NCBI GenBank assembly: GCA_027922465.2
Contig: BQMF02000136.1
Coordinates: 558,001-622,000 of the forward strand
Length of the DNA stretch: 64,000 nucleotides
Direction of reading: 5' to 3'
Source of the DNA: Turritopsis dohrnii
Taxonomy: Eukaryota; Cnidaria; Hydrozoa; Anthoathecata; Oceaniidae
Below, one piece after another: positions 1 through 64,000 of this stretch (its first letter is position 1; the number at the start of each line of letters is the position of its first letter). The translations under genes and the position numbers were made by a program. The notes beneath the pieces are model-generated. The model did not search any database. It worked only from the letters and a program-made list of their open reading frames with translations, and was not told the origin of the DNA.

Positions 1-245
1 TTGCTCTGAACTTGAATGTGTTTAAACTGAAAACCTTTAGTTTCAGTTGGTGGAAGTACTAGTGTTCAGTGACTTTAACATCATTATGTAGTTTCTCTTT
101 GCACATTACAAAGAAAACTTTCCGTAGGAATTCCGAAATTTTGATTGTCTGTTTGTTTTTCTATTCGAAAATTTTGGAATTAAGAATTTTAGTAAAAATT
201 ATGTTTTTAGTTGATAGGATAAGTGATTTTTTGGTCTACTAATAT
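1..245. other. Unassigned AT-rich DNA
   Basis: No coding frame or recognisable repeat. It probably lies inside the first intron of the Derlin gene, whose remaining exons are off the left edge. Confidence 0.4.
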
Positions 246-303
246 TTGGCTGATTTTATAGAATAAACATTTATCGCAGATGAGAAATGGCAGTCTGTTT
301 TAT

Positions 304-757
304 AATAACTAGCCGCCAAGGCGGCGTCGCTCGCCGCCCATGTTCAGCATGTGTTATGTCACCTCTCAAAGAGTTCACGAAAAATGGAATTAACAAATTG
401 ACAATGGAAAGTGTTACCATCTTGTAGAGCTTGAAATTCTGAGCAAGAAAATGTATAGGATCATAATGTCTATGACGCACCGTTTCGGAGATATGGTCGA
501 TCAAACGTTTTGATGACGTCACAGTGCCCCCGTTGCCCAAACTTTTTCAAACCTCATGGCCAATATCGCGGACCCCAAAAAACGTCAGTTATCCCTATTG
601 GTTACCGAGATAATTTTTCCTAAACGTCACATTCGATTAGGGTCTCAATACAATGGTTTCACACTGACGTCACACAAAATGAAACAAAAAATTACTCTCA
701 CAACTCAATCTACCATTTTGTGTGACAGGCAGACAAACAGACGGAGAATCGGCTATT
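304..757 (+). mobile_element. SINE-like or short insert ending in a CAGACAGACGGAG tract
   Basis: The insert interrupts the sequence homologous to 4279-4380. It begins with a GC-rich palindromic tract (agccgccaaggcggc), is clearly GC-richer than its surroundings, and ends in caggcagacaaacagacggag followed by an AT-rich tail. The boundary was set by comparison with the uninterrupted paralogue. The family was not identified. The open frames inside it are not supported as genes. Confidence 0.45.
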
Positions 758-884
758 AATATATAGATAACACTTTGAAAACATTGCCAAATATATTTAT
801 ATATAAAAGTAATTTGGCACTTCTCCTAAACTGATCAAAGTAACGATCATGATGAACAATGTTGTCATTTTCTTGGAAAAATCA

Positions 885-1238
885 GGCGGCAATTGCAAAT
901 TATCTTCTGTTCTGGTCAAAAACAGCTTTAATTATTTAGTTAGTTGGTGTAGAAAAATGGTGTCGTTCTCTATTGTTCCTTGTTTACATGCTTTGTTGTT
1001 ATAAGTAATGACCATTGCGTTGCAAATGTACAGAAAACTAGTCTAAATCTACTAAACATAATGATGGATGAAAGAGAGGGGTAGGGCTGAATGTCGTCGA
1101 TTTTTTAGATATTGCGACATGTTATATTATCAATATTTTTCCAACAATTTTACTGACTTTCCGAGGCAGAGATTTTATTCCCTAAGACAGCCAGTCGGAG
1201 GAGCCTAACATAAGATATTTGTGATTGCCGTCTTCATA
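885..1238. mobile_element. Small inverted-repeat element (GGCGGCAATTGC ends)
   Basis: The left end reads GGCGGCAATTGCAAAT and the right end reads as its imperfect complement (gtgattgccgtc). The empty-site paralogue near 4440-4460 joins atcagg directly to ttatttctctgg. The interior (1030-1230) is the reverse complement of 2540-2740, so the element belongs to the same family as the larger 2542-4632 copy. Confidence 0.55.
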
Positions 1239-1255
1239 TTATTTCTCTGGAACTA

Positions 1256-1879
1256 CCGGGTGAGTCAAAAAAAAGTACCGTTGTTTCACAAAACGTATCT
1301 TTCGATTGATTATTTATGAAAGCTAGTGTTTTTTATTTCTGAATAGAGGAATCCTTTACCTACATTTTGGTGTATCATTTGTCAAATTTGGTTGAGTAGA
1401 AAAAAAGTTATGGGCAAAAAACTGGAGGTGGTCCTTGTAAAAATTCTCGAAAAATGACGAAAAAAGCTGAACAAAACTTCTCGAAACTGGAAACTGGATA
1501 CATACCCAAATTCTTTGTTGTAACGTGAGTTGGGGCATTTTTTACAAAACAGTCTTTATAAAAAACTTCATCAAGTAAAGTTTTAATAAAATTTTGAAAA
1601 AAGTTTGAACTTTTTACTTAATTTAAGCATTGGGAATAATAAAAAAAAAAGTTTTAGCACATTGAAGCGTGTATGAGTTTCAATCCCGATACGGTTTGCA
1701 ATAAGAACAGAAAATTTTTTGCCCATAACTTTTTTTCTACTCAACCAAATTAGACAAATGATACACCAAAATGTAGGCAAAGGATTCCTCTATTCAGAAA
1801 TAAAAAACACTAGCTTTCATAATTAGTCAATCGAAAGATACGTTTTGTGAAACAACGGTACTTTTTTTGACTCACCCGG
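1256..1879. mobile_element. Mariner-type MITE, about 170-bp terminal inverted repeats
   Basis: The ends CCGGGTGAGTC and GACTCACCCGG are flanked by TA on both sides. The inverted repeats run about 170 bp inward (1256-1425 against 1715-1879) with few mismatches, leaving a short spacer. There is no transposase. A one-ended relic of the same family (taccgggtgagt) lies at 9118. Open frames inside it on both strands are by-products of the palindrome. Confidence 0.85.
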
Positions 1880-2035
1880 TATATAGATGATAAGGTAATT
1901 TGAAATTTTGCACTGAAGTAGAAAAAATATGAAAGGTTATGACACAAATGTTTCGGTAGTAACGGTTAAGTATGTCTGAAGTTATTTTTAACTAGTTTAG
2001 AATTATGGAAAAATTGATCAAATTCACGCTCTTAT

Positions 2036-2540
2036 GTTTTACACGGTACTGTCAATGTGCCAAGTTACTGACAACACTCAAGAATCATAATGGCCTATAT
2101 ATCTATTTCAATACTCATTAAGAAGTGTCCTCCCCCACTGTGATTGACTTTCTAAAAGCATGTTCTGAATTCATTTTCATTCCTCAATCATTTTTTAAAC
2201 ATAAATTTTGGACCAGTCCAAGTCCTCCATTTCGTACGATGACATTATCAATATTTTTTGACGGAGGTCATTTGTACACAGAGCTCACAAAAATATGCAT
2301 GGCTCTCAAAATAAATAATTTCGAAACTGCATAGGTAATTTTCTAGCGTTCAAATAAATTTAATTATCTCTGAAGCTTGTGTCATTATAGTTTGGCTGAC
2401 AGTGCGGGTTGTGCCGTATTTTTAATTTATATACAGACCAGTTGGAATATGTTTTGTTTGAAGTCCGTAATAAGGCAGGCTGTCTGTAAAAATAAGGAAT
2501 ATATTGAGACGGTATGGAAACTCTGGAAACATCATCCATA
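2036..2540. other. Unassigned DNA
   Basis: No gene or recognisable repeat was seen between the decayed copy and the composite element that starts near 2542. Confidence 0.4.
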
Positions 2541-2762
2541 AGGCGGCAATTGCAAATGTCTTCAGTTCTCGGGTCCCCCGACTGACTGACTTCTTGAAGA
2601 AAATCTCCGACTCGGAAAGTCGGCAAAATTGTTGGAAAAAACATTGATAAAATAACATGTCGCAATAATCTAAAAAATGCCGACCGAATCTCTGCCTCTC
2701 TCTTTCGTCAGCCATAATGTTTTGCAGATTTAGACTAGACAAAGGAACTTTCAGCTTGGGTA

Positions 2763-3392
2763 TTGCGAACTTTTCATACACGAGAAAAACTAATACTGTT
2801 GACATTGTGGAAATCATTGATAATACCTTATTTCGACTACTGCTCGCCGCTCTGGTCACCAACGAAAAAAGGAGACATTCAAGAGATTGAAAAGGTCCAA
2901 AAAGCTTTTGTTAACAACATAAACGAGGTGCGTCACTTGAACTACTGGGAACAACTACATAAACTTGGACTATATTCCCTTGAAAGAAGACGTGATAGAT
3001 ACCAGGTTATATATGTATGGTGTATTCTCGAAGGGATAGTACCAAATTTCAGTCATTTCAATCCAGAATCGGGAGACCAGATTGGGGGAATTTCATCATA
3101 TATACATAACAGGCACGGACGACTATGTTCCATACCTCCTGTTTCACGTGGAAGATTTCAAGGGGCCATGTACGGCAGTTTTCGCTACAGAGGGCCAAAG
3201 TTATTCAACTGCTTACCTAAAACACTCAGGGACATGACCAGGTGCTCAAAAGATTTATTCAAGAAAGAACTAGATGTTTATTTGAAGACAGTTGCAGATT
3301 ATCCACAACTACCTGGCTATGCAACTGGAAATGAAAAATCAAATGCTATTTTCGATATGAATAGGGCTGGTTTCAACGAAATGGGCCGATGA
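2763..3392 (+). pseudogene. CR1/Jockey-like LINE, C-terminal ORF2 fragment
   Basis: This 209-codon frame matches the segment after the reverse-transcriptase palm in CR1-type LINEs: an FDYCSPLWSP motif, then a YSLERRRDRYQVIYVW stretch, then a RYRGPKLFNCLPKTLRD motif. The palm with the catalytic Asp residues and the endonuclease are missing, so it is a 5'-truncated, immobile fragment. It sits inside the inverted-repeat element at 2542-4632, by capture or by later insertion. A relative lies on the minus strand at 29320-29746. The start codon given is only the first in frame. Confidence 0.8.
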
Positions 3393-3643
3393 AGATATCA
3401 TCAAAACTCAACAATAGGTAACAATAGGTAGGTACATTTCTAGTGTACATTAGTACATTACTAGCACATTTTCAATCTAATGGTCATTTTTTACAAGAAC
3501 AAAGCATGCAAACGAAGAAGAAAGAGTGATAGAGAACGAGGGCTAGTATAGAGTGGCCTGTGTTAAAGTTCCGATATTTTTTTACGCCGACCAACCGACC
3601 CACCAATTAATTAAGGCTGTTTTTGACTCGCGAACAGAAGATA

Positions 3644-4615
3644 CCGTAAAGCGGGGTGACTTCGATCAGCGGGGTGACTTCGATCAGTAAAAATAAACTG
3701 TTTAAACTTTGAAATTAAAGTGCATTTTTCACATTTTTTAAGATTTTCATTTAGATTCTTATTGTAAAATATCATAGGAATCCTCTTCAAGCGAAACAAT
3801 CAATTTCTTCCGAAATTAACGACGAAAAACATCAAAATTTTCACCGTTCACATTGGTCATCGCTCTACGTCGTATTCAAGAGTTTAGCCTGGACATTTTT
3901 GGTAGATATGTGAAGTATAGAGGCTGATGGTAAAGAAAATTATAATATGTCTGAAAGAAATTCTGTTCTTCACCGCTATATTCTGTTTTTCTTTTCCTTA
4001 TTCCTTTATCGATAATATCGTGTTTATAACAACACGAAAAAAACGAATGTTTTATATCGCTATAAGTTACATGTTCGCAAAACGTGAAAAGTCGTTGTAT
4101 ATCATGGGAGATTTAATGACTTACCGAAGAAATTTTAATAAGCGTGCTCTTTCCCCATGATGATAGATCTCAAAAATTTTGTTTGAGATACAATGAAATT
4201 TCAATGTTAATTTCGTTTCGTATTAACGAGGGTCACACATGTGTGAACGTCGTAAATATCTTTTGTTTTACAAACATCCGCTGATCTTTTACAGTCGAAC
4301 ACTTACCGCGGATGAGAAATGGTGGTCTGTTAATATTGTAATAATGGCGCTTTAAAAACATTGTCAAATATAAATATAAGTAATTTGGCGCTTCTCATAA
4401 GCTGATCGAAGTCACCCCATAATCGATATTGTCGTTTTCTTGGAAAGATCAGGTTATTTCTCTGGAATTACAAGTTTAGTTAATGTGAAATTTTGCACTC
4501 AAATAGAAGAAATATGTAACGTAATGATTCCAAAGTTTCAGAAGTAATGGTTTAGTATTTCGGAAGTTACTTTTAAAATAGTGGCAAAATTGATCGAAGT
4601 CACCCCGCTTTACGG
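3644..4615. mobile_element. Non-autonomous DNA transposon with CCGTAAAGCGGGGTGAC ends
   Basis: The terminal inverted repeats CCGTAAAGCGGGGTGACTTC and its complement are perfect over at least 24 bp and flanked by TA (3642-3643 and 4616-4617). The motif ggggtgacttcgatca is repeated in tandem at the left end and again internally near 4400 in inverse orientation. The element is 972 bp with no transposase frame. The TA duplication fits the Tc1/mariner group. Confidence 0.85.
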
Positions 4616-4895
4616 TATTTGCGATTGCCGCTGCTTAATGAAAGAAAGTAGAGAGTTACTTGGTTCCTTGTTTTCATTTCAAAGAATACCATAAAATTCG
4701 AAGGCTAGCAACATTGATCATGTAGAAAGTTCGTTTGATAAACATTTCATCAAAATTTGCGTTTCTCAACAAAAAAGAAAAACTGATAAAAGTTATTATT
4801 TTCTTGGCTCGTATATTGCCGGTTTTTAGAGGATGACAATCATGACCATGTTCATTAAATGGATTAAACGTATTAATCACGAAATGGAATCTCAC

Positions 4896-4988
4896 CACAA
4901 CAGTTGTTGTAAGGACACATGCTGTCGTATACACCCTCGTCACAACAGGAATTTGAAAATATTCTTGCTGGAAAGTTTGATACGCCAT
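4896..4988 (-). CDS. DERL2: Derlin-2, first coding exon (gene runs off the left edge)
   Basis: Derlins are multi-pass ER membrane proteins of the rhomboid fold that move misfolded proteins to the cytosol for degradation. The exon encodes 31 residues starting MAYQTFQQEYFQIP and containing VTRVYTTACVLTT, the characteristic Derlin N-terminus that leads into the first membrane segment. It ends in phase 0 at a GTGAGA donor. The remaining exons (about 200 residues) are not in the window, so the first intron exceeds 4.9 kb, or the exon is an orphan. The start codon lies 223 bp from the divergent GTPase start, suggesting a shared promoter. Identity rests on a short but distinctive stretch. Derlin-2/3 fits better than Derlin-1. 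Confidence 0.75.
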
Positions 4989-5211
4989 CTTGTTTGTTTT
5001 GTTTTTACTACGCATGCGATATGTTAAACACGTCTTCGTGAGGCACCAGCTATTTTCAGGAACAATGATGTAACAAGATACACTGCTTTGTATTATGTTC
5101 AGTAAAGTAATCTTAGCTGCTAACATGAAGATCAAAACAAGAATATTTTTAGCGGTAATCAGTCCAGTACACGAAGTAAATTCCTAAAAAAAACCACTTT
5201 GATTTAACATT
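4989..5211. promoter_or_regulatory. Putative bidirectional promoter between Derlin-2 and the GTPase gene
   Basis: There are only 223 bp between two divergent start codons. An acgcatgcga palindrome near 5011, close to the NRF-1 core, lies beside the Derlin start. Promoter function is inferred from the head-to-head arrangement. Confidence 0.45.
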
Positions 5212-8200
5212 ATGCCATCAGGAAAGACAAGAACAGCAACTAACACCACAGAGACCGTTGGCATTTCAGTAAATGAAAAAATTTTGAGGGAATGTCATCG
5301 CCTGTATGCAGACGAGGAAAAAGGTTGGATCAAATTTTTGTTGTGCAAAATCGACTTCTTCACACTTCCTTACTCTCAAGTTAAAGGCTATTTGCTTTTG
5401 CGTATCTAGTTCATTCATCCGTTCTGAATTGTAGTTTCTTGAATTCATCCAAGTCATCTAAGTGTTTATTTTTGCATTTATGAAACAAGAGAGATGAATT
5501 GATCATCCAACAGAGAGGAGAGCAGGATACAGGCCTGGCAGTAAGAAAATTAGCAGACGTGTGATCATCGCATGCCTTAATTGACGATATCAGTTATGGC
5601 ATGTGCTTGTGTAAGTTTTTGACAGATGTGTGAGCAATTTTTTCCGTTTAAGATCAACGATTTTCATTTGTATGATAATCAAGTCAAATTTGAAATGTGT
5701 TATATATGTAAAAGTATTGGTAAATAAAACAAAACAATGTTTTCGAAGATTCGGAACGTAAAATGTTAGCTATATATAAAGATTACTTTGACGGTAAATA
5801 AAATTTATTCAAAAGTTGATAAAAAGGAAAAATAAAACCTGAAAATAAAAAAATTTGTATTACTTTCCATCATTTTGGTTTGAAGTTCAAATGGTTCTTG
5901 AATTAAATTAAAGACGTTTCCGTTCCATTAACTTGTCACCACCTGATTATTTTATCAAAAGTGCAACATTGTGCAGACTTTTGTAACTTAAAAGAATGTT
6001 AAAAAGAAAGAGAAAACTATATAATGCAATTAAATAATACATAATAAAATCGCGCGCACGAAGCACCTTTATTACTCAGCAGATTTCGCTGAGTCGACTT
6101 GTTTTTTACTACCAAAAGAAGAAAATTTGTGAGCAGTGATTTTTAAAGGGGAATTGAGGTTTACAAAAAAATTTTTTGAAAATTTCACTAAACATTCAAG
6201 AATAGCGTATATTCATAAGAAAAAAGAATTTTAAAAAAATCCTTATTATTTCACAAAATATAAGCATTTAAAAATTTTCATTTTTGAGTTCAAAGTCCGT
6301 TTTCTGACGTAATTGGTGTCATATCAATATACGAGCGCACGTGTTAGTTACTATAATATATCCTCATCGCTGGCAACATGCCTACGAGTCTTGCTTTGGG
6401 ATGTTCAAATAACAGTGGAAAAGTCAAAAATAAGAGTTACTTCAGGTTTCCTGATCCAAAGAAATGCGGATCACAATGTATTCGTTGGTTACATAATATG
6501 GAGAATGCAAAATGGAATATCAACAACTTTGTTCCAAGTAATCGTCGACTTTGCAGTGATCATTTCCATGATGAATGCTTTGAGCGAGATTTGAAGCATG
6601 AGTTAATGCCACATTATGGATATAGTTCAAAAAAGTTAAAACCAGGTGCTGTACCGACGATATTTTCGCACAAGACATACGACCACATAAATATCGATGG
6701 AACTACAATATCAAACAATCAGCATCTTGTAAGCGAAGTTTGGATTTGCAACATGCACATGTAAGTTGTAAATAAATTCACAAAACATATTTAACATATT
6801 ATTTAATACATATTTTAGCTAGATTTAACTTGTGATATTTGCCATTCTCTTTCCTTATGTTTTTGCGTTGCTAGTTTTTTTTCAACATAACTTTGTGAAT
6901 AGATTGCAAAACATAACCGGGGGTAAAGAAATGTTTTTTGCATGCATCTGTAAAGAACATTTTTCGTGTTTACCCCCGTTCACTAAAAGAAAAATCATTT
7001 GGCCATGCTCAAAGAGATACATAAAAAAGGAAAAATATTAAGGGATGATCTACACTATCCAGAAAGTGCTTTGATGTTTTATGTAAATGTTTATGACGGT
7101 ACGCTGTGAAACGAAGTTGTCTAAAACAAATTGCAAGTACACTTTTAAGTTCTTGACTTAAGTTTATTTTTAAATGTTTATTTTAATTTTAGCTTTAACC
7201 TTGGGGGTAAAGTTTTTTCTTTTGAATGTGTATATAGAGCCTGACAACATTTTGTTTGTTGACTCGACATTTTCATTGTGAAGCGCATTGTATTTTGAGT
7301 ATATTTTTTGTTGTTGAGATTTTTGATGTACTTTAACGATTCCTTCAAAAACGTAAAATGTTTTTGACAAAATAATAAATTTATACTTGGTTCATGTCTT
7401 TAAAGTCCTTGAAGTTGCCTTGATAACGTCTATGTCTTATGAATGAAAGCTCAAGATCAGCAGGAGTAAGAATTAGTGTTTTAAAGTCTGGGTGGGCTGT
7501 GATACAATTTAAGTTTTCCAATTTTTCACTCAACATATTACATTCTTTACAACATTTACATTCTTCCAATGTCATTGTCAGACCTATAACGCAACATCTA
7601 CAGCAGCACCAGTGTGAAGGTTTTCTAAACGGCTAGAATCCAAATCGTCGTCAGAACTCGAATTTTCATTAATAATTTCTTTATCTATTTTCTGAAGTTC
7701 TTCCTCTGTATATTCTGGCTCACACTCATAGCATCCACCAACATCACTATAACTTCCATTAGAATCATCAGAAGCAGAAGAAATATTAGAAAGTTCAGAA
7801 GAATGTGATGAAACGCTTTTCGACATGTTCTTGCTTCGTGTCGCTTTAACTAAACTGTAAACACCTATGACACCAATGACGTCATAGCAGTAGAAACTTT
7901 AAAATGTTCTTATTCGCTAATTAAGCAAAAATTATTCACAAAATATATATTTTTGTGATCCTCTCATCACACACAATATTTTAGGCGAAAAAAAACAATA
8001 TCAAAAATTTGACCTCAATTCCCCTTTAATTCAAAACCACTACCTTATTCCAAAGTGATCGGAGACCTCACTTCTGAAATTGTAGCAAAGTTTCGTTTGT
8101 TCCGTTATTGTAAATTTGTCATTACACTTGTCATTACAAGCCAGGCGTGCGATTGCCACACGGGTAAATAAATCTTGATGTGTGTGGAGGTGTGCGCGTG

Positions 8201-11200
8201 CAATCCCATGCCTCTTACCTGTGGATACGAAAAAAAATAACCCCTTCACGTTTTAGAAATTCCAAATTAAGTTTATTTTGATTTAGAATATTTTAGGTCC
8301 TTCTATCCAGTTGATCCAATCCCCCTTCCCCATGAAACTGGACATTTTTTAAACTTTAGAGTCCCTGCTCCCCTTCACCACTACTTTAATTGCTGCAAAA
8401 TTTGTCAAATGCAAACGTAAAAACACAGCTGAATGAATTTAGCACCACAATCGGTCATTCTAGATTTCAAATCAACAAGAACAAATCAAGAAAATAAGAT
8501 TGATAACAAATACTGTAATTGTAAACATGATCATCATGGTGGTTCCTCTTTCCTTGTTCTTCTTTCCACAAACTAACTTCACGCTCAGCAAATGTGATGC
8601 AAATTAACAAAACTGTATCGAATTTAGTGTTCATAATAAGAGTTTAATCCCTTTTCTCTCAATTTAAGTACTTTCCTCTTTTGATTCTACAGATAGCAGC
8701 CACAGGCTTATAAAAAAAGTGCATGCTGTTACTATTTACAAGTTGAAGGCAGCCATATTTTTAACGGGGAAGTTTTTTTAGAAAACAATAGTGCTGTTTC
8801 GACAAGTCAACTTTTAATCTCAAAAAAATCTACACACGTGTTGGGAATTGCACTATTATGAGCGTGCAGAGAGAGCTATGAAAAAGTAAATTGCTGCACA
8901 ATCATCACTTAATTTTTCTATGTAATGATTATGATCGCCCCTTATTATAACATTTTTCAAATCAGTCAGACTTTTATAAATGATTCACACATGAAGGAAA
9001 TAAAAATAATAACAATGCGTCCTTTGGGGTGATCAACACGGGTGTTGGGATGAGAACTGAGTCTAGTTAAAAAAGATGTTAACTATTAGTAGATTTCTGA
9101 ACATAAACATAAGAAATACCGGGTGAGTAAAAAAAAGTACGGAATTTTATGGAATCTTTCAAAAAATGACTGTATTGACTGTATTGTATAAAATATTGAG
9201 AAATGCTGCAACTCACGTACAGAACAACGAAGAGTTTGGGTATGCATCCAGTTTGCTAGGGTGAACAATACTAAAGAGGCAATTAGACAATTTGAAATCA
9301 CAAGCTGAAATCAGTGCTAACAAGTTGTGACCGATTACCTGAGTTCAGAGAAAGGGAAAGCAATAAACGAAGGCTGGATGGAAGGCAGCGGGGATACGAG
9401 AGGCATTAAAAAATGCAAGATTAAACGATAAGTGCTTTGATCCATTAGTATAATCATATAGGAGATATAAGCACGCACACTGTTTTTGTTTAGTTTTCTT
9501 TCTTGTGTTATGTAGGTAATGTATTACGACTTTGGTAACTCTGTAAACATTGGAGCTTTTGATTTCCTTTTGATATTCGAAAATACGCTTTTCAAATCAT
9601 TTAAACTAAAATCAAAACCAAAGTCAAAAATCAAAATCCACGCTAATTCAATTTCCGCGCTTTTAAGCGTAGGAAATTGTTTGGTTTACACATTCTATCT
9701 ATCTATCTATGTAACACTTTTTTGCTGTTTTCGGAAAGTCCGTTCGGATTTCGGATTGTTTGTCTATTCAGAATAGTTAATGACTGACCTATGCTAGGAA
9801 AACTTAGGACATGTTTGACTAAAATTGGGAAATTTAGACAAGGTGCTGATTTCAAATTTGACAGTCATTTTGTCAGAATTGACTAAAATTGGACAATTTG
9901 GGCCAAATTTGGACCAAATATCGAAAGTTCTTCAAATTTCATGAAATTTTGCATGTATTACAATTGAAAGGTGCTGATTTCAAATTTGACAGTCATTTTG
10001 TCAGATTTGACTAAAATTGGACAATTTGGGCCAAATTTGGACCAAATTTCGAAAGTTCTTCAAATTTCATGAAATTTTGCATGGATTACAATTAAAAGGT
10101 GCTGATTTCAAATTTGGCAGTCAATTTGTCAGAATTGACTAAAATTGGACAATTTGGGCAAAATTTGGACCAAATATCGAAAGTTCTTCAAATTTCATGA
10201 AATTTTGCATGGATTACAATTGAAAGGTACTGATTTCAAATTTGACAGTCATTTTGTCAGATTTGACTAAAATTGGACAATTGGGGCCAAATTTGGACCA
10301 AATTTCGAAAGTTCTTCAAATTTCATGAAATTTTGCATGGATTACAATTGAAAGGTGCTGATTTCAAATTTGACAGTCATTTTGTCAGAATTGACTAAAA
10401 TTGGACAATTTGGTCAAAATTTGGACCAAATATCGAAAGTTCTTCAAATTTCATGAAATTTTGCATGGATTACAATTGAAAGGTACTGATTTCAAATTTG
10501 ACAGTCATTTTGTCAGATTTGACTAAAATTGGACAATTTGGGCCAAATTTGGACCAAATATCGAAAGTTCTTCAAATTTCATGAAATTTTGCATGGATTA
10601 CAATTGAAAGGTACTGATTTCAAATTTGACAGTCATTTTGTCAGATTTGACTAAAATTGGACAATTGGGGCCAAATTTGGACCAAATTTCGAAAGTTCTT
10701 CAAATTTCATGAAATTTTGCATGGATTACAATTGAAAGGTGCTGATTTCAAATTTGACAGTCATTTTGTCAGAATTGACTAAAATTGGACAATTTGGTCA
10801 AAATTTGGACCAAATATCGAAAGTTCTTCAAATTTCATGAAATTTTGCATGGATTACAATTGAAAGGTACTGATTTCAAATTTGACAGTCATTTTGTCAG
10901 ATTTGACTAAAATTGGACAATTTGGGCCAAATTTGGACCAAATTTCGAAAGTTCTTCAAATTTCATGAAATTTTGCATGGATTACAATTAAAAGGTGCTG
11001 ATTTCAAATTTGACAGTCATTTTGTCAGAATTGACTAAAATTGGACAATTTGGGCCAAATTTGGACCAAATATCGAAAGTTCTTCAAATTTCATGAAATT
11101 TTGCATGGATTACAATTGAAAGGTACTGATTTCAAATTTGACAGTCAATTTGTCAGAATTGACTAAAATTGGACAATTTGGGCCAAATTTGGACCAAATA

Positions 11201-14200
11201 TCGAAAGTTCTTCAAATTTCATGAAATTTTGCATGGATTACAATTGAAAGGTACTGATTTCAAATTTGACAGTCATTTTGTCAGATTTGACTAAAATTGG
11301 ACAATTGGGGCCAAATTTGGACCAAATTTCGAAAGTTCTTCAAATTTCATGAAATTTTGCATGAATTACAATTGAAAGGTGCTGATTTCAAATTTGACAG
11401 TCATTTTGTCAGAATTGACTAAAATTGGACAATTTGGTCAAAATTTGGACCAAATATCGAAAGTTCTTCAAATTTCATGAAATTTTGCATGGATTACAAT
11501 TGAAAGGTACTGATTTCAAATTTGACAGTCAATTTGTCAGAATTGACTAAAATTGAACAATTTGGGCCAAATTTGGACCAAATTTCGAAAGTTCTTCAAA
11601 TTTCATGAAATTTTGCATGGATTACAATTGAAAGGTACTGATTTCAAATTTGACAGTCAATTTGTCAGAATTGACTAAAATTGGACAATTTGGGCCAAAT
11701 TTGGACCAAATATCGAAAGTTCTTCAAATTTCATGAAATTTTGCATGGATTACAATTGAAAGGTACTGATTTCAAATTTGACAGTCATTTTGTCAGATTT
11801 GACTAAAATTGGACAATTGGGGCCAAATTTGGACCAAATTTCGAAAGTTCTTCAAATTTCATGAAATTTTGCATGGATTACAATTGAAAGGTGCTGATTT
11901 CAATTATGGCAATCATTTTGTCAGATTTGACTAAAATTGGACAATTTGGGCCAAATTTGGACCAAATTTCGAAAGTCTTTCAAATTTCATGAAATTTTGC
12001 ATGGATTACAATTGAAAGGTGCTGTTTACAAATTTGGCAGTCATTTTCTAAAATTGGACAATTTGGGCCAAATTTGGACCAAATTTTGAAAAATCTTCAA
12101 TTTTCATGAATAAACATCATGCACAAGGTATTGGTGAACTGTTTTTCTGGCCCCGAAACATCATAGTGAATTGCAAAGCTGTCAAGATTAAGTTAAATAA
12201 ATTAAAGAAGGGAGTAATTTGATGAATTCCAGACTGTATCAAATTATTAGTCAGTGTATATGTCATTCAGATATCTTGAAATTTAGCCTAAAGCAATTTT
12301 CTCAAGGGCTGATGCGGAAATTGTTCAAGCCTAATGGCTTCTAGTTTGATATCATTTAAAAATTACAGTCCTTGAACCGTGTTAATTAAAGCACACTTTG
12401 AGAAAGTCTCTTCGGCCATTCACGTTAATTTGTGACCGTGTTAATTTGTAATAGTCCGCCTGTTAATTTCGTGTAATAAGGTAGATGAAATAGATAAAGA
12501 ACATGAAATAAAATGAAGTAAAAGAATAATTACATACACAACATTTAAGAATATATACACAACATTTGAGAATGTAACACAACAGTTGAGAATATATACA
12601 TTGATACCATGATCATGAAATTTTTCAAATATACATTTATGATTCCATGACTTTAAAAATATAGAAAGCAACAGTGGAAATTATTTTTTTAATTTTTTAT
12701 TCTTGTTGACAATTTACTGTATAATACTAGACTAGTTAGTAGCTAAAGCTAAAATGCCCCGCCTCAAGCTTCAGTCTGTCTCCAAAAAATCATAATTATC
12801 ATGGATTAGACAATAGAGCTCTTTTACGTGTCTTTTACGTGAAATCGGTTTACGTGTCGCACGTTAATATTTTAAGGACTAGTTAATAAAACTTTTAAAG
12901 ATTGAAATGGAAATATAAAACATCCGAAATAACTTCCAAAAGTAGTAAAAGGTTATAAAAGAATAAGAATTTGATGAAATAATATTAAAAATACCCTTTT
13001 ATGCATTTGTTTAGCATGAAGTGCTGGTCTGTCATTGTCTATTCTGAATAAACAAATGATCCGAAATGGAAACTTCCGAAATGGAAACTGACTTTCCGAA
13101 AACAGATTATCTTAATAAAAAAATAAAAAAAAAGGAGAAAATTTGCCAACACTTCGCCTAGGTCGTGAAGCTACAGAGCCCCTTGCGGGGCAATTATAGC
13201 CTACTATTTTAGTTAAACTGTGGATCCCCATTTGTTATTCAAATATTGCCCTTGTTTTATATTTTCACTACACACTTCCTTTGGATACACTTCCTGGGTT
13301 AAATGTTTTTAATCTTTGAAAACATCTCACTTAAATGTTATAAAATTTACTTGTAAATATTTTAATCTTTTGAATTATAATAAAATTTGTACCTCTTAAA
13401 AAAAAAATGTTATAAAAACAGATAGTGAGACCTGTAGAAAAATTTTCAGATATTGTCATCTATTTTAGGTTTAATACCTATTGCTAAGTCAGTGGGTATT
13501 GACTTGCTAGCTCCAAGGAAAAAGATTACGGTGATGTTGATGGGAAATCATTCTGCAGGAAAAAGCTCTTTCGTTAATTGGTGAGGATACTATAATTTTT
13601 TGTCCTTTTATGTAAATGGTATACTAATGTTCACATTATTTTATTGTTATTGATGACTTTAAAGCTTGTGTTTTTGTGTTGTATAGGTATGTGGAAGAGC
13701 ATATTCAGAAGACAGGCGTGGCCATCGAGACACAAGGCTTTACATTAGTAACTAGTGGCAAAAAAAGGGAATCTCTCTTGGTATGTATTTTTTTCAAATG
13801 AAATCATGAGTTTAGCAAATCTCTTTGATTACATCTTAACATTGTATGAGAATGACGAACAACTGAATATATACTGTTACTAATGCTATAAATAAGTTGA
13901 CAACAAAGCCCTGGAAACTTGGAGTCCCAAAAAAAAAAACCTCTGAAACCTTTGATGGACACAGTATCTTCATTTAGGCACAGGAGAGAGAAAACTTCTT
14001 ACACATTACTTCTTACATTTACTTAATGAGAAATGTAATCAAGGAATTATTACATTTCTCATCTAATATTTTTAATATTTATATTTTCTTTTTCCTTTGT
14101 TATTACCATGGATTTTTTTCCCTCTTTTTGGTGACCACCTTATTTGTTTAATTATATGTTATTAGGGTGGTGTTTGTAAACTTATATATAATAAATTCAT

Positions 14201-17177
14201 ATTCATTGATTGTGTGGCTGTTGTGATTTTACTTTTGTTCTTTAACCAGGGAAATGCATCTTTTCATCTATTTCCACATCTTCAACCACTTCAAGAAATT
14301 GAAGGTAATGATTATTTGAGATATTTTTCCAACCATTTCTACACATTTCTTTATTGTCTGTCTTTGCTAAGTCACTTCTTTTTACAACTCTTTCTTTTTT
14401 GCTCTGTAGGCGTGGCTGACTATTTGACAACCGAAATCTCAACTTCGAAGCAGAAAAAATTCAATTTAGTTATGTTTGTTGACACGCCGGGTTTGGTGGA
14501 CGGAGATATGCTTTATCCTTTTGATGTGAATCAGTCAATTGAGTTTCTTGGCAAGTATCATCAGGTTTATTTCAAGAAATTGCATACTTGTTGACAGTCA
14601 TTTCTTTCTATTTGTGCTTGTTTTGTTTTGTTTTTCTTTTTGTTGGTTTCTTTTATCACATTTCCCAATCCAAATTTCAAATTTAAGAAACTCACTGGAT
14701 GCACCAAAAAACAAAAATGCATATATATATGTTACTCTCATATACACTCTTACAACTAAGTAGTTGTTACTGGTCAGTGCATCTCGAATATCTAGTGTAT
14801 AATTTCTTTTATTTACAGGTGGCTTGTGCGACCTTATCTTTGTTTTCTTTGATCCTATTGGTCAAGCCCTGTGTAAGCGAACACTAAACATAGTTGGTAT
14901 GTAGAAAATATCTGACAGCAGTTACGATACCATGAAAGAGACTTAGAAAACATGCATAAGCTTACAAAGTTCTTATATGTTTTAGAACAGTTGAATGAAC
15001 GACACTCTGATCGGGTTCGCTTTTTCTTGAGCAAAGCTGATACTGCTGGAACAGAAAGTGATCGTCAAAGGGTGCTCATGCAAATTACTCAAGAACTTTG
15101 CAAGCGACCTGGATTAAATAAATGTGGATTTGATATGCCAACCATATTTGTTCCCTCACTCACTGACAAAGTATGTCTTGTTTTATTTCCACTTGGTTTT
15201 TCAATTCAGTTGATTAATTAAAAGATTTAGTAGACAGTTGCAGAATTTCTGTTTAAATAATGTGTAAAAGCAACGATGAACGTCAATTTTTTGCTTGGTC
15301 TAATTAATCTGACCTGCCATTAGGCATTTGCAATACTTTTGCTCTAATCGTTTAAGAAATCCATAAATACAGGTCTCTATAAATACAGGTCCTTAGATTG
15401 AATTCGACAGCCAAACTAAGCGTCATTTTTTATTTTTTATTTTTATTTTTTTATTTTTTCTTTTTCTATTTTTCTATGTACGATTTTGTTTTCAATTTCC
15501 ATGATTAAAATGGTCAATCACTGATAGTCACTGATTATTTCGAATTTCCTATCGGAGATTAGATGTGAAATTTAAAGAGGAAGGCATGTCTTGCTGGCAC
15601 GGTCATAACACGATACTGGAAGCAGAGATTGGGGAGGTGCCCGCAGTGGCTTTTTGATACAACACACCTTCTGCATTTTAAACATCCAAAAGGCTAAATC
15701 AAAGGTGGAATTACTGAGGTTGATTTGCAAAGTAAGGTTGGGCTAAGAGAAATTGAAATTCGTTCGAATTGGAGAGAGAGTTCGAATTTCGATTGGAGGT
15801 TCAAACCGAAGAGATTCAGCTTTAGCATGTGTTTCATAGAAATTCTTTTGTTTCTGAATTTTAGCCTGCAAGATGTGAAAACCAAATCGAGACTGTATGT
15901 AAGGAAATCGACAAGACGATTAATCAGACCATCCAAAACACGCTGAAGAAATTTGAAGTCGATTGTGTTTCTGTTAGTGATCGAATCAACGCCATCTTGG
16001 ATGAAGACAGGTATACTGGTCGAACTTATGTACTTTTTGGGAACATCCAACTTTACGGCATCTGAACTAACCACTTCTGTTTTTGATATTGCAGGACACA
16101 AGGCAACACTAACCTCCGCTCTTCAATCATCAGCTTCATGTTGTTGCTATTGACAACCGCTATTGGAATGTTTCTCGCACTTAGTTTCTTCAAATTAGAT
16201 TTCTTAAAAATTCCAGAATTAGAATCAATGTTGGTACGTTGTTGATATTATTGTGCGTTAAACGGAGAAACTTTCGAAAAAGGTTATTTTCACGGTTTAA
16301 TTTTTGATGTGGATGGATTGATGTCCTAGTAAACCTCCGAGGAAAAAAAAAACTAAAAAAAAACCTAAAACCTAGTAAAAATACACTGTATTGTCTGCTT
16401 CTAACTTTAAAACCAACTTAAACTTTAAAACCAACTCGAACACGCCATAGATTTACGCCTATACGCCCATATCAGCTTGTGGTTATGACCTTTCAACCTT
16501 TTATTTTCTTGTTAAAAGTTTGTCGAAATCTCAAAGATGGACCTGGGTACAGTGTGTAAAAATCTGTATTTATTCATTTGCGTGGTCATACTGGCCTGTT
16601 CTGTGTTGGTTATCATCATATTTAAACTTATTGTCTTAAACTTTATTAATATTTAAACTTATTGTTTTACAGATGCCTATCGAATCGTTCTGGCGTAACC
16701 TGCCATCAAAAGTAGAATTCCAAACTCGATTGACATTGGGTGTCTTAATGGCTGTCTTATTGATTTCTGTCAAAATATTTTCCAGGTTAGCGTTCACACA
16801 TACTTACATTTTTCAGGCTTATCTCTTCATATTCCAAAATCTTCATGCCCCTGTATTGTATGTATCAGGGACGACTTGATTTTATGTCTGACCACTCGTG
16901 TTTGTCTAAAGATGATAGGTTAGTTGTAATGATCTCTATGACGTCATCTGTTTGTTTTGTGCAGAACGAAACCGACACTGTCTCGGAAAAATAGAAGAAT
17001 TCTTCAAGAGAAGAAGAGCTATATTGACGTGACGGTGAAACCACAAAAGGTGAGTTGCTATCTTTTATCCTCAACTCTCCTCCTTGTAGACTTTTTACGA
17101 CGATCTTATTCTCTTCATAGGCGAAGCTTTATCAAGAGTATCTGAAACAAAGTGTCGGTGATGCTGATCTGATGTGA
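5212..17177 (+). CDS. Dynamin/EHD-like GTPase with two C-terminal transmembrane segments
   Basis: Twelve exons: 5212-5323, 13469-13580, 13687-13780, 14250-14304, 14410-14550, 14819-14896, 14986-15170, 15865-16010, 16095-16233, 16673-16785, 16965-17049, 17121-17177. They give 438 residues with consistent phases. Visible motifs are the P-loop GNHSAGKSS (about residues 63-71), the G3 motif DTPG (149-152) and SKAD in the G4 position (213-216). Together these match the dynamin superfamily and are closest to EHD/sarcalumenin ATPase-GTPases, which remodel membranes. Two hydrophobic helices (about 319-341 and 375-390) and a basic tail imply a membrane-anchored protein with no EH domain. Exon 1 is inferred: its phase-1 junction creates the expected Gly, and it is head-to-head with Derlin. 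Intron 5 uses a GC donor. AATAAA lies at 17258. I do not know a standard name for this subfamily. Confidence 0.82.
5324..6142 (+). other. First part of GTPase intron 1
   Basis: No exon was seen. A stretch at 5530-5580 (acaggcctgg, then cgcatgcc) resembles the left end of the hAT-like element at 30253-31631, and 8130-8222 resembles its right end. The Kolobok element may therefore sit inside an older hAT-like copy. Confidence 0.4.
6378..6764 (+). pseudogene. THAP-domain protein of the Kolobok-like element, truncated
   Basis: THAP domains are C2CH zinc fingers that bind transposon ends or promoters. The frame shows SYFRFPDP, the central Trp (RWLHN), the CSDHFHDECFERD signature holding the second Cys-His pair, and the closing LKPGAVPTIF, all in canonical order. 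The position of the first zinc ligand is Ser (TSLALGC), one base change from Cys, so zinc binding may be lost. Beyond the finger the frame runs only about 30 residues and lacks a transposase core. A related, more decayed THAP gene lies at 35349. It is a transposon gene rather than a host gene. Confidence 0.75.
7381..7826 (-). pseudogene. P2X7 intracellular-tail-like protein, frameshifted
   Basis: The N-terminal part (from 7826) is Ser/Asp-rich and holds an EPEYTEEELQKID motif typical of animal proteins annotated as P2X purinoceptor 7-like. After residue LENLH the frame breaks: an extra CA dinucleotide in a cacac run moves the expected W-C-x-C cluster into another frame. That frame continues (7575-7381) with CKCCKEC and CITAHPDF, matching the zinc-binding cysteine-rich ballast domain of P2X7. 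It has no channel domain. It is convergent with the THAP gene inside the same inverted repeats, which suggests both belonged to the transposon. Function in the element is unknown. Confidence 0.65.
8030..9645. other. Middle of GTPase intron 1
   Basis: No exon could be supported. It contains a stretch resembling the right end of the hAT-like family (8130-8222) and a one-ended relic of the CCGGGTGAGT MITE at 9118-9145. The rest is unremarkable AT-rich DNA. Confidence 0.5.
9647..12335 (-). mobile_element. Helentron/HINE-like element with internal tandem repeats, copy 1
   Basis: The order of parts is: a terminal hairpin (TTTCCGCGCTTTTAAGCG, then TAGGAAA) near 9653, a short TCTA microsatellite (9695-9713), a block with gtccgttcggatttcgga, 18 units of 128 bp, then a unique flank to about 12335. 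An inverted second copy with the same parts lies at 18072-18807. A hairpin near one end, no terminal inverted repeats, a microsatellite and central tandem repeats are the features of non-autonomous Helentrons (the DINE-1/HINE group). No Rep/helicase is present. The superfamily is inferred from structure alone. Confidence 0.6.
9842..12130. repeat. 128-bp tandem repeat, about 18 units
   Basis: The word ggt(g/a)ctgattt recurs at 9842, 9970, 10098 and on to 12018, exactly 17 periods of 128 bp without net indel. Units differ by point changes (ggtgctg or ggtactg, tttgggcc, ttggggcc or tttggtca) that recur in patterned order, implying multi-unit duplications. Each unit holds internal near-repeats of aaatttgg and aaattgg. 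The unit is AT-rich and non-coding. Confidence 0.95.
12336..13468. other. End of GTPase intron 1
   Basis: No exon was seen. 12380-12460 carries several short gttaattt words. 13030-13110 (attctgaataaacaaa, then gactttccgaaaac) is a fragment of the same block found in both Helentron-like copies. Confidence 0.5.
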
Positions 17178-17871
17178 AGAACGATTGAAAATATAAAAGG
17201 ATAGCAATTCTTTTCCACGAGTCACAATAGTTTAGAATCTTATAATCTATGAATTGAAATAAATTCTTTTTCTTTAGAAATACATTTTCTCTTTTTTTCC
17301 TCGATGATATTCCTTGACAATATTTTCTGTCACTTTTTTTTTCAAGATTACTGATTCGAACGAGTCGAGAATATTTCATGTTATGTGATTTTATACATTT
17401 GCATTACTCGAGATTTTAATGATGAAAACGAACACACTAGTGATTCTTGCTTATCGAAGAGTCCTCGGTTCGAAGTTGGGAAATTTTAATTCATCTGTTT
17501 TGTTCCGAGCTTTGAATCAACGAAATAGTTTCATGATTTTTATGATGAGTATGATCTAGTCTTCCAATTTATTTAAAAAATTTTTAAGGTAGAAAATCTC
17601 ATTTAAGCATTAAGACATTTTTTTAGATAATATTAAGTTATTTAACTGACAATTTTTTATTACCTTCCCTAAAAAGATTAGAAGAATCCACTATCATTTT
17701 TCATCATTATCGGATATACAGTCGAGTCCCGTTATCTTGGACTTTCAATGGACTCGGTAAAAAGCTTATTTAAAAATATAGATTCGGAAAATGAAATGTA
17801 TTTTTAAAATCTACAAGAAAAGAACTAGGTTACGACGGACATCATGGCTCCGATTATGGATCAATGTAATC
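17178..17871. other. 3' flank of the GTPase gene
   Basis: AATAAA at 17258-17263 is the likely polyadenylation signal, about 80 bp after the stop. At 17717 a tacagtcgagtcccgttatc end resembles the TA-flanked pogo-like MITE in Ku70 intron 3. No other feature was seen. Confidence 0.5.
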
Positions 17872-18071
17872 TTAAGGCTGAAATACACTATCGTTTTTCA
17901 ATTATCATTTTACAATGATAATTGAAAAATGACAGTGTATTCAGAAAAAAATGTCATTTTTTATACTCTCATTTTCAATGACATTGAAAAACTAGAAGCC
18001 ATTCTCTACAACTGTGCCAATTTTTATGCTTTAATCACCATTTGAAGTAACGCTGTGCTTATTTACCTGAC

Positions 18072-18807
18072 TATAGGCTTGAACAATTTCTGCATCAGCC
18101 CCTGAGAAAATTGTTTTAGGCTAATTTTCAAGATATCTGAATGACTTGTACACTGACTAATAATTTGATACAGTCTGGAATTCATCAAATTACTCCCTTC
18201 TTTAATTTAACTTAATCTTGACAGCTTTGCAATTCACTATGATGTTTCGGGGCCAGAAAAACAGTTCACCAATATCTTGTGCATGATGTTTATTCATGAA
18301 AATAGAAGATTTTTCGAAATTTGGTCCAAATTTGGCCAGAATTGAAATCAGCACCTTTCAAATGTAATCCATGCAAAATTTCATGAAATTTGAAGAACTT
18401 TCGAAATTTGGTCCAAATTTGGCCCAAAATTGTCCAATTTTAGTCAATTCTGACAAAATGACTCTCAAATTCGAAATCAGCACCTTTCAAATGTAATCCA
18501 TGCAAAATTTCATGAAATTTGAAGAACTTTCGAAATTTGGTCCAAATTTGGCCCAAATTGTCCAATTTTAGTCAATTCTGACAAAATGACTGTCAGATTT
18601 GAAATCAGCATCTTGTCTAAATTGCCCAATTTTAGTCAAACCTGTCCTAAGTTCCTAGCATAGGTCAGTCATTAACTATTCTGAATAAACAAACAGTCCG
18701 AAATCCGAACGGACTTTCCGAAAACGACGAAAAACTGTGACAGAGATAGATAGATAGAATTTGTAAACCAAACAATTTCCTACGCTATAAGCGCGGAAAT
18801 TGAATGA
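18072..18807 (+). mobile_element. Helentron/HINE-like element, copy 2 (inverted relative to copy 1)
   Basis: This matches 9647-12335 in reverse complement from the unique flank (caatttctgcatcagccc) through about 2.5 units of the 128-bp repeat, the gtccgaaatccgaac block, an agatagatagata tract and the terminal hairpin at 18778-18800. It differs from copy 1 mainly in having about 2.5 rather than 18 repeat units. Confidence 0.75.
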
Positions 18808-18839
18808 TAAGTTGAACATGTTCAACTTTTAATTTTTCA

Positions 18840-20565
18840 ATGTCATTTTTTTTCTATTGTTTCGTATCGAATTCGTACATCATCGCAAAATACTTCAAAG
18901 GCATCTTCTGGAAAGACGCAGAACCAATGCCAGATGTTCATCCAACTCCGATGGCAAACCCTTTCACAGGAGAAGAGATACTGAAAGCTGTTTACAAAAT
19001 GAAAACCAACAAATCGCCAGGCTGTGATGATGTACCTGTAGAGTTAGTAAAATATGCTCCAATTGAAATATTTCAACATATCGCAGATATTTACAACAAA
19101 ATCGCAACTCATGGGGAATGTCCGAGAGAGATCAACCACGGCATCCTTGTACCGCTACAAAAGCCTGGTAAAGCAAGAGGACCCATGTCAAACCTACGCC
19201 CAATTACCCTTATCTACGCTGAGAAAGATTCTAGCCGTCGTCATGATGAGCCGCGTTGGTAAAAAAATGGATAGAGAGACTCCCATCACGCAACAGCATA
19301 TCGGAAAGGAAGATCCACAACCGAGCATGTATTTGCTACTAAGATTGTCATCGAACGTACAATTACATCGAAAAACGAAGCAGTCTACCTCACTCTACTT
19401 GACATGAGCAAAGCTTTCGACAGCATCCGTAGAAAAGATCTCATCCAACATCTTCAGAACACCGTCAATCAAGATGAGCTGCACATCATGAAGAAGATGC
19501 TCGAAGTATCATTGACCGTCAGATGCAGAAACAGCACAAGCGAAACTTTCCCTACTGACACTGGAGCCCCCCAAGGCGATTGTGCAAGTGCCAACAGTTT
19601 TACACACTATCTCGCGAAATCCCTGTGCAGTCATAATCCAACAATACTCGACCATCAGTACTATCAACAAGCTATCGTCAACAATGAGATCCCTGACCAG
19701 TTAGCTGAGCACAACTACTCTTCATGCACTCAAGTGAAGCACATCAACATCAATATGGAGTACGCTGACGACTTGAGCAAGATCACCAGCGACCACAACA
19801 ATATTAGGCGATACGAACATGAACAGCCGATTAAACTGGGAGCAAAGGGGCTCCAAGTAAACGAAACCAAGACGGAGAGATATATTATCACCAGAAAGCA
19901 TCAAGAATGGAAGAAATGCAAGCTGCTCGGTACTCTACTTGACACTGACAAAGACATCAAACGGCGTAAAATACTATCCATCAACGCTGCAAACAACCTC
20001 AAACTGTTCTTCGAGAATAATAAACTGTCAACAGCCACAAAAACGTAGAGCCAATATTTCTGTATAACTCGGAGACATGGACATTAACCAAAACGCAAGA
20101 ACAATCTATTGACGCGTTTCAACGGAGACTCCTCAGAAAGTATGTGTTCAATGTGAAATGGCCGAAAACCATGAGTAATGAAGCAGTTTATAAACGATCA
20201 AAAGTGGAGCCATGGAAAAAGAAGATCACCCTACGTAGACTCAAATGGTTCGGTAAAGTAACGAATCTCCCTGAAGAAATACCAGCTCAACAAGCGCTGA
20301 GATATGGACTGGCCGAATACCCTAAACCACGTGGGAAACCAAAAACAACATGGATTTCCAAGGTCAAAGAAGATTTATCTAAAATGAACTTAACATGGGA
20401 GGAAGCTGTGAATATAGCAAAAGCAAACCTGACAGTATGGAATAACACAATCGATGAACATTTAAAGACTATTCAAAATCTTTTGTATGTAAATCTTCTA
20501 TGCGTACTTAGGTTGTGTAAATTTCTATTTACGGAATAAACCTATTGAATGAATGAATGAATGTA
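18840..20565 (+). mobile_element. Non-LTR retrotransposon, 5'-truncated and frameshifted
   Basis: Reverse-transcriptase blocks occur in order across several frames: FWKDAEPMPD then NKSPGCDDVPVELVKY (18900-19050), LRPITL (19195), DMSKAFDSI (19404), GAPQGD (19562) and YADDLSKI (19760). A C-terminal piece follows with LRRLKWFGKV and RGKPKTTW (20144-20400). It ends in aataaacctattgaatgaatgaatgaatg, a typical short tandem LINE tail. At least two frameshifts and the missing endonuclease make it dead. It resembles RTE-type elements; the exact clade is not certain. Confidence 0.82.
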
Positions 20566-20722
20566 TCGAATCTATTGTTTTCGCGCACGTGTTCGTTAGA
20601 CGCGATGTGATTTTAGACACTTACATAAACAAAAATAATATATTGAAGACTTTTACACGCGAAAATGAGGACGCAAAAAGCAACTGAAACATTTATTGAA
20701 ATTTGAGGGAGTCAACCAAGTT

Positions 20723-20990
20723 TTAATCGCATGTAAATTGCTTCGCAAAATTCAAGGATGAACTGGGCCAATGTGCTTTAACTTGAACAGGGATTGGGTC
20801 TCGTATTTTTTTCGTAATATCACTGTCTATGAGATGAAGCAGCACATCGAAAATATTCGGTGGCATTCTTAAAAATCTCGTATATTCTGCGATTTCCCCC
20901 ACACGTAATTCATGCATGAGGGTATTATAGATGCCAAGTTCATTTCGTCTATTTAGCCAACGACAGCAGCTGCTGTTTCTTCCTCAGGGT
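20723..20990 (-). pseudogene. Harbinger transposase relic, N-terminal part
   Basis: The minus-strand frame reads CCRWLNRRNELGIYNTLM, then ELR, then FLRMPPNIFDVLLHLI, then DPIP. This is the order seen at the start of HARBI1-type transposases, before the DDE catalytic domain. The frame closes at 20723 and the DDE domain is gone. It sits just inside the right terminal repeat of the 17875-21110 element and identifies that element as Harbinger. Confidence 0.7.
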
Positions 20991-21113
20991 CCATGTTTGT
21001 AATTTTCAATGATAGTGTATTCGCTCAAAAAGTTTTAATTTTCAATGTCATTGGAATGTATCATTGAAAAATGATCATTGAAAAATGATAGTGTATTTGT
21101 ATTTCAGCCTTTA

Positions 21114-22501
21114 CAAACACTGTGGGATAACCATGGTTGATTAAAAATGATGTCAAAAGATGGCTCCACCGATCATTAACATTCAACTCTTAGAACTTTA
21201 TAAAGCACAACTTTGGAATGGGTCTTGCGAATCGAGTTACCATGCCAACATACCTGTATGAAAAACGTTTCACAAATACACAAATACAAAGCTTCGATAA
21301 CCAAACACAATTGTACCAATTTAGCAAACAATGTTTTAAGGAACTTCCAACATTCAAGGGATATCGTATATATCATGTTTCTCAACCCTGAATTCGGAGT
21401 GACACTCATGTCCAGTTTCGAATTCCGAGGCTTGTTCAACTCGTATAAAAGAGTTCTCCAATAAATCCATCCGCAGAACCCCGTATTTCTATTGCATATT
21501 TCTTTGAATTTGAAATTGTTTACTTTTTCTGCATTAAAGCGACCACTATGAAATTGTTTTTGTAGTAAAGTAACACACTCGCAAACACATGATGTAAACG
21601 TGGCATAGTTACAGTAATCTTACAACTTTCCTCTTCTCCTTCTTGTTAATGGATCTTAAATCATTCTAATTATGACGATAGGTTGGATTTATTGGATTTC
21701 TACGAAAGCAAAAAAGACATAACAACCGGCGTACAGAAATTTTTTGCGCACAGGAACGAAAAAAGAACAAAAGAATAATTAGTAAAAATCACTCTCTTTC
21801 TCTAGCATTCGTCCATTCCGTATCTGTCCGAGGAAAATTTTCCAAAAGTAGAAACTCGCCTTGAAGAAAAACAACAAAAAGTGATAAAACTGAACAAAAC
21901 ATTAGGTTCTAACCCCGCTATCTCCTGAATTTAGGATTACAAGATTTTTAATCGTTCACCACAGAGCAAAAAGTATGCATCTAACACATAATGAAGATAT
22001 CCAGTTATAAATTAAGACAGTCTAATTCGACATGAAAGTGTGATTGATGTGTCAGAAAGTTGATACGATCGTCTACGACTCGTAGTCCAACAAGTGAAGG
22101 TTTTAAGTGATGTTGTTGATTTTTTGTGTTATTAGCAGTTTCCTGGCATTTCTTTCCACCAATTTCAGAAATGTAGTCAAGGAATGTGCATAAGGATAAC
22201 AGCACCCGAAGAGTTTCTTCAAAATTTTTATATACCCTGTGAACATTGTGTTTTAAACAAAAAACCTCATTCATCTTCAAAACCAACCTTCTGTCATATT
22301 TTCTTTCTACTATCACGAAAAAGAGTCCTGTAAATAATACAGACCAGACTAACTGACATACGGTTAGAGGTATGCAAAATCTGAATGTAAGTTTGATAAC
22401 AGGTCTAGATCTAGATCTAGATCAGCAGTAAAGTATCAGCAGAGATGAATCTGACTACTACCTCTAGATCCACCTCTAGCCACTCAGAAGCATGACAAAG
22501 A
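21114..22501. other. Gene-free DNA between the Harbinger element and the VNTR
   Basis: Frames up to about 100 codons occur on both strands (for example 21176-21439 and 22005-22316), but none shows a known motif or splice context. A short tctagatctagatctagat tract lies near 22405. Confidence 0.45.
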
Positions 22502-22771
22502 CACATATGTTTGCTAACGAGCTGGTACCACACATATGTTTGCTAACGAGCTGGTACCACACATATGTTTGCTAGACGAGCTGGTACCACACATATGTTT
22601 GCTAACGAGCTGGTACCACACATATGTTTGCTAGACGAGCTGGTACCACACATATGTTTGCTAGACGAGCTGGTACCACACATATGTTTGCTAGACGAGC
22701 TGGTACCACACATATGTTTGCTAGACGAGCTGGTACCACACATATGTTTGCTAGACGAGCTGGTACCACAC
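22502..22771. repeat. 29/30-bp VNTR, nine copies
   Basis: The unit is cacatatgtttgct, then (a or aga)cgag, then ctggtacca. Copies 1, 2 and 4 are 29 bp and the others 30 bp. The 30-bp phase keeps several frames open on both strands, producing spurious decapeptide-repeat proteins. Flanks are unique. Confidence 0.95.
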
Positions 22772-23386
22772 GGTTTCTTACATTGACTTACTAGTATGAG
22801 CAACCATCACTTGTCTAATTTCAATTTATAAGTTTTCAATGTAAGCATGAAGAATCAAATATTCAGTTGGATGTTTCGGTTGTCTTTTTTCAAGTTATGC
22901 TTCTTTAATATTTCTTCAATTGTAACTATGAAGAGGGGTAGAAGCGTATGTGTGTTGTCAAAAATGGCGGTGAAGTAACATGAAGCGATCAAACTCATAT
23001 GTCACAATTTACTTCTCTCTTTGTCTCAGATGTTTTTAGGTTTTTAAACAAGATTTAAATTGTATCCTGCCATATAAAGATTACAAACAGCCATTTTAGC
23101 ATCAATGTGTTATATCAATGAAAGGAGGAATTCCCTAATTTTCTCGTTTGATTCTTTCCCAACCCTAATGCTCACGTTTTTGTCTATACTTATGAAACTG
23201 ATTTAATTCGCCTTTTCGTTGTTAAGGCACAAGGTTTATTACCATGGCAATAAGTTGACGTAAGTGCTAAACTCAAAACACATCCAGTGAGCAAATCATC
23301 AAAAGTCACTACGACGAAGTGCGTTTTTATAGAAATGTACATGTATGAGCTAGTATACAAAAGAAAAGTAAAGAGTAAAGAAAACT
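22772..23386. other. 3' flank of Ku70
   Basis: Apart from a reverse-strand AATAAA (tttatt at 23235-23240), about 147 bp past the Ku70 stop, no feature was seen. Confidence 0.5.
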
Positions 23387-26300
23387 TTATATTCCGAAAT
23401 GATTAGTAATCGCTTGAATCAGATCGGCTTTTCTTTGCGAACTTGCTTTGATGCTGTTTGCTTGACAGAACGTTTTCAACACAGTGACGGTGAGCGTCTT
23501 CAAGTTTCCGCTCCGCGCTGTTTCTTCCATGTTAACATCCGTTAAATCCGATTTCTTTTTCTTGGCAGATGGGTTGGCAGATGCAGCTTTCCGTTTGGTC
23601 CCGGACGGCCCGTCCCCGTAATCGTTAGGGAAAACTAATTCCTGAAGAAATCAATAGATCAATGATAGATACAGGAAAAAAGGATGTCTGAAAAAACTCA
23701 TGAATCTTTCTGTAATCCGAACATCCGAAGAAAGAACATGACCGGAGAAAGTTTTTTAGGTACGACGATGTGGAATGAAATTCTTCGAGAAAAACATGCT
23801 GTATATAACATCTAAATGCATGCTGTACATAACATCTAAATACAGTCGACGCTTGAAAATTCGAACATTCGATTTCTCGAACTATTCAATTACACGAACT
23901 TTATTGTCGGTCCCTCAATTTTAACTCATGAAAACTCGAACTCTCGATAACTCGAACTCTCGATAACTCGAACTATGTATTTCGTCTCCTGAGAGTTTGA
24001 GTTTTCGACAGACAACTGTATCTTTTTTTTTTGAACCCAATCTAACTGTTCGTAAATCCTAGTAGCAAACTTTACATACGTTAAGTCGAGATTTTCTTCA
24101 TGATATATCTCTGTCACAAAAAAACTCACCTTAAATTCTTTGATGACGCTTCCAGCTTTCTGATCTATTACGTCATTGTTCGGCATGGTTAAGTCCTCAA
24201 ACTCTTCCACGTCATCACGATCCAACGCAAACGCTTCCAGACACCGGTAAAATTTCTGGATTGCTGGGTTTTCAAACATCTCCGGTCTGTACTGAAACTT
24301 GAGCTTGTCGATAATTTCTTTTGTCTTGTCAATCTGCTCGTAGGAAGCCTTTGGTCGAGTTTCCAACTTCACCTTTCGGATGTCGTCACTGTATGGCAAG
24401 TAAAGTACATGGAAACCGGGTGGTTTTATCTGCACCCTGTTTTCATCCAACAACTCATCTTGAGCCAGTAGGGCGGTAAATCTTGGTGGCGTTGATGGGC
24501 GTGTTGAGAGAATACAAATTGGCATGACATCTCTGGCTAAGCATCGTTTTAAGAGGGCGCTAAATAATGTTGTACTGCCGGAGATATTACTTTCGTCCGG
24601 ATATATAAACGAAGAAGGTTTCACATGATAATATTCTTTTAGAAATTTCCGCGGTTTGAAACCTAACAAGTGAAAACCAGGCTTTAGGAGTCCTTTCATC
24701 TGACCTACTTCTTCTTTCTCATAAATTACTTTTTCCCCGCCAAAGTCTTGGTAATATTTTATATCTGTAGGGAAAAGCACCTGTCCGCTATCATGGCAGA
24801 TATACTTGGTAACGGTTTTGACTTCTTCATTGGATCGGCTGTCCACCTTCACGTAGCTACCCTTTGTTGCGGCTCTGTTCAATGTATACACCGATACACC
24901 CAACGAGATGTCATCAGAGAGATTAAGGGGCAGGCGAGTGATGGCCCTTTTCTTGTATTCTTTCATACGCAATCGTGTTAGGAGTTCATCGAACTTGTCG
25001 GATGGATCGCACAACGCGTTGTAATCTTCATCACTGATGACGTTTCGATAAAATAGATCCACATTGAACTGTTCGTCCCCTGAAATAATATTTAAAAAAT
25101 TTACAAATTATTTTTCACATTCTTTTCAATAAACGTTTCCACTCTAATTACTTTGCCGCTAGAAAATCAACATATGTGATCTGTTATGAACAGTCGAGTT
25201 ACAGGTTTGCTGGATGGCATCAGTGGGAATCCCTCAAAACAACAGTAAAAAATGAGTCTGGAATCGAGCATCAAAAAAGTAAACAAATGACGTAAAGAAA
25301 TGATTGGCTCTCTCGTGGAGATTCCCTTGTAGAAAACCGCTGACTTCTGAACAGACCGTTGACTTCTGAACAGTTCACTGTCTTTAAAGATAATGATGAA
25401 CTATCATAAGGTTGAGAAAAAAGTGTGATCTTGTGAGATAATCTCCGCGAGGGTGCCAATTATTTTTTACTTTGTTTGAGCGCCTCTTTATTTTTTTTAT
25501 TATTATTATTACGAATATTTATTACAGGATGGTTCCTCAGTTATAAATACATAATATACAATATATACAAATACTGTTATTCTGGAAGTCCTGTGCAAAA
25601 ATGACGTAAAGGATTTAAAATATTAAGAGACGTATAGACGAGTTAGCCAAAAAACATGAAAGCTCTGAAATGAGAAAAGAAAATGATATAACCACATTAA
25701 AGAAAACAATCAACAATTAAAGAAAAGGCGAAAACGAATGTCAAAAAAAAAGAAAAGAAAAGTTACTAATAGGTGATTATTATACACACAGAAAATTTAT
25801 AAATTTTTTATAAGATCTTTAAATTTTTCATAATCCTTTTCAGCTCTTATCTCAGAAGGGAGACTGTTGTATATCAAAGCCCCTTGAAAGTAAAACGAGT
25901 AAACAACTGCTCATTCCCAGATCAATTTTCAATTGTTCTATTTCTACTGACATCAGCATAGTGCAATCCTCAGCTATATATACATATAATAGTTGACTAT
26001 CTTTAACATAAGCAGCTTCAGCAGTTAGTCATAACAAGCTCCATTCTCATGTTGCAGAAAACACCAGATATATATGTTTTTTAAGATACAAGCTGATTAC
26101 CAATCAAAGACAAAAAAGAAACAAAATGCTTGTGTATAATGTATATACACAATGCATATCTCCACACAGTTCCAATTATTGCAAACAGATCATTCAATTC
26201 ACACTCGATCCACTACTTTTGGGATGACTGGAAAGTGCATTTTGTGCTGATAGAAGTGAAAACTAAACAGACAAAAAATTGTATAGAAAGAAACATCAAT

Positions 26301-27363
26301 TCAATTTTAATAAGAAATTCTTGACAGGTTGTTGTGATCCTGTCATTCAGGCTGAATATTATAATTATAATAACCTCTGCATTGAAGATGACTTTAAAAC
26401 ATTAACAAAAAATTGTGAATTTAGGAAAACTCAGGCTCACCTAAAGCTGAGGCTAGAAATAAAAGAAAATACATATAAAATTGATTAATAAAAAGGGAGC
26501 AGAGAAAATTACCGTGCTTTAAATGGAGCAGTTCCAATTCAATTCCCAAGTCTAGTAAATCCTTGGCCTTCTTTATTGCTCGCCTTCTAGCTTCACGATC
26601 ATCAGCATGTGGGTTATCAGTAGATGTAAACAGCAGGATGCGTTTCTGTGAAATCTTATATGTAGTGTTTGCAAACATGTTGGAACAGGACCTGAAGGTT
26701 ATCGGCAAAAACACTTAAAAGCTGAACGAACAGAGCTTTGATCTTGTTTAGGTAAACATTGGAACATTGTGTAGAAAAGAACCACGGAAATTCGGAGGCT
26801 AACCTTTTTATGATGGATAAATAAACATTAGTTTTTAAAAGTTGAATCCACTGAGTTCTACAGTGGTTTAAACAATTATTTGAAATTTAGGCAATACACC
26901 AATTCTTGGAGTAGATACAAAAAAACACTTCAAACACTTACCATAACGCATCAGAAAGAGAGAAGCTACTGGAATGTCCATATTTGACATCAAAGTTTTT
27001 AACAGATTCTGAATCACGCAAATGCTCCAATTCTAGAATTCTTTTGGCATCTGGCAAGTCAAGTTCTTGAAAATTATATACGTTTTTAAAATCATTACTG
27101 TTTTTATGTTTTTCAGTTCCAAAAAAGATTATTCCAATCAAATCTTTGTCACAGCTGATGATCTTGCTCATCAAAACGTTATGAGCACATCGGACACAAA
27201 TTTCAAATGGTGTTTCAACATCATCATCAGACTTTTGAAACATTTGTTCAGAGGCATCAATCAAAAATATGAGCCCATCACGACCAACTGCAAAGGATGA
27301 CATTTCATTATTTTCTTCTTCATCATCATCCAAAAAGCCACCAGAATCTCCCCAAAATGACAT
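23387..27363 (-). CDS. XRCC6: Ku70, DNA end-binding subunit of the Ku heterodimer
   Basis: Ku70 pairs with Ku80 to ring broken DNA ends in the nucleus and recruits DNA-PKcs and ligase IV for non-homologous end joining. Four coding exons: 27363-26942, 26691-26513, 25079-24130, 23641-23387, giving 601 residues, close to the 609 of the human protein. The N-terminal von Willebrand A-like domain starts near residue 28 (GLIFLIDASEQMF) and includes KRILLFTSTDNPH. The central beta-barrel (about 245-520) lies mainly in exon 3. The C-terminal SAP helix-extension-helix occupies about 560-600 (LKTLTVTVLKTFC to ADLIQAI), preceded by a Lys-rich nuclear-localisation-like patch. Phases are 2, 1 and 0 and all junctions are GT-AG. 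Introns 2 and 3 contain MITEs. Only four coding exons is low for an animal Ku70. Confidence 0.95.
23843..24018. mobile_element. Pogo-like MITE in Ku70 intron 3
   Basis: TA flanks (23841-23842, 24019-24020) and CAGT/ACTG ends enclose an interior of repeated aactcgaactctcgat words in both orientations. The length is 176 bp and there is no coding capacity. CAGT ends with TA duplication fit pogo/Tigger derivatives. Confidence 0.65.
25080..26512. other. Ku70 intron 2 with repeat debris
   Basis: 25296-25465 is an inverted-repeat remnant (aatgattggctctctcgtgg against gataatctccgcgagggtgcc), a family also seen at 42950 and 54500. From 25466 an A/T-run plus atatttattacagg resembles a LINE 3' end. No additional exon is needed, since the phases across this intron agree. 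Confidence 0.5.
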
Positions 27364-29319
27364 TTTATATATCTGCTCTATTGAAAAAAGTAGATTGTTA
27401 CTGTTACTTATATACAAAGAATAACAATTATAGCGAGTATAACAGAACAAAGCCAACAAAGATTTTTTTTTTGAATTTATTTTAACGAGGCCGGGGGGAA
27501 CTGGCAGTGTTATTCACTGATGTGGACCTCCACCAGATTTTAAGGCAGAGAACTTGCACATACTAGACTGATAGGTGATTGTGGTTTTTTTTATAATGTT
27601 ATTTGAGGCACTTGTTCATTACATCACATCATGCACATGTATATCTCATTATAGCTTTTGTTGCATATGTTACTTGTTCATATCACATTAGCATTCTACA
27701 GTGCCAGGATTTGAACCACTACCTGTATTACAAGTCAACTGTCTTACCAAGTGAGCTATACACCCTTATATAAGATTATAAGTTTTTTCTTCTTTATCAA
27801 TCAAGATGCTTGAAAGATATATACAAAATAACGAAATATAAAAATTACGAAATGAAAAAAAAGTATATAGACTGAATATGGAACTATAGATAAAATGAAG
27901 GAAATTAAAAATACACTTATTATATACAATATAATATCACATATAACACACTTCCAAAATCAGGCCAAACAAAATGCCACACACACAATATAAAAATGCA
28001 AGGGTATTATCACATATAAAATGCTGTTTGATTTCACAGGTGGTTGTAACATAACGTGACTGGACATAAAATATATACATGATGTGATGAAGGGAAAAAC
28101 ACAGCACTCACAATAATGGGGAGGAAAATAATATAAATGTTTGAAGTATCTAATGAATGACAAACAATGGCACAGAGAAATAAATTGAAGAACATATTAT
28201 ATAGTTTATTTCTTTCGCTTCATATAGATAATATAACTCATAATAGGAAAAACACCACTCAATCATAGGCATGTGAAGATAGTATATATATACCTAAAAA
28301 ATGGTAACATTTAAACTGTAAATATCAAAACTTTTTCTATTATTATGGCTATGGGCACAGGTTTCTGCTACAAGAATGAAATGCAATGGGACTTTGAATT
28401 ATGTTTCAATAATAGTTGTTACTTTTTAACCCTACAGTGTTTTACCAATAAGTGAAGGGAAAGTTAAGTGCAGCCACACAAAAAATAGAAACAGCTAATT
28501 TCGCCTCAGGACATTTTACGCCGCGACTTATTGGTGAGCCAACCAGGTTGATTTAAAATTTTCTCGCGATATTTTTCCGCCTAGGGTACGATTTTACGCC
28601 TGACTTTACGCCTGACAGAAGAATCGAAGCAGCTAATCAACAGGATGGTTTTCACGTGTGGATGTGTCAAAGGCACTTATGCTTTTACAACATATTTATG
28701 GTTGAACATTTGTTGCAAAATACAACGAACAGTTTTCATCTTATTCAACGAACTTTTAATCGCAAACTTCAATGGACGTCATTGTAATTCCCTTGCCCCT
28801 TATAGTGCGTTTTCAGTCAAGTCAAGTTGTAAGCTATGTGAATTTTTACGAGCACGAGTATAAACTCTTGTAAAATACATAAATTGAAGGAATATCAATA
28901 CGAATGCACCCTTCTTTCTGCATTCACTGACTTCTATGGGAGGCAATTGTTCAGAGTTCACTTTCCAGAAACGAGAAAAAATAGCTGGAAATTTGGTATT
29001 TTTTGTGAAAATATTTAAAAGTCACGAGCACAAAAAGTCGTGAATCCTAAAAAAGAAAAATGTTGCGTACACAAAATGTTGTGCTTGCAAATGTTTGTGA
29101 CTTTAAGGTACTATTCTAGTTGACGACCTAGCATGTTTATCTAACAAATTCATCATAACACCATTAAACTTCTTGCAGCTGTAAAAACTCTCATTCATTA
29201 CGAAAACGTATGGAGTCATCACATAATCAATTGCTCACTAAGTCCAATAAATTTGACAAAATTTCTATTTGGACCAATATAGATGGTTGTACTTAACTTA
29301 CTTTCCGACTGCTTATGTA
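27364..29319. other. 5' flank of Ku70: LINE tail and tRNA-like remnant
   Basis: 27470-27550 (tttattttaacgaggcc, then ctgatgtggacctcca) matches the 3' end of the LINE at 31785. It begins about 105 bp upstream of the Ku70 start, so the proximal promoter must be short. 27693-27772 contains, on the minus strand, sequences like Pol III A and B boxes (tagctcacttggtaaga and ggttcaaatcc). The rest is AT-rich with no supported gene. Confidence 0.45.
27693..27772 (-). repeat. Degenerate tRNA-like sequence (SINE head or tRNA pseudogene)
   Basis: The A-box-like and B-box-like words are about 40 bases apart. The D, anticodon and T stems do not pair convincingly, so a working tRNA is unlikely. The loop region ttgtaa hints at descent from a Thr or similar tRNA. 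Confidence 0.35.
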
Positions 29320-29746
29320 CCACGTACTCATCCAATTCGTTGAATCCGATGATTGGCCATTTCTTTGACATTGTTTGAGTCTGCTCTCCAAAGGTGGAAA
29401 TAATTTGGGAGCAGTGGTTCGTCCGGTAGTGTGGAAAGCAAATGATCCAAATGTTTTTTAAAACTTTCTTTGCTGCAATTGGTCGTGTTGCGTATAGATT
29501 TCGGCAAAACATTAAATAGCCTAAGGGCCCTCTTCAGAAAGACAGTCCCGCCAAATATTTTTGTGTTTGACGTTGACAGATTTCAAGTGACATTTTCTGC
29601 CCCATCTCTGGCTTCCATAACAATGTATGCCATCATTTCCGTTGTCATAATCAAAATTCGGGACAATTCCTTCTATAATACACCAAGTCTAAATAATTCT
29701 GTATCTGTCTCTTCGTCGTTCAATTTGATCAATTTTTTCCAGTAGT
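29320..29746 (-). pseudogene. CR1-like LINE fragment, C-terminal
   Basis: On the minus strand, pieces in several frames spell IERRRDRYRII, IIEGIVPNFDY, and LFNVLPKSIR- and FKKHLDHL-like words. This is the same domain order as at 2763-3392. Multiple frameshifts and stops make it a fossil. The part near 29512-29219 reads as an open frame but is out of phase with the LINE. Confidence 0.6.
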
Positions 29747-30247
29747 TTAAGGGTTGCAATGATGCATGATAGTCTTTGCAGGAATGATTTTTGCAGTCAA
29801 CATGGTATTTGTGTCCCTTGTCCTAAATATTCTGTAGATCCAGACACTGATGCTTTTGACCTTGTTGATGATGTTGATATGCTTTTGTCCACATATAAAA
29901 GGTAAGACAAGACCTGGGAGTGAGGCTGTTGAATTATAGTATTGTTATTATTATTATTCATAACTATGATGCATATATACATATAGGAGGGAAGAATGTG
30001 AAGTTGCTAGATTTTTGTAACGTGAAAATTGTATTCAGAGAAAGACTCCAACAAGAAAAAACACAAGAAGCAAAAAATGCATCTTTGAGGAGAGGAACTG
30101 TTAACTTTTTGTATATATTTGATCTTGTACTCGTTACAAAGCCAATACAATTTCATAATATCTGCTTTCACAACTTTGATCTTCTTCATTTTTTGCAATG
30201 CAGTGTGATGTGTTAATTAGCACATGTCTATAAGAATTTCTAGAATT
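29747..30247. other. Unassigned DNA
   Basis: It contains short simple repeats (attattattatt near 29947) and no supported gene. Confidence 0.4.
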
Positions 30248-30252
30248 CAATG

Positions 30253-31631
30253 CAGGCCTGGGGAGGAAAAAATAGGCCGGCGTGCGGTCCACCACTCGCC
30301 TCATTTCCACATGGCGTGCGTAGTTTTTCACACGCCTGGAAGTTACTTTGGGGTGCGATTCGCACGTCTGTTGGATTTTGGCGTGCGACCGAAATTTCTT
30401 CACTGGCTTTGAAAAGTCTACTTTCCTGTTTTTTCTTAATGAAGCATGTACCACTAATAATTATCATGTCAGTTATTTAATGAGCTCTGTTGATTATTAA
30501 AATGAAAAACATAACCGCACTTCCGCCTATCATTTCTAATGAGTCTCTTTAGAATTAAGAAAATATATTCGTTATGAATAAAAAAATGAGTTGTTATTTT
30601 TCTATCTTTTGATGTATTTTCTTATGAAATTATCGCTAATGTGAGTAATGCTTACAGGTACCCGCTGTTTAAAATAGAAACTTAAGATTTTAAATTCACA
30701 AGGAACTGCAATAAGCATGGAAATTAAAAATTTGTTTGGTCCTCATTTTAATAGCGTTTCTAATCCTGGGTACATAAAATTATGTGCCCGGCATGAAGTA
30801 TTTCTTGGAACAAGTTCTCATTTCGCAGCCTCTCGTTCCTAGGGCTTCGACTGCAGCTCTCTTTCACAATAAGGCGAGAAGCTGTGGGTTTGTAACGGGT
30901 TTTTAAGAACTTAACAGAATAGTGGATATATATTTTCACTGTTATTTTGGTTTTCATGGATGAATTATAACATCATGCAGTTACAACCTCTTCCCTAAGC
31001 CGTATCTTCCGTTTTACTTCGCCAGTGGCTTAGGAACGAGGTTGTATTCTTGCTTAGTCTAATATTTAATTTTTTTTTATTCTAGAATTATGGGAAGGAA
31101 ACAATTGGAATAATGTGAAGAAATACAAGTCATGTCAAACAGTTTTAGAATATTAATAGATAGAATATTAAAGCTGAAACACTCGTTATATAGTTTTTGT
31201 ACAAAAAAACTCTATTAATTTTAGACAAAGAAACTGGGTAATAAAATAGGTTCAAATATTTTAATTTTCCCCTATTACATGAAGGAAGAAAAGCCGCATT
31301 AAATTGACGAATTCTAGTACAATATTATTACGAAGTGATTATCCGCAGTGTGTATCCACCCTTAATAAATAATATTGTATAACAATGAGAAATCTATTTC
31401 TTGACGCGTTCACATGCGCATTCTAAAAACAAGTGTGCATATACAGAAAAATAAACCGTGAATAAAATGCAAACAGAAAGGATATTGATACGTAATGTGA
31501 AAGTAAAATAACGTTTTTTTTTTTATATTTTTGTTAAGCAGCTAGGCATGCGATGAGTCACACGCCTAAAATTGAGATGGTGTGTGTGGGGGCGTGCGAG
31601 TGCGATCGCACGCCTTTCCTCCCCAGGCCTG
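30253..31631. mobile_element. hAT-like element with CAGGCCTGGGGAGG ends
   Basis: The left end CAGGCCTGGGGAGGAAA and its complementary right end are flanked by the direct repeat CAATG (30248-30252 and 31632-31636). Subterminal parts are GC-rich and full of ggcgtgcg words in both orientations, as in hAT ends, where such motifs bind transposase. A five-base rather than eight-base duplication leaves the superfamily uncertain. There is no transposase frame. A possible decayed copy flanks the Kolobok element (about 5530 and 8222). Confidence 0.6.
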
Positions 31632-31784
31632 CAATGTGAATCTTTCGCAACTACACAAAGAAGAAGAACAAAACAACAAGAGAATAATGGAAAAAACCAC
31701 ACCTGTGTGTTTATGAAACAAAATTAACCTGTGGACTATATATAAATTGAAAATTTTTTATTTTTATTTTTATTATTATTTTAT

Positions 31785-34010
31785 TTCGTAAAGCAGGTAG
31801 GTACAATGGCAGCTTTTAAGCTGATGTGGACCTACAACTAAAAATAAAATAAAATGTAATTTAAAATTTTGGGCAAAAATACTATAAAGCAATGATCATC
31901 AAACCTCCAAAAAGATTAGAATGACTTGGATTGAGCACAACAAACAAAGCCTCGGCTAGACTAAAAGAGAATTACACACAAGAAAGCCTTGGTTATGTAG
32001 AGGGTCTAAGTTAAGAATGTCGAATGATTCAATGTGTTTGAATTATATATGTACATGAATAAGTTAACTATAAAATGCTGCTAAAATCTAGTAAATTTCA
32101 CTTCAGTTAATAGTGTAATAATTATAAAGTAGCTATATAAATTATAAAAATATAAAATCATTGTGAATATTATAAGTGTTAAGAATAAAGATGGATTTTC
32201 TTTTTGAATTTGGTCATTTCACTTTTAAAATTATTATGCAATTCAATATTAGTCAGTTCTGTTGGCATTGCATTCCACAGTTTTGACCCCCTCATTGTGA
32301 ATGTGTTTTGGTCATTTCAAAAGTACCTTTTTAAAATCGTAAACTTATTCTGGCAACGAATACCATACCTTTTCTTTTCTTTAGTGAACAGTTTCAAATG
32401 ACAGGGTCAATTTGCTTGTAGCAGATCTTGTACATCAAGCATAAGATACATCACTTGTACAAATAATCAATTGGCATCCATCCTGCATGTTCTAGCGAGT
32501 CCTCTGTTGTCAGGTATTCAGGTAGGTGGTAAATAATCCGAGCTGCCTTGGCATGGATTTCGTCCAATTTGTGAATTGAATGACTATTTCCCTATACCGA
32601 AATGTTGTACACAACAGATTGCAGAATAGCTACACAGTAAAACTGTGTCAAGACTTTAATACCGAGTTTTGACATTCTTTTCAGCATCTTCACTTTGCAA
32701 CAAAAGTTCTTTAGCGTCTTTTCTGTATGGGGTCTCCATGAAAGTGTGTTATCGATAATAACACCTAACACCTTGTGATTTTCAACCAACTCGAGACTTC
32801 GTCCACATAAGGCAACATCCTGAACTGGGCTGATGAATTTCTTTTTCGATAAGATCATGATTTTCGTTTTACTTGGGTGGATGACCGTACCATTACGTGT
32901 TGACCAACCCTGCAAACGACATGATAGGTTTTGAAGCAAAGGTGTAAGCTGGTCTATGGTTTCTGCTACACGAAACCTGGTTGTGTCATCAGCAAACATT
33001 TCGGCTTCGTTATCTGCACTGCTGATGGTATCCTACTAATCATCACTTTCACAAACTGCATCTGTGAGATCGTTGGCATGATACGAATAGCACCTGGGTC
33101 CCAGTAGTGTTCCTTGAGGAACTCCCTGGTCAACTGGCTCCTGTTCTGATGTGCTATTGCAGACCGTCACAAACTGCTCCCTATTGTCAAGATAGCTCTT
33201 GCACCATTCATATGCATCACCAGATATCCTCATAGCCTTCATTTTTTCAAAAGAGTTTCATGGCACACACTGTTGAATGCCTTGCTAAAGTCAATCAGTA
33301 GAACTCCTACTATTTTACCACTGTTTGTATGAGCCGACCACTTGTCACACATGTTTAGAAGCATCAGCTCAGGAGATCTTTCTCTTCCGAATCCCCACTG
33401 GTTGCTGCTAAGCAGTTGATGATGGTATACATGTGAATCGATTTCTGAGGTGGCGACTGCTTCAAGGAGTTTCCCTGGCAAGCACAAAAGAGAAATAGGA
33501 CAATAATTTTCAATTTTGAGTTTTGAACCCTTTTTGTGGATGCAGCAGACCTTGGCGACTTTGTGTTTGGTTGGAAAAGTGCATGTTTGGAAACTGCTTT
33601 TAGCTACATAGTGAAGTCCATTCAGAGTGTCTTCCCCTATTATTCTCACCACTTTTGAACTCACTTTGTCATGACCTCCAGATTTGTTTGGTTTAAAAAC
33701 TCCTTTGAAGACACAACCAAGTTTGTAAAAGTTGTAGTTGATGTCACTTAATTGTTGGGGAATTGTGGTAAACATGGCTCTGTTGAGAGTTAGCTGGATC
33801 CTTGTCTACTTTTCCGATTGTTTGCAAAATATTTATTGAGATGACCCATTTCTTTTCATTATCATTGGTAATAATCCCTTTAAAGTCCTCCAATGGGTCA
33901 ATGTTGCACTTTTTCTTCTTACCGGTGAACTCATTTATGCACTGCGAAAATTCTCTACTAGATGAAGAGAGACCACTAAATCTTTTTTCCAATAGCAAGC
34001 CTCCACAACT
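31785..34010 (-). mobile_element. CR1/Jockey-like LINE, near full reverse transcriptase, frameshifted
   Basis: Minus-strand pieces follow in order: a pre-RT region with CINEFTGKKK (33998-33744), the RT fingers with KPNKSGGHDKV and NQWGFGRERS then LLIDFSKAFNSV (33775-33239), GVPQGTLLGPRC (33242-33036), FADDTTRF with VLGVIIDNTLSW (32999-32592), and a thumb with HAKAARIIYHLP and LTTEDSLEHAGW (32590-32400). The first catalytic Asp of the FSKAFD block is Asn. At least three frame breaks make it inactive. The 3' tail near 31785-31850 shares ctgatgtggacct with 27518. Confidence 0.85.
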
Positions 34011-34330
34011 CGAAGGGTTCTGGTGCAGTAAATGCTGGGGATCAGTAATTTATTTGTTTACTTACCCTTTAACATTAAAAACAGTAAGTGTTGTGATATT
34101 TTGATCATTTTTCATTATAGTGTTTTTAATGTCTCTCAAAATAGCGATGATTATAATGCCATAGTATTTCAAAGTCATTTTTACACAGCATAACATGAAA
34201 TCAGAATTATGCCAATTTTTCAAGATTTCTTGACTAATCAGAAAAGTTCATGTCAGATTTCCTTTTTTACACCAACTTTTCCTGGATACCAACTAAAAAG
34301 GGACACCTCCATTTTAAAAAATTTGTTTAA

Positions 34331-35150
34331 GGTGTGAGTAAGGGAAAAATCATTGACTTTTTTGAAAAAAAGTTTTTTTGCACATCAGGATGAAAGGAAC
34401 TCTGAATTTTCCAATGGTGAAACTATTTTTTCAGGAAGTGGATGGGAAGTCCGTTTATTTTCCAAAACCGTTGTATTAGCGGCTAATTTGTGTACATTAA
34501 AGACCATGAAAAAATAAAACATATTGATCATGTTGCGTATTGATCCTTTTGTTTCAAAATTCCGTTTCATAAATAATTAATTAGTTCACGCAATAAAGAA
34601 AAATCTTTAAAGCTGTTTTTTTCAGTGTTCACTTTTCGTGTCAGAGCCACTAACGTTTGATGCTTCATTTACAAAACTAAAAAAGCTCTGACAGTGAGAC
34701 TTGGCTTACTGAAAAGCTGAAGGGTAGATCTAAAAACGGTTTTTTTTTTATCTTTTTAATTTGAACAGAATATGAGTTATAGTCTTGAAAGCAAAAAAAA
34801 TGAAAACAGAAAACGATACTTTTGAGAAATTGAAAATAACTCTGAAAATAATTTGTTTGAGTAAAAAAAGAAAAAACCGTTTTTTACTCCATCTCTTGTG
34901 ATTACAAAAGTGTAAAAAACATAAGTTAAACTTAACTCGTTTTGTAAATGGAGCTACGTTTTTACAACAAGGTTCATTTTCTTTGACTCGTTCTAAAATC
35001 TTACATTTTTAGTTTACCTTAAAATTTTTAACATGGGCTTTTAGAGATGTAAATAAACTTTCCAAAAATGTATCATACTTGATATAAACATATTCCTGTC
35101 AAAGGAATTAATTAAAAAACAAAAACACGTTTTTTTCCCTTACTCACACC
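34331..35150. mobile_element. TTAA-flanked MITE
   Basis: The ends GGTGTGAGTAAGGGAAAAA and the complement are flanked by TTAA (34327-34330 and 35151-35154). The 820 bp has no meaningful frame; it contains many A/T runs and several ccgtttttt words. TTAA targets fit piggyBac- or Kolobok-mobilised elements. The right TTAA is shared with the neighbouring element. Confidence 0.8.
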
Positions 35151-35154
35151 TTAA

Positions 35155-36221
35155 AGGAGAATTAACATCAAAATTATGTAATGTTTTTTTTTTTAATGAA
35201 TCAATTTTAAATTGTGGAAGACGACTTTTTAGCAAGTTTCATTCATTTTCCTTCGTTAGTTATTTAAGTTTGAAGTTTAATCAAAACTCAAAAATATGAC
35301 ATCACAGTTGCACTTGGATATCCAGCTGTAGTTTTTACGAATCACGTAGTGAAGACAACTCGTGATGAGAGAATATATTTTCGTTTTCCTGATCTTGTCA
35401 AAGAAAGACAGAGAGCTGAAAGATGGCTTAACAACATTGGCACTGGGTTTACTGTTAAAACTTTTCGATTTGGAAAAGATAAAGTAGTTTGCAGCGATCA
35501 TTTTTATGTAGACTGTTTTGAAGTTGATAGTATATGATAAAAATGCTAGGTTATATGCCAAAGAAAAGAACATTGAAAGCTGGTGCAGTACCAACAATTT
35601 TCCAACATATAGTATTCAACATGATAAATATGAATGGAGAAAACCGTAAACTCTAAAAAACCTAGCTTTCAAGAGGTCCAACAAAGTGATCAAAAAGAAG
35701 TAAAGTGTTTTTAAAATTTAATTTCTGTAAATGCTCTCTTTGTGCATTTTTCTTACACAAGGCATGGTTAAGTCTAGTATTTTTCAATATTCCTAAAGAA
35801 TCTTTTTAAAAAAAACAAAAAAAGGCACGGTACTGTGTTCTTATTAGATGTTCTTTGAGATTTTCTTCCTATCTAACCTGGTTTCTTTTATTTCAAAAAT
35901 TTCGCGTGTTGTGAAAAAGAAAATCTACTATCAGCACGTTTTTCTTATAAGACAAGAAACTTACTTTGCCATCATTTTTTTACTTTGGAATAATTTGTTC
36001 ATTAACAAAACGTTAAAATCTGACGAAGACATGTTGCCACTCATGATTTTCTTTTAACATGAATGAGTCTAACTTTGTGTATGAAGAAATTCTAGTGCAA
36101 CTGTGACGTCACAGTTTAATTTTTAAATCCTTTATTATAAGCGAAATATGGTGTTTTATAAAGTTTTATTATTAACCCTTTATTTAAATACACAATTTGT
36201 ATTTTTGACGTTAATTCTCCT
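35155..36221. mobile_element. Kolobok-like element 2 with decayed THAP gene
   Basis: The ends AGGAGAATTAAC and their complement are flanked by TTAA (35151-35154 and 36222-36225). The ends resemble those of element 1 (AGGGGAATTGAG), and both encode a THAP finger near the left end, so they are one family. The interior is shorter and no transposase or P2X7-like frame remains. Confidence 0.75.
35349..35640 (+). pseudogene. THAP-domain gene relic
   Basis: In the first frame, RIYFRFPDL, the ERWLNNIG Trp region and VVCSDHFYVDCFEVD are clear. A stop follows at 35535, and the terminal LKAGAVPTIFQH is found in another frame (35572-35610), so a frameshift separates them. The expected first Cys lies upstream in a region reading ALGYPAV and is missing. 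The gene is non-functional and homologous to 6378-6764. Confidence 0.7.
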
Positions 36222-36225
36222 TTAA

Positions 36226-36498
36226 TTAATTATACTTATATCCGATTCCAGAGAGTTAGACAGAATTTGATGGAATTCTGTTGGGTTGTTTAGAAGATGA
36301 CGTGATAGAGATTATAGTATCATAGACGTAGTATTATATTAGTAGTATTATATACATAGTATTATATATGTAGTATTATATAAATCCCGTCTTTTGTTGC
36401 ACAATTTAGGATTAGATAATTTTATTATCAAAAGAAAAATACCTTGCAATGAGATAAAACTGGTTCATTACTGTTTAACTGAAAGCATATGATTAAAG
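36226..36498. promoter_or_regulatory. 5' flank of RBM19
   Basis: AT-rich, with a tandem tagtattatata word (36325-36385). The RBM19 promoter probably lies here, only about 270 bp from the Kolobok-like element; no defined motif was recognised. Confidence 0.3.
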
Positions 36499-38948
36499 AT
36501 GTCAAGACTTATTGTTAAAAATTTGCCAGACAAAATCAAAGAGAATAGAATAAGAGAAGTGTTTTCATGTCAAGGTGGTGAAATAACTGATGTTAAACTT
36601 TGTTTCACAAAGAAAGGTATCTTTCGTAAATTTGCATTTATTGGTTATAAGAACGAGAAGGATGCTGACACTGCATTGCGATTTCTCAATCAAACGTTTA
36701 TTGACACAAACAAGATACATGTGGAAATTTGTAAAGATTTGGGTGATTTAACTGTACCAAGACCTTGGAGTAAATATGCAAAGGAGAGTTCAGCGTTTCT
36801 CAGGAAAACAAAGGATGTCGAAAAACGTAAAGAGCGTATTCGAAATTTGCAAGAAGGAAAAAAAGAAAAAAAGAAACAAAAAATGAAAAAGTCACGGGCA
36901 TTGAATGAACTTGCAGATGTTGAAGATGATCCTCAATTTCAAGAATTTTTATTTGCTCATTTGAATAAGTCTGTCAAATCCACCTGGACTAATGAAACTG
37001 TGAAAGCTGATGTGCCTACAAACAAGGTTAGTTCTAACATGTCTTGCTTTTTTATTGTTTTAGTTCATTCTTCCCAAGTGTGACTTTTTACTGTTCTATT
37101 CCATAGGCAGTTACCTTCCCACTTCATCATCTTATTAATAATGTTATAAAGTTTCCTGTTGTTCAAAGATTTTTTTTATCCACCAATTTTTTTCTACATG
37201 GCCGCATTGATTATATTTGATCGGTTTCATTTGAATTTATGGGTATTAGAAATTTGAAATTATTTGTTATATTATTCAAATATCTACGTAAATGTTTTAA
37301 ATTGACATGTTTCAGGAGAAAGACGCATCAGATGAGGAAGATGAGACTAACCATGAGGGCAAAGTAAATGTTGGCGATGGCATTGAAAACCAGGTTGAAA
37401 ATGTTCATCATACCGATGATGAATTGAAACCAAACGCTGCAGAAAAAGAAAAAAAATGTTCAGATTTGGACTGGTTGAAATCGAAGGCTACAAGAACGAA
37501 AGTATAAACCCTTGCTTTTAAAAGTTGAAACAGTTTTACATCTTTATGTAAAGAAAACTCTCTCTGCTTTTCCTTCTTTTACATTTGCCATAATTCTTTG
37601 TTATAATCAGTTCAAATTCTTTCAACAGGGTGAATCATCTTCCCAAAACGAGACAACCTCTTCTAATACCATTTCTGAAAGACATGAGAACTCTTCTGAG
37701 AATTCTAAAACTCAGAGTGTAAAACAACAAGTTGGTCAAATGGCTTCATCTACTATCAGGATGAGAGGAATACCATTTAAAACCACTGAGCAAGATATTA
37801 TTAAGTTTTTCGAACCCTTAAAAATAGAAGATATACGTTTGCGAAGAAATTCTCAAGGCAAACTAAGTGGCTATGCATTTGTTGACTTTGAAAATCCTCA
37901 GGATGCTTTAAAAGCTCTACAGAAAGATCAAATTGCAATGAATGGTCGTTATGTGGAATTATTCTTGGTGCACAATAAAAAAGATGATGAAAGTATAGCT
38001 GACTGGAAGTGGAATAAGAGAGTAAGCCTAACAGAATAATCTAACTTCTCAAAACATACTGAACTGTCCGGAGTATCACATTATGATGTTATACTAAATG
38101 CAATTAAGTCCTGGGTTGTTTGGAACGCTTACTGCTCTGTTAAATGTGTTATACATGTTTTTATGAAAGAATGTTGTAATATTGACAACATGACATTTTA
38201 GGATAGCAAAGAGGATGAAGAACAACTTTCTGATACTGGTCGATTGTTTGTAAGAAATCTTTCTTTTGCATGCACTGAAGACGATTTACACCAACTGTTT
38301 TCTAAAGTTGGTCCATTGGTTGAAGTCAACTTGCCAGTTGATAAAGACAGCAATAAAAGTATAGGAATTGCTTTTGTAACATTCATGATTCCAGAGCACG
38401 CAGTCAAAGCCATTTCCGAATTGGACGGAACCATTTTCCAAGGCAGAATTTTACATTTGCTGCCGGGAAGAGCAAAGAAAACAAATGAAATTACTGGACT
38501 TCATGGTACTGTTTGTAGCTTTATTCATATGAAATTATGTTACTTTGTCAAACATCTGATGAATTCCTGCCACACTCATTTTCATCTAGTCACAGGGAAA
38601 GTCCAAAATCAAGGGTCAAGAAAACAGAAATTTTTTTTATTGTTATTACTTATCAAATAGGTGCAACATCTTCGTATAAAAAGAAAAAAGAAGAAGAACA
38701 GAAAAAGTTAAGCAGCAGTAATCATAATTGGAATGCTTTATTTCTTGGTCAAAATGCTATTGCTGATGTAATGGCAGCACGATTAGATATAAGTAAGCGT
38801 GGTTTATTGGATGCACAAACTGATGGTAGTGTGGCTGTCAGAATGGCATTAGGCGAAACAGAATTAGTGTCTGAAACAAGAAAATTCTTAGAGTCGCACG
38901 GTGTTAAATTGGATGTATTTGGTCAGGTGGGATATCTTTGTTGTTTTC

Positions 38949-38979
<31 letters not shown>

Positions 38980-41900
38980 TTTTGAAAAGAAAATTGCCAC
39001 ATATGTTGCTTTAGGCCAATTCTGCTAGAAGTAAAAATGTCATTCTGGCTAAAAATCTGCCAACAGGGACAACGGGTAACGAGTTGAAAGAAATCTTTGA
39101 AAAATATGGAGTTGTGGTGCAAGTGTTAATGCCGCCATTTGGAATCACTGCAATCATTGAGTTTAGTCAGGGGAAAAATGCAAAAGAGGCTTTCAGTAAC
39201 TTGGCTTATTCCAAGGTATACATAACATATTTTTATCAATGCCTTTTGTCAGAGTAATTAAGGTATATTAATGTTATATCTAAATACTTTAGTTTAAGCA
39301 TATACCGTTGTATTTGGAATGGGCACCTGTCGATATCTTGAGTGGTGAAGTAACTGTAAAACAAGAACCGGAAGAAAATGAAGATGAGGTAACTCAATTT
39401 ATTTTGCATTTAACGTTTTGTATAGAATCCTGACTTTCATTGTGGATGTACTTTTGAGTGATATGGTCTTTTTCGGAAAAGTCATCGATTTGAGAAATTT
39501 GACTTGTATCTGATTTTAAATGTTTGCTTTGTTATGGTTACATTTCTACTGTTTTGTTTAGGATGAAGATGGAAATTCAGGTAAGTTGCTTTCACCATGG
39601 AAGCTTTATTCATTGTCAATATTATGTCATATAGATTGGAAAAAAATATGTTGATGATGAACTTCGAAGTTCTAATAATGTTGTTATATCATTTCGTTTG
39701 GCCACGATACACGTTGCACCATTCCATCAGCATCATTCCTTAGTAAAGCTATTCCTGGGTGATACTTGCTTTTTGCTTTTCTTCGATGTTTATCATCCAA
39801 CTACCTCTCTAGATGAAGACAATGAAACATCTGGAAACGTCTTGTTTGTGAAGAATCTAAATTTTATTACAACGGAAGATACACTGAGACAGGTTTGACC
39901 CTAACCCACTGCAATGTATTTGTATAAACACTTTCAATTCCGTCATACTTTTCCGAAACCAAATCAACAATATCATTAAAATATAGTCCATAGTTGCGTC
40001 CATTATGTTTTTCGATCAGATGTTTTCAATTTCAATCTCTTCGCCTCAAGTGCTTGAAGTATCTCCTTCATTCTTTCTTTGATTTTCTGCCATTTTAAAA
40101 AATGTTAAGTCTCTTTCGTTGAGTTACTTTTACCGTTTAGCGCTTTACCTCCTGTGGAAAGTTGAAAAATGTGACTGTTGCAAGGAAGAAAGACATTAAA
40201 AAACCCGGGGTTATGTTATCCATGGGGTACGGGTTTATAGAATATAGTAAAGGTGAAAGTGCTGACAAAGCAATGAAATTACTGCAGGTAAGTTCTCTGA
40301 TAACGTCATTAAAGTTGTTCTCGTTACGCTTGTGGTGTTTCCACCTACGGATCCTATCACTACATTTTGTTCTCTGTTTTAGCATTGTGAGATTGATGGT
40401 CATAAAGTGGAATTGAAGAAATCCCATCGTGAAAACATGTAAGAGTTTTGTCACGGTTACTACTGGACATGTCAATCAATGTCGCAATCAACAATAAAAC
40501 ATGTTGGCAACACGAAGTAACGTTTTTAGGCGATGGGAGTTACTGTCGCCTGTTTACACGTGTCACCAGCGTTGATGTGAAGCGATGGGCGTTACTATGG
40601 CCTGTTTACACGTGTCACCAGCGTTGATGTGAGGCGATGGGCGTTACTATGGCCTGTTTACACGTGTCACCAGTGTTGATGTTTTTTTTGAGGTTGTCAA
40701 CATTCATTTTTGTTTGTTTTGCTTGTTTGCTTTGTTGATACAATAACAACAAAACAACAACAACAACAAAAAAAATTTGTAACCAACGCCTGTAAATGTA
40801 ACTTCGTGACTCCGAGGGTTGAAGCGCTGCAAATTGCGATAAATGTGGTAACAACAGATGCCACAATATTGATATTGATATCCAAATTCTCAAGTATCTA
40901 ACATGTGTCAACCGTTAAGCTTTTATTTCAAAACATCTTCAAACTTCAAGTCAAGTTGCTACTAAGCCGTTGTCATTCAAAGTCTTCCCTGATGTCAGAA
41001 TAGGATCCTTCCCTTATATGAGAATTGGATCGGTCGTGCCTGTGAGTAAAGTGAGTTCCGCAAAATATTATGTAGCTTCACGACTTCTTTCTTCAACAAA
41101 TGTTTTGAGTCAACATCTTTAGTGAAGGTTTTATGGAAATTATTTTCTGAGCTGGGTTTTTCTTCCAAGAAATGTTATGTGTAAACTGCTTTTCTTCAGT
41201 CCTTTTTTGACTTGATTGAATTATCTTTGACGTCAGTTTTAGTAAACGATTTAATAATTTAATAAGTGCTACTGATCGCTTCATATAGTTCATGTAACAA
41301 TTTCATCAATACTTCATGGGTAAAAGTCGTTTGGGTAAAAGTGATTATTTGGTGACGTGGTGTCTCGTTTTTTCAAACTTTATGATGAGATTTTTCACCG
41401 AATAGTTTGATCGTCTGAAGATATTGTATGAACTCACTCCTAGATTCCTCTCAGAGCCCTTATAAACACGCATGCGTGTGTGAGTTCGAGATAATATTGG
41501 GTTCCATTCCTCTGCATTTGCCTCGTCAGTTATGTTAATTCACTGCACATACTTACGATGACTATTTTCATGTTCAGAAGTGCAAAATCGTCCAGGAAAA
41601 GAACGTTGGATAAGAAACAGACCGGCAGTAAAATCATTGTTCGCAACATCCCGTTCGAAGCAACAAGCAAAGAGATAAAAGAACTCTTCAGGTATATAAA
41701 AACTTTTCTCTGTTCTCACGTGCTAACAACATGAATTTTCTGATGAAGCTCGACACCTTTTCTCTCACATGTTCACAATTATTCGTGTTTATATGTAGTT
41801 CTTTTCTCTCACATGTTCACAAATATTCGTGTTTATATGTAGTTCTTTTGGAACTCTCAAAACTGTTCGATTGCCAAAGAAAATGGCGGGTACTGGAACC

Positions 41901-43256
41901 CATCGTGGCTTCGCTTTTGTCGATTTCACCTCGAAGCAAGAAGCCAAGGTAAACGTAGTTTTGTTGGATTCCACATCCATCGAATATATGCTAGTTTCAT
42001 TTTGTTCTTTTTGAAATAATTCCTAGCGAGCATTCAAAGCACTTTGTCAAAGTACCCATTTATACGGTCGCCGATTAGTGTTGGAGTGGGCTGAAGAAGA
42101 AGACAGTGTGGATGCATTACGTCATAAAACAGCTGAGCATTTTCACGAATCCAGTGGTATGTGTTTCTATTTGATCGTTGCTTTGGTATTACATGAAACA
42201 AGAGAGGCCTTGTCAATGTAAAGTCACAAATATTTGTAAGGTATATATCAATTACAAGGATATTGGGTGCAATTTTTTCGCTTATAAAACATTGCTTACT
42301 ATCGGCATGAAGTTCATCGTGTTTGTGTTACACGTTGCTTTCTTTACAAGCATGTTGGGAGCAGCCTCTTTTTCATTGTGATTACTAACTAACTAAATAT
42401 GACGAAAGACTGTCATAAAAACGTTTTGTTGTCTTACAGAAATGAAGTAGTAACTTACAAACGCATGTGAAGTACTAAAGTGTTTATACGATGACAACAA
42501 GACCAAAATTGGTAGTGAGATACAAAAGTCCTTTTTGTCGACGACGATGCTAAATTAAAAAAAGATCAGTTCTTTCCGTTTCTTCTGACTCGCCCTTACA
42601 GTAATACACTTTTCCCGAATTCTGTTAATTGTGTTAATGCCTTATTACAAGCTTCTATGAATTCTAATGTTTTAAAGATAATGAACTGTTATACAGTGTG
42701 TTTCAAAACATTGGATTCAACAAATATCATCGCAGTCTTGAAGAAAATATCCAATTAATTTTTATAAAATTGGATACTTTCTTCAAAAATGCGATGAAAT
42801 TTTTTGAATCCAACATTTTGAAACACACTGTATTTGGAGCTGAGGGTTGCACTATGCTAATGTCAGTAAAAAAAGAACAATTGAGAAATGATCTGGGAAC
42901 GAGCAAGTGTTTATTATTAACAAAGCGTTCAAACAAAGTAAAAAATGATTGGCTCTCTCGTGGAGATTATCTCATAAGAAAACTGCTGTCACACTTTTTC
43001 CGACCTTATCATAGTTCATTATCTTAAGTTCGTCTTTACGACCTTTCTGTAGTGGGATACTTATTAACAATTGGAATCTTTAAAACGAGGCCATACATAT
43101 CGGCTAGGTCAACACATCGTTTAAAATGAAATTTGAAACAGTTGTTTTCATCTGTAGAATTGTTAACTCTTGTGTTTTTCTTCAGAACGAAGCAGTAAGA
43201 AGCGAAAGACAGATGTTCTCCAATCGCTTGAACGAACTCCGTTAGAAGAAAATTAA
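36499..43256 (+). CDS. RBM19: RBM19, six-RRM ribosome-biogenesis factor (yeast Mrd1 family)
   Basis: RBM19/Mrd1 binds pre-rRNA in the nucleolus and is needed for 18S rRNA maturation. Fifteen exons: 36499-37026, 37316-37501, 37629-38021, 38202-38505, 38661-38926, 39015-39215, 39293-39388, 39562-39580, 39813-39892, 40141-40287, 40383-40438, 41578-41691, 41843-41948, 42027-42156, 43186-43256. They encode 898 residues (human protein 960) with all phases consistent. The six RRMs begin near residues 2 (SRLIVKNLP), 280 (STIRMRGIPF), 384 (RLFVRNLSF), 566 (NVILAKNLP), 671 (NVLFVKNLNF) and 776 (KIIVRNIPF). A Lys-rich stretch follows RRM1 and the C-terminus is basic. Exon 8 is a 19-nt microexon. The last intron holds a mariner-type MITE. 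Neighbouring genes appear unrelated in function. Confidence 0.94.
38948..38985. repeat. TA microsatellite plus T run
   Basis: About 11 TA dinucleotides followed by a T run in RBM19 intron 5, just upstream of the exon 6 acceptor, where the T run may serve as the pyrimidine tract. Confidence 0.8.
40528..40682. repeat. 54-bp minisatellite, about three copies
   Basis: The unit contains gcgatgggcgttactatgg, cctgtttacacgtgtcacca and gcgttgatgtga. It lies in RBM19 intron 11. Confidence 0.9.
42694..42830. mobile_element. Short mariner-type palindromic MITE in RBM19 intron 14
   Basis: CAGTGTGTTTCAAAACATTG and its complement end a 137-bp element flanked by TA (42692-42693, 42831-42832). The arms extend inward as ttggattcaa/ttgaatccaa and a central ccaattaa/aattgg fold, so nearly the whole element is a hairpin. 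Confidence 0.85.
42841..43025. repeat. Interspersed repeat shared with 25296 and 54396
   Basis: This shares gaggcttgca/gagggttgca then atgctaatgtca, ttggctctctcgtggagatt and agttcattatctta words with 54396-54715, and the middle word with 25300. It probably represents a dispersed non-autonomous element of unknown class. Confidence 0.5.
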
Positions 43257-44534
43257 TTCACGAAATACACTTACTGGATATACGTTTATATCAATTACAA
43301 ACATGACATTATGCTCTTAAAAATTAGAGTTCAAATTCCCATCCTTTCATGCGATTCGCTTGTGTTAGTTCAAGATCTTTTAGAAGACCTAATCAGCCCT
43401 CCACGATTTTAAGAGAGTATGATTTTTTTATCAACTAAGCTTCGGTTTGAGAAGAAGGGTATTTTGACCTCACGAAAACTTGACATGTTTGATAACATCA
43501 GTTGATTCGAGATTTTCACCGGTGACTTTTTTTATGACGGAATTTGTTTTTGATGATAGATATGTTAACTCGTGTATCTATTATTGTTGTTTCATTCAAT
43601 ATTAAAATGTTGAAACACTGCGAATCCAGCGACAGTACAGTGTTCACATTTCCACGGCACCATTTGTTCATTTCTTCGAGAGATGATAGGAAAGCATGCA
43701 AAGCGTTTGTAACCAAATTTTGTGTGCTTATTACACGACTCCCCAAAAAAAATACAAAGTGAAGCCTTTTGTTTACATGTAGTTTATGTCCTCTCTACAC
43801 AGATCAAAAGGTGTTTCATATTTATTTCTCTAAGTTTAGTTGCTTTGCAAATGAGTTACTTTGATGAACATCGTGTATCCTGTGAAACTACTCTGCTTCT
43901 TCACTATACTTGCACATCGAGTCAATAACAACTTGGTCTATGGTTGTGGTTGTGATCTTGTTTAAGAAAATACAACACATCTTCTAAATAGGTAACAAAG
44001 CATCATCCATGTTGAAAATTGAAACGAAAAACCAAATTGAATTATGAATGAGAAATTTAAATTTAGTGGTTAATTATTTCATATGGAAAAAAGTTCCTTG
44101 GTTCCCGGGGAAGTAATTTTTCTCATGCAATTTCCTCGTTGGATGGGATCATTTTATGTCTACCCAGCAAAATGTTTGTTGTTTTTCTTTTCTTGTTGTT
44201 TCTTAATTCATCTACCGAAATAATTTGTTTTTCATTTTGAACTGAACGGAACGTTTTGGTGTCCGAAAGTTTCCCCGCTTACCGAGGTAGTCTTTTTCAT
44301 ACGAACAACTTCATAAGGTAAGTTTCACGGATCGTGTTTAGTCAAAAAGCGATCAATTTTACAGAAATTAATTTTGAGTCCCGGGTAAGATTCAAACGTC
44401 CGTCCCGGAATAATAAATGAAGACTGTTAGTATATGGTCACTGTGTTTCATAGCAAAGAATTCTGAAAAATAACAATCATTCAATAAAAGACGCAAATGC
44501 ATAAGTATAAATGCAAAAGTTATAAGAAGTTCAT
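43257..44534. other. Intergenic between convergent RBM19 and GH18-like genes
   Basis: This holds the 3' ends of both genes. No additional gene was supported; the short frames at 43516-43928 show no domain motif. Confidence 0.5.
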
Positions 44535-47500
44535 TTACAAACTACAAAAGCGTCTGGCTGATGGTGAATCATTTCTCCGAACTGACTGTTTACAGCGGTA
44601 ACAGAAGAGATATATCCTTGTATGGTAAGGACTATCTACAGTCACGCAAATAATCATATGATGTGACAGTCACGCAAATAATCATATGATGTGATAAAAC
44701 ATCATGAGGATAGTAAGTCCCAGAAAAGATTCACTCTTACGTCCTAGAAGAAAATATGAAGACTGTTAGTATTCCGTCACTGTTTCATAATAACAAAGAA
44801 TTTCGAACAACATTATACTTACCAGTACTGCATGTTGAGCATGGTTTTTTACTCGTAGGTTTGACTGTGGTGTAAAGATTAGGTTTGAAATTATACTTAA
44901 TATAATCGCTATATGGCCATCCTCTAACTTTGTTGACGTCGTCGTATCCGACATCGGATAACATGATTCCGGCAATACGAGAATATTTTGGAGCGTATTT
45001 CTAAGATTAAAAGATACATTAAGATATCAAGTCAACATTTATAAGGAAACCTTATCGAAGAACAGAAAATGTCTGAGAGTTTAAATCAACCATAGAATTG
45101 TGGATTAGAAGAATCCAGTAAGTTATTGACAACTCGTTAGTTTTGAATGAATTTAGAAGTTAAAATTGTCAATTAAACAAGAATCCAATTAGGCCAGCTT
45201 AAGGTTAAAAGTATTTACCTTGTATAACTGAATTGTTTTTTCTCTATTGATATAATATTTTCCATTTTTGACAATGAGTGCGCTAGATTGAAGTCCAAGA
45301 TAGATACTTGGTCCAGGAAGAGATAACCAACTATTTAAAGACGTTTCAAATGCTTTTGTGTTAGCAGCATTGCAGTTGCCAACAAATGAAATATAGAACG
45401 CGTCAAATAAGTGACTGCTTTGTTTGTAAACATCTTTAAGTTGAAGATGCTCTAACGAACAAGCTGCAGTGGTTGTGATGAGGTATTTTCGATTTGAATC
45501 AGAATTCATATACCTCCTGAGTTCTTGAAGAAATTCATTGAAATAATCACGCTTTCCACCCTGCGCTATCTCGATGTTGATGCCGTTCGGTACAGCGCTG
45601 TAGTAAGATATAATCGAATACCAGTGAAAACAAGAACATGAAATGATGACAGAAGAAAACTGGAAACATTTCTACAAATTAACTATACCTGTTAAAAGTT
45701 CTGAGTCTGTGTGTTCCACCAAGAAACAAATTCCATACACGATTAGCAAACAATTTTGCATCCTGCACTGAAACAAATCCATTATATCTTGCTCCTTCTG
45801 CACCGATTGAAAGAATGATTTTCTTCCCACGATACTGACAATACTTGATTTGTTGAGCTATTCTATCGCATTTCAAGTATGTTGGGTATTCTTTTCCAAA
45901 ATTATGAACGCAATGCCTTGCAAATGTCATTCCAGGAAATCCATCTAAGGGAACCATAATGTGATGCAGGTATATGATCTGATATATGAGTATGTGTGGA
46001 CCGCTATTGAGCCTTAAATATCCATTACAAATCATACCGAGAATGTTTTACCTTTGTTGTTCCCCATGTCTGAAAATATGTGAACAGCTTTGATTATTAT
46101 GACATCATAAGATGCACGGTTGCAATAATGACCTAGTTCCAATTCATTTTGACCTTTATAATTGAAAATTTTATTTTGTCCCCACTGTCCAACCAACTGG
46201 AAATCTGAAAAATAGAATATTGTATTCAATCAATCAATCAACAGTTTGCGCATTAAAACACCCTTGGACTCCTCCTCCTCCTCTTCCTCCTCCTCCTACT
46301 ACTACTACCGACCGAAATGGCAGTTTAGCCTGTGCAGCTTACCAATGTCGCTTCCGAAACTGCGTAAATTGCAACTAAAGAACGGAGGCTAATAATTTTT
46401 ATAACTATCAAAACATTCTTTATACGTTCTTTTAGTATTTTACCATAGATTCGCCATTAAATAAACATTTTCCTATTAAAAATACGGTGGGGAACTTTAG
46501 TTGCACCTAATTTGAAACACGGTTAAAATAAACTTAAGCTTTGGTTTTGGAACGTCTTGTGCTTCGAAGTTCGAAGCTCTTTTCTTCTTGCAGTTACAAA
46601 GATTCATCGAAATTCATCGAACTTAAACCTTTTAAAAGCATTTTACATTTTATTATATTTTGTACGTGTGTATTTGGTTTGCTTGTCTACAAAAATGTCT
46701 TGGATTAAAGTTGGAAACGGTTTTACTTCGTTTCTTATATTTTTAGAAGACGTTTGTTTTTTTTTTCTTTCCGGTCTTTTATATATGCGCTCTTCTTTTC
46801 TCACCTCAACTATTGCTGTCAAATCTGGGGTCAACCGATCAGTCTTTACCTTAACCGCATTTCAGTTCTCCAAAATAGTGCAATCCGCCTAATGTCTTTT
46901 ACTGAACCAACCGCCAGTTCGTCTGCTCTTTACAAAAATGTTGGCCTACTAAAGTTTGCAGACATTGTGAAACTTCACAACGCAAAATTCGTCCACAGTA
47001 TTTATCATAATTCAATTCCTGAACCTATCATAGATTCGTTTGCGGTTGACTTCACCCATGCTCATAACACAAGAGCCAATGAACAGGGACTAATTAATTT
47101 TAGATCAGTAAGAACTTCCACCTATGGCCTAAAGTCTATACGCCACCAAAGCCTCCTAACCTGGCAAGAACTACAAAAATTATTCTGTAACGGAAAGCTT
47201 TTTGATCTGAGCTACAATGCTTTAAATCACAAACTTAAACTGTTGCTTCTCGAGACATACTAGATCCTCAAATACTAGTTTATCCTATGGATGCTTAGAC
47301 AGAATATATGTTTGTATGTTTGTGTGTAATGTACTTATCCCTTTGTCCTGTTTTATGTTGTATTGTCCATGGTAGTTGCCAAATCTTCCAGCTTTCAGCT
47401 TGTTATGGCAATTCCCAACTTAAAACGTTCGTTTCTTTAAATAACCTAAAGCATTTATTACTAGCAACCACCACTTTTTTATCTTACTATGCTAAGCTAA

Positions 47501-50500
47501 TATTTGCTTAAGAAATTAACACCTGTAGAATGTTTTTAATGAAATATGTATGAGTTCCTTTCTTCCTTCCTTCCTTCCTTCCTCTGATATAAAAAAAAAA
47601 CATAGTTTCGTGTATTGTGCATATTTCTTTTGTTTGTATCAAATAGTTTTCTGGTGGTTTTAGTTAAGCCCTGTTTACACTTTTTCAAATGAAAATTGCC
47701 TTAATTTAAGCCTAAGAGATAAACAAAGTTCGACAAAGCTTCATGGGGCTTTCAGACTAATTAATTTAGAATCTTTTTATTTTTGTACATTGCGAGTTGA
47801 AATGCTGCTACCGTTTTGTGCCATATGGCTCTTGTTTATATAAGAAGACACATCTTATATGAATATTCAGGTCAAGATGGTCTAAAATTTAAGAACATTG
47901 TAAGAACATACAGTATTACCACATTTGGTGAAAACAAAACAAAGAGTTTCTATAACATACTTTTGATATAATTTGGAATGGCTGTTGTTGTTGTTGTCGC
48001 CGTCGTCGTCGTCGTCGTTGTTGTTGTTGTTGTTGATGATGGTGTTGATGATGTTATTGTTTGTGGAACTTTTGTTCTTAATGTGGAGGTTGTTTTTTTC
48101 TGGGTTGAAGATAATGTGTTTAAATCTGTGGTTGAAGTGGTGGTGGCTGTAGTGGTGGTGGTGGCTGTTGAAGATTAGGTTTAGGGAAAATTAAGTACAT
48201 CGTGAAAATTAATGCAGGTGATAAGATAACCACTTGAATGTAAACTTACTTTTAGTGGCAGGTAATGCTTTCGTCCATTCAATCATCTTTCCAACATGTT
48301 GGCTAAATGTTTCTCCATCTATTGACGTGTGATCATCATATCCAGCATCCCAAAGATAAAATCCTCCAAAGTATTCATCAGTTCTCAAGTACTGAAAAAG
48401 TAAAATTTATATTGCTTATACTTATGTATTGTTTACTAGGTTTGTTACACAACAGAAAATGTCTCCAAAGAATTGATATAAGTACATGTAACGTACATTA
48501 TATCTTGTAATTAAATTTTAAGAATGAAAACCTTTTCGTAAATTCCACTCAAAGATGTTGGGGTCATATACGTTGCCGGTGAGATAACAGATGACACTGG
48601 TAATCTTAGGTATATCATTAAAGTATCGGATTTTGTTTTCAAGGCTCTCCAGTCATTGATCGTTTTTAAAAGTCCTGGTCCAGTCATGTCACAAGATGTT
48701 CCATCAAGATAAACAAAGATGTTGTCTATATATGATCCAACGCTCTCGTAGAACGTATGGTGTTGTTTGTCTGGGTACTCACAACCAGTCATTATAGATA
48801 TGAAGTATGATTTTTTGTGATCAGCTTTCATTAACTGCCGAAGTTTGACAACAAAATCAATCCAATGACTATTGTCCTTTGTTGCAGATGATAAATATAT
48901 TGTTAATCCATCAAGTATTGCACTGAAAGGAGAAAAAGTTTGTTACAAAACAACAGTGTTCTATGTTCTATTCCATTCGATTAAAATTGTTTCATACTTA
49001 TTGAATGGTCTAGTTGTCGAACTTCCTCCAAAGAACATGTTCCATATATCAGTAGCTAACTTTTCTGCTTTAACTTTTGAACTGATTGTCATGTCTCTGC
49101 TTCCAACACCACCAAGTGTAATAGAAAGTTTCTTCTTGTTTTGTTGACAGGTGTATATGGTTTTTTCCAGGAAATGACAGTTAATGATTTTCCAATTATC
49201 TGGTATCCAACCGCAATGCTTTGATAAATCCATTGTTAGCTGATCGTCTGTAAAGTGAAATATTCAACTTTTGGTAAATACACAGTAATTGTGTAATCAC
49301 AAGACCTATTCTGAAATACCTACCATTCACTGATGTACCTAATCAGTAAATTACCCAGGTAATAATAGGGAATGGGCTGACCAACAAATTTGGGTCTACA
49401 AACATTTGGTGGAAGGTAGGGGAATGATCCCATACATTTTTTAGATCATTTTTGCGAGCTGTACAAGATGAATACGCTTTTCACTCACCAGATCATATTA
49501 GAAATGAAAACCGCTAAAATATTTTGTTTTCGTTAATAAGAATTGTAAATTGACCGGCATAAAGAAGGGTGATATGGAAAGTTAATGGAAAATCAACTTG
49601 CATATTACCTGTATTGTATAGTAAGTTAATATCAATGATATCATATTGTTTGAGTGAACAGTATGCTTGCAAATCATTTTCCGTGTTTCCTCTCTGGTGA
49701 ATCCGATTTTGACCCCAGGATATAGCAAGGTTTTGGACATCTTAACAAACCAAAAGAACAAATTTTAATCGCGATTATTACGACAATAAAAATATCGTAG
49801 AAATCTGAACATACGTTTAGCTGTAACAGGATGTGTAGAATCTGTAATTATTGTTGCTTTTTGCTTTGTAGTTGTTGATGGTGTAGTCGTTCCTCAAATT
49901 GAGAGATAATTTCCAATTAAATTATATTAAGATGACTGTAAATTTCCTTTGATCATTTTCACACTCAAAAGTCCTTTAGAATGGTGAAAATAAGGGATTA
50001 CTATCAATAGGAGACATACTTGATGCAAAACACTCAAATTTCAATGGTTGTTAGATATTCAAAAGAATAAATTCAAAATCAGTTCAATTCAGTTCGTTAC
50101 TTGTAATTTTGGTCTGTTTTGACCATTGAATCATTTCTGAAAGATGTTGACTGTATTCGTTTCCATTCACTGAAGTTTGATGATCGTATCCAGCATCCCA
50201 TAAGAAAAATCCACCAAAATGATTGGTTGTATTCAATGCCTGTAATGAAGAAAACATACTACACGAATACTGAATACTGAATACTGAAAATTGCGATGTT
50301 TGTTATGAACTAAATGGATCTGTCAGTCCCTTTCCTTTTCAAATGCCAAATAATAGAGCATGACTGCTTTGCGTAATTATTGAAAAGAATTACCTTCTGA
50401 TAAATGTTTTTTAATTCTGTCGGGCTAACATACACGTTATGGTAGGATGCTTCTCTGGATACTGGTAAACCAATATAAATATCAGGTTTTTCTTTTCCTT

Positions 50501-53500
50501 TTCTTAAGAATGCCCACGATTGCATAGCTGTTCTAATGGATTCATCAGTGGCATTACAGCCATTTCCATCCATGTGGACATAAATATTATCGATGTAATC
50601 TCTTGTGTTATTGTAAAGATTACTCAGTCCAATATTTTTTATTTGGCAACTAGTCATAACTGAGATGAAATATGATTTTCTTTTATCTTCATGCATCAGT
50701 TTATGTAGCTGGACGAAAAAATCTTCCCAATGTTTGAAGCTCGTTGTTGCATTTGTTAAATATATCGTAATTCCATCAAGTATAGCGCTATACAGAACAT
50801 AGTTTAGTTATATTTCGATCTCACATCGATGTAAGGTGAAATACTAGGGACAAGGCAAAAAATTATCGTAACAAGTATTTTGAAACAACACAAATTAGTG
50901 TCAACAAGAGAGATACCGATTAAATGGTCTAGTTGTCGAACTTCCTCCAAAGAACATGTTCCATATATCAGTAGCTAACTTTTCTGCTTTAACTTTTGAA
51001 CTGATTGTCATGTCTCTGCTTCCACCACTAATGGTGATTGAAATCCTTTTGTTGTTTCGTTGACATGCTGTTATTTCTTGCTCCATGGCATGGCAAAACA
51101 GGACTTGCCAATTATCAGGTCTCCATCCACAATGTTTTGATAAATCCATTGTCAGCGAATCATCTAAAAGAATGTTTTTGTTTCTGTGACAGTGGCATAG
51201 TGATGGAACATATACAAAAAATAGTAAATAAAAATATATAAGATGTATAATTGTAGCAAAATGATGGTCGTTATTTGTTTGTCGCATTTGGTTGCTGGTT
51301 AGCAGTACATTTCTGTTTTTGTATGTGTTTTCCTAGTAATTAGTAAAGCAAGTTCCGATACGATCAAAATTAACAGTATTAGTGGTGCAGAAAATTACCT
51401 GTGTTATACATCAGAAACATATTGATGACATCATATTGTTGTTTAGCACATAATTGACCCAAATTTTCTTCAAAACCTGCAATATTTGAGACACTATTTT
51501 GACCCCACGCCACGACGATACTTTGTCCACCTATGATAGATAAACTTGACGGTATAAAGAATGTTGTTGACAAGATTAATTGATTTTCTGTATTTTAACT
51601 CGTTGATGGGAAATGTCCATTTATCGTTTTTGTAAATACGACCAATTAATATTGCCTACATTCTCAAGGGAAGTAATAACTGTAGCTTAAATGAGAGTAG
51701 GAAAATTTCTTCTCGGTTTCATTTATTTATATATAGTGTCGGGAAGTTTTGTTCATCTGCGTGATGTTGGTGATAATATGTGAAAACGTAACATTTGAAA
51801 ACTTGGATTTGAATTTGAGGGACTGGGGATGAGAATATTTCCTGTTTTCTTTTATCAGCTCATTTTAATTATTTGATTGATTGACAAGGATTACTTTCGT
51901 GTAGTTTCTAATAACTTACTAGGCAAAGATCTTGCGGACGCCTCTATGAAGATATCCTTTACGTGGTCACTATATCTTCGATGATCAATTTGATTTGCTT
52001 CATCCCATCCTGCATCCCAAATCATGAAACCACCAAATGTCTCTTCGTACTTTATTCTCTAAACAGAGAGATCATATGTGTTTATGATATGTAAATAACT
52101 GTATTGTGTTAAACATTAAATACTCACGTCAAACAGTTGTTTCATCTGTTGGATAGACAGATAATATTTCGGGTTAGTTTCGGTAGCCTTTGCATGACCG
52201 GTGATTCCAATATATACTTTCATGTTCTTGGAAGTTTTAGCTAAACTTATCCAGCTATTAAAGGACTTATCGAAAGAATTGCCACTTGGAGTGCAGAAAT
52301 TGTTGTAAAATTGCACATAAACTTCATTAATAAGATCTTTATGTTTTCGAAAGATAGCTTCCATTTTTACATCAGGATAAGGGCATTGTGGTGTTGCAGT
52401 TAAAATGTACTTTCTCGATGTGTCTACTGACATTAAGCGATTTAGTTCTTCGACAAGGAATGTGTATGCACTATTGGTCTCCCCAGCTTCGATATTTAAA
52501 TTTACTCCATCTAACACAGCACTAAAAAAATATATGCAGTTACGTGGAACTACCGTAATGTCGTTCAAATCATAAATGTAATTCTTTAAGGTTCGACATC
52601 TTCGAGGAATAGTTTATAGCAACGATTGTTACCAATTCATCTTCTTTTGCAGATAAATTTCCAACAAAAGTGACACAAGGAAATTATTTAAAATGTAATT
52701 CTTACCTTCCAAAAGGTCTGAGTCTTGAATCCTGCTTTCCTCCAAGGAATAAATCCCAAATTCGTCTTGCAAATGCAAATATTTCCCTTTTATCATTTGG
52801 CAACTGATACTCACCAGCTTGTCCACCAAGTGAAATCTGCACGGATTTCTTGTTCTTCTGACAAAGTTTTATGCCCTCTTCAATAGCAGGTGGACAAAGG
52901 AAAAGTTTAGGGTAATCTTTATTTGGTGCAAATCCACAATGTTTCGAAAGGTTTATAACTGGATAGTTGTCTAGAACAAACAGATCAGACCTGCTCAGCG
53001 ATCCATATGTGGCTGAATAGTATAAACTCAATCGTAAATCAAACTGGAAGTATACTTACTGTTGCTAGGGTCAATGAACTTAACAACAAAACCGATGATG
53101 ATGACATCATAGGCCGAGTTTTTACAATAGTCCTGAAGGGGACGTTCGCTCGCTCCCCCATTTTGTCCCCAGTATGCAACGATGTGATGCTGAAGGCTGT
53201 CTATAATCAAAAGAAACATTATACACAATCAAAGCCACCAGCTCATGTTTTATTTTCTGACTATGAAAGACAAGTAGTGTAAATTTAGACTTAGACATGT
53301 TTCGAGAGTTGGGGCTTTACTTGGATTTATGGCATGATGTTTTCTTTGAATATTATCAGAAAGCATTCATCCTTCAAAAATAAGAAATCTAATAACACAT
53401 AAAAAGTATAAGTATAACTATCTGTAAGTTTAAACCAATCGTCATAATCGACGTCATAAATATGACGTCACATATGTTAAACCGAAGATTTGAGCGTGTC

Positions 53501-53599
53501 AGAAAAACTTTGAAAATATGAGATAAGACGAACAGGCAGAGAAATTTCACCTCTGATAAATACAACACATAACATTAAAAACCAAAGTCGTGTCGCCAT
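44535..53599 (-). CDS. Secreted protein with four tandem inactive hevamine-type GH18 domains
   Basis: Nineteen exons: 53599-53551, 53200-53060, 52970-52706, 52521-52128, 52058-51920, 51530-51399, 51163-50917, 50787-50394, 50239-50101, 49892-49815, 49740-49609, 49247-48998, 48922-48532, 48391-48250, 46204-46052, 45944-45689, 45597-45219, 45000-44823, 44581-44535. They give 1301 residues, all phases consistent. Residues 1-16 (start MATRLWFLMLCVVFIR) are a signal peptide. Domains I (17-329), II (330-633), III (660-964) and IV (965-1286) resemble plant/fungal class III chitinases: a VAYWGQN-type first strand, ISLGG, W-N/D-x-F-x-GG, YIGI/YIGL and GGF-x-x-W-D-A/S. The catalytic DGxDxDxE reads DGVNLNIE, DGITIYLT, DGLTIYLS and NGINIEIA. 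Catalysis is therefore very unlikely and glycan binding is plausible. A Thr-rich linker (634-659) separates II and III. Confidence 0.88.
46754..47263 (+). pseudogene. LINE C-terminal fragment (CR1/L2-like), antisense in intron
   Basis: The frame encodes the region after the RT palm: FSHLNYCCQIWGQP, a YLNRISVLQNSAIRLMSF motif, then LLKFADIVKLHNAKF and HAHNTRANEQ, a typical conserved set of L2/CR1-group elements. Palm and endonuclease are missing. It differs in family from the 2763 and 31785 LINEs. Confidence 0.75.
47978..48178. repeat. GTN trinucleotide-rich low-complexity tract
   Basis: Runs of gttgtt, gtcgtc and gtggtg give a poly-Val pseudo-frame. It is a simple repeat and not a gene. Confidence 0.85.
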
Positions 53600-55579
53600 G
53601 TTTTCTAAAAATAATTAATAAGAATAAAACTTCTCAAAAATGACACCATTTTTCTTCTCGTTTACTGCCTCGATTGACATAACCTTCAGTTGCTATAAAC
53701 AAGAAAATTGAGAACGAAGCCATGAAAAGATGAAGTGTCTAACATACCATCTGTTTCAATTATATCCTTCAGTCTCTGTTCATTGAATAAACGCGTTTAA
53801 TTACATATATTGTTAGGAAGCATGACAGTTGCTATTAATTATTTGATGGGTTATGTAATATCTAAGATTGTGATAATTGTTTTCAAAATAAAATTAGTGA
53901 AGGACACGAGGAAGGCGAGATCAGGAAAGATTGCATAATCTATTGAGTATGAGTACTAATTGAAAAATTATAAGATACAAATAAATGTAAGTATGATACA
54001 AATGAATATAAGTGAAAACAAAATTTTGGGAATCCGCAAAACGTGGAATTTGCATTTTTGTTGCTTTTGTTAATAACAACGTCATCATTTGTATTCGATA
54101 AAAATCATTTATTTACTGCTGTAAATAAATTTTAATATTTTAAATAAATATAGTTTTTATCTAACTTCTGTTGATGTTACATTAATTATGATGATATTGA
54201 CGATGAACAGATGATGATAGCGGCGATTAAGATGTTTCAAAAGCCTACCAACAAATTACTAATTGGCTTAGGATTATTATCTTTCAGGTCAACTTTTATC
54301 ACTAAGCGTTTTTACGCCGCATTTATTTTTAAAGGTACTATCACATAAACTCTGAAGAAGCTATTTTCAGATAACACACTGTCAAAAGCGGAAACGAGGC
54401 TTGCAGTATGCTGATGTCACCAGTCTCATTAAAGCGATAAGGAATTTGTATGGAAACGTACAGATGTCACATATCAAAATTACAAACGAACACGGTAAAA
54501 ACAAATGGTTGGCTGTCTTGTGGAGATTTTGTTGAAAAACCTCTGCGAAGGAATACATTTCTATAGAAAAATACACATTATGTCGATAAGAATGCTCTTC
54601 ATCGCAGTGACATTTTGGCGATAAGAATGCTCTTCATCGCAGTGACATTTTGGCGATTTTGCCCACTGGGTTAGTTTTCTTGCGACCTTTGTTACAGTTC
54701 ATTATCTTAAAACGGTAATAGAAGAGAAGGCGGTAAAAGAGTGGGAAGGTTAATATTTGTAGCGTCAAAACAATTCTAACATGTGACAATAAGAATTCTC
54801 ATAAAAGTAGCGTCTTAGCTGTCGTTATACAGTTGTGACGTTGTACAGTTGTGACGTTGTACAGTTGTGACGTTGTACAGTTGTGACGTTGCACAGTTGT
54901 GTCGTTGCAAAGTTGTGTCGTTGTACAGTTGTGACGTTGTACAGTTGTGACGTTGTACAGTTGTGATCTTTGTAATGAAGTTGCATCTCAATAATTCACT
55001 CCAAAGTTTTTAAAAGATCCATATCATTTTATCTGATCTTTCCGAAGGAAAGTAAAAGTTTATTCCTCAAACTCGGTAGGGAACCTTTATTTAAAGGGAT
55101 TTGAGATGGTCGAGGCAATGTGGTACTCAAAAGGATCAACATTTAGGACATTGAAGCGTCCCTAAAAGCAACCATCTCCAAATAACGTTCTTGATGGTAG
55201 TTATTTCTAAGATGTCTTTATTTGATATTTGATCTTGTCAATTGAGATCCAGCTGCAAACGATTTTCCTACCCTCACAGTTTTTCCCTCACGTAAAAATA
55301 GACTCTTTCAACCAATCGCTGACCAAAGTCGTACTGTAGAGTTTTCACTCATTTTCAGTTCGTTGAATCTTTATTCAACGGTTATTTGTACGTCTTTTGA
55401 GGCCCGATAAAATGTAAACAATGTCATGAACTACATGCTAGTTATAGAAGTAATTCAACGACACTTTAGGGAAAAGTGTTGATGAAAAAAATGTTTTTAA
55501 AGTTGAGCTTGGGTGCAAGAGTAATACACTCGGGTGTAAAATCATTTACTCCTCTGCAATGAACTAATATGATCACATA
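53600..55579. other. Divergent intergenic region, left part
   Basis: This is upstream of the GH18-like gene. It contains a repeat shared with 42841 (54396-54715), a 35-bp tandem duplication (gcgataagaatgctcttcat) at 54589-54658 and the 16-bp minisatellite (54831-54968). No gene was seen. Confidence 0.55.
54831..54968. repeat. 16-bp minisatellite, about 8.5 copies
   Basis: The unit is cagttgtgacgttgta, with a few variant units (gtgtcgttgcaa). It lies about 1.3 kb upstream of both divergent start codons. Confidence 0.95.
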
Positions 55580-55870
55580 GGGTCGGTAGCTTAGTGGTTA
55601 GAGCAATCGCCCGGAAAGCGAGATGTCGTAGGTTCGATTCCCACTCGACCTGTTTTCAAAAAGAATCCAGTGAATCGATGTTTTCGCACCTTCTAACTTC
55701 CAGTGCATAGCATCCCACGGGAGGGGAAATTCAAAAAATTCAACTCCGCTGGGCTTCCAAAAAGTGCTCTAAAACTCAGACTTGATAAATTGGAACAATG
55801 TTATATGTTGATTGAATGAAGTTTATTAATTTTTGACTGAGGTACAAGTACAAATACGAGAAAAAGTTAA
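55580..55870 (+). mobile_element. tRNA-derived SINE
   Basis: 55580-55652 folds approximately as a tRNA: a GGGTCGG acceptor against TCGACCT, an A box (tagcttagtggttaga) and a perfect B box (ggttcgattcc). The position-33 base is C instead of T, the loop would give a GGA anticodon without the long arm of a Ser tRNA, and one anticodon-stem pair and one T-stem pair mismatch. It is therefore a SINE head, not a working tRNA. A non-tRNA body follows to about 55870, with a LINE-like gaatgaagtttattaa tail. Confidence 0.6.
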
Positions 55871-56230
55871 AAGTACAGAAGAAGCGAATAAGTTGACATA
55901 GCTAGGGTTGACATGATTGGACATCATTTGGATGGTATCGGTGGTCCTATTTTATTGTATATTTGGTCAATAAATAAAAAAAGGCTTTTTTATTTTCGTA
56001 GAAAAATTTATATCTATATCACTTTGGTATGATTTCAAATTAAATGTTTACAGACTCGATTCAAAATTTGCTATTCTGTCAGATCAGCTTTGGCATTAGG
56101 TCTCATTTTGCGCATGAAAAATTACGAACTGTGAAAACACAGTTGTGTTTTGATTGTTTACAGCGGAAAAAAATACTTTTGAACAAACCAACAAAATGCA
56201 TCATGATGTAATCAAATCTCCAATTGGACA
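55871..56230. promoter_or_regulatory. 5' flank of the repeat-motif secreted protein gene
   Basis: AT-rich, no defined element. It probably holds the promoter, since the start codon follows at 56231. Confidence 0.3.
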
Positions 56231-58799
56231 ATGAGGACTGCGGTGATGCTTTTGCTGACTTTGTGCTTCATCTGTAATGACGTTTCATATACTCGAAGAC
56301 ACTCAAAGAAACCAAAGGTATTTGGTGGCTTTACAACCTATGGATTCCGGAAAAATATTATATCAAAATTACCGAAAGAGAAAACTAAGTTCCTAGACAT
56401 TATTTTAAACCGCGCTGTAACGGAACTGATGAATAGTATTTCAAATTCAGAGAAAAGGAAACAAATTGCAAGCAGCAATGAAAAAATATTTGATTTTAAT
56501 GAGCTGCCGTTAAAACTACGGAAAGATTTACAGAGTTCCATTCGAACTGCGAGGAAGACTTGGAAGAATTCGAATCCATTGTTTGATCCGTTCGATGGAG
56601 GGAATGATCCTTACACAGACGCAACTAGTAATACCTCTGATTCCCCCCGACAAAACAACCTTGAAAACAATCAACCTTCTATTGAAGATGATGGATCACG
56701 TGATGGATCACGTGAGTTGATGCAAAACAAAGAGATAGTATCAGTAAAAGCCAATAAAAAGGAAGAATTGCATGAAAAGTATTCGAAATATTCTGAAAAA
56801 TCATCATATTTTAAAAAGAATAATGACAAGATTGACGATGACAGAGTAAGCGAAATTTTACCAGTGGATGGTGGTAGTATCATGCTCCTTAAAAATGGGC
56901 GAGACAATGACGAAATTAAACTCGATGTTCCAAATGTGCAGTTTGATGTGAAGTTAAACTCGTCAAATGATCGAGACAATATGGTCAAAAATCTAAAAAC
57001 TGCCTTGCGTTTTATTAACGCTTTAAAATTCAAAGAAGATGGAGAAACAGATGATTCCCAATATATTTCGAAAAATGAATCACTGATAATTGGTCAAAAG
57101 AGAGGAGGTGCTGAGAAGAATGTAGATGGGAAGAAATTACTGAATGGTTCTGTTAATTCCTCATTGCCTGAAATAAAGTAAGCTGCATGAAAATGTTGTG
57201 AATGAAAACATGAAGAGAGTAGTAATCCAAAGTCATTAATCACTATCAGATCTTTTCATTTCTTCTCATTCAGATCTAGAGATCCCTCGTCAGACTTGAA
57301 GAAACTGCTTCCGCAGAAAGCTTCATATTTTATTGATCATGATGGAGATTTGTATAGAGTTGAAAAGGTTCACCTTGCTACTGATGCTCAAAGTGATATA
57401 CCTCACTCTAATAGCAGTGACATCGTTGAAAAACCAACAGTTCACCAAAATGAAAAGAATGTAGAATTGAAGCAGATTGAAATAAAGAATGGAATTAATC
57501 CAACCCAAAATAGTGACTACTCTCAAAGAACTTCAAAGTATATTATTCCTTGTTTGAAAGCATCTTTTTGTCACGTTTTCCTGATTTTTTCCAGACTCAG
57601 CTTATTTCCTTTATAGAATCTCTCAGTCATGTTGCACGGCAAACAATTTGTTATTAATGTCAAATCAATGGTTGATTTCTTTAGAAAACTGCTCAACATA
57701 CAAAATTATGTCATAAAACTTCTTTATTTAGCCTCCAGAAGTCGGATAAAGAACTTGAAAACCCAATAAATGCTGACAGCGAAGAGAATTCTTTCATCAT
57801 CAAACATGGCGTACAAATCTATAAAGTTGTCCAAACAAATGAGAATCGAGCAAGTGGCAGATTGGAGAATCAAGCAAGTGAGAGATTCGAGAAAAAAGAA
57901 AACGATTTTCAAAAGTATGTGTAACTGTAAAGGGCGAACTACACGATCTTTTTAAAAGGAAGATTTAAAAGGATGAAGAAAAAAATCATCTATTTTCGAC
58001 ACGCTACTTCTTTCTTTCTTTGTTTACACTATCCTTTTTTTCTTAATCCTTTGAAATTTCCTTTTAAAAAGATCGTGTAGTTCGCCCTTCACCTTCGAGT
58101 TCCACTAGCTCGAGCTCTCAAATGGGTGAAGTTCGAGTTCACGAGAGTCAACTTTACTTTAAATGTAGCAAGAGAGATTTACTTTGAATGTAGCAAGAGA
58201 GATTTATTGCGTTAGCTACCAAACCCCACCATTATCGCTATTACCACAAACTGTTTCTTTATAGGAATGCAGACAACACAAGCTTAAATGACAGGAAAAA
58301 TTTCGATAATCAAGTGAATCCAAGGGAAGATAATCAAGTGAATCCAAGAGAAAGTGAAGAGAACATCGTAAAGGAAACGCCTGGCTCAAAAACAGACGAA
58401 AATACCTATGAGATAAAACACAACAACAAAATCTTTCGTATTACGGAAATCAAAAATAAGTCTATGACAAGTAGTCCAAACACTCGATCATTGGCAAGTA
58501 TACCTAGAGATGAAACATCAGGCAGTTTTAATACCGAACCTACAACTACCAACCAAGTAAGTGATAATACTAAAAGCAATACAAACAGTGGCAAAAAAGA
58601 AATTTTAAGTACTACAGCCAATGAAAATGGCGCAATACAGTCACGTGATGAGTATGTATCTCAAGTATCTGATGTTTCCAATTCAAGCAACACAAGTGAT
58701 GATGAGGACGTTACGTATGTTTTCACGACAGCAAGCAAACCAACTTACGATAACAGAGAATCATTTAACAACACACTCTACGAAGATGTTACCCCATGA
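56231..58799 (+). CDS. Secreted protein of unknown family with exon-borne repeat motif
   Basis: Four exons: 56231-57177, 57274-57537, 57732-57914, 58265-58799, giving 642 residues; every intron is phase 2. The N-terminus (MRTAVMLLLTLCFICNDVSY) is a signal peptide. The rest is hydrophilic, rich in Ser, Asn, Lys, Asp and Glu, with possible N-glycosylation sites and dibasic pairs, and has no transmembrane helix. A motif of the form F/Y-x-I-x-H-x-x-x-I/L-Y/F-R/K-V/I appears once in each of exons 2-4: YFIDHDGDLYRV (334-345), SFIIKHGVQIYKV (424-436) and YEIKHNNKIFRI (513-524). I do not recognise the family. A matrix, secretory-granule or precursor protein is possible. The start has an in-frame signal peptide directly after it, which supports it. 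Confidence 0.7.
57931..58088. mobile_element. Harbinger-like MITE in intron 3 of the secreted-protein gene
   Basis: AGGGCGAACTACACGATCTT and its complement end a 158-bp element. The flanks are TAA on the left and TCA on the right, one base off a TWA duplication. Confidence 0.7.
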
Positions 58800-61004
58800 T
58801 TATCATGATTATCGCAAATCTATGACGGAAGAAATATCAAATGCTAAGCAGCTGATTGGTGAGTTCTTAAAGACTAAAAGTTCTTATGTTCAACTCAACT
58901 TTCAAAGGCAATTCGGTGTATTTGAACAAGAGAAAATTTATGGCTAGTATTAACACTACATATTTGTTCAAAAGAAAATAGTAAAAGCGAATTTCAAAAT
59001 ATACCCTGTTTATCGAAGAAATTTTCCACTTGCCTAAACAGAAACGGTACAAAACCTATGGATATATTCTCTTCGCTTTCTTCACAGTTCATTATATCCA
59101 AGATTTAATTGTGAGATGGATTGATGTAACAGGATAGATTGCGTCACCATTATCACAGGAATTCAATTTTCTTAGCTTTCAGTAGTGATATTACATTAAA
59201 AACACTGGACCGTATGTTACATTAAAATCACTGGACCGTATGTTGAGCGGCTTGGATCACCCTTGTAGACAATACTCTTTCCAGTGTTAATTCGATGAAG
59301 TGCTGATGAAGAATTTCCCATGCGTTCATTTGGAAAATTTGCACAGGTGCCTGTGTGACAAGTGTCTTGTTTAATGACAATAGGTTGGAACGATGGAGAC
59401 TCTATCAGAAGAATGACTGACCATAGTAAGAATCTACTACAAACGTTATGGGATCTTAATAAGGAACATGGTTGTTATTATTTATTCATTTATTGAATTA
59501 TCTCGCACCTTAGACCATGTTTACATTTTCCGATTAAATATCATCCCTATTTTATTGCGGATATGACCACACTACTCCGACATAATATAGAGAACATTAA
59601 GTGATTTCACTGCGAAGTCAAATGATTGTAAAATGACCTCTCTTCATTTACACCCCCATGTAGTATGAGCACTCTTATGGCGTCACAAAATATTTCCTCG
59701 TTGACAGATTTTTTTAGCAATGCGGTATAATATAAAAAACTTTCGTGACGAACAAAAATGAACATAATGACGGTATAATTGATAGTCGATAATAAACCGT
59801 TTTTTAATTTGCCAGCCAATGAATGGCGTGTAATGAAATTATCGAAGGTTTGACTAAGCGCGCAAACTTCACCCATAAAATCACCGTTATCACCGTTGGC
59901 AAGATGATGAACAAAACTGGACTTCGTAATGACGGTATAAAGATAGTGGATAACGAACCTTACAAATTCCACGCATGTATTGCTGATATGTTATAACGAC
60001 GAACAAAACGAAACAGGTTTTTGTTTACTGCCATGCTTCTGAATCCATGCATCGACTTCTTTACCGGAACTTACCCAGTGGACAATTTATTAAAAAATCT
60101 CTGCGAAGGAGTGCGTTTCTAAAGAAATATGCAAACTATTTCAATAAGTATGCTCTTCATCGCAGTGGCTTTTTGACTATTTGTCCACTTTACAGGTATT
60201 TTGAAAATGCGTATCACTCGAAGGAATAGTAAAATTCCCAAACATTTTATAGATAGACTGAACCGAGTAAAAGAGACAAATTTTGACTCGATGACTTTTG
60301 GATAGCACTAGAGTTTGCGAAGATTTCCAAACTCCACTACACGACTTTTTGGCGTGCTTTGAAAATCACAAAACAACTGCAGACAATAGAATTTCATGGA
60401 ATCTTATGGTTTTAAATTTCCTGGGCGTACATAAACTTGAAACATTTTTATTTTTTGTGAAGCGAATATTTCCGTCGTGACGATCAGTTATTTTATCATT
60501 TATTCCCTGCATGTGTCGTCAGGAAAATCATGACGTAAGTAAGTCTTTACAGCATGAATGGTTTGCTTTAAAAGAGTAGTCACGTGACAAAACATAACAA
60601 CCGCGTTCCTACAAGAAGATACAAGTTGCGCCCCGTTTGGCGTAATGGGTAGACCCTGCAAGCGTGACTTGTGTTCTAACCTCCATCCTGTGGTATCTCG
60701 ATACTTCCACTCTGCAGGGTCCTTAGCCCATTAGAAGCCATCAACCAATGCACACCGGCCCTGTGCAATGCCGACTACTATGCTAGTTACCAAGCTGCAA
60801 ATTAAAAATGTTATCAACCAGATATAGTTTGGTGGAATATAATGGGCAAAAATCAACACTGATATAGATATATCTCGTGTGTTTAACATAGTACTATTAC
60901 GAATATATAAAGTAAACCAACTTTATAAGATGCTGATAATTAAATACATCAATACAGACATCAATATATACGTCAATACTTCAATACAGACATCAACAAA
61001 GGTT
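58800..61004. other. Intergenic between convergent genes, repeat-rich
   Basis: 59700-59990 contains inverted and direct repeats (gacggtataa three times; gccaatgaatggcgtg, also at 63487). 60080-60180 matches 54535-54660 (tctgcgaaggagtgcg, then tatgctcttcatcgcagtg). 60636-60760 is a tRNA-like hairpin unit. No gene was supported. Confidence 0.5.
60636..60760 (+). repeat. tRNA-like unit ending in an inverted repeat
   Basis: tggcgtaatgggtaga resembles a Pol III A box. taatgggtagaccctgca at 60644 is complementary to tgcagggtccttagccca at 60715, so the unit could fold as a long hairpin. The B-box position (gttctaacctcc) is degenerate. It may be a SINE fragment. Confidence 0.4.
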
Positions 61005-63344
61005 TTATAAGGCTGCTGCTTTTTTAGGCGAGCTATCTGGCCTCCAACCTTTTACCACAAAATTCAAGAGTTTTTTCGATTCTATGTTTGACATATTCAC
61101 ACCGTGGTCATTTTTAAGCGACATCAATGTATCTTTGTCAAGTATGTCCAGCAACAACTCTCCATTCACTTGATTCCGTTGACAAAAACTCGCCAAGTCT
61201 ATTAAATTTATTGTGATCAAATGAATGTATACGTCACTTTCCGACCAGTCACGTGGGTTTAGACTGTTTCTACGTGATGTTTGAGACGGACGGTCCCCGC
61301 CCAGCTCTGGTCGCCATCCTTTTACGTATTTCATAATCTTTTTTGCTTGGAATAAAGAAAGTTTTAATTCATTAACAAGATCATCTACTTCGAGATCAAT
61401 CAAAAGTTCGCCATTAATTTGATTTTCTTGGAAACTGTTTTTAAACTCTTCAAGTTTAAGCGATTCAAGTATTCTACACACTCCTTCTTCGCTGTATTTT
61501 CTGATCTCTTCGATACTTTTACGTTGAGCTGCTGTAAATGGCGAAGGAGCGCTCACGGTGGAATCCTCAGTTTTGGAACCATCGCTTTGTGATGGATAAT
61601 TTGACGTCATAAATGACGAGTTTGTACCAACTGCGTCGTGTTTACAGGATGTATTGTTACTGTTGTTGTTGTTGTTTATGTTATCTGTCTCTTCACTGTC
61701 CGCTGACCACAGATAGTTCGCGGACATCTTGCGTGACGTCATATTTCTCTCGGACATCGGTGAGCGTTTCAGTGGAACAGGAATACTCCATTCAGATAGA
61801 TTATCGAAACCATGATCCCCTGCGTTACTTGAAGCTGTTTCTGGTGTCAAACGAGAGCGGGAACGGGATCGATTTTGTTTTCTCCCAGACAAACATATTC
61901 CACTGTCACTGCTACCATTTCGACTATGTCTCCTCTTGATGTGAGGAACCGATTGGTTATCTAAAGATAGCGCATCCATACATTGTTCTATATGGTGAAA
62001 TGAACTGTTAAAAGCACTGTCACTTCCGCTTGATCGTATGTCAATTGAACAAAGACCGGTACTAGAACTTCCATCGTCACTTGTCAGAAATGTGCTCGTC
62101 GACTGAGTGTCAAAATCTCGCTGCATGTTTTTGTCTTCCATTTTATCGCATTTGCTTTTCGACTTTGATTTGAATTTTTTGAGGCTTTTCAAACTCAATT
62201 TGGATTTTACAAATTTTTCGATGTCTAAGCTGTTGTTCCGTTTTTTCCCATCATGAGTCGTTTTGTTCCGTTTTTTCCCATCATGAGTCGTTTGAATGGT
62301 ACTGCTGCTATCGAGACTTTTCGAACTCTTTCGTGAAAAACTATAATCATTGATGTTGCTGTTGTGTCGGCGAAGTATCTGCTCGTGACGTGTCGGCTCG
62401 TGTCGTGGTAACAACGGCGTGCGCAGTTCGTCGTAAACTTGATTCTGAAGTTCGCATGACGTATAAGGGTTATTAGTAGACATATAATCAAACCTTGTCA
62501 AATCAATTTTACCATGTGAACGATTGTTGGTCGATTGTGGTCGGTTGTTCACCAGCCCTTCAGCAACCTGAATTGTGATTGGCAGATCAGCCGAAAACGT
62601 CATAGCATGTCTCACACCATCTATAACCGATGTCGCTAAAATTGAGTTGATGGACAATTTCTTCTCTAAGCGGATCTCCCCTAACTGAGGACCGTAGCCA
62701 CAGTTTCTTTCACTAACCGGTAAAAACTGGACTTGAAACGGTAAGGAATGTTCTTCGTATAATTCCGCTAACAGAAAACTCTTATTCACCAAATCCGTTT
62801 CTATGGTTTCCATAAAAACTCCATTTAAATGAACCGGTAGTACGAACCGTCTCTCTTGACATGACGGTTCATTAAAATCCGGTACACGGCAATTAAGTCC
62901 GATGATTTGATTTTCATCTCCTATCACATGATCCATAATTTCTAGTGTCGACCATGATTGCAGTGCTTCGATGCCATCTCCTGTTTCCAAACTGTCTTCA
63001 AGCCGAACAAACTTTGGTGGGTGTTCACAAAAACACAACTCTCGTACCGAAGTAAACCTTCTTGGGTTTCCTAGCGATACGATTCGTACCTTGTATGGGC
63101 AGGAAAAAGGGATGTTGAGGTCTTTTCCATGTTCATCTGTACCAAGAAAAGCATCGGATCGTTTTTTCCCATGTAGCGTTAAAACCTGACCACTGGCAAT
63201 CGAGTCGTCTTCGTCAACCATATGTCCTTGCACTACCCGTACGATTTGTGGTAAATTAAAATTCGGGTTGTCAAGTACAAACTTTAATTTATATTCTGTG
63301 TCGTTCCAGACGATCCACTCATTGTTCATGTCTACATCTTCCAT
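61005..63344 (-). CDS. GAREM: GAREM-like CABIT-domain protein with two SAM domains
   Basis: GAREM proteins are cytoplasmic adaptors downstream of receptor tyrosine kinases that link to Grb2/Shp2 and ERK signalling. This 779-residue protein is encoded by one uninterrupted coding exon. Residues about 10-265 form a CABIT domain (VVQGHMV, LTLHGKK, PYKVRIV, RFVLPVHLNGVF). The middle is a Ser-rich linker with a Lys-rich patch and a duplicated THDGKKRN motif. Two SAM domains follow at about 616-678 (ENQINGELLIDLEVDDL) and 698-769 (RNQVNGELLLDILDKDTL), each ending in KGWRP. Vertebrate GAREMs have one C-terminal SAM. A likely 5'-UTR acceptor (ttcttttcag) lies about 50 bp upstream. I did not find a clear Tyr-containing Grb2 site, so the signalling role is inferred from family. 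Confidence 0.85.
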   Translation of the reverse strand: MEDVDMNNEWIVWNDTEYKLKFVLDNPNFNLPQIVRVVQGHMVDEDDSIASGQVLTLHGKKRSDAFLGTDEHGKDLNIPFSCPYKVRIVSLGNPRRFTSVRELCFCEHPPKFVRLEDSLETGDGIEALQSWSTLEIMDHVIGDENQIIGLNCRVPDFNEPSCQERRFVLPVHLNGVFMETIETDLVNKSFLLAELYEEHSLPFQVQFLPVSERNCGYGPQLGEIRLEKKLSINSILATSVIDGVRHAMTFSADLPITIQVAEGLVNNRPQSTNNRSHGKIDLTRFDYMSTNNPYTSCELQNQVYDELRTPLLPRHEPTRHEQILRRHNSNINDYSFSRKSSKSLDSSSTIQTTHDGKKRNKTTHDGKKRNNSLDIEKFVKSKLSLKSLKKFKSKSKSKCDKMEDKNMQRDFDTQSTSTFLTSDDGSSSTGLCSIDIRSSGSDSAFNSSFHHIEQCMDALSLDNQSVPHIKRRHSRNGSSDSGICLSGRKQNRSRSRSRLTPETASSNAGDHGFDNLSEWSIPVPLKRSPMSERNMTSRKMSANYLWSADSEETDNINNNNNSNNTSCKHDAVGTNSSFMTSNYPSQSDGSKTEDSTVSAPSPFTAAQRKSIEEIRKYSEEGVCRILESLKLEEFKNSFQENQINGELLIDLEVDDLVNELKLSLFQAKKIMKYVKGWRPELGGDRPSQTSRRNSLNPRDWSESDVYIHLITINLIDLASFCQRNQVNGELLLDILDKDTLMSLKNDHGVNMSNIESKKLLNFVVKGWRPDSSPKKAAAL

Positions 63345-64000
63345 CGTTATTTTTATTCTTTTGATTGTATGTTTCCGTCAATATCTTTAAGCTGAAAAGA
63401 AAAAAAGTATTGAAATTACTAATGGTTGCTACATAACAAACTTAAATGATAAGAATGGTGAAAAACTCTTTTTTAATAAACCAGTTAATGAATGGCGTGT
63501 GATATGAAATTATCAAAATGTCACACAGGAATGGAAAAGCGAATGCTTCTCCATTATTTGAAGTTGATGCAAATTCACTTAACATTCTTTTTCAGAATGT
63601 CAGAAGGTCTTTATTCAGAATTTTTGCATTTACAATACCATGCCAATGATGTTATAACAAATTAAATTTTACTATAATGACATTATACTGCTGTATGTTG
63701 ATCAGATTAAAACAAAATAAAATTGATAAACAAACAAACTAACAAATTGTTTACTGAAATATAAATAAACTAGGTATTGCAGGTGTATTGAATGTGTGAA
63801 GCACTGTTCATGATCCCAGATGTCAGCGCTCCAATGCAGTGTTGTTAAGAGTTTCAAGAATAGATAGAAGTTGATGTAATGAGTGATGTCAGTTAGATTT
63901 CCTGTTGATACAGCGTTCTAGAAGCTTTTAGAAAAACTGTCATTTCCTACAAAATAATGATTCGAATGCATCCATAGTTCCTTGTCGAAAAATTATAAAC
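63345..64000. other. 5' UTR and upstream intron of the GAREM-like gene
   Basis: On the minus strand a pyrimidine tract and cag acceptor lie at about 63392, so 63393 onward is probably a 5'-UTR intron that continues past the window edge. 63475-63530 matches the repeat at 59788-59845. Confidence 0.5.

Follow-up and report, generated by a model that had tools for sequence, protein, structure and literature searches.

A gene that strings four chitinase folds together and has no complete catalytic site in any of them raises the question of whether its product can still act as an enzyme and, if not, what it could be for.

Gene model and exon structure

The window, which is the whole 64,000-nucleotide stretch of DNA analysed, carries this gene on its minus strand from 53599 to 44682. 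The hand-built model comprises 20 exons and 1374 aa, all 19 introns being GT-AG and the phases joining without frameshift:

53551..53599, minus strand: exon 1, which holds the start codon and a signal peptide recognised by its hydrophobicity, MATRLWFLMLCVVFIR; donor GTGAAA, phase 1
53060..53200, minus strand: domain I exon 2, YWGQN strand
52706..52970, minus strand: domain I exon 3
52128..52521, minus strand: domain I exon 4, DGVNLNIE (Glu kept, both Asp replaced by Asn) and VQFYNN; Pfam PF00704 on the ORF
51920..52058, minus strand: domain I exon 5, GGFMIWDAG
51399..51530, minus strand: domain II exon 2
50917..51163, minus strand: domain II exon 3
50394..50787, minus strand: domain II exon 4, DGITIYLT
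50101..50239, minus strand: domain II exon 5
49815..49892, minus strand: linker A exon, Thr-rich, phase 1-1
49609..49740, minus strand: domain III exon 2
48998..49247, minus strand: domain III exon 3
48532..48922, minus strand: domain III exon 4, DGLTIYLS
48250..48391, minus strand: domain III exon 5
47961..48164, minus strand: linker B exon, mucin-like poly-Thr (52% Thr, 68 codons), phase 1-1
46052..46204, minus strand: domain IV exon 2
45689..45944, minus strand: domain IV exon 3
45219..45597, minus strand: domain IV exon 4, NGINIEIA
44823..45000, minus strand: domain IV exon 5, ending at donor ACTG/GTAAGT (ACTG exonic), phase 1
44682..44743, minus strand: terminal exon GRKSESFLGLTILMMFYHII*, a hydrophobic GPI-signal-like tail; copy 2, C333 and C46 share this exon with its splice sites

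Each domain is built of four exons with the identical phase series 1-1, 1-2, 2-0 and 0-1, a repetition which looks like one modular gene rather than four, as do the single start, the continuous phase and the one terminal exon. Four separate genes were ruled out by phase continuity and by the lone signal peptide and tail exon, and the one-gene reading is matched by a single-protein relative in Hydra. The sequence-only reading had placed the gene at 44535..53599 and described a signal peptide followed by four consecutive class III folds; this architecture and the start of the gene agree with the model and with the PDB matches below, while the 3' limit moves to 44682. Its spliced model had the four domains, apparently omitted the linker B exon (48164-47961) and made no mention of the terminal exon (44743-44682). 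The motifs start at aa 156, 460, 791 and 1173 here, compared with 155, 459, 790 and 1105 there, and the offsets of -1, -1, -1 and -68 fit omission of the 68-codon linker exon to within one residue. Within one intron lie some 800 bp that include a reverse-transcriptase-like frame and are absent from copy 2, the inverted near-copy of the gene.

Fold, catalytic site and sugar cleft

Searched alone, each domain gave a hevamine-type structure as its best PDB match (E 3.4e-44, 3.5e-24, 1.6e-24 and 1.8e-26 for I to IV), and these whole-barrel matches to solved structures place all four in class III of GH18; XIP and XAIP were among the PDB matches of every domain. Pfam PF00704 scored above its cut-off in I and IV and just below it in III (28.3 vs 29.6 bits), with no match in II at E 0.01. 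The chitin-binding domain PF01607, carried by four of the nine class III matches named as cnidarian, was not found by Pfam in the domains of the window gene.

The four motifs reported earlier, DGVNLNIE (I), DGITIYLT (II), DGLTIYLS (III) and NGINIEIA (IV), reappear exactly in the rebuilt model, and the residue table bears out that no domain has a complete catalytic site: the active signature (DxxDxDxE with Asp125, Glu127 and Tyr183) is absent from all of them. Domain I keeps Glu127, with Asn at both Asp123 and Asp125, and is the sole domain of the window to retain all of the cleft residues Tyr6, Gln181, Phe182, Tyr183 and Trp255. Domains II and III have lost both Asp, Glu and Tyr183; domain IV has lost Asp123, Glu127 and Tyr183, and its residue at the Asp125 position is Glu. 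Tyr6 and Gln181 are missing, like Tyr183, from II to IV, and Trp255 from IV. Replacement of the catalytic site by another acidic pair, which the sequence-only reading had named as grounds for abandoning its claim, was rejected, there being no Glu at the acid/base position of II, III or IV and the sole Glu in their motifs being that at the Asp125 position of IV. All four domains thus combine a dead catalytic site with a retained fold, as judged from sequence, and we infer that catalytic activity is absent from the protein; the Glu127 of domain I leaves room for weak hydrolysis or transglycosylation. The change at position 125 recurs in Hydra LOC105844664 with Asp123 and Glu kept (residue table).

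Binding may survive the loss of catalysis, since the class III enzymes in PDB 1kr1 and 7zy9, with two catalytic carboxylates replaced by Ala, hold chitotetraose according to the entry titles, the replacement in 7zy9 being visible in the sequence alignment. Domains II-IV lack the -1 subsite and, therefore, chitin binding by all four domains is doubtful. Of the multivalent lectin-like binding suggested earlier, the part concerning domain I is consistent with its preserved cleft; the old chitin cleft is degraded in the other three.

Origin of the losses and paralogues in the same genome

The catalytic site had been thought to be lost independently in all four copies, which the trees do not support. 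Domains II and III form a starred group indicating one loss inherited through duplication, and a single origin was not rejected when 12 dead domains were held as one clade (p-AU 0.173), in a test whose 12 rows did not extend to C11, to Chytriomyces or to the active-type sequences. The two Chytriomyces rows (1 and 2) and Theobroma had been removed before the exon and clade-test trees were built; the exon 3 tree was in addition built without C46_I, and the clade-test tree without C46_I and copy2_IV4. The rows of C11, C72 and C224a are partial, and the row names eukprot_cnid and lgn_P0001 are labels given in this analysis. Window domains II and III sit on a long branch to which the tree gives no supported placement.

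The active-type relatives whose search had been proposed are present in the same genome, where five separate loci carry an intact DG[IV]DLDIE / NGVDLDIE motif and keep all eight sites examined, Tyr6 lying outside the C72 and C224a rows. Copy 2, located about 88 kb away on the same contig, differs from the window gene exon by exon, as if exons had been exchanged: dS is 0.04 in domain I exon 2 and 88 bp of exon 5 are identical, compared with a dS of 2.7 in domain I exon 4, the exon with the active-site face. Both copy 2 and C46 have Arg where window domain I has Glu127, and they pair in the exon 4 tree (97/82). C46 contains in-frame stops; copy 2 has a rearranged 3' end, and the beginning of its domain IV exon 5 could not be located.

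Signs of the constraint proposed earlier are present in the four-domain gene, dN/dS point estimates being 0.17-0.38 in 11 of 12 exon comparisons, three of them at a high dS of 1.2-2.7. Domain IV compared with C333 gave point estimates of 0.24-0.38 over four exons, and domain I exon 2 compared with copy 2 gave 1.03 from just 5 differences.

Predicted membrane tail

Ranked by hydrophobicity, a 14-residue stretch within the protein end CSTGRKSESFLGLTILMMFYHII* is among the top three of the model. The tail exon with its splice sites is present at four loci (window, copy 2, C333 and C46), and two of the three others, copy 2 and C46, are damaged elsewhere. The conservation and hydrophobic character of this C-terminal tail speak for membrane anchoring, and the freely secreted protein of the sequence-only reading is not supported; a membrane-tethered, GPI-like form is more likely, with GPI anchoring a putative reading of the sequence pattern.

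Relatives in Hydra

Hydra vulgaris LOC100211314 (P0121, 1126 aa), annotated as an uncharacterized protein, resembles the window gene in its signal peptide-like start, tandem dead domains, Thr-rich linker and C-terminal hydrophobic segment. Its three class III domains read DGVNLDIK, DGINLNFR and DGINIDFR, every acid/base Glu being lost. In the trees its domain I falls with window I (98/93, or 98/95 once the GPCR domains are added) and its domains II and III with window IV (100/98 and 99/98 in two trees). It differs from the window gene in having three domains rather than four, no counterpart of window II and III, Lys or Arg in place of Glu and a longer C-terminal helix. For this protein the fold was also modelled by structure prediction, from which the packing of its domains is not interpretable (mean pLDDT 70.6, pTM 0.41). 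Since the closest relative found is that of Hydra, the window gene is probably hydrozoan.

Two Hydra adhesion GPCR models, P0163 ('G6 isoform X3') and P0164 ('G2 isoform X7', which begins inside the GH18 domain), carry a dead type I domain outside (NGVNLDIT). This ectodomain is of the same dead class III GH18 type as window domain I, and in the models a Thr/Ser-rich stretch comes after it; unlike the window gene, the models have one barrel and then GPS and 7TM regions (Pfam). A GPS and 7TM region downstream in the window gene itself was looked for and not found, and continuation of the gene into a 7TM region was rejected: tblastn searches with the GPS-7TM parts of the Hydra models, run on the window and loci L021-L032, gave nothing below E 0.15, and a stop codon closes the tail exon. 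At the DNA level, the 30 kb downstream compared with 21-32 kb downstream of three paralogues showed, past the tail exon, no segment common to all three. Window positions 36233-35151 match C46 and may be a repeat.

Proposed role and alternatives

Taken together, the signal peptide, four class III GH18 barrels, mucin-like Thr linkers and GPI-signal-like tail would make up a surface protein, and we consider it reasonably probable that this is a cell-surface pseudoenzyme for recognition or adhesion, with a predicted membrane tail, which no longer cleaves chitin. Domain I, its cleft intact and both assisting Asp replaced by Asn, probably binds beta-1,4-GlcNAc glycans, putatively chitin from the perisarc, from prey or from microbes; for domains II-IV a different ligand or a protein partner is more likely, or else a part in spacing and clustering the molecule.

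XIP-I and XAIP are class III relatives which inhibit xylanases or amylases. By analogy the barrels could bind proteins rather than glycans, as inhibitors or scaffolds, a role which we regard as rather improbable. It would be consistent with the presence of XIP and XAIP among the PDB matches of all four domains, with the missing sugar subsite residues of II-IV and with the related domain standing outermost in the Hydra adhesion GPCR models, protein ligands being common for such receptors; the sugar cleft kept in domain I argues against it. That same domain, with Glu127, Tyr6, Gln181, Phe182, Tyr183 and Trp255 in place and an exon 4 strongly unlike those of the Arg-bearing copy 2 (dS 2.7) and C46, would suit a slow chitinase or transglycosylase to which II-IV add accessory binding or spacing. 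This is unlikely, given that Asp123 and Asp125 are both Asn, that all five other type I domains examined (copy 2, C46, LOC100211314 I, P0163 and P0164) have lost the Glu and that narbonin keeps its Glu yet is inactive, according to an excerpt of PMC3662789.

A duplicated chitinase cluster decaying into pseudogenes of no function would account for the in-frame stops of C46, the damage to copy 2 and the reverse-transcriptase-like insert in the window gene. We consider decay very improbable: all 20 exons of the window copy are intact, dN/dS is well under 1 in 11 of 12 exon comparisons and Hydra keeps a relative of similar layout with the same kind of dead domains.

The occurrence of dead folds in Hydra, both in a tandem chain and on predicted GPCRs, suggests that an enzyme family was turned into recognition proteins. 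More tentatively, and with considerable doubt, hydrozoan class III chitinases may have given rise to a surface receptor family of tethered multi-barrel pseudoenzymes and GPCRs, the binding face being varied in the species studied here by exon-cassette exchange between an inverted gene pair on one contig. On the recognition reading, nature would offer an instance of such a conversion in an animal lineage that branched early, and the active-type paralogues of its genome would serve as built-in controls. The GPCR link, if true, would yield a candidate cnidarian sensor of chitin or other glycans, and the mosaic pattern of exons in the near-copies, should it be confirmed in individuals, a testable mechanism of diversification.

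Comparison with known systems

Class III chitinases had been taken for a plant and fungal type unusual in animals; the homologue search found them to be common, and thus ordinary, in cnidarians, whose single-domain enzymes share fold family and motifs with the window domains. Tandem inactive copies had been thought undescribed: they exist in LOC100211314, and no published description was found in the literature searched. Dead GH18 folds used for binding are also represented by YKL-40, Ym1 and IDGF, which belong to a separate (class V type) branch and are mostly single-domain and soluble. Among tandem proteins, P0144 of Chytriomyces hyalinus has two class III domains, both without Glu (DGVDLHLW and DGIDFHLW), with no starred tree link to the window domains; the metagenomic P0122 resembles the window protein in its tandem of three class III domains with Ser/Thr-rich linkers and differs in that two of its three motifs are intact (DGFDFDLE twice, then DGFNFDIQ). 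Hevamine-type chitinases keep DxDxDxE and Tyr183, a combination complete in none of the window domains. The excerpt of PMC3662789 describes tamarind TCLL, concanavalin B, narbonin and XIP-I/XAIP as dead hevamine folds put to binding or inhibition. These plant chi-lectins and inhibitors are single-domain and soluble, whereas the window protein is an animal one with four domains, linkers and a predicted membrane tail.

Gene structure and catalytic residues

The window gene is real and well-formed: a single minus-strand gene running from 53599 to 44682, in which 20 exons, placed by hand using splice signals and open frames, encode 1374 aa, with GT-AG borders at all 19 introns, phases that join and no inner stop. 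Domain I is encoded by exons 2-5, and domains II, III and IV each repeat this set of four exons, phases included (1-1, 1-2, 2-0 and 0-1). Two additional phase 1-1 exons code for Thr-rich linkers, linker A preceding domain III and linker B (52% Thr) preceding domain IV. A protein of four class III chitinase domains with incomplete catalytic sites, the main point of the sequence-only reading, was correctly seen, and its four motifs are all present, at aa 156, 460, 791 and 1173. The positions it gave were one lower for the first three and 68 lower for the fourth, the latter fitting, to within a residue, the omission of linker B (68 codons). The window also contains the following features.

23929-27513, minus: Ku70/Ku80-type gene with Ku_N, Ku and Ku_C
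36493-38657, plus: two RRM-containing frames that probably belong to one gene
61008-63377, minus: open frame of 790 codons encoding CABIT and SAM domains
6357-6761, plus: THAP domain frame
19275-20045, plus: reverse-transcriptase frame
33242-33805, minus: reverse-transcriptase frame, under the Pfam cut-off
56207-57178, plus: open frame of 324 codons, including a stretch that resembles a signal peptide; Pfam gave no match at E 0.001

In the PDB search each domain alone matched hevamine-type structures, and in Pfam GH18 domains I and IV were above the cut-off, III was just below it and II gave no match. The residues tabulated below were taken in hevamine order, with 6, 123, 181, 182 and 255 being what we take to be the numbers of those sites. 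The numbering of Asp125, Glu127 and Tyr183 follows PMC3662789.

Residues of the four domains at hevamine positions 6/123/125/127/181/182/183/255
Domain I: Tyr/Asn/Asn/Glu/Gln/Phe/Tyr/Trp
Domain II: Ala/Thr/Tyr/Thr/His/Met/Asp/Trp
Domain III: Ser/Thr/Tyr/Ser/Tyr/Leu/Asp/Trp
Domain IV: Gln/Asn/Glu/Ala or Gln by alignment/Ser/Phe/Val/Ser

Domain I therefore lacks the two Asp only, and domains II-IV also lack the -1 subsite. Narbonin retains the Glu, yet is inactive (PMC3662789). By their entry titles, 1kr1 and 7zy9 are class III mutants without the two carboxylates whose crystals still hold chitotetraose; the change in 7zy9 is seen in the alignment. Reading the protein as a four-fold chitin lectin is the weaker point.

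C-terminal tail

The last domain exon stays open up to a stop at 44785, and inside it lies a strong donor, ACTG/GTAAGT, with its last base at 44823 and in phase 1, which is also the ending phase of exon 5 in each other domain. An acceptor follows, and donor, acceptor and frame are found likewise at three other loci of the genome.

44743-44682, minus: terminal exon of the window gene, encoding GRKSESFLGLTILMMFYHII and a stop
Copy 2 (inverted near-copy): tail exon encoding GRKIESLLGLTIFMMFYQIL and a stop
C333: tail exon encoding GRTIESFLGLTVCMIICQIL and a stop, the frame being open even without splicing
C46: tail exon encoding GRKMESFLGMTILMIFYQIL and a stop

Two of these loci (copy 2 and C46) show damage in other parts. 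With the tail exon spliced in, the last part of the protein is therefore a hydrophobic run of ~14 residues, preceded by small and polar ones. GPI signals generally have this arrangement, and the predicted protein is probably tethered to the membrane.

Related loci in the genome

The own-genome search with domain I gave 40 matches at exon level, and loci were fetched from C136 (the window contig), C46, C224, C34, C3, C72, C11 and C333. Active-type relatives, proposed earlier as something to look for, were indeed found by motif, DxDxE being intact at five loci (C224a, C224b, C34, C3 and C72). The two on C224 (448-458 kb; L026, L027) have exons 3 and 4 fused, and their C-terminus extends into a hydrophobic segment that resembles a transmembrane one and has a basic tail. 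Five loci, the window gene among them, are of the dead type, that is, with incomplete catalytic sites.

Copy 2, C136:699332-722200 (L021-L023), ~88 kb away and inverted: DGVNLDIR, DGLTIYLS twice, NGINIEIA
C46: DGVNLDFR, NGINIEIT; contains stops
C333: type IV domain (grouping with window domain IV) alone found; NGINIEIT
C11, 1409750-1412400 (L031, L040): DGINIYMD, RYIN for QFYNN and IMDNS for LWDAS, then a Thr/Pro-rich mucin-like stretch

Identity between the window gene and copy 2 is uneven: a stretch of 1690 bp with its introns (49263-47582) is 98.6% identical, most of domain IV 95.8-97.2% and 88 bp of domain I exon 5 100%, and domain I exon 4 had no nucleotide match at the settings used. In domain I, dS is 0.04 for exon 2 (28 sites), 0.50 for exon 3 and 2.7 for exon 4. 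Gene conversion or exon exchange would be the simplest account of this pattern. Copy 2 has a rearranged 3' end, and the beginning of its domain IV exon 5 was not found. Also missing from copy 2, with flanks meeting within 8 bp, are ~800 bp of the linker B/domain IV intron (window 46783-47582), which hold most of a reverse-transcriptase-like frame (46709-47263, plus; family assigned by eye, without Pfam match) and probably represent an insertion later than the duplication. Within the window gene, exons 3 of domains II and III share, by eye, ~100 identical bases (50923-51024 and 49004-49105) inside a block of 82.9% identity, and exons 4 of these domains have 43% protein identity only; the identical stretch is likely a local gene-conversion tract.

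Selection and origin of the losses

Twelve exon comparisons of dN/dS, not mutually independent, were made. Between domain IV and C333 the ratios were 0.37, 0.38, 0.34 and 0.24 for exons 2, 3, 4 and 5, and ~0.33 for the four exons summed (45.3 synonymous differences/199 sites, 65.7 nonsynonymous/770). The remaining values were 0.17-0.33, apart from 1.03, from 5 differences, for domain I exon 2 versus copy 2; three of these comparisons have dS >1, hence rough ratios. We read these values as suggesting that the dead domains are kept under constraint.

The 30-row tree contained a starred group of window I, copy 2 I and Hydra I (98/93), a second starred group of window IV, C333 and Hydra II/III (100/98) and a third starred group of window II, III and copy 2 II (100/100). 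In a second tree, with catalytic columns left out and domains from Hydra adhesion GPCR models added, the type I group (that of window domain I) took in the GPCR domains (98/95) and the type IV group stayed (99/98). By these groups, a protein with both type I and type IV dead domains probably predates the split from Hydra, and II and III share one inherited loss. Independent loss in all four domains, as earlier claimed, is thus not upheld. The unconstrained tree did not join all dead domains, and forcing 12 of them together lowered the log-likelihood by 5.37 and was not rejected (p-AU 0.173). Asn occupies position 123 in all type I, type IV, GPCR and C11 rows, and also in Desmophyllum. Together, the tolerated grouping and the common Asn do not prove one origin, but they remove the case for four independent ones.

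Relatives in other organisms

The protein search with domain I gave 1003 matches, and among the best 120 nine were named cnidarian proteins (Oculina 2, Desmophyllum 1, Hydra 3, Actinia 1, Orbicella 2); class III chitinases, earlier regarded as typical of plants and fungi, are thus ordinary in cnidarians. The chitin-binding domain PF01607 occurs in 19 of the 22 top matches, mostly unnamed proteins. Two corals also have changed motifs (DGVNLDIQ in Desmophyllum, DGVDLSIE in Orbicella). Hydra LOC105844664 (P0028) has position 125 naturally changed (DGLDLNIE) with the remaining catalytic residues retained, and could usefully serve as a control for domain I of the window gene. The chytrid fungus Chytriomyces hyalinus (P0144) carries two dead class III domains in tandem (DGVDLHLW, DGIDFHLW).

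With the whole protein, 42 proteins were found, the top one being Hydra LOC100211314 (E 6e-216) and the second an unnamed metagenomic protein of three domains with two motifs intact. Tandem dead copies had been thought undescribed in animals: no description of cnidarian class III chitinases, or of tandem dead ones, was found in the open-licence literature searched (partly titles and abstract beginnings), but Hydra LOC100211314 has three dead domains. Passages of four papers report chitinase activity in nematocyst extract of Velella (PMC11509761), Hydractinia chitinase genes expressed in gland cells and cells linked to stolon chitin (PMC11876637), GH18 and GH19 genes responding to symbionts in Hydra viridissima (PMC6019070) and a cloned Hydractinia echinata GH18 enzyme with the catalytic Glu (PMC1945033); in those passages the window protein is not the subject.

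A two-row profile search, with scoring confined to the 7990 candidates with most shared words, gave 8 matches, among them Hydra LOC100211314 and the two predicted Hydra adhesion GPCR models P0163 and P0164 (E 6.9e-65 and 2.5e-31). Both models have an N-terminal class III domain carrying NGVNLDIT, which in P0163 matches yeast CTS1 in the PDB (E 3.6e-35) and which would lie on the outer side of the receptor; Pfam gives GPS and 7tm_2 alone, the dead GH18 domain being unrecognised.

The structure predicted for Hydra LOC100211314 from 17 sequences (mean pLDDT 70.6, pTM 0.41) has three regions that look like barrels, with a disordered linker at 322-456 and a helix at the C-terminus (1092-1125). Foldseek against the PDB placed AfChiA1 and ScCTS1 on top, with hevamine, XIP-I, XAIP, concanavalin B and TCLL among the best 30 matches. 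Taken together, the stronger story is that of a dead class III family shared with Hydra, whose domains sit on a multi-domain protein that is probably tethered and, it appears, on receptors as well.
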